From: a virus
Virus record (IMG/VR): IMGVR_UViG_3300024262_002274
Span: 1-28,600 of that record
Length of the DNA: 28,600 nt
Direction: 5' to 3' (one strand)
The position numbers and the translations under genes are program-made. The first letter of the stretch is position 1. Every line of letters begins with the position of its first letter. Positions 1 to 28,600 of the stretch are shown here, piece after piece. Below the pieces are notes generated by a model. That model saw only the letters and a list, made by a program, of their open reading frames with translations. It had not been told where the DNA came from and did not search any database.

Positions 1-162
1 ATCGACAATAAGTGTTCCACTTGTATATAGATTTGAATTAGTCGTGATACTATCATCGACAATAAGTGTTCCACTTGTATATAGATTTGAATTAGTCGTG
101 ATACTATCATCAACGATAAGTGTTCCGCTTAGATATGTATTACCTTCAACTGCTAAACTATT
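1..162 (-). repeat. 54-bp in-frame tandem repeat within the fibre-like gene
   Basis: Bases 1-54 and 55-108 are identical 54-mers. Bases 109-162 are a diverged third copy that keeps the SGTLIVD portion of the encoded 18-residue unit. The unit is a multiple of three, so copy-number change keeps the frame. The array reaches base 1 and may continue outside the window. Confidence 0.9.
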
Positions 163-786
163 ACTAATCAAAGCATTATTATCAACATATAAATCGTTAT
201 GAGTTTGAAGATCCCCTCCAAATGATGCCCAGCTTGTTCCTGATACACCGATACCTCTCATCAAAACTACTTGTTGTGTGGCTGGGTCTATCGAAACTGG
301 AACTGCGGTATTATAATCTGTACCTAATACAGTAAATCCGCTTAACTCAGACATATGCATATCTGTAACAACTAAAATCGAAGATGCTGCATAAAGATTA
401 TTCGTCCATATTGATTCTGCTGATAATGCGTAATGACTTAGTATATTACCATCTGCATCCAATGCTGGTGCAGTCCAGTCCGGGAATATTATACTAGAAT
501 TACCAAACTTATCAATATCAATATCTCCGATATTTTTACTTGATGCTGATGCAAATATAGCTGTACCGTTATTTGAAACTGCAGATAAAGCTAAATTGTT
601 ACTTGAAAATATTCCTGCTGCAGCGGATAGTGTTGCGGTTGCGCTTAGTTGACCGTTAAGAACAAAATCTCCTTGAAATGGATCTTGTTGTGATGCGATT
701 GGATCATAACCTGAATCAGGTTCTCCGGCTACTGGATATGTGTGATGGTTGTGTCTGTGAAATTTATTGTGAAATCTGTTGCTCAT
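1..786 (-). CDS. Tail-fibre-like virion protein, N-terminal 262 residues (runs off left edge)
   Basis: The ATG at 786-784 follows a good ribosome site (GAAGGAGAAC) and the frame stays open to base 1, so the C-terminus lies outside the window. The visible protein begins MSNRFHNKFHRHNHHTYPVA, a His-rich N-terminus. It continues with Ala/Ser-rich beta-type sequence (LSATATLSAAAG, ALSAVSNNGT) and ends in 18-residue tandem repeats (SGTLIVDDSITTNSNLYT) preceded by a diverged copy (residues about 209-226). Short hydrophobic/Thr-Ser-Asn repeats of this kind are common in trimeric fibre shafts of phages. The gene is last in the minus-strand structural region and has its own late-promoter-like motif at 853-858, which fits a late virion product. 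Fibre is inferred from composition and position, not from a recognised domain; another baseplate-attached adhesin is possible. Confidence 0.6.
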   Translation of the reverse strand, partial: MSNRFHNKFHRHNHHTYPVAGEPDSGYDPIASQQDPFQGDFVLNGQLSATATLSAAAGIFSSNNLALSAVSNNGTAIFASASSKNIGDIDIDKFGNSSIIFPDWTAPALDADGNILSHYALSAESIWTNNLYAASSILVVTDMHMSELSGFTVLGTDYNTAVPVSIDPATQQVVLMRGIGVSGTSWASFGGDLQTHNDLYVDNNALISNSLAVEGNTYLSGTLIVDDSITTNSNLYTSGTLIVDDSITTNSNLYTSGTLIVD

Positions 787-803
787 TGTTCTCCTTCAGG
801 CCC

Positions 804-831
804 AAACAGTTGTTTGTCGCACTTTTTGTGC
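804..831 (-). other. Two short inverted repeats in the fibre-gene leader
   Basis: In the 66-nt stretch between the late-promoter motif and the ATG of the fibre-like gene lie two small inverted repeats. One is GCAC-loop-GTGC at 819-831 with a run of five A on the mRNA as loop. The other is AAACA-AC-TGTTT at 804-815. They would fold in the 5' untranslated leader. Neither is followed by a U-run, so they are not ordinary terminators. Role unknown. Confidence 0.35.
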
Positions 832-844
832 TTACCACTTTTAG

Positions 845-861
845 GTTTTAAATATTTAGGC
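845..861 (-). promoter_or_regulatory. T4-type late promoter-like motif for the fibre gene
   Basis: The minus strand reads CCTAAATATTTAAAAC, with TAAATA at 858-853. The same 15-mer core CTAAATATTTAAAAC recurs at 28538-28524, also just upstream of a gene. The T4 late consensus is TATAAATA. Here the motif overlaps the TAA stop codon (858-856) of the preceding membrane-protein gene. A 66-nt leader with a normal Shine-Dalgarno follows. Confidence 0.6.
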
Positions 862-1851
862 TAGAAGGAGGAATGTTGTTAAGGTACCTGCCAAAAGTAC
901 GTATAATGCTACTAATAAAATTATGTAATAGAACTGTTTTATATCTGTTTTGAAGTATTCTTTAGATATAATCACACATTTATGTGTAGGAGATAGTAGA
1001 TATGCAGAAAATTCTAATGCAAATAACATTGGCAAATATTGTATTCCGAAAATACCCACTAATATTGCTACAATTCCAGCAAATTTAGAAGAACTACCTA
1101 ATGCAAACGCTAATAACCAAGCACAACCGAACGCAGCGAGAGTGTTTAATGTGGATATTGTTGCGATTAACGGTAATAAATACGATTTAAGTATTACCGA
1201 ACTCAGTAATACTATTGCTAAAAATCCAAGTAATTTAAAATCTATGTAACTGCAAATAGTTCTTAATTTAAATGTTTTTGTTGCTATAATATAATAGAAT
1301 GGTAGTATACTGAATACTATCCATGGTTGTAATCCATATATTAATGCGCCAATTCCGCTTACAATAGGTAATGCATGACAGACAGAGTGAGAGCCCTTGA
1401 AATCTGTATTGATAACCACGTCGTCCTCTTTTAATACTACAAATATGTATATGTATGTAAATAAAAGGTATACAGCGAGAAGCGGCCATATGTAAGACAT
1501 AAACGTTGCGTAAGTTATCCCTAAAGCAACGATCGGAATGATAACAGTCTTCTCTAATGGGGACCAGAAATAATAATGATGAGTGCTTAGATAATCGATT
1601 AATCCAAATTTCTTTCGATCTTCTGTATCCTTAGTTATTATTGTATCTAGAAGTGACGCAGAAACAATACATCTACCTGGAATTGGAAGAATACCTGATA
1701 TTGTAGAGAAGAGAACTACAAATAATCTTTTGCTTTTAATTTTAGTTGATAAAAATTTATATATACCTGAGAATAGATTATGTTCTTTAATAATACCGGT
1801 AATAATCATTATTCCGATCGGATATAACAAATACAATAAACTTTCCAACAT
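856..1851 (-). CDS. Multi-spanning integral membrane protein, DUF401-like
   Basis: The 331-residue protein is almost entirely hydrophobic, with roughly 8-10 candidate membrane helices separated by short charged loops. The segment GILPIPGRCIVSASLLDTI (about residues 53-71) and the following STHHYYFWSPLEK resemble the conserved Pro/Gly-rich region and aromatic loop of the DUF401 family of bacterial and archaeal membrane proteins, whose function is unsettled. The start ATG lies 1 nt after the stop of the 1414-residue virion protein and has AAGGA six bases upstream, so it is translationally packed into a late structural unit. It has no holin-like size or layout. It could be an acquired host transporter-like gene or a virion/membrane-interaction protein. 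The family call rests on remembered motif resemblance only. Confidence 0.6.
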   Translation of the reverse strand: MLESLLYLLYPIGIMIITGIIKEHNLFSGIYKFLSTKIKSKRLFVVLFSTISGILPIPGRCIVSASLLDTIITKDTEDRKKFGLIDYLSTHHYYFWSPLEKTVIIPIVALGITYATFMSYIWPLLAVYLLFTYIYIFVVLKEDDVVINTDFKGSHSVCHALPIVSGIGALIYGLQPWIVFSILPFYYIIATKTFKLRTICSYIDFKLLGFLAIVLLSSVILKSYLLPLIATISTLNTLAAFGCAWLLAFALGSSSKFAGIVAILVGIFGIQYLPMLFALEFSAYLLSPTHKCVIISKEYFKTDIKQFYYIILLVALYVLLAGTLTTFLLLA

Positions 1852-1852
1852 A

Positions 1853-4800
1853 CTAATCCTTTATAAGCTCTAAGATAGTCTCTTCACAAGCGTATAATTT
1901 ATCAATACATCTGTTAATTGCGTCAGCTGTAACTACCTCATTAACACCTAAGTATATTTGATTTTTATGAAATGGCAATAATTTATATTCAGTAGGTGTA
2001 AACGATCTAACTTTCGGGGTTAATGTACTACCTTCTACAACAAAATCGAACTTTCCATTAATAGATCTACGGAAAGCTTCTAAATTGTCCCAGAATCTCG
2101 ATATAATTTTATTTAGAACCCAATCTTGTATATATTCATCTCGTTTAATATGTATAAACTCTGTAGTCCATTGTGGTACATCTTCTGAATCTAATCGAAG
2201 ATTTACAAGATCTAATTTATCAATATATTTTAAAATTGATAATGGAGTTGTTATATATAAATTACGGTTGTTATCATGATATATATTCGTGTATGAATTA
2301 TTATCTGTCGCGAATGTACCAACTATCACTCCATCATATCTAAGTTTGATTACTGATGATTCACAACATATATAAACAAATCCATCATCTTTACATAACG
2401 CTAATTTTTTGGGAATGCTAGTACTGAATGCAGAGATATAAAACATATCTTCAATCTCAAGATCTGATGTAAATTTAGATACTCCTGAATTTGTTAATAC
2501 ATAAACATAACCATCTAAATCTACTGCTACATCTAAAGGAGGATTTGCTGCAAAGCTTTCGTGTTGTAGTGTAGCTAACCACGAACCAGTTCTTGTGTAC
2601 TTCTTAACAACAGAATTACCAGTATCTGCAACCCATAAGCTATTTGAATGATCAATAAACAATCCTTTAGGTGATCTGAATTTAGATTTAGCATTATGAC
2701 TACCTAATCCACCCCAGTCATATAATAATAACCATTCTGATATATCAAAATTATAACTAAATACCATAATTCTGTTTCTACCAGAATCTAAAATATAAAT
2801 TCGATTATCAACTCCGAAGTTATTGTCTAATTCAACATCAACGACATTAACAAAATTATCACCAATACCTTTGTAAGTTCTTCTATCTATTTCTGTCGAT
2901 CTAACATCTGATGAAAGAATACGGACAGTTGTTGAATCTGACATAATAGCTATATTATCACCAACACCAGGAACCGATACTACAGAATAACTTGTATTGT
3001 TTGTAAATACATCAGATATAGCGGATACAGAATCTGTATGATTAGTATCTAAACCTTCTTGATTTACTCTCCAGTAAAATCTATCATCATAACCTTCATT
3101 CATTGTGCCTAACCAACCATAATATTCAGTAGGAGGTTTATCGTAAAGTTTTGATTTCGTATCAAGATATTGTAAATTAGAATTTAGACGATCAAACGAT
3201 TTGTTGATATTTTCGGATGTTATCCATTCATTTGGTGAGACTCTACATTCATCAGATCTATAAGGTAACACTAATTTTGTTACTTGATATACTCTGTCAA
3301 TAGAAATATCGAATATATTAAATTCTGGTAGCACTGTAATTATATTTTCAAATACTCTACTTTCATCTAATATAGTATTATTAGCGGAATATGAAGTCGT
3401 GAAACTTATGTTATATAACCCATTCTCTGTATATGACGTTGAATACGGTGCGGTCGTTTCAATTCGTTTAGATTTCGCTCTATCCGTCCATGTAAAGCTA
3501 TCGATGTTAGATACATACGGTACCAAATTTTCAAATGTTACTGAATCTCCAGTTAAAACAAATTTATTAGAAGTATATGTATATGGTTTTAATGGGTACG
3601 CAGATACTTGAGTATCTGGTACTGATATTGTTTGTTGTAGTATATTCCAATCATTAAATGGGTCGTTTTGATTGATTGGTGTAAAGAATGCATGAAGTTC
3701 TAGAGATACGTTAACTAAAGATGGATACATTTTATATATAGTCATGGTATCAAGACCTTTATCAGTTACCGTCAAACTGAAACTAGTTTCACTAGCTATT
3801 TCATTACTCACTATATTCCAATTATATGTTGATACTATCCATGTTGCTGTACTAGTGTTACTTATGTATACAGGAACCTCATCAGAGAATATCTGTAATA
3901 TATCGACTGTAAGAGGTTCAGCCGAAACTCCAATTAGAGGATTTGTAATGATCTCTGAATCACCTAAAAAATCATTAAAACTAACCATTTTAATTTTATC
4001 TTTTGTTTGTGATACATTAGTATTTGTTGTAGTAAAATTCTTGTATGTATGTAATAAACCAGTCGTATCATCGTAATACTGATTAGGCATACTTAACGGT
4101 AAATCATCATTAACAATCTTCATTGAAACGCCATGAGATGAAGTGGATTGATTAGATGTTATTAATGTATCAACAACTCTATCTCTTAATGTTATCGGTG
4201 CTGGTATTTTATTATCAATATACCAATAATAATAATCTGCAGTTGATTGTTGTAGCGCACTTAAGGTAAATTGTTCTGTATGACCGCTGCCCCATGCGCA
4301 CGGACCAGGAGTTAATGATGTTGAACATAATACTTCAACAAATGATTGTAAACCTGAATCCCATTTATACTGTGGAAATATATCAAACTCTGCAGTAGGT
4401 ATCACATCGACTATATTAAGTGTTTTGGAATCACCATATCTTCGCTGCGGTGCATAAATTGGATTAGAAGGTAAAAACTCACAACTCATACTAATTGTTA
4501 CTGATGTCCCGGATGCTCCTGGGTCTGGTAGATTATATACAAATGAACTAAACGAAGATGATTGATCAATATTAGGACTACCATTTGAGAATATGAAAGT
4601 ATATGTACCTGTATATTCTGCATCCATTTGTGTAGATAATACTGATCTATTATGTATTGTTATTGGCATTGGCCAAGATGGTATATCTGAGTAATCTCTG
4701 TATATATCGGATGTTGAAGATGATTCATAGTTAATACTAAAAATTGGATGTAAATTTGTATCTGTTATCCAATCACCAACATCTATCTGAACTGTATAAT

Positions 4801-6097
4801 CGTGTTCCGTTTCTGCTGCTGAGCATGTTATAAAGAATGACGAAACACGAGGTAATTCAGTTACAACTGGTGTAGTAATTCTTATATACAACGGATTAAT
4901 AACAGATACTGATTCAATATTACTCGGAATATACGGTGAAGAATTATTACTCTTAAACAATGTCATTCCATATGGGTTGCTCGGATCTGGAATATACGAT
5001 ATTAATTGATCTGGTTTAATTCTAAAGAACTGATCGTTGCCGTAGTAGGAAGTAAGACCATATATATTCAAAGTAAATAATGATTCAGGAGGATTTCCTA
5101 TAGTTTCTACTAAAGTACCTGATAGTGACGCTGCATCTTCCAAATATAAATACGGTTCAAATAGTTGATCATTAATCCATTCATCACCAAAATTATAACT
5201 ACTTAGATATACTTGATAACTTCCGATAAAATTTGTTGTTTCGATTCGAATACTACGTAAATCATCTGTGGACATTACCGGACCATAACCATTAACACTA
5301 TAATTCGAATCACCAGGAGCAGATACAGTTACGTTAGATGTATCAGGCGGTACTAATTTCCATCTTAATGTTTGTCCTGGTTGAAATGATTGAGTTGTAT
5401 TATCGTAAAAAGAGTCTGCATAAATAACATTAAGATCTTGATCTTGTAATGTAAATTTTGTTACTGGGTTTAGCACAAATTCTGTTTGAGTGGATTGTCT
5501 ATATGCAGAAAGAGGACTCGTGTCGTATATACTTGAAGTTATATAGAAGTGTTTACCATCAGCTCCGTCTGCTGATAGTGAGAATAGAGTTGCAGAAGGT
5601 GTAGATTCTATATCACCTAAAGTGTATGGTATTGCGGAAAGAAAAGCAGAGGAAGTTATTACATTAAATGTATCAGAATACATACTCCAAGTCATATAAG
5701 GTTCTGTTATATCATATAGATCTGTACCCGGAGATACTTGCTTCCAGTTTGCTGATAACTCAATTGATGTTAACGCTTCGTTTGTAACTATTAAATTAAT
5801 TGCTAATGGATAAAAATAAGCAGACATCGATTGTGTTTCTGTTACAGCAGATACTAAAATTGGATTATATGTTGTACCTGATATTGATATGTAATCAGTA
5901 TCGTTTGCTACAATCGGATATGACGCGCGCCATTCGAATGATGAAGCGGAATTTACAAAGTCTCCAATAACTATTCCGGAAGCATCTGATAGTTCTGTCG
6001 AAACTTCTTGAAATACATACCATTGTATATTCTCTCCTGGTAGATATGTATCTGCTGATACTGTGACAATCAAATCTGTTGTATATTCTACATTCAT
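1853..6097 (-). CDS. Large virion protein: Ig/PKD-like beta domains plus C-terminal NHL beta-propeller
   Basis: This 1414-residue protein starts at ATG 6097, just after the TAA of the upstream 779-residue gene (TAATATG junction). Residues about 1-1000 are a long series of Ser/Thr/Asn-rich beta segments with PKD/Ig-like spacing (phrases such as ENIQWYVF and DSVTFENLVP...FTWTD). Residues about 1093-1290 form NHL-type propeller blades: RIYILDSGRNRIMVF, PKGLFIDHSNSLWVADTGN, LDVAVDLDGYVYVLTNSG. The last 125 residues are helical and charged (IQDWVLNKIISRFWDNLEAF...CIDKLYACEETILELIKD) and may dock to the baseplate. No signal peptide or membrane segment is visible. It sits in a late unit with the 779-residue gene and the membrane protein. 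A role as a peripheral baseplate or receptor-binding protein is inferred from domains and position. Confidence 0.75.
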   Translation of the reverse strand: MNVEYTTDLIVTVSADTYLPGENIQWYVFQEVSTELSDASGIVIGDFVNSASSFEWRASYPIVANDTDYISISGTTYNPILVSAVTETQSMSAYFYPLAINLIVTNEALTSIELSANWKQVSPGTDLYDITEPYMTWSMYSDTFNVITSSAFLSAIPYTLGDIESTPSATLFSLSADGADGKHFYITSSIYDTSPLSAYRQSTQTEFVLNPVTKFTLQDQDLNVIYADSFYDNTTQSFQPGQTLRWKLVPPDTSNVTVSAPGDSNYSVNGYGPVMSTDDLRSIRIETTNFIGSYQVYLSSYNFGDEWINDQLFEPYLYLEDAASLSGTLVETIGNPPESLFTLNIYGLTSYYGNDQFFRIKPDQLISYIPDPSNPYGMTLFKSNNSSPYIPSNIESVSVINPLYIRITTPVVTELPRVSSFFITCSAAETEHDYTVQIDVGDWITDTNLHPIFSINYESSSTSDIYRDYSDIPSWPMPITIHNRSVLSTQMDAEYTGTYTFIFSNGSPNIDQSSSFSSFVYNLPDPGASGTSVTISMSCEFLPSNPIYAPQRRYGDSKTLNIVDVIPTAEFDIFPQYKWDSGLQSFVEVLCSTSLTPGPCAWGSGHTEQFTLSALQQSTADYYYWYIDNKIPAPITLRDRVVDTLITSNQSTSSHGVSMKIVNDDLPLSMPNQYYDDTTGLLHTYKNFTTTNTNVSQTKDKIKMVSFNDFLGDSEIITNPLIGVSAEPLTVDILQIFSDEVPVYISNTSTATWIVSTYNWNIVSNEIASETSFSLTVTDKGLDTMTIYKMYPSLVNVSLELHAFFTPINQNDPFNDWNILQQTISVPDTQVSAYPLKPYTYTSNKFVLTGDSVTFENLVPYVSNIDSFTWTDRAKSKRIETTAPYSTSYTENGLYNISFTTSYSANNTILDESRVFENIITVLPEFNIFDISIDRVYQVTKLVLPYRSDECRVSPNEWITSENINKSFDRLNSNLQYLDTKSKLYDKPPTEYYGWLGTMNEGYDDRFYWRVNQEGLDTNHTDSVSAISDVFTNNTSYSVVSVPGVGDNIAIMSDSTTVRILSSDVRSTEIDRRTYKGIGDNFVNVVDVELDNNFGVDNRIYILDSGRNRIMVFSYNFDISEWLLLYDWGGLGSHNAKSKFRSPKGLFIDHSNSLWVADTGNSVVKKYTRTGSWLATLQHESFAANPPLDVAVDLDGYVYVLTNSGVSKFTSDLEIEDMFYISAFSTSIPKKLALCKDDGFVYICCESSVIKLRYDGVIVGTFATDNNSYTNIYHDNNRNLYITTPLSILKYIDKLDLVNLRLDSEDVPQWTTEFIHIKRDEYIQDWVLNKIISRFWDNLEAFRRSINGKFDFVVEGSTLTPKVRSFTPTEYKLLPFHKNQIYLGVNEVVTADAINRCIDKLYACEETILELIKD

Positions 6098-6098
6098 A

Positions 6099-8438
6099 TT
6101 AATCCCATTTTATCTTGTATAGTTCTGTATATGCAGGAGATATTTTCTTAACAGTGTCACTGATAATATCTTCAATTACCTTACGCACTTCTAAGTCTGT
6201 AATATTTAAGCCAATCAATCGAATGTTAAAGTACTGAGATTTGGATCCAGGCATTTTAAATTTAAAAAATCGTTCAATCTCTTCTATATAATTCTGTAAT
6301 CCTGATGACATATTCCAATCAATATCCTCAAAATGATATTTGTTCATGTATATATGCCAAAGATCAGCATTAGTCAAAATACATTGATATATTCGAATAT
6401 CGTCAATAAATCCTGTTAAATGATAATTATCAAAAGATAATTCTTCTCCTAAAGTTAAAATTTTACCATTATCTGCTCCAATAGTTAAACTATTTTCATA
6501 TCTATAATATATTGGAGTACAAGGTGAAACAGTTAAAGTGTCTCTCTCAATACTATCTATATAAAATTTATAATCTCCAGTATATCCATCATATGTAAAG
6601 GAAAATAAATGCCATTCATTCGGTGCTAAAGCGCTTGTATCGAATGATAATGTTTGTTTACCGCAAATGGCAGCATATTGAGTACCTAAAAATACTGAAC
6701 TTTCTATTTTAGGTGTTTTATCTATTGGAATATAGTTAAACTTCCGATTCCAATCATAACTAGTAAAATTACTTGAATCTGGTAAAATATCAAAAACACT
6801 TAAACTCTTCTTTTTTAGTTTATTTCCATTTATGTCATATTTATATATCACTTGATCATCTCTAGAAGAAATCCATATTACATCTTCATATGTAGTGTTG
6901 ATTATTTCGTTTGTTAGAGATATATTTCGGACTTGAGATGTAGTTGGAGTTGATCCTGATAATAACAGTTCTCCATCTGTATTTACATTATAAAATTTAT
7001 TAGTATTATCTAAAATCCAAAATGTATCTCGACTATCTATTACTACGTCTGTGATGGTATTTGAATAAACTGGATTTATTGTATCATCTGCTAGCCATAA
7101 TGAATTCGCAGATACATACCAAGAAATATTATCGTTTGTTACTCCAAGATGAGAAACATCCATCCCTATAATAGTATTATTCAGATCCGCTTCTATTTTT
7201 GTGATTCCTGGATCTCCGGATTGAGTTGTTATATAACTACCATCTGATTTAAACCCAGAAATTTCACTGGTATTACTTTCTAACACCCAGATATTCTCAT
7301 CACTATCAAGTGTTAAATCTGCTAACTCTACACTCGAATCGAAGTAAACTGCTGATTCTATATTACCGTTAAAATCTACTTTATACAGATGCTTTAACCC
7401 TTCATATATACCGTTATCTAAAATCCATGTATATAAATCAGAAGTTATCTCACTTGCTATGGGAATACTATCACCTGGTAGTGAACGATTAAATAATACA
7501 TCAGCATCTACATTACCCTGTATTAAGGTTCCACTACTGCTAAACATTGAAAATGTTGGGTTATAGAATCCGTTATTATAACCAATGCTCCAACCACCAC
7601 GAAAATTCTTACTTAAAATATGATTACCTGATACATTATTCCAATCTTTGATTTTAGACCAGATTGAAACTGAAATTCTCTCCGTTAATTCATAATCTTC
7701 GTTATATAAAACACTTGCTGATTGATTATCTTGAAGATATAATGAAGTATCATTAGCGTTACTAACGCTTGTTGGATGTAGCATAGTTGGACTATATCTA
7801 TTGAGAATTGTTGTATTATCATAAGGAGATAAATCTACCGGATTTTGTGTCCAATCATTTAAATGTAACTTTAAATTACCTGAAGCTCCAGTTAATGAAT
7901 TTATTAGACTTTCATTTGATTCATCTCCGAGATGAAAGTATTTGTACCAAACCCCTGGATCGAGTGTCATAACTGAAGGTTCATCATATACAGAGTCTGT
8001 CGAACTAATATATAAAGCTGTTGTTGAATCTATCACACCTGGATTATACCAACGATCCATCCATACTACAGACGGATCGCCTGTGAATGAGCCTGACAAC
8101 CATGAGCACAACCAAATTCCTACTTGTGGTTGTGTTGAATTACCCCACCAAATATTCTTTTTATAGTTCGCTGTTTTCTTCCATATTTTATCTGAACTAT
8201 ATGGAGCTTCTCCTGCAATCGCACCAGCGATAACTAAGTTAGATGTAGATAGTGGTATAATTTCTGATGAATTAGGATAATGGAAATATGTAGTTTGATC
8301 CGCTTTTAATATCTGGAGAGTAGTATCTGCTTCAAATGCTAAGAACGGAGCTTGATACCCAAATTCTTGATTTGTTCCAGTAAATAATTGCTCATAATCT
8401 CGAAGATGAACAGCTCTAGGTTGGTATGTTATTATCAT
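6099..8438 (-). CDS. Virion protein with LamG-like domain split by a beta-propeller
   Basis: In this 779-residue protein, residues 62-120 contain a GAIAG...DKI module that also occurs three times in the 1582-residue protein. Residues about 225-310 look like the first half of a LamG/concanavalin-like domain (ISVSIWSKIKDW, HILSKNFRGGWSIGY). Residues about 310-550 are propeller-like repeats (LADLTLDSDENIWVLES, DVVIDSRDTFWILDNTNKFY, DVIWISSRDDQVIYKYD). Residues about 585-700 resume the LamG pattern (EWHLFSFTYDGYTGDYKFYI, NSLTIGADNG, FIDDIRIY). The C-terminal 80 residues are mixed helix/strand. The ATG at 8438 has no Shine-Dalgarno; a TAAATA late core lies 6 nt before it. LamG folds often bind glycans, so host-surface binding is a reasonable inference. 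Confidence 0.75.
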   Translation of the reverse strand: MIITYQPRAVHLRDYEQLFTGTNQEFGYQAPFLAFEADTTLQILKADQTTYFHYPNSSEIIPLSTSNLVIAGAIAGEAPYSSDKIWKKTANYKKNIWWGNSTQPQVGIWLCSWLSGSFTGDPSVVWMDRWYNPGVIDSTTALYISSTDSVYDEPSVMTLDPGVWYKYFHLGDESNESLINSLTGASGNLKLHLNDWTQNPVDLSPYDNTTILNRYSPTMLHPTSVSNANDTSLYLQDNQSASVLYNEDYELTERISVSIWSKIKDWNNVSGNHILSKNFRGGWSIGYNNGFYNPTFSMFSSSGTLIQGNVDADVLFNRSLPGDSIPIASEITSDLYTWILDNGIYEGLKHLYKVDFNGNIESAVYFDSSVELADLTLDSDENIWVLESNTSEISGFKSDGSYITTQSGDPGITKIEADLNNTIIGMDVSHLGVTNDNISWYVSANSLWLADDTINPVYSNTITDVVIDSRDTFWILDNTNKFYNVNTDGELLLSGSTPTTSQVRNISLTNEIINTTYEDVIWISSRDDQVIYKYDINGNKLKKKSLSVFDILPDSSNFTSYDWNRKFNYIPIDKTPKIESSVFLGTQYAAICGKQTLSFDTSALAPNEWHLFSFTYDGYTGDYKFYIDSIERDTLTVSPCTPIYYRYENSLTIGADNGKILTLGEELSFDNYHLTGFIDDIRIYQCILTNADLWHIYMNKYHFEDIDWNMSSGLQNYIEEIERFFKFKMPGSKSQYFNIRLIGLNITDLEVRKVIEDIISDTVKKISPAYTELYKIKWD

Positions 8439-8444
8439 TAAAAA

Positions 8445-8452
8445 TATTTATG
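8445..8452 (-). promoter_or_regulatory. T4-type late promoter core CATAAATA, 6 nt before the start codon
   Basis: The minus strand reads CATAAATA then TTTTTA then ATG. This matches the T4 late consensus TATAAATA at 7 of 8 positions. The usual initiation distance would place the RNA start at or next to the ATG, and no Shine-Dalgarno is present. It lies in the 72-nt gap between the 313- and 779-residue genes. No terminator hairpin was seen in that gap. Confidence 0.65.
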
Positions 8453-8510
8453 CAGCAATATCCGTTATACTACAGCTTATCCTTTATTAATTTATCTATA
8501 TTACGGTTGA

Positions 8511-9452
8511 TTAATAACTCTTAACATTTTGTTCATACTCTGGAGTTAATACATTTTTTAGGTTTGCAAAATTGATATTAAATGAACCGATTTTGTTTTC
8601 GTCATTCAAATTAATTTGAGAATGGTATGGTAAATCTATAAGACGACTAAGATCTATACCAGAAATACAACGTTCTTCATATAACTCTAAATTAAAGTTG
8701 TTAGTTTTGTCTACTAAACTATTATAATAATGTATCCATGTTTGATCTCTAGTTAGACCATCTAGAGTAAATATTAAATTGAAATTATCAACATCAAATA
8801 TATAATTATTACTCATCGCATAATCGTCATCACTGTTCATTCCAATACAACGCATCGCTGATGTGACTGGACTATAACTCCAATATCTCTGTATTATATC
8901 AGCTCCGTACCCTGGTGTTGGAGTATCGAAATATGTAGTTATATATATTTGATTAAGTCTCGGTGAAAATATTTTAAATTGTTGAAGATCTATATTATCT
9001 AAATCAAGCGGGTCTGATAAAGTTAAATTATACGGCATAATTCTATCGACAGTGACATATTTATTTGTTCCATTTAAAAAGGAGTATGTACCGTTTTCAT
9101 TAGGAATAATGCGAAAGAATGTAGTTTCATCTACTTCTAAACCACTCAATATCAAGCTATTACCTAATGAAGATATATAAGATCCACCAAGATTGAAAGT
9201 TATATAAGTTCCTAAATCAGCATAATCAAATACCTTTTCTTCTGCAAAGTCAAAGAATGATCCAGCTGTAGATAAATAAAATATAGTTTGTTGATTAGCT
9301 GTTACGTCTCTTGCATATTGAAATATTGGATGGTGAATCATTCTATATCCATCTCTCCAATATGTCATTGTCGGCTTTAAATCAATATTTGAATCATATT
9401 GATATTCTGCAGAAAGTGGATACCATTGTGCTGCGCTAATCGATACTTGCAT
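8511..9452 (-). CDS. Virion-cluster protein of unknown function (possible beta-trefoil)
   Basis: The 313-residue protein has its ATG overlapping the TAA of the 1315-residue gene by one base (TAATG), with AGGAGAG as ribosome site, so the two are translationally coupled. The sequence is aromatic- and Asn-rich with beta character and no membrane segment. The stretch TTFFRIIPNENGTYSFLNG then NKYVTVD (about residues 112-138) resembles the repeating unit of fascin/ricin-type beta-trefoils, but I could not make out three clear units. C-terminal residues (about 270-313) are polar. Given its place between giant virion proteins in a late unit, it is probably a baseplate or fibre component or an adaptor. 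The specific role is not recognised. Confidence 0.65.
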   Translation of the reverse strand: MQVSISAAQWYPLSAEYQYDSNIDLKPTMTYWRDGYRMIHHPIFQYARDVTANQQTIFYLSTAGSFFDFAEEKVFDYADLGTYITFNLGGSYISSLGNSLILSGLEVDETTFFRIIPNENGTYSFLNGTNKYVTVDRIMPYNLTLSDPLDLDNIDLQQFKIFSPRLNQIYITTYFDTPTPGYGADIIQRYWSYSPVTSAMRCIGMNSDDDYAMSNNYIFDVDNFNLIFTLDGLTRDQTWIHYYNSLVDKTNNFNLELYEERCISGIDLSRLIDLPYHSQINLNDENKIGSFNINFANLKNVLTPEYEQNVKSY

Positions 9453-12400
9453 TATTTCTCTCCTGATAGTAGTACGGTATAAGTCGCATCATAACCTTCA
9501 CCTTCTAATACATATACAACATCATTATTTGTATTTTTGAATCTGCTTGAAATTAAATGTCTTGGTTCAATTAAATCTAGATTAGGATTCAATACAGGAC
9601 CAACTGCTTGACCTGGACATATTGAATTCGTATGTGTATTACATGCATATACAGTTAATGTTGGTGTAAAAGTTTGTGGTGCTACATCGTATTCATTAGT
9701 AAATGTATGTGAAATTACTTGATTTCTTGGATCTTCAGGATCTTCAAGGAATGCATTGATAGATAATAGAGTATTTCCGAGATTAGTCTCTCCTGTAAAT
9801 GGTGTTCGTGAAATAGTCTCGATCGGTGAACCATCTCCCCAATCATAATCAATACGACATATTGGAAATGAACCAGTAGTTGAGCAAGATGCTAGGAAAT
9901 ATAATGTGACCGGACTTACACCGCTAAGCTCTGTAGTACCGAATCCTGTTGTCGGAGAATCACTTATTTCATAGCAACAAGAAGGTGGATATTCATCAAC
10001 AAATACATAAAAATTACTAAAACTATCTACATATCTCGCACAACAATCTTGAGTTGCAGTATTACTAGCTTCAACACATAACGTAACATCATACACACCA
10101 GGCATTGTATATGTATGTTTAACGGTGTGATTAGTTTTATCCATTGTCCAGCATCCTGCATCAAAATTACCAGTATGAGATGTGGTTAGTATAGTTTCTT
10201 CGTTAGTATCGTTATCATAATAATCACCAAAGTTCCAATGATATGAACTGATTGGGAATGTATGAGCTTCCGAAGAATCTGTAAACCATACAGTCAAGTT
10301 TGGAGCATAACCAGATACGAAATTGTTACTTAAAGTCCATATTGGATCTGGTACTGGCTCTAGAATAGTAGATGCAGCAACGCCTCTAGTATCATCAGAG
10401 TAATTCGCAGGTACTGTTTGTGCACTTATTGCCCAGAAATTAGCAAACGGTTCAAATTCCTTCACACATAATAATTGTGTCCATGTATAAGGTGTTCCAG
10501 ATAAATCTGCGTTAAGAGTATCTGTTGTACTTGCTTGATTATACATTGTAAAGCTGTACTCACCGTATCTATATAATTTAGTAAGTTGCTCTATTCTACT
10601 ATTTACACCTCTTGAATCACTGTTAACAGTATCTTTCGGTAAAAAGCCTTCTGAAAGTGGTATTTCGAAACTAGATGTAAGTTTCCATTTTGTGTCTGTT
10701 ACTGGAGTCCAATCTGCAAAATCATCCGAATATATGCATGTAGTACTGACATCAAAATATAAAGTATCTACAGGATATGTTCTAGCTATACTTCTATCCC
10801 AAAAAGTAGCACTTAACGGATCTGTTCCCCAAGCAATTGTATTTTGTTTATAAAAATCTACGTTACTATAGTTAATTGATTTTACAAAACGAGAAGTAGG
10901 TTTCCATGAAATTGGACAACTAAACCAGTCATATCTAACTGCAGATAATTCAACATGATTAATCCAAAATCTCGCTGTTGGCCATCTCTCTTTAACCGCA
11001 ATGTCTACGTTATTACTATATGCATTAACTGGTGCGAATGTATATGGATCTAAATTCGATTCTACATACACTAATGGATTAAATTCTCCATTAATGTTTC
11101 GTGAATCATTAAACTCTAATCCTGATAAACCTATCTTACTAGTATCATTGTAAACATGTTCGTGACTTAGAGATGTTATATAATCTGCGTTTGCGTTGTA
11201 TAATAAATTTGTTGTATATAAAGTAGAGACTGTATTTGAAACTGTATTACCATAATCATACTCGTAATCATCAACATTAAAATCCCAACTAGAAACAATA
11301 AATGAACCTGGATTGACTGTAGCGGATAGATTCACAGTTAATTCATCGAACGCTGTAGCTTGTAAATTATTAACAGTTTGTTTATCCTCCCAATAATAAC
11401 CTACTTCATTTAATCCATTTGAATGCTTTGTATCTTCAATTTTTAAATCTACTGTTATTGGAGTTGTACCTGGATGTCCATAACTCGGTGGAGCTGGTAC
11501 ATACTCTAGCGATCCGATAAGAATACTACCGGTAAAGTCAGAATACATATAAGAATAGTTTACGTTATTATAAACATTACTTGTAAAGTCTTTTACTCTT
11601 GTTGTTCCAGTATGACCGTTATAAGTTTCAGTATATGATGAATCATAATTAATAAACCCTGGATATACTTCTCTACCTATTGTATTTGCTGAATCACTAC
11701 CATATAAAGTATTCCATGCATTTACATTAGCTAACTGTATTTCTGTGGTTGCACCTTTAACTTTTAATCCATAACGATGTGTTACAGATCCGTTAATACC
11801 GTAAACATGTAGATCTGGAGATTCAGTATAGCTTGCCCATTCGGCTGAAACAGTTGGATTCATTGTATCAGTGTCACGTGTCAAGAACCAATCGATTTCT
11901 TTTGTATTTGTAGATTGCGCCCACCATCTATCCATCTCTACATTCGGATATCTACATTCTCCTTGTAATGGGAAATTTGTTCCATCTTCCATATGATATA
12001 CTTTTTTAAGTAATCTACCTGCGCACCAAATATTATTTTCTGCGTCAACACCTACACCGTAAATCCCTGCACCAAGATTTTTTTGGCTTTTATTCCCAGA
12101 GAATCCATGAGAAGATGGAATATATTCAGCTCTACTTAAATATCTAGAGGATGAACCTCCAGCATATACATTATATCTATCACTGAGATTAGGATATAAA
12201 TTAGGTATGTCAGTAGTAACACCGCGATTCTGGCCGGCACTGTACATAATATTAGATACAGAATATAAACCTCCATTAGCTGCTATCCATGTCATTCGAC
12301 CAGAATTCCACGAAACACGGAATACAGCTCCGTCAGGACCGGTACACAAACCATAATGATCTTCGTTGCTACCTGCTGCTTTAAAATCGTATGATCCTTT

Positions 12401-13399
12401 ATATTTCCATCCAGTCGACGTATTCTTAAATTTATAAACATCAGTTAGATTCTCTGACCACCACATTATAGTCGGATCATTAGCTTGTACAGTCATTCCA
12501 TAGCATTGACCATTGCCCATGTCTACTCTTTTAGATGCGTTAAAATTACCCTGAGCTGATTGTGAACATTCAACTAAATCACCATCACCATAACCACCAG
12601 CCATCGCATTACCTGTTGGCGACGTTGCTGCAAGACCTACACCGTTATCCGACGTACTATTAAGTTTAAATGTTGCTTCTAATGCTCCATCTCTACCACG
12701 ACATCTACAAACATAAGCTGGATTACTTCTACTTGATACCCAAACATTACCTCCTATACCATTTACACCTCTATGAGCTTCGTCTTCAAATATTCTATTT
12801 ACATCTACTGATGTTCTAGATACTTTGTTGCACAATCCACCACCTGGTTTTCTTAAATTAGTTTCCCAAACTACTGCGCCTTCTAAATGTAAAATATTAT
12901 GTCGTACTTGTGTTTTCGTAGATGTACATTTTATTTTACTATCCTCTGTATGAGAAGTGACTACATAAGGAATTGAATCAAATTGACTACCTTCTGTAAA
13001 CGATCTGATAGCATAATGAATTGCTCGTTGTGAATAATATATCTCATCCAGCAACTGCTTATCATTAGCTACATCTGATGTATATCCATAAATTCCATGT
13101 AGTGTATTTAACGCGGTACCATCATAAAAGGATGATAAATCATCTACAAATTCCGTAATTGCAGATACTTCTTCTGTTATAGTTTCAATTAAATAATCGT
13201 TACTTAATGTGAAATTTGACCCATCTTCACCAATATCAGCGATATAGCGATATATTTCTAATTTTGGATATTCGAGCGAAGAGCTTGGTACATTTATATT
13301 TAATGTAAATTGATGTTCCGAGGATCCACCCGGTCTCGCATCTTTTACAGATGCAGGCTCAACACTTGTTATTTCGGCGATGTTAAAGTAATCTGACAT
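9452..13399 (-). CDS. Large virion protein: propeller-like region plus PKD domains
   Basis: In this 1315-residue protein, residues about 1-160 are a non-repetitive N-terminal domain. Residues about 165-475 look like a beta-propeller (GGNVWVSSRSNPAYVCRC, GLCTGPDGAVFRVSWNSG, YGVGVDAENNIWCAGR). At least two C-terminal PKD domains are visible: about 1033-1115 (ISSYHWNFGDYYDND... then VKHTYTMPGVYDVTLCVEAS) and about 1161-1253 (CRIDYDWGDGSP... then VISHTF). The protein is unusually cysteine-rich for a phage tail protein, with adjacent pairs DCCAR and SCCYE. Start ATG 13399 has no nearby Shine-Dalgarno, but a TAAATA late core ends 6 nt upstream. It is co-transcribed with the 313-residue gene. PKD and propeller folds point to protein or glycan contact at the cell surface. 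Confidence 0.75.
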   Translation of the reverse strand: MSDYFNIAEITSVEPASVKDARPGGSSEHQFTLNINVPSSSLEYPKLEIYRYIADIGEDGSNFTLSNDYLIETITEEVSAITEFVDDLSSFYDGTALNTLHGIYGYTSDVANDKQLLDEIYYSQRAIHYAIRSFTEGSQFDSIPYVVTSHTEDSKIKCTSTKTQVRHNILHLEGAVVWETNLRKPGGGLCNKVSRTSVDVNRIFEDEAHRGVNGIGGNVWVSSRSNPAYVCRCRGRDGALEATFKLNSTSDNGVGLAATSPTGNAMAGGYGDGDLVECSQSAQGNFNASKRVDMGNGQCYGMTVQANDPTIMWWSENLTDVYKFKNTSTGWKYKGSYDFKAAGSNEDHYGLCTGPDGAVFRVSWNSGRMTWIAANGGLYSVSNIMYSAGQNRGVTTDIPNLYPNLSDRYNVYAGGSSSRYLSRAEYIPSSHGFSGNKSQKNLGAGIYGVGVDAENNIWCAGRLLKKVYHMEDGTNFPLQGECRYPNVEMDRWWAQSTNTKEIDWFLTRDTDTMNPTVSAEWASYTESPDLHVYGINGSVTHRYGLKVKGATTEIQLANVNAWNTLYGSDSANTIGREVYPGFINYDSSYTETYNGHTGTTRVKDFTSNVYNNVNYSYMYSDFTGSILIGSLEYVPAPPSYGHPGTTPITVDLKIEDTKHSNGLNEVGYYWEDKQTVNNLQATAFDELTVNLSATVNPGSFIVSSWDFNVDDYEYDYGNTVSNTVSTLYTTNLLYNANADYITSLSHEHVYNDTSKIGLSGLEFNDSRNINGEFNPLVYVESNLDPYTFAPVNAYSNNVDIAVKERWPTARFWINHVELSAVRYDWFSCPISWKPTSRFVKSINYSNVDFYKQNTIAWGTDPLSATFWDRSIARTYPVDTLYFDVSTTCIYSDDFADWTPVTDTKWKLTSSFEIPLSEGFLPKDTVNSDSRGVNSRIEQLTKLYRYGEYSFTMYNQASTTDTLNADLSGTPYTWTQLLCVKEFEPFANFWAISAQTVPANYSDDTRGVAASTILEPVPDPIWTLSNNFVSGYAPNLTVWFTDSSEAHTFPISSYHWNFGDYYDNDTNEETILTTSHTGNFDAGCWTMDKTNHTVKHTYTMPGVYDVTLCVEASNTATQDCCARYVDSFSNFYVFVDEYPPSCCYEISDSPTTGFGTTELSGVSPVTLYFLASCSTTGSFPICRIDYDWGDGSPIETISRTPFTGETNLGNTLLSINAFLEDPEDPRNQVISHTFTNEYDVAPQTFTPTLTVYACNTHTNSICPGQAVGPVLNPNLDLIEPRHLISSRFKNTNNDVVYVLEGEGYDATYTVLLSGEK

Positions 13400-13405
13400 T
13401 TATAA

Positions 13406-13413
13406 TATTTACT
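13406..13413 (-). promoter_or_regulatory. Late promoter-like core AGTAAATA, 6 nt before the start codon
   Basis: The minus strand reads AGTAAATA, then TTATAA, then ATG at 13399. TAAATA (13411-13406) lies exactly 6 nt from the ATG, the same spacing as at 8438. A GGAG is present but 14 bases upstream of the ATG, overlapping the promoter core, so it is unlikely to act as a ribosome site. The motif lies in the 29-nt gap after the 1582-residue gene. Confidence 0.5.
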
Positions 13414-13428
13414 CCATTATAGTGGTTT

Positions 13429-16400
13429 TCAAGTAGGTGTAATGACCTGGAAATTTTTTAATTCGTATACTTGTCCATAGTTATTAATATTTATCGTAGT
13501 GAAATACATACCTTCATGTATACTTGAATATCCAATAAATGCTATATTAAATAACTGAGTATCAGAATTATATGTGAATACTGGTAGTTCTACACCAGTC
13601 AATGCTACAGCTGACATAGTCTGCAATGTAGTATCATCTTCTCCATTGTAAACCACTTGCATTACGTTTGTTTCTAAATCGATTCTATAGAAAATTGGAT
13701 AGTAATAATCATTCTTCTCATGAAGAGTGTTGACTATTACATATTTATCTTCTTCAAATAGCCATATACCTCCAGCTAAACCATCACATAAGCTTATAAT
13801 ATGAATGTTATCCGCAATTGCGTATATCAGATTCTCTTCATAATCGAAATTTAGTTTAGCAATTAAAATATGATTTGGTATATGAAGCATTAATGTATCG
13901 AACCAAATATCAAAATCATATATCTGGCTAGATAATCCTCCTACTAAGCTTGAGTTTACAGCTGTGAATTTATCAAACACATCGGATAACGACTCGATCG
14001 CTGGTCTTGTCTTGTTTCTTAAGTCTCTAGTCCATAAAGCACCTTGTGTCAATCTCTTATCATAGATAGATTTGTCCTTAATGTCCTTCATTAACGCATA
14101 CTCATTAGAAAAGACGTCGGTCTTCCATTGATACACTTGAGAGCCTGAAGGAATGAATTGGCTGTACCATCCTGTAATATCGAATTCACCTCTAAAGTTT
14201 GCTGGCCAATCAGATTCGTTTTCCCATGTATTATCTTGATCTCGATACCATGGATCATATTTATCACTCTGTCTACGAACCCCGCTATCACTTGTCTTTT
14301 TAGTTTCATACTTAGTTTGGTACGGCATGAAATCTTGATGGTCTCTGGTTGCTTTTGGCATACCTGCTCTACTCCATGTCGTTGGAGAATATTTTAACCA
14401 ACTAATATCAACATATAGAGATGATACTGGTGCTGTTTGTATTGTATTTGAAAGACCATAATCAGATAGATATGTATTCAAATCGCTAAATATACGATCA
14501 TTTGGATTGTTCGAGTATATAATACCTGTATCTACAGTATTCAATTCATGAGTTCTGTTCTTACTTAAGAATGTACTTGCTCCTAACATTCTAGGAATCA
14601 TATAACCCCCAGAATCCTTTACTGTATACAAATTACCGGTATATGGTGCAGATGCAATAGTAGGAAAATGTCTATTTGTTAAATATGCATACGGGGTTAA
14701 TGGCTTTACTAATGCACCACTAACAATTGGTGTCCAAACACCACCGGTTGGAGGTAGACCTAAACTAGAATCTGTTATTGTCTGTCTCCATGTGAACGCA
14801 TTAGTAGCAAAATAATTTATAAATAAATGCTCATCTTCAATTACATCGAATACTAAACTACTAGACCGATCTGTACCAGATACTACTAATTCAGAAATAT
14901 TATTTCTGAGCATCGCTGATAAATTGCTTGTTGCAGATGTATCGATAACTAAATCTTTCCAGTTTGCTGTTGTTACTTCATGATGCAATGTTATAGGTTG
15001 AATCCATCTTAACGTATTTGACGGTTGTCTGTGATATTTTAAAAATGTATCCATATCTAAAGTCACATCAGCAAAATCTGGCTGTGAAATGATGTTATAT
15101 TCATCAACAACTTTAATAGAGCCACCCCATACATCAATACCTTTAAATTTAGTTTCAGCAGAAGCAGAGTCATATCCTTTTGCCCAGAATGGTCGTGCAC
15201 CAGGAGATGTTCTATCGTATGTATATGATTCGTAATTCCATCCTGATAATTCTACATTCATTGTAAAGTTAATCGGTGGCATAACAAATCGTGTGAAATC
15301 AGTTACTTCTGTTGATATAGCAGTTACACTTGTACTCAATTGCCATAAATCTGTATTATCAAATGAACCACTAACGAATAATGGAACTCCTGGCTGGAAC
15401 TGTGGTATTTCAGTTTCAGTAATCTCGTAATAATCAATATACGGTACTACAGGAGATCCAGATGTGCTCCAGACTGGAGTACTGATAATCATTGTTTCTG
15501 TAGTTAAACCATTTGAAGTAATATTAGATGTCATCGATGAAGATGTGAAATCTGGTAATGCATATGATGGTCTATCTTGTATTGCAATCGACATAGAAGT
15601 TAATGTTATAACGTTTGTTGTATGCATATAATCATAATAGTTACCTGGTTTGAATATTAATGTTGCTGGTTTATCTGTTGATACCCATTTACTTTCTTGT
15701 GGAATGAAAACCATTTCAATCCATTCACAACGAGGTATTGTAAATTGATACTTCGCAATGAAGTATGGTGCAGATGTTGTATTTTTACCTCGCATAATAT
15801 TTGTGCGTGTATATGAATACAATCTGTCAGAACTAAGAATAAAATCATCACCAGAATATGTTACCCAACGACCGTCGCTCCAACCAATATCAGGTTCTAT
15901 TAGATCACCTGTTAATTGGAACCAACCAAATTCACTACTTGTTTTATAACCATTACCTAAACTATCTCTCCATGTCTCAATAGAGAAAGCGCATAATGGA
16001 TCTGTTATTGTGGTTATTACATCACTTACACGATTAAAATCATCAAAAGTACTGCCTGGATGACCAAATGGTGAATACATAATTGCACGACAGGTACAAT
16101 TTGCCCATTGATTATAATTTATACCTGTTTCATTTTGTTCTATCTTTTTAAAGAATAGCGATATCAAATCTTGTTTTAGATATTGGCAATCTCTTTGATG
16201 CTTGAAATGAGTGAATACTTCGTTTGAATTTGTATTATTATCTTCCCAAATAAACTCAACAGAGCTTCCTGGATTTACTTTAAAACAAACACCCGGCTGT
16301 GAAGCACCGGACACTAATCCTGAACCGATAGTATTAGGATTTACATTAGGGGAACCTGATAACCATGCAGCATTAACAACATTACCATTGTTATATGAAT

Positions 16401-18177
16401 CATACATATAAATTTGATCTGCAAGATCGACACGAGCTCCTGCTACCGCACCTAAGAATTCATTATTAATATTGATTGTCGATAATGGTAATTCTGTACA
16501 TTGAGCTGACAACATAGAAACTGGTAACGCACCATCAACTCGTGACACTGGCCAATAAATTTTATTGCTGCCTTCTGAGATTGGAATATCTGTTCTTTCC
16601 ATTTTATACAGCCACGCATAGTTTTGTGTACCTGTATAAACGTTATTCGGAACTAAATCATGAAGTTGTGTTCTTGTTATAATCTTATCTGCTTCATCGT
16701 ATTTTATTCCTGCGAAAGCTCCAGTATCAATTAAACTTGTTTCATGAATAGATAAAGGTGTCATTGTGCTTGCTGAGCTTACGAAAGTATTCCAATAAAT
16801 ATTATTAACTGCAGCTTTTTCTTTATCATCTAAACTATTATATTCAGTGTTGATATTAGTTAAACCTTTACCAGTCCACTCGATATCTGCTCCACTAACT
16901 CCATAACCAGGAAGAGGAAAACTAAAGATAGTATCACCATGAGGTAAATCTGCTGATAAAGTTTCTTCAACCGTGTCTGTTTTAGATAACTGTAACCATG
17001 CCCCAGATGTACTATGATTTCTTGTCATAAATATTACATCTGAATTTGTATACGCATCACCTGCTACTGCTCCAGATTGAATCAAATTCGTAGCAGTTAA
17101 CATCAAAGGATCGATTGTCTGTGATGTATCATTCTCTTCTATAAATTCTCCTGATACCCAATACATCCAGTTATTTCCAGCTTGGAAAGGATAATCAACT
17201 GTTTGCTCCCAAAGTGAATAATATCCACCTGAAATAATATTTTGATCTCTGCCTAGATATTTTTCAGTTAGAGCTATTCTAGTATAATCATTTAATACAG
17301 AACTATTATATGTATCTAATGCTGAAACAGGTATTCCATTTTTATATTGATTAAGAACTGAATCGACAGTCCATAACAATGGATTATCTGCACATAGTTG
17401 AGAAACACCTGTATTATATAACCATTCAATTTGACTTGAATTAATATCTTTTGTTGATAGATAATCTACAATACTCTCAGAAGATAGGTCAAAATACTGA
17501 GTGGAATTAATTGATGGATCTCTATCAAAGTACACCGAATCATCATATATTTCTTCTATTTCAATTTGAAACGTTTTAGCTGCTGCAGATAATTCTGGGA
17601 TAGCGTTTAAAGTAGAAAGGGAAGATATGTTTGTTGTATATTCATTTGCAACTAATTTATTCTTTGTGAATGAGTTTAATAGATATTCATAGAATAAGCT
17701 TTCTAGTGCTGCTGTAGCTCCAGATAAATTATATTTCAGTTTTGACTTTTTAATAGCTTCACGTTTATTAATCAAGTAAATTGCAATCTCTTTCAACTTA
17801 CGAGTGTAGAATGGAATAATTTGTTCTAATTCTAGATCATCATCCCAATTAATATTCGTTGCGAACACTTCTTCTGCTTCGCTTTGAAATGCTACAGTTA
17901 ACTGTTGTAATAACGCGATGTAATCTTCTTTTACTTTTACAGCTACCTGAGTTTTATCATAATCACGAGCTGTATACCAAGCTACGAGATATTGATCATA
18001 TTGGAGTCTTTCTTTTCCAGGAATGATACCGATGTTACGACGAAGCCATTCTGTAAAGCTGTATGGACGAATATCATCTTCTACTTTTTGACCAGCTACA
18101 TATTGACTAGTACCAACGTTTTTCTGTTCAACATTAGTTGTTTGTGAATAACGTGTTAAAATTTGTTTCTGTGACAT
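13429..18177 (-). CDS. Giant baseplate/tail-associated virion protein with repeated GAxAG...DxI modules
   Basis: The 1582-residue protein starts at ATG 18177 behind GAGGAG, which overlaps the end of the upstream gene. Residues about 1-180 are helical and charged (FTEWLRRNIGIIPGKERLQY, YTRKLKEIAIYLINKREAIK), unlike the beta-rich remainder, and may be the assembly domain. Residues 359-610 hold three copies of a module with GAxAG, then D seven residues after its last G, then x-I: G369-D380, G486-D497, G576-D587. Each copy is followed by a Trp-Leu. The remainder is Trp/Tyr/Thr-rich beta sequence. There are no membrane segments. As the last gene of the gp25-gp6 unit it may hold the place of a large wedge protein such as T4 gp7, but I see no sequence signature that proves this. 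Confidence 0.65.
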   Translation of the reverse strand: MSQKQILTRYSQTTNVEQKNVGTSQYVAGQKVEDDIRPYSFTEWLRRNIGIIPGKERLQYDQYLVAWYTARDYDKTQVAVKVKEDYIALLQQLTVAFQSEAEEVFATNINWDDDLELEQIIPFYTRKLKEIAIYLINKREAIKKSKLKYNLSGATAALESLFYEYLLNSFTKNKLVANEYTTNISSLSTLNAIPELSAAAKTFQIEIEEIYDDSVYFDRDPSINSTQYFDLSSESIVDYLSTKDINSSQIEWLYNTGVSQLCADNPLLWTVDSVLNQYKNGIPVSALDTYNSSVLNDYTRIALTEKYLGRDQNIISGGYYSLWEQTVDYPFQAGNNWMYWVSGEFIEENDTSQTIDPLMLTATNLIQSGAVAGDAYTNSDVIFMTRNHSTSGAWLQLSKTDTVEETLSADLPHGDTIFSFPLPGYGVSGADIEWTGKGLTNINTEYNSLDDKEKAAVNNIYWNTFVSSASTMTPLSIHETSLIDTGAFAGIKYDEADKIITRTQLHDLVPNNVYTGTQNYAWLYKMERTDIPISEGSNKIYWPVSRVDGALPVSMLSAQCTELPLSTININNEFLGAVAGARVDLADQIYMYDSYNNGNVVNAAWLSGSPNVNPNTIGSGLVSGASQPGVCFKVNPGSSVEFIWEDNNTNSNEVFTHFKHQRDCQYLKQDLISLFFKKIEQNETGINYNQWANCTCRAIMYSPFGHPGSTFDDFNRVSDVITTITDPLCAFSIETWRDSLGNGYKTSSEFGWFQLTGDLIEPDIGWSDGRWVTYSGDDFILSSDRLYSYTRTNIMRGKNTTSAPYFIAKYQFTIPRCEWIEMVFIPQESKWVSTDKPATLIFKPGNYYDYMHTTNVITLTSMSIAIQDRPSYALPDFTSSSMTSNITSNGLTTETMIISTPVWSTSGSPVVPYIDYYEITETEIPQFQPGVPLFVSGSFDNTDLWQLSTSVTAISTEVTDFTRFVMPPINFTMNVELSGWNYESYTYDRTSPGARPFWAKGYDSASAETKFKGIDVWGGSIKVVDEYNIISQPDFADVTLDMDTFLKYHRQPSNTLRWIQPITLHHEVTTANWKDLVIDTSATSNLSAMLRNNISELVVSGTDRSSSLVFDVIEDEHLFINYFATNAFTWRQTITDSSLGLPPTGGVWTPIVSGALVKPLTPYAYLTNRHFPTIASAPYTGNLYTVKDSGGYMIPRMLGASTFLSKNRTHELNTVDTGIIYSNNPNDRIFSDLNTYLSDYGLSNTIQTAPVSSLYVDISWLKYSPTTWSRAGMPKATRDHQDFMPYQTKYETKKTSDSGVRRQSDKYDPWYRDQDNTWENESDWPANFRGEFDITGWYSQFIPSGSQVYQWKTDVFSNEYALMKDIKDKSIYDKRLTQGALWTRDLRNKTRPAIESLSDVFDKFTAVNSSLVGGLSSQIYDFDIWFDTLMLHIPNHILIAKLNFDYEENLIYAIADNIHIISLCDGLAGGIWLFEEDKYVIVNTLHEKNDYYYPIFYRIDLETNVMQVVYNGEDDTTLQTMSAVALTGVELPVFTYNSDTQLFNIAFIGYSSIHEGMYFTTININNYGQVYELKNFQVITPT

Positions 18178-18178
18178 C

Positions 18179-21100
18179 TTACTCCTCTATTAATCCTAAT
18201 CCCTTATGCAAAACATAACTAATCATTTTCTCTACAGCTTCTCCGGAACCATACCATTCATCTAAGCTCGATGCATGCTCATTTAATGTAGTATTCTTAT
18301 CATCCCAATTGATAACTCCTGCAACCTGTTCGTCACATGAACTACCAATAAAATCAAAGAAACAAAAACGATTACGTACTTGCTGAAAATCTTCATAACT
18401 CGGTTCACGTGTTGCATTATATAAATTCGGTAACAACCATGTATAATTCGTTGATAACGGATATATTAATGTTTCTGTTGAAACTGTACATAATTCATAA
18501 CAATTTGTTGTATATTGAGATAGATCTGTACTTCCGACATCAGTCACAAGCTCGAAGTGTGGTCCTGTTGTATAATAATCTGGTGGTAACGAAGCTGGTG
18601 GATTCTCTACTGCACCTCCAATACGACCTGTAGTATTATAAGCTGTTAATACCTTACCAGTATTTAGTGTCATAAGCATTACATAGTCAGTATAATTCCA
18701 GTAATAATACCAACCACAAAATAAATCTACATCAATTGTATAATTCATTGGAATGTTTAATCCTGTAATATTTGAAGTAAATCCAGATAGTAACGTATTA
18801 GGAGTCTCTCCTTGTAGTAATGCTGCATCTCCATAATCATCCCAATCTAATAACACACGCTGCTCGTCTCGAATCACATACGAAGATGTTGGTGATGTGG
18901 CTGTTATTCTATAATCATCATCCCATTGTGTTTTACCTGAAAGATAAATGCTAGTAACGTACGGTTCTTGGTGATCTAAAATTGAAGTTGGAATGATTAA
19001 ATCAAATTGTTTTTCTAAAAACTTATCCATTGTTATAAATGGTACATCTGCTGTGACCATATAAGTTGATGCTTCAAATAATGATCCTCTATTACCTGCA
19101 TGTAAATGACCACAACGTTGGCATAGACTTTCGATAGCTACTGGTTGTGTACCAGATAATGCTGTTCGATATTCGTTTTGAATATTATAAGTACAATTAC
19201 ATCTTGTTCCCCATAATTTCTGTTGATTGATTGAGAAGATATCCATTAATCGTCTAAGTTCTAGAGGATATGCTAATCCATAATCATCGATTGGTACATC
19301 TGTCTTTGATGCTAAATCATAAATTTGACTAACATTACATTCTTCTATATCTGCTCTATTTTTAGTGAAGTTAGCTATACGTTCATATGACTGACGACCA
19401 TATGCTTGTCCAAACGTAGAATCTTCATCTCCCCATAGCGAGTGCATATATTCATCCCACAATACAGAATTATTGTTAATGTGCGGAGAACGTGCGAATG
19501 AATGGATATAGCTACTAGCATCCCAGCTCTCATTAAATCTTCTTATCTCTAATCCAGTATAATCTAGAACATCGAATACTGTACTTTGACCTTCAATACT
19601 CGCTCCTGAAATACTTGATGTTTCTGATAATAACGTGCCTATGTTATATTTACGTTGCCATCTATTACCAGACCAATCACCAAACGCTTGAGCAGATTTA
19701 TTATATTGATCTGTATCGACTGTATTAAGATCTGGATAATTATAAAAAGCATAATCATTGTTAGGTGTAATATCAGCCATGAAAGTTAATACATCATTCG
19801 AAATACGATACAATTTATTTTCAACTGAATTAATAATATATACATTATCAAATGAATCAGTGCATATACCTTCTAAAGCATTATATTCTAATTTCTCTGT
19901 ATCTGCCCAACTAGGCACTGGTAGAGTACCTACTGTAAATTCTGTTTTTACTCCTGCTGATGTAAACTTAGTTACTGTATTCCAATCTGAAGTTATCCAT
20001 AAATTTTCTTTTGTATCAATTGTAATATATTCTGGATGAACAGCAGAATAAGATGACATTAGCGTTCCTGTTGTATTACTATACAATTGAATATCACCTA
20101 ATCTATAATCTGGACCTGAATGATATGTTAATGTCACCCAAACATTGTTGTTACGGCTTACGTGAAGATCCATTGGATTAGAGCAAGTAGGTAATGTTAT
20201 TGTATCTAATAGTGCACCGTTTTGATCATAGTAATATAAACTACTTGAAAGTGAATTGGTATATGATATCCAAACATTACTATCCATATCAGTTTCTACT
20301 AATGTTGGCTTGAATGTATTATCGATACCTTCTGGTACTGGTGGCTCATCTTGACCTACAACTAATGCAAATGATCCGTCTGTTGTGCTCATTTTTAATG
20401 CAGAGCCAGAATCGAAAAATGATACCCATAGATAACCAGTACCATCTAAACTAATACCTGCTGGTGTTTCACCAATTGTACTTACATCGAATGATGATAG
20501 TAAATCACCTTCAACAGAAAATTTGTATATCTTATCACTCTCTGCGTCTGATGCCCAGAAGTTGTAACTTGGTTCAATAGCTATACCGTAAATACCGCCG
20601 AATCCTGATAGTGACATTCCATCTACTGCCGTTACTTGTAGTTGTGTTATATCGTAATTTTGTGAAATAGTAGGATCCATTAATTGTTCTTCTGCAAGAT
20701 ATTGAATAGCAGTTGCAGATATTGAACTATTAACACAATCGATATCATATCTATTAATTGTGTTATTTTCTGGATTTGATATCCATAGATAATAATCATA
20801 AGACCAAACTTTATTAAAATAAGCAACACCACTCGTTTGAATTGTTGTATTTAAAATCTCTTCTGCTACTACAACTGAACTCTTTACAAACCCTTGCTGA
20901 TCGAAATCTTGCGCATCATATGCTGATAAGAACAATTGACCTGAAGGCGGAGTCCATACAAGATCTGTTGATGATGGCATAATAGACAAACTACGCACAA
21001 TTGAACCACCTAAATTTCCATAATAATTACTTACTGGAACATCGAACGCTATAGGAGAATCTGTATCTAGGTCAATGGTAATATATGAAGAGAGTGCAGC

Positions 21101-21712
21101 TATATTACCTTGTACAGTTATGATATGAGGTATAGTCGCATCCTTCCAATAAAAATCTACTAAATCGAAAACACCATTACGAGTCACTCTTAACGCGTTT
21201 GGAGTTGTTCCATTAATAAAATATGGTGATACAGCGCCAACTTTACTATTCGAATAACCTGCTGATGCATTACTACAATTCTGACTATCATAATAAACAG
21301 GATAATCGGCATAATCAACAATAGCCCAAATTAATACTGGACTACATTCAATCGTAGATCTATCATCGATGTAATAAAATTCTGCTGATGCTCTAACACC
21401 AATAGTTTCACCCGATGAGCCGAGAACTAAAGTCGATGCGGTTGGTGTAATTGATTCAATAAAATTACCATCTACATCTGTAAATCTCCATTGTGCTAAT
21501 AATCTTGACCATTTATTTTGAGGTCTTTGGTATGGAGCAGAACGAGAGTTTTGTGCATACAGATGTACAGTATGAGGAAATATATCTTCACTACTTAAAT
21601 GTAAAGTAAATGGAGTTTGATTCCTAATACCAGCATAACCTGGAACTGGTGCTGTTAATTGTAGTGCTACAGGATAATTAACAGCACTTTGTAGTACAAA
21701 ATTTGTTGTCAT
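18179..21712 (-). CDS. Large baseplate-associated protein with NHL-like propeller and Cys-rich motif
   Basis: The 1177-residue protein follows gp6 with a 1-nt gap (TAATATG). Residues about 1-290 are a beta-rich N-terminal region. Residues about 295-650 are propeller blades (IYGIAIEPSYNFWASDAESDKIYKF, AGISLDGTGYLWVSFFDSGSA, MDLHVSRNNNVWVTL, ITIDTKENLWITSDWNTVTKF). Residues 790-880 contain a conserved-looking core (YPLELRRLMDIFSINQQKLWG) followed by C838-x-C840 and C864-x2-C867-x-H869, a metal-site-like arrangement. The C-terminus (FCFFDFIGSSCDEQ... to HKGLGLIEE) is mixed. The gene order gp25-gp6-large protein matches baseplate-wedge gene order in T4-like phages, so a wedge component in the gp7 position is plausible. 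Orthology is not shown. Confidence 0.65.
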   Translation of the reverse strand: MTTNFVLQSAVNYPVALQLTAPVPGYAGIRNQTPFTLHLSSEDIFPHTVHLYAQNSRSAPYQRPQNKWSRLLAQWRFTDVDGNFIESITPTASTLVLGSSGETIGVRASAEFYYIDDRSTIECSPVLIWAIVDYADYPVYYDSQNCSNASAGYSNSKVGAVSPYFINGTTPNALRVTRNGVFDLVDFYWKDATIPHIITVQGNIAALSSYITIDLDTDSPIAFDVPVSNYYGNLGGSIVRSLSIMPSSTDLVWTPPSGQLFLSAYDAQDFDQQGFVKSSVVVAEEILNTTIQTSGVAYFNKVWSYDYYLWISNPENNTINRYDIDCVNSSISATAIQYLAEEQLMDPTISQNYDITQLQVTAVDGMSLSGFGGIYGIAIEPSYNFWASDAESDKIYKFSVEGDLLSSFDVSTIGETPAGISLDGTGYLWVSFFDSGSALKMSTTDGSFALVVGQDEPPVPEGIDNTFKPTLVETDMDSNVWISYTNSLSSSLYYYDQNGALLDTITLPTCSNPMDLHVSRNNNVWVTLTYHSGPDYRLGDIQLYSNTTGTLMSSYSAVHPEYITIDTKENLWITSDWNTVTKFTSAGVKTEFTVGTLPVPSWADTEKLEYNALEGICTDSFDNVYIINSVENKLYRISNDVLTFMADITPNNDYAFYNYPDLNTVDTDQYNKSAQAFGDWSGNRWQRKYNIGTLLSETSSISGASIEGQSTVFDVLDYTGLEIRRFNESWDASSYIHSFARSPHINNNSVLWDEYMHSLWGDEDSTFGQAYGRQSYERIANFTKNRADIEECNVSQIYDLASKTDVPIDDYGLAYPLELRRLMDIFSINQQKLWGTRCNCTYNIQNEYRTALSGTQPVAIESLCQRCGHLHAGNRGSLFEASTYMVTADVPFITMDKFLEKQFDLIIPTSILDHQEPYVTSIYLSGKTQWDDDYRITATSPTSSYVIRDEQRVLLDWDDYGDAALLQGETPNTLLSGFTSNITGLNIPMNYTIDVDLFCGWYYYWNYTDYVMLMTLNTGKVLTAYNTTGRIGGAVENPPASLPPDYYTTGPHFELVTDVGSTDLSQYTTNCYELCTVSTETLIYPLSTNYTWLLPNLYNATREPSYEDFQQVRNRFCFFDFIGSSCDEQVAGVINWDDKNTTLNEHASSLDEWYGSGEAVEKMISYVLHKGLGLIEE

Positions 21713-21713
21713 A

Positions 21714-23546
21714 TTAATACTCTATTGTTTGATAAATTGTTGATTCAGATTCCACTACAATCTTTTCAGTAAAGTGTTCTCTGTCATTTAAGAATAAGAA
21801 TTTAAAATACTCTTGTGCTGTGTTCTTTGCTGTTAGAACTCTATCTGTTGGATATGTTGGGTTCCATATTAACATAGATAATCCATTATATCGAATACTA
21901 GGATTATCTTTTCTTCTTGTATAGAATGTTTTTATACCGGCAATAGATAAAATATTATTTGTTAATGTACTAATATCTAACTCTTGTCCTAATGTTACCG
22001 AAGTTCTTGAGAAGTATGTTGTAAATATTTCATTAATATCAATTGCTATTGAATTATTATCTCTCTTTGAGTTTGGATCTTTTACAATATACAGTTCTGA
22101 GTTTTCAACATCATCTAATGTTCCATTTGCAGAACCGTCAGATGTTATACAAACACTAGCTGCAATATAAACTGGATCAAGAATAATAACTTCTGAAGTT
22201 AATGTTTTCACTGTTCGTAATGAAGACGTAATTAACTCTTTTTGAGATGCTGTTAATACAGATGTTGGATTCAATGTATTTGAAATTGTTTTTGGTACTA
22301 CAGTTAAATATACATTATTAAAATTACATGCATCTGCAAACAATACTTGATTATACACTAAATTAGATACATTATTAGGATCTTTCAATCCAACACTTTC
22401 ATAATAGTACTTGACTTGCTCTTGCAAATACTTCCAGTTATTAGCAACGCTAACGTCATGAATAAGATTCGCAAAGTTTGTTTTAACATAATTTTCATAA
22501 TCAACTTCTGTAACTAAACGATACTGTGAACGGTATATACCTGGAGCATTATCTCTGATCGATTCAATGTCTTCTTCTGCTTGATAATATGTTGATATGT
22601 TCTTATTGTCGAAGAATAAATCATTAGATTGTTTTGTATCAATGTAAATAAATTCATTATTACTTTGACTATTTAAATCCGCTAAGATAGTATTAAATGT
22701 TCTTGACGAGAACGGTACTACTTTTCTACCCTTCAAAGCTGATATACCAACTTCACCATCTGATCCATTTGATTCTAAATAATAAATAGCAACTGTATCA
22801 CCTGATGAAAGTTTTACACCATTAACACCATTACCGAATTTGATTTCATATTGCTTATTTTCGTTAAACCTAGCTTCATATCCGCTTTTGAACGCATCTT
22901 CAAGATACAATGATGGTACTTGTTCCCATTGACTCCATACATTATTGTGTTTTACATAAACATTTATATTGAAATGATCAACAATAACATTATCACCAGG
23001 TGCAAAGAAAACAAGCTCATTATCATTACCGGTTGCAGTATATAATGGATATTCTCTATATCTACCTTGATATAATAGTTTCTGTTTTGTTAGTTCATCT
23101 AATGTCTCTGTTAAGCCAAGTGCTGTAGTTTTAGCGAATACAATATCTTCATTAAATGAATACGAACGTGAACCATTCTCGATGTATGAATATCTTGGAA
23201 TTGTATATAATCCGGTGCTATAAGTCGGACCTGCAGTTAAATTAAAAGACAACGTAGATGTTTGACGACCGATTGGTTTATAATCTAGAACTTTAGTTAT
23301 GCGATTCATTGCATCATAAAGTGTTGTTTCAGAGAATTCTGAGTTTGTCGCTGTTTGATTCAAATAATATAATAATGTATTGAAGGTATAAGCTATAATT
23401 TCATTTATAGTTGAAATATAGGATCCTTCATAATTCTGATCTGTAAAGATGTTCGTTTCATTTAAACGGTCTTTGATGTACTGTTTTAATGTTAACGCAT
23501 CGAATGAAAGATATCCATCTTTCGGTATTTCAAATTCTGTTGCCAT
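21714..23546 (-). CDS. 6: Baseplate wedge subunit, T4 gp6-like
   Basis: The 610-residue protein is close to the T4 gp6 length of about 660. Start ATG 23546 is preceded by AAGGGG. The N-terminal part (FDALTLKQYIKDRLNETNIFTDQ, then SYISTINEIIAYTFNTLLYYLNQTATNSEFSETTLYDAMNRITKVLDYKP split over residues about 40-95) has the gp6/J-like pattern of a helical segment leading to DYKPIGRQTS. The central region GFGNGVNG-like phrase is KFGNGVNGVKLSSGDTVAIYY. RLVTEVDYENYVKTNFANLI (about 340-360) matches the 'TxxDYE' region of baseplate J-type proteins. In T4, gp6 forms the inner ring that holds the six wedges together around the hub. It lies directly after gp25, its known partner in the wedge. Confidence 0.85.
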   Translation of the reverse strand: MATEFEIPKDGYLSFDALTLKQYIKDRLNETNIFTDQNYEGSYISTINEIIAYTFNTLLYYLNQTATNSEFSETTLYDAMNRITKVLDYKPIGRQTSTLSFNLTAGPTYSTGLYTIPRYSYIENGSRSYSFNEDIVFAKTTALGLTETLDELTKQKLLYQGRYREYPLYTATGNDNELVFFAPGDNVIVDHFNINVYVKHNNVWSQWEQVPSLYLEDAFKSGYEARFNENKQYEIKFGNGVNGVKLSSGDTVAIYYLESNGSDGEVGISALKGRKVVPFSSRTFNTILADLNSQSNNEFIYIDTKQSNDLFFDNKNISTYYQAEEDIESIRDNAPGIYRSQYRLVTEVDYENYVKTNFANLIHDVSVANNWKYLQEQVKYYYESVGLKDPNNVSNLVYNQVLFADACNFNNVYLTVVPKTISNTLNPTSVLTASQKELITSSLRTVKTLTSEVIILDPVYIAASVCITSDGSANGTLDDVENSELYIVKDPNSKRDNNSIAIDINEIFTTYFSRTSVTLGQELDISTLTNNILSIAGIKTFYTRRKDNPSIRYNGLSMLIWNPTYPTDRVLTAKNTAQEYFKFLFLNDREHFTEKIVVESESTIYQTIEY

Positions 23547-23558
23547 AACCTACCCCTT

Positions 23559-24035
23559 CTAAAATATATATCCATCTCTTGTTAAAATGCCCTCTAAGTT
23601 TAAAGGCTCTGTCAAGAACGGAACTGCTAAAACCATTGTAATCTCGTATTCATTACGATCGTGATGTCCAACAATATCTAATTTTGTCAAACTAACCCGT
23701 GGCTCCCATTTATCAATTGATGTTTGTATCTCTCTACCGATTCGACGACCTGAAGATTCACTGATTGGATCGAATACATATCTGCGGAGATCTGATCCAT
23801 ATTCAGGAAGTAGGAATCTTTCACCTGGGATTGTATTAAATAAGTTTGTTAGTGAGTTACGTATCGCATTTAAATCGAACGAAACAGCGACGTCACGACC
23901 ATTTCCAATTGTTTGGTTGAAATTAGTTGCTGCGCCTATGAGATTTTCAGAGAAATCTAGATGAAAATCTACATATGTATACTTCTCTTCATTGAGAGTA
24001 GTATTTTCTAGAGAGTTTAAGTTGATTGAGCTCAT
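23559..24035 (-). CDS. 25: Baseplate wedge subunit, T4 gp25-like (gpW/gp25 family)
   Basis: In this 158-residue protein, residues 56-90 (AIRNSLTNLFNTIPGERFLL, then PEYGSDLRRYVFDP) and W110-EPRV-114 are the family signature; the EPRV loop is nearly invariant in gp25 proteins. The fold resembles lysozyme but is structural. gp25 and gp6 together make the inner baseplate that triggers sheath contraction. The N-terminus (about 25 residues) extends beyond the usual start of the domain. The ATG at 24035 has no Shine-Dalgarno; a CATAAATA late core ends 10 nt upstream. A 12-nt gap separates it from gp6. It is the promoter-proximal gene of the long minus-strand structural cluster. Confidence 0.9.
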   Translation of the reverse strand: MSSINLNSLENTTLNEEKYTYVDFHLDFSENLIGAATNFNQTIGNGRDVAVSFDLNAIRNSLTNLFNTIPGERFLLPEYGSDLRRYVFDPISESSGRRIGREIQTSIDKWEPRVSLTKLDIVGHHDRNEYEITMVLAVPFLTEPLNLEGILTRDGYIF

Positions 24036-24039
24036 TTTA

Positions 24040-24053
24040 TATAAATATTTATG
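24040..24053. promoter_or_regulatory. Bidirectional palindromic late promoter between gp25 and the 307-residue gene
   Basis: ATAAATATTTAT is a perfect palindrome. The plus strand reads TATAAATA (24040-24047), an exact T4 late consensus, and faces the 24085 gene. The minus strand reads CATAAATA (24053-24046) and faces gp25. Both genes point away from it. A single site could therefore drive both, though occupancy in one direction would exclude the other. Confidence 0.75.
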
Positions 24054-24084
24054 ACGTAGTTTATCAATTTAAAAGGAGAAATAT

Positions 24085-25008
24085 ATGAAGAATTTTAAAA
24101 GTCAGTTCGAAGTGATATGTGAAGAGACTCTTAGCACGTACCAGCAAGGCGGTTTCTTGCGCGGGGATTACGTATTACTTAAGAAAAACACACTTTCATG
24201 CGAAGCTCTAAAGCAAATATCAGAGCCAATGAAAGAGATAATTAAAACAGCAATTAAGAATAAAACTCGATTTCGTATCAGTTATATCAAGTCAGGTGCA
24301 CCGGAAGCTTTTAGTGGTCCAGTAGATGCACCGAATATCCCTTCGAAAACGATGTGGGCAGACGTAGTTATCGAGTATGCACCAGGAATGTGGAAGGATC
24401 CAATGACGTTACCTCTTTCAGTTTTAGAAAAGATGGATATCGAAGGTAATAACATTGCACCACCTATTCCAGATGAAATAAAACGTAGCAATGATAAAGA
24501 TGATACGAAAGAAGAAACTGATAGTGTTAGAGCTAAGCAAACTAAAAGTGAAGATGAAACAAGAAAACTGCCTACAAAGAATACAAAACTAAAAGAATCA
24601 TTTCAAATGCTTAGAGAGAACGATTCTATCTATGAAACTTACAAACCTTTAGAGGAAGGTATAATGGATACAGTTAGGTCTGTTGGTCAGAATGTAAAAG
24701 AAGGTTTTGATCTAAGCGCTATTGTTGATAGCCCAGAAAAACTTGCTAACTATATTTCGGATGTAAAAGCAGAGAGCTCAGAAAAAGCAAAAGCTTTGTT
24801 TGATAAACTACTTAATGGTGGTTATGGTGATCAACTTGAAGCTGCTGTTAAATTTCAATCCGAAATTGATAATGTAATGGATAATGCTCCGGAAGATATA
24901 CCAAATGAAGGTGCACCAGAAGAAACAACTCCTGATGCTACCTCCGAAACTGGTAGATTTGATGACGTTGAAAGTAAACCTAGAAGTACTGCTGATTATA
25001 TGAACTAA
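24085..25008 (+). CDS. Putative virion or assembly protein of unknown function
   Basis: The 307-residue protein has a start ATG with AAAGGAG eight bases upstream. Residues about 1-130 form a compact globular domain (FEVICEETLSTYQQGGFLRG, YVLLKK, WADVVIEYAPGMW). Residues about 130-175 are a highly charged, probably disordered linker rich in Asp, Glu and Lys. Residues about 176-307 carry two helical stretches (MDTVRSVGQNVKEGFDLSAI; SSEKAKALFDKLLNGGYGDQ) and an acidic Pro/Glu/Asp tail. There is no signal peptide or membrane segment. It has the only exact TATAAATA promoter in the window, so it should be expressed late. Its stop overlaps by 4 nt the stop of the convergent clamp-loader gene. I do not recognise the family. 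Confidence 0.8.
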   Translation: MKNFKSQFEVICEETLSTYQQGGFLRGDYVLLKKNTLSCEALKQISEPMKEIIKTAIKNKTRFRISYIKSGAPEAFSGPVDAPNIPSKTMWADVVIEYAPGMWKDPMTLPLSVLEKMDIEGNNIAPPIPDEIKRSNDKDDTKEETDSVRAKQTKSEDETRKLPTKNTKLKESFQMLRENDSIYETYKPLEEGIMDTVRSVGQNVKEGFDLSAIVDSPEKLANYISDVKAESSEKAKALFDKLLNGGYGDQLEAAVKFQSEIDNVMDNAPEDIPNEGAPEETTPDATSETGRFDDVESKPRSTADYMN

Positions 25009-25931
25009 GTTAATATCTTTGCTAGTTGTATAATACAACAAAACGCATTGATTTCAAAATCCATAACGTGTTGATGAGATTCCATGTATTGACCAATGGT
25101 CAGCATGGAATTTCTTTTTATATCTTCATCTATTTCTAACGTGAATATGTATTCAAACATACTCTTCAAAAGAATTAAATAATCACTATTGAAATCTATT
25201 TCATTTTCAATGATATACTTGCGAATCTCATTCACACTCTTTCTAGCACATATCATATTATAAACAGTTTTCGCAAATGTAGTTTCAATGATAATTTCAG
25301 GAACTTTTAATTCATTATTAATCGTATACTGTTGAACGCTATTAATTATATGACGAAGATCTGGGTATCTAGCTTTGATTAATGTTACTAATCGATCTTT
25401 TTGTTCTTTAGATACTTTGATACCTTCTTCTTTGATAATATCTACAACTCTCTGTACACAACCATTGAACGGTGGAACTAATTCAAATATTTGTGTTCTT
25501 GATTGAATAGGACCTATAATACGATTTCTATAATTAGCTGTAAGAATGAATCTAACATTATCACTATACTCTTCCATTGTATTACGAAGAGCTCTTTGTG
25601 CATCAGCAGTAAGCCCATCTGTTTCATCCAAGATTACAATCTTAATTCCTCCGTCAAACGATCTAGTTTGAGAGAAACCTACAACAGATTCACGAATAGT
25701 ATCGATACCACGTTCATCTGAAGCGTTAATATATCGATATGATGCACCTAAAGCGTTAACGATAATTTTAGCTAGAGTTGTTTTACCTGACCCAGGAGCG
25801 CTGATAAACAATAAATGAGGACAAATACCTTCTTTAAAGCGTTCTTCAAAAAACTCTCGAGTTGCATCATCGAGTACCATATCTTCTAATTTTTGCGGTC
25901 TATACTTCTCAACCCAAAGATTGTTTAGCAT
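25005..25931 (-). CDS. 44: Sliding-clamp loader ATPase, large subunit (T4 gp44 / RFC small-subunit type)
   Basis: The 308-residue AAA+ ATPase is close to the length of T4 gp44 (319). Residues 6-12 are WVEKYRP, the RFC-family opening. Walker A is APGSGKTT (45-52), Walker B is IVILDETD (98-105), sensor 1 is ILTANY (129-134), and the SRC-like arginine finger is SRTQ (144-147). The C-terminal third is helical, as expected for the collar. It loads the phage sliding clamp on primer-template DNA with its small-subunit partner (gp62-type), which is not in this window. The start has AGGAG nine bases upstream. It is the last gene of a nucleotide-metabolism operon, 2 nt after ThyX, and its stop overlaps that of the convergent 307-residue gene. 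Confidence 0.93.
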   Translation of the reverse strand: MLNNLWVEKYRPQKLEDMVLDDATREFFEERFKEGICPHLLFISAPGSGKTTLAKIIVNALGASYRYINASDERGIDTIRESVVGFSQTRSFDGGIKIVILDETDGLTADAQRALRNTMEEYSDNVRFILTANYRNRIIGPIQSRTQIFELVPPFNGCVQRVVDIIKEEGIKVSKEQKDRLVTLIKARYPDLRHIINSVQQYTINNELKVPEIIIETTFAKTVYNMICARKSVNEIRKYIIENEIDFNSDYLILLKSMFEYIFTLEIDEDIKRNSMLTIGQYMESHQHVMDFEINAFCCIIQLAKILT

Positions 25932-25933
25932 TA

Positions 25934-26644
25934 TTATCTCCTATTTTTGTTAAAAACATCCATTGTCCATGGGAAGTACTTTTGCGCGACTTCTGCCATA
26001 GCTTCAGCATAATCTCTTATCTCTTTCTGAGCGTGAGAGTGTGTACGTAATTCTAAGAAATGTAGCAAGTTATGCAAATCACAATTTACATATATTTCGG
26101 TATAATAACTAACCGGTAAAACTATTCTTGCCATTTCACGAGCTGCACCAGCATTTAATAAAGCTTTATAATGATTATACGCATATGTGCATGCTAGATT
26201 AGTCAATGATGTTAAATCTTCGTGATCTAATTCATCACTATCTTCACTACCTTGCTTATTATCTGTACTTTGAGATCGCCATACCGATGGTACGTAGAAC
26301 TCTGGCTCAAATTCTGTATATCTACCGCTAACTTCATTCAATCTGAAGGTACGATGTCGAACGAATTGTCTCATTACAAATATCGGCATTTTGATATTAA
26401 ATGTAATACTACATTGCTCGAATGGACTTGTATGTCGATTGGTGTATAAATACTCTAAGAGCTTCTTGTCCTGTTGCTCTCCCTTACTTGGCGCTTTATA
26501 TGATACCCTTGCAGCTTCTACAACACGTTCATCGGACCCAAGGTGATCTACATACCTTACATAGCCTTTATCTAGAACTGTTACTTCGTGAATATCAATG
26601 TTTGCCACTAGAACCGAACCCACTTTCTCCTCGAACTGTTTCAT
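25934..26644 (-). CDS. thyX: Flavin-dependent thymidylate synthase ThyX
   Basis: The 236-residue protein, typical for ThyX, makes dTMP from dUMP using FAD, NADPH and methylene-tetrahydrofolate. The diagnostic RHRx7S motif is present as R96-H97-R98 ... S106 (RHRTFRLNEVS). The C-terminal part has the conserved REMARIVLPVSYYTEIYV and NLLHFLELRTHSHAQKEIR. Residues 125-140 hold an acidic insert (DNKQGSEDSDELDHED). The ATG chosen lies inside the dUTPase gene, giving a 50-nt overlap, and has no good ribosome site. A GTG at residue 8 or 13 (downstream of GAGGAG) is an alternative start, since the domain proper begins near residue 18. With dUTPase upstream, it completes a dUTP-to-dTMP route. Confidence 0.93.
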   Translation of the reverse strand: MKQFEEKVGSVLVANIDIHEVTVLDKGYVRYVDHLGSDERVVEAARVSYKAPSKGEQQDKKLLEYLYTNRHTSPFEQCSITFNIKMPIFVMRQFVRHRTFRLNEVSGRYTEFEPEFYVPSVWRSQSTDNKQGSEDSDELDHEDLTSLTNLACTYAYNHYKALLNAGAAREMARIVLPVSYYTEIYVNCDLHNLLHFLELRTHSHAQKEIRDYAEAMAEVAQKYFPWTMDVFNKNRR

Positions 26645-27077
26645 CTACTTCATCTGCCCAATCGATTTGAGGTTCGATTAACTTATATACAGCTAATTGA
26701 GCTATGCGTTCACCTTCAGCAACTAAAAATTCTTTATCACTGTGGTTGTATAGTTTTACACCAGTATCACCTCGATATTGATTATCAATGATACCAGGAT
26801 GACATAGAACCCCGTGTTTAAATGATAATCCACTTCGAGATTCTACTTTCCACCAATAACCTGGTGTAATATAAGCAACCTTAATACCTGTCGGGACAAT
26901 TGCTGATCCATGAGCAGGTACTATAGTTTCCTGAATACCGTAAATATCATACCCTGTATCACCTGTCGGTGAATTAGGATCAGTTGATTCGTTATTCCGT
27001 TTCGGTAACTTTGCTTTTTCTGATGTTGCTTTAAATTTTATAACAACTGAACTTTCACAATTACAAGCACAACTCAT
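26595..27077 (-). CDS. dut: dUTP diphosphatase (trimeric dUTPase)
   Basis: The 160-residue protein hydrolyses dUTP to dUMP and pyrophosphate. This keeps uracil out of DNA and supplies ThyX with substrate. All five family motifs are visible: DTGYDI (40-45), SRSG (80-83), GIIDNQYRG (95-103, with catalytic-base Asp98), GERIAQL (122-128) and the C-terminal P-loop-like RGESGFGSSG (149-158). The N-terminus MSCACNCESS is cysteine-rich, unusual for the family. The start follows GGAG in the preceding gene (TAATATG junction). The 3' end overlaps ThyX by 50 nt. Confidence 0.95.
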   Translation of the reverse strand: MSCACNCESSVVIKFKATSEKAKLPKRNNESTDPNSPTGDTGYDIYGIQETIVPAHGSAIVPTGIKVAYITPGYWWKVESRSGLSFKHGVLCHPGIIDNQYRGDTGVKLYNHSDKEFLVAEGERIAQLAVYKLIEPQIDWADEVDETVRGESGFGSSGKH

Positions 27078-27078
27078 A

Positions 27079-27246
27079 TTATTTACTCTCCACTAAAAGT
27101 TCTTTACCTTGCTGAATAGACTCTTGCATTGGTTGAACCGGTGCACTACTATCTATTGCATTTCCTTGTAACCATGCAATTAAACCTGAAACTTTATTTG
27201 CTGGTACAATCCACGTTTTACCCTGTACTGTTACTATTGATTCCAT
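27079..27246 (-). CDS. Small conserved-looking hypothetical protein (55 residues)
   Basis: An open frame of 55 codons runs from ATG 27246-27244 to TAA 27081-27079. It opens MESIVTVQGKTWIVPANKVS and ends KELLVESK. The ATG overlaps the stop of the upstream 66-residue gene by one base (TAATG), and the stop lies one base before the dUTPase ATG. It therefore fits exactly between two genes as part of one operon. Residues 10-33 (TWIVPANKVSGLIAWLQGNA) look like a small strand-helix unit; the rest is Gln/Ser-rich. Function unknown. The perfect operon fit is the main argument that it is real. Confidence 0.8.
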   Translation of the reverse strand: MESIVTVQGKTWIVPANKVSGLIAWLQGNAIDSSAPVQPMQESIQQGKELLVESK

Positions 27247-27446
27247 TATTCATTTTCCTTTGGCTCTTCAATTTCTACACTGCGTATTTTATCTTCTAAT
27301 AATTTTATAACAGCGTACTCGATCAACGCTTGATCATCTGTTTTTATTCTTTCATATCCAATATCTCGAAGACTTATAGCTTCGTCTGGAGTAAGATCTA
27401 AATCAAATTTATGAACTATTTCTTCTCTTTCACTAAGTAATTCCAT
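27246..27446 (-). CDS. Small acidic hypothetical protein (66 residues), first gene of nucleotide operon
   Basis: The frame is open from 27536, but I choose the internal ATG at 27446. It has AGAGAGG six bases upstream and follows a sigma70-like promoter at 27494-27467, whereas the longer version would overlap that promoter and the divergent terminase gene. The protein opens MELLSEREEIVHKFDLDLTP, is rich in Glu/Asp/Lys and is predicted helical (DEAISLRDIGYERIK, ALIEYAVIKLLEDKIRS). No family recognised. It is followed by a TAATG-overlapping gene, so it is translated with the dUTPase operon. Confidence 0.75.
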   Translation of the reverse strand: MELLSEREEIVHKFDLDLTPDEAISLRDIGYERIKTDDQALIEYAVIKLLEDKIRSVEIEEPKENE

Positions 27447-27466
27447 TTCATACCTCTCTTTCAATA

Positions 27467-27494
27467 ATATTAACATATATTCTTCATAAATCAA
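27467..27494 (-). promoter_or_regulatory. Sigma70-like promoter of the nucleotide/replication operon
   Basis: The minus strand carries TTGATT (27494-27489), a 16-nt spacer, and TAATAT (27472-27467), close to the host vegetative consensus. The predicted start is about 27460, giving a leader of about 14 nt that contains the AGAGAGG site of the 66-residue gene. This fits early or middle expression of the dUTPase-ThyX-clamp loader operon, in contrast to the late motifs on the structural genes. Confidence 0.5.
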
Positions 27495-27516
27495 CATTGA
27501 TACTATTGTACTAGTA

Positions 27517-27524
27517 TATAAGTA
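27517..27524 (+). promoter_or_regulatory. Late promoter-like core TATAAGTA, 5 nt before the terminase start
   Basis: TATAAGTA differs from the T4 late consensus TATAAATA at one position. It lies 5 nt from the ATG of the gp16-like gene, which has no Shine-Dalgarno sequence. The arrangement repeats that of the 8438, 13399 and 24035 start codons. Confidence 0.45.
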
Positions 27525-27529
27525 TTTGT

Positions 27530-28117
27530 ATGGCAAACAAGAATACAGATGATATAGATATTTTGTTAGATGAGTTGAAAGATACTAAAAAGTTTGGAGC
27601 AATGATTCCTATTGAAGCTCCTGCTCCGACAGTACAACCTGAACTTACTGATGATAATATCAATTCATGGATTATGAATAAAGCTGGATTAGTTATACAG
27701 CAAGGTGTCGACACTTTGGAACGTATTAAGGATTCAGTTAGAAATAGCGCTGAAGCAGAAGAAGTCGATTCTTATTCGAAACTATTAAATGCTGTATCTT
27801 CTGCTGTTGATACTCTCAATAAAATCAATATTCAAAACAAACGAAATAAATCAGCTAAAGAGCTGAAGAAAATGGATATTGATATGAAGAATGGTCAAAT
27901 CGAAGGTAAGAATAATGTAACTAATAATATTATTATCGCTACTCGAGAAGAGATGATGCAGAAGTTATTCGGTGAAGCGGAAGAAGAAGCTAAAACAATC
28001 GATGTAACAAGTACAGAAATAAACGATTCTCAAGAAGAGGTTGTTAAAGAAATTATCGATACATTCGATGATGCAGAAGATATACCCGAAGAGCTTAAAA
28101 GTAAACTAAGAGTTTAA
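27530..28117 (+). CDS. 16: Putative small terminase subunit, T4 gp16-like
   Basis: The 195-residue, largely helical, acidic protein is a little longer than T4 gp16 (164). The layout matches gp16: a short N-terminal DIDILLDELKD segment, a Pro-rich linker (PIEAPAPTVQPEL), a central helical hairpin (MNKAGLVIQQGVDTLERIKD ... YSKLLNAVSSAVDTLNKINI) followed by Lys-rich NKRNKSAKELKKM, then NNVTNNIIIATREEMMQKLF and an acidic tail. gp16 rings recognise DNA for packaging and regulate the large terminase gp17, which is not adjacent here. The first ATG is kept because the N-terminal helix matches gp16, although no ribosome site precedes it. The gene ends directly against the stop of the convergent glutaredoxin-like gene. 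The call is by helical pattern rather than a catalytic motif. Confidence 0.6.
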   Translation: MANKNTDDIDILLDELKDTKKFGAMIPIEAPAPTVQPELTDDNINSWIMNKAGLVIQQGVDTLERIKDSVRNSAEAEEVDSYSKLLNAVSSAVDTLNKINIQNKRNKSAKELKKMDIDMKNGQIEGKNNVTNNIIIATREEMMQKLFGEAEEEAKTIDVTSTEINDSQEEVVKEIIDTFDDAEDIPEELKSKLRV

Positions 28118-28360
28118 TTATATAAGCTTCTGATGATCCTTCCAAAACCCTGGATCAAATTCTTTTATAGATTCGATTTTATCTAACCGATCGTTCATTA
28201 AAACAGGAAACAGGTCTACGTGGTTCTTTGTTAAGAACTTTTTAATACGTAGACCTGATTCATTTCCACTTTTTCGTTTTAATTCGATATATAATAGGTC
28301 ATCATGCTTATCATGAAAATCATGACACGTCTTACAGTTTTCATAACCTATTATAATCAT
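28118..28360 (-). CDS. Glutaredoxin/thioredoxin-fold protein (80 residues)
   Basis: The frame is open further upstream, but the ATG at 28360 (MIIIGYENCKTCHDF) is chosen. It has AAGG six bases upstream, begins the fold at its first strand, and avoids overlap with the upstream small gene. CKTC (residues 9-12) is a CxxC redox motif after the first strand. FPVLMND (about residues 51-57) supplies the cis-Pro position expected of thioredoxin folds. The length is that of phage glutaredoxins, such as T4 nrdC (87 residues). It could reduce ribonucleotide reductase or serve another thiol exchange. The C-terminal part (KIESIKEFDPGFWKDH) is not typical, so substrate is unknown. Confidence 0.65.
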   Translation of the reverse strand: MIIIGYENCKTCHDFHDKHDDLLYIELKRKSGNESGLRIKKFLTKNHVDLFPVLMNDRLDKIESIKEFDPGFWKDHQKLI

Positions 28361-28368
28361 TTTAAACC

Positions 28369-28511
28369 TTAAATATAACCTAACAATTTCTTTCGTAAGA
28401 ACTCTTTTTGAGATTCCCAACGGTGATATGTAGGACTAGCTGAACCAGTCGCTGATGACGACAATGAAGAGTATTGTTCGTATTTGTAATTGTATAATTA
28501 AAATCTGCCAT
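28369..28511 (-). pseudogene. Small gene with apparent -1 frame break upstream of the glutaredoxin-like gene
   Basis: The ATG at 28511-28509 has a strong AAGGAG ribosome site and a late-promoter-like motif, and encodes MADFNYTITNTN. In that frame the continuation is poor and stops after 43 codons. A different frame (-1 relative to the ATG) gives plausible sequence (YNYKYEQYSSLSSSATGSAS, then PTYHRWESQKEFLRKKLLGYI) ending at TAA 28371-28369, eight bases before the next start. That frame has no ATG and a stop just upstream. The two parts look like one protein of about 47 residues split by a one-base deletion, or joined by frameshifting. No classical slippery heptamer is seen. Confidence 0.5.
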
Positions 28512-28531
28512 AATGTTCTCCTTGTTTTAAA

Positions 28532-28539
28532 TATTTAGC
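28532..28539 (-). promoter_or_regulatory. Late promoter-like motif upstream of the small frame-broken gene
   Basis: The minus strand reads GCTAAATATTTAAAACAAGG, with TAAATA at 28537-28532. The core CTAAATATTTAAAAC is identical to that at 859-845. Here a 20-nt leader with AAGGAG follows. Confidence 0.5.
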
Positions 28540-28550
28540 TTTTTTCGACA

Positions 28551-28580
28551 AAAAAAACCCAGCAATAAATTACTGGGTTT
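28551..28580 (-). terminator. Rho-independent terminator for a minus-strand gene beyond the right edge
   Basis: The minus strand reads AAACCCAG, a 10-nt loop, CTGGGTTT, then continues the T-run (seven T in all from 28557 to 28551). It is an 8-bp stem with a U-tract. It lies 12 bases upstream of the TAAATA late motif of the next gene, so it separates two minus-strand units. The same stem read on plus lacks a good T-run. Confidence 0.85.
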
Positions 28581-28600
28581 CCTGTATTTTATATTTACTT

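Follow-up and report, generated by a model that had tools for sequence, protein, structure and literature searches.

Late transcription in phage T4 is a textbook system, for which leaders and Shine-Dalgarno (SD) sequences are assumed. Bacteria are well known to make leaderless mRNAs (review PMC9031893), with lambda cI as an example; 171 have been reported in Sinorhizobium meliloti (PMC3616915), and phage transcripts are often leaderless according to a phage paper (PMC5312081). No report of leaderless mRNAs arising from T4-type late promoters was found in the open-access literature.

The window analysed here, a whole virus record of 28.6 kb with a GC content of 33%, encodes, on its minus strand, a T4-like tail region with several very large structural-type genes, and also carries clamp loader, thymidylate synthase and dUTPase genes. 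The late promoters at the four sites listed below are very probably of the T4 type (gp55-dependent), positioned to begin RNA synthesis at the start codon itself or only a few bases ahead of it. The earlier note had pointed to four ATG codons lacking an SD, each with a late-promoter core just upstream; this is confirmed, with spacings of 6, 6, 10 and 5 nt. The corresponding features, together with the gp6 gene used below for comparisons, are the following:

6099 to 8438, minus strand: 779-aa protein with a laminin-G/concanavalin-like domain; SD-less, predicted near-leaderless
8445 to 8452, minus strand: late-promoter core CATAAATA, 6 nt before ATG 8438; +1 predicted at the base immediately preceding the A of the ATG
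9452 to 13399, minus strand: 1315-aa protein with sub-threshold PKD-domain matches, within the tail/baseplate gene run; SD-less, predicted near-leaderless
13406 to 13413, minus strand: late-promoter core AGTAAATA, 6 nt before ATG 13399
21714 to 23546, minus strand: gp6, T4-like tail region
23559 to 24035, minus strand: gp25-like baseplate wedge subunit (phrog_261, 8e-25)
24046 to 24053, minus strand: late-promoter core CATAAATA, 10 nt before gp25 ATG 24035; predicted leader of ~5 nt
27517 to 27524, plus strand: late-promoter core TATAAGTA, 5 nt before ATG 27530; predicted +1 on the A of the ATG
27530 to 28117, plus strand: 195-aa protein, possibly terminase small subunit (the homologue in relative G3 matches phrog_445 at 5e-4)

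The cores differ from the consensus TATAAATA by one mismatch at three of the four sites and by two at the AGTAAATA site, and a usable SD is absent at all four starts. The GGAG located 12 nt from ATG 13399 overlaps the promoter core and would lie upstream of +1; moreover, it is missing from the orthologue in a 236-kb relative. In-frame stops are present 4, 1, 12 and 6 codons upstream of the starts at 8438, 13399, 24035 and 27530, respectively, with no alternative start in between, and no SD-bearing alternative start is found within the next 40 codons downstream at any of the four sites. These positions are therefore likely to be the starts. Regarding the gene classes proposed in the earlier note, the baseplate assignment holds for gp25, whereas that of terminase for the 27530 product is tentative: the protein's own HMM matches are not significant, and an assignment by synteny failed.

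The T4 late box begins at position -13 (PMC2988020). It therefore ends at -6, with +1 six bases further on: at a spacing of 5 nt, +1 coincides with the A of the AUG, and at any shorter spacing it would fall past this A, cutting the start codon. In the proposed mechanism, a gp55-like late sigma factor together with the host RNA polymerase would bind the TATAAATA/TAARTA box (-13 to -6), and transcription would start 6 nt downstream of the box end; with a motif-to-ATG gap of 5-6 nt, the mRNA 5' end would be AUG or N-AUG, and ribosomes would read this SD-less mRNA in the leaderless manner (70S or 5'-AUG recognition). In addition, the phage would possess leadered late promoters, at least 15 nt upstream and provided with a standard SD. 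We infer the actual +1, the intracellular use of the promoters and the leaderless mode of translation, taking the leaderless 5' ends from promoter geometry. The genes at 8438, 13399 and 27530 are predicted to be leaderless to within ~1 nt, while gp25 (24035), with a predicted leader of ~5 nt, is better termed very short-leadered. The leaderless reading of the earlier note is, as a prediction, largely supported, with gp25 falling outside it.

Leadered late-type genes are found in the same window:

24040 to 24047, plus strand: consensus TATAAATA, 37 nt before ATG 24085, overlapping the gp25 promoter of the opposite strand
24073 to 24078, plus strand: SD AAGGAG, serving the leadered gene 24085-25008
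28532 to 28537, minus strand: TAAATA, 20 nt before ATG 28511, with AAGGAG in between (28518-28523); leadered late-type contrast

The earlier note had set three SD-bearing late-motif genes, starting at 786, 24085 and 28511, against the four SD-less starts. The latter two do combine the motif with AAGGAG, and the orthologue of the 24085 gene in the 236-kb relative carries the motif at 15 nt together with AGGAG. The start at 786 has a good SD and no TAAATA within 60 nt, and is therefore invalid as a late-motif contrast. At 24040-24053, the two divergent late cores, for gp25 (minus strand) and the leadered 24085 gene (plus strand), overlap in the near-palindrome TATAAATATTTATG; the counterpart in the 236-kb relative, CATATAAATATTTATATG at 6456-6473, is fully palindromic. 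Elsewhere in the window, 856-1851 encodes a DUF401-type membrane protein (PF04165, 6e-9) that also occurs in a few Synechococcus phages (phrog_14035) and is possibly a host-derived gene. The thymidylate synthase ORF (25934-26644) and the dUTPase ORF (26595-27077) share 50 nt (26595-26644); the true thymidylate synthase start may lie further downstream.

The SD-less starts could also be reached by translational coupling on transcripts that mainly begin further upstream, the near-ATG promoter being minor or unused. Coupling does exist in the window genome, since the genes at 1853-6097 and 18179-21712 start 1 nt past the preceding gene without an SD. Both genes are very large and structural in type, and they match beta-propellers of the NHL/SGL or Vgb-lyase-like kind. 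The four starts, however, are preceded by a gap of at least ~30 nt or by a divergent gene, gp25 and 27530 opening divergent units, and the 5-6 nt placement across many genes and lineages would need another reason. We consider this explanation improbable.

Compared with dinucleotide shuffles of the window, TAARTA lies 5-10 nt upstream of 4 of the 17 starts against 0.32 expected (p ~5e-4, for a spacing range picked after the sites had been seen), and at 5-6 nt from 3 starts against 0.11 expected. Chance matches in DNA of 33% GC would fit the observation that the motif is overall no commoner than expected in the window (132 one-mismatch matches vs 148 expected), as well as the gene-caller-free count of motif-to-ATG distances over the whole window, which is flat and not significant, as AT-rich genes frequently contain the motif internally. 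The window by itself is thin evidence, and the relatives decide; they are needed since gene-free counting in the window alone gives no signal.

A gp6 search returned 80 uncultured loci and no close isolate, the best cyanophages being ~25% identical. The nearest long relative, G1, is the 236-kb genome mentioned above, with a gp6 74% identical to that of the window; this genome and six others were read whole, with genes called by a simple codon-score caller. The earlier note had proposed to look, against shuffled sequence, for an excess of the motif at 5-10 nt where SD scores are low; this check, run on whole relatives, was strongly passed. Start-anchored counts amount to 12 vs 0.77 expected in G1, 45 vs 3.2 in pooled SD-poor relatives and 11 vs 0.66 in the cultured Pelagibacter phage HTVC008M, values never reached in 200 shuffles; T4 and Syn9 give a count of 0. 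Chance is already disfavoured by the relatives, and its probability is negligible.

In G1, where the starts, as on the other uncultured contigs, are computed and not deposited, the TAAATA-to-ATG spacing is bimodal: exactly 5 nt in 10 genes and 6 nt in 2, none at 10-14 nt, and a second class at 15-24 nt with AAGGAG or AGGAG nearly always between motif and ATG. An SD is present in 1 of the 18 near-motif genes vs all 22 far-motif genes, the latter taken at 15-30 nt (Fisher 2e-10); SD and short spacing are thus anticorrelated, as predicted in the earlier note. Counted without any gene caller, ATGs at spacing 5 number 24 vs 7.3 expected. Recoded stops were considered as an explanation of the low coding density of G1 and rejected, as recoding yields no sizeable extra open frame. 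G1 (L092, L094, L095) also encodes ~40 tRNAs and a tmRNA whose tag is GDTELKMAA.

The SD-poor relatives, pooled, provide 487 ATG starts, of which 33 have an SD. TAARTA is counted 4, 1, 4, 3 and 0 times at 0-4 nt and 36, 37, 24, 10 and 24 times at 5-9 nt, in a pool whose orthologous starts are not fully independent; G1 and HTVC008M, for their part, each provide at least ten distinct genes. The abrupt rise at 5 nt appears to be a mechanistic signature. Near-motif genes sit at transcription-unit starts: 16 of 188 abut or overlap their neighbour (most others having a gap >4 nt), against 160 of 340 non-motif genes. If the motif were not a promoter but an AT-rich enhancer of translation, like those of SD-free bacteria, ribosome binding would account for its position; it does lie at the distance of a translation element and is anticorrelated with SD, and SDs are nearly lacking in some relatives. 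However, an enhancer would fit poorly with the hard edge at 5 nt, with the lower enrichment at 5-6 nt of other arrangements of the same six letters and with the placement at transcription-unit starts. Moreover, these genomes also contain the identical motif 15-30 nt upstream, followed by an SD before the ATG, and in T4 and Syn9 it lies at 20-29 nt. An enhancer role in place of a promoter is thus very improbable.

For the near-ATG late promoters favoured here, the start codons at 5-6 nt are 23 ATG and 0 GTG in SD-rich genomes vs 73 ATG and 8 GTG in SD-poor ones. In eleven loci (L058, L059, L060, L062, L064, L066, L069, L073, L074, L078 and L081) gp25 has a GTG exactly 5 nt past TAARTA, and leaderless GUG starts are possible for gp25 there. 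When the 5-6 nt cases are aligned, none of the 10 bases preceding the box is strongly conserved, and no conserved -35 element is observed. Bacteroidota-type TAnnTTTG promoters show no peak near start codons in the SD-poor relatives; the actinophage marker WhiB is absent from 17 relatives, and a gp6 search of 84,980 bacterial and archaeal genomes, carried out for the host, returned no relative.

Regarding the non-late genes with an upstream gap in SD-poor relatives (L106-L120, corresponding to G3, G5 and G6, and others), a sigma70-like TTGA-N-TAtaaT ends 5-9 nt before the ATG in 22 of 108 cases vs 1.8 expected, so that early/middle genes of these relatives may be leaderless too. In the gp6 tree, the SD-rich group including the window forms one clade (99/91) nested among SD-poor relatives, with a long outgroup branch and the direction of change not fixed. 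The chances are about even that this T4-like clade expresses most genes, early and late, from leaderless mRNAs, and that the sub-lineage of the window may have given some of its late genes SD leaders again, resulting in a two-mode late programme.

Among the isolates, HTVC008M has ten genes with the motif at exactly 5 nt, nine of them without an SD, and a leadered class with the motif at 18-21 nt and an SD. Its deposited annotation gives identical starts for gp25, head closure, DNA end protector, tail tube cap and others; the gene caller is therefore not the source of the pattern. Both gp55 and gp45 homologues are present in HTVC008M. No gp55 was found within the 28.6-kb window fragment, and gp55 homologues occur in the relatives G1 (2.6e-10), G3 and G5; a gp45-like clamp is found in G5 and none was found in G1. 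Putative late-promoter control of virion genes is observed for gp25 in the window, and for gp25, head closure, tail tube cap and others in HTVC008M. In T4 and Syn9, TAAATA lies mainly 20-29 nt before the ATG, with no case at 5-6 nt; ten T4 motif matches at spacing 5 were discarded, as they do not precede called starts. The near class (5-6 nt) is absent from phiM12 and ZPAH1, and ACP17 and RHph_I1_18 show two or three near-class cases, all SD-less, one being the gp25 of RHph_I1_18.

Conservation differs among the four window sites. At 13399, the 6 nt spacing without SD is kept in G1. The orthologues of 27530 have spacings of 6 nt in L006 and L051, 5 nt in L084, L011 and L015, within 5-7 nt in L021 and 10 nt in L008, while that of L080 is leadered. 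For gp25, ~40 distinct relatives carry the motif at 5-12 nt, nearly all without an SD, vs 23 nt and an SD in the two nearest relatives of the window, L051 and G1; the 10-nt spacing of the window gp25 at 24035, which falls within the 7-14 nt trough, therefore looks intermediate. The orthologues of 8438 have TAAATA at 8 nt in G6 and no motif in G1, which further qualifies the leaderless reading of the earlier note for this gene; on these comparisons, the 8438 promoter appears to be the least conserved of the four.

If confirmed, these predictions would mean that many aquatic T4-like phages enter late translation of tail and head genes by a route unlike that of the model phage. A late motif near the ATG also gives gene callers a start-site signal. 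In a survey of pelagimyophages, late-promoter prediction failed (PMC7029224), and the near-ATG geometry may explain this failed search with cyanophage rules. The cultured pair HTVC008M / Pelagibacter HTCC1062 makes the idea directly testable.

Of the closest known systems, the T4 late promoters (gp55/gp33/gp45) share with the window clade the TATAAATA box without a -35 element and the location before virion genes, gp55 homologues being present in relatives; unlike T4 and Syn9, where the box lies 20-29 nt before the ATG with a leader, the window clade adds a 5-6 nt class. The Far-T4 phages are likewise uncultivated, mostly freshwater T4 relatives, the window clade being placed by the gp6 tree only; the paper describing them mentions no promoter or leader feature, and T4 transcription core genes were undetected there (PMC4360716). 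HTVC008M resembles the window in having TAAATA exactly 5 nt before structural-gene starts alongside a leadered SD class, and differs in its gp6, only ~28% identical, and in its core, which runs on as TAAATAGT and not as TAAATATT or TAAGTAAT. With bacterial leaderless mRNAs, the window promoters have in common a core at a fixed short distance from the ATG and the lack of an SD; what sets them apart is the phage late-promoter type, the virion gene set and the presence of leadered late genes alongside.
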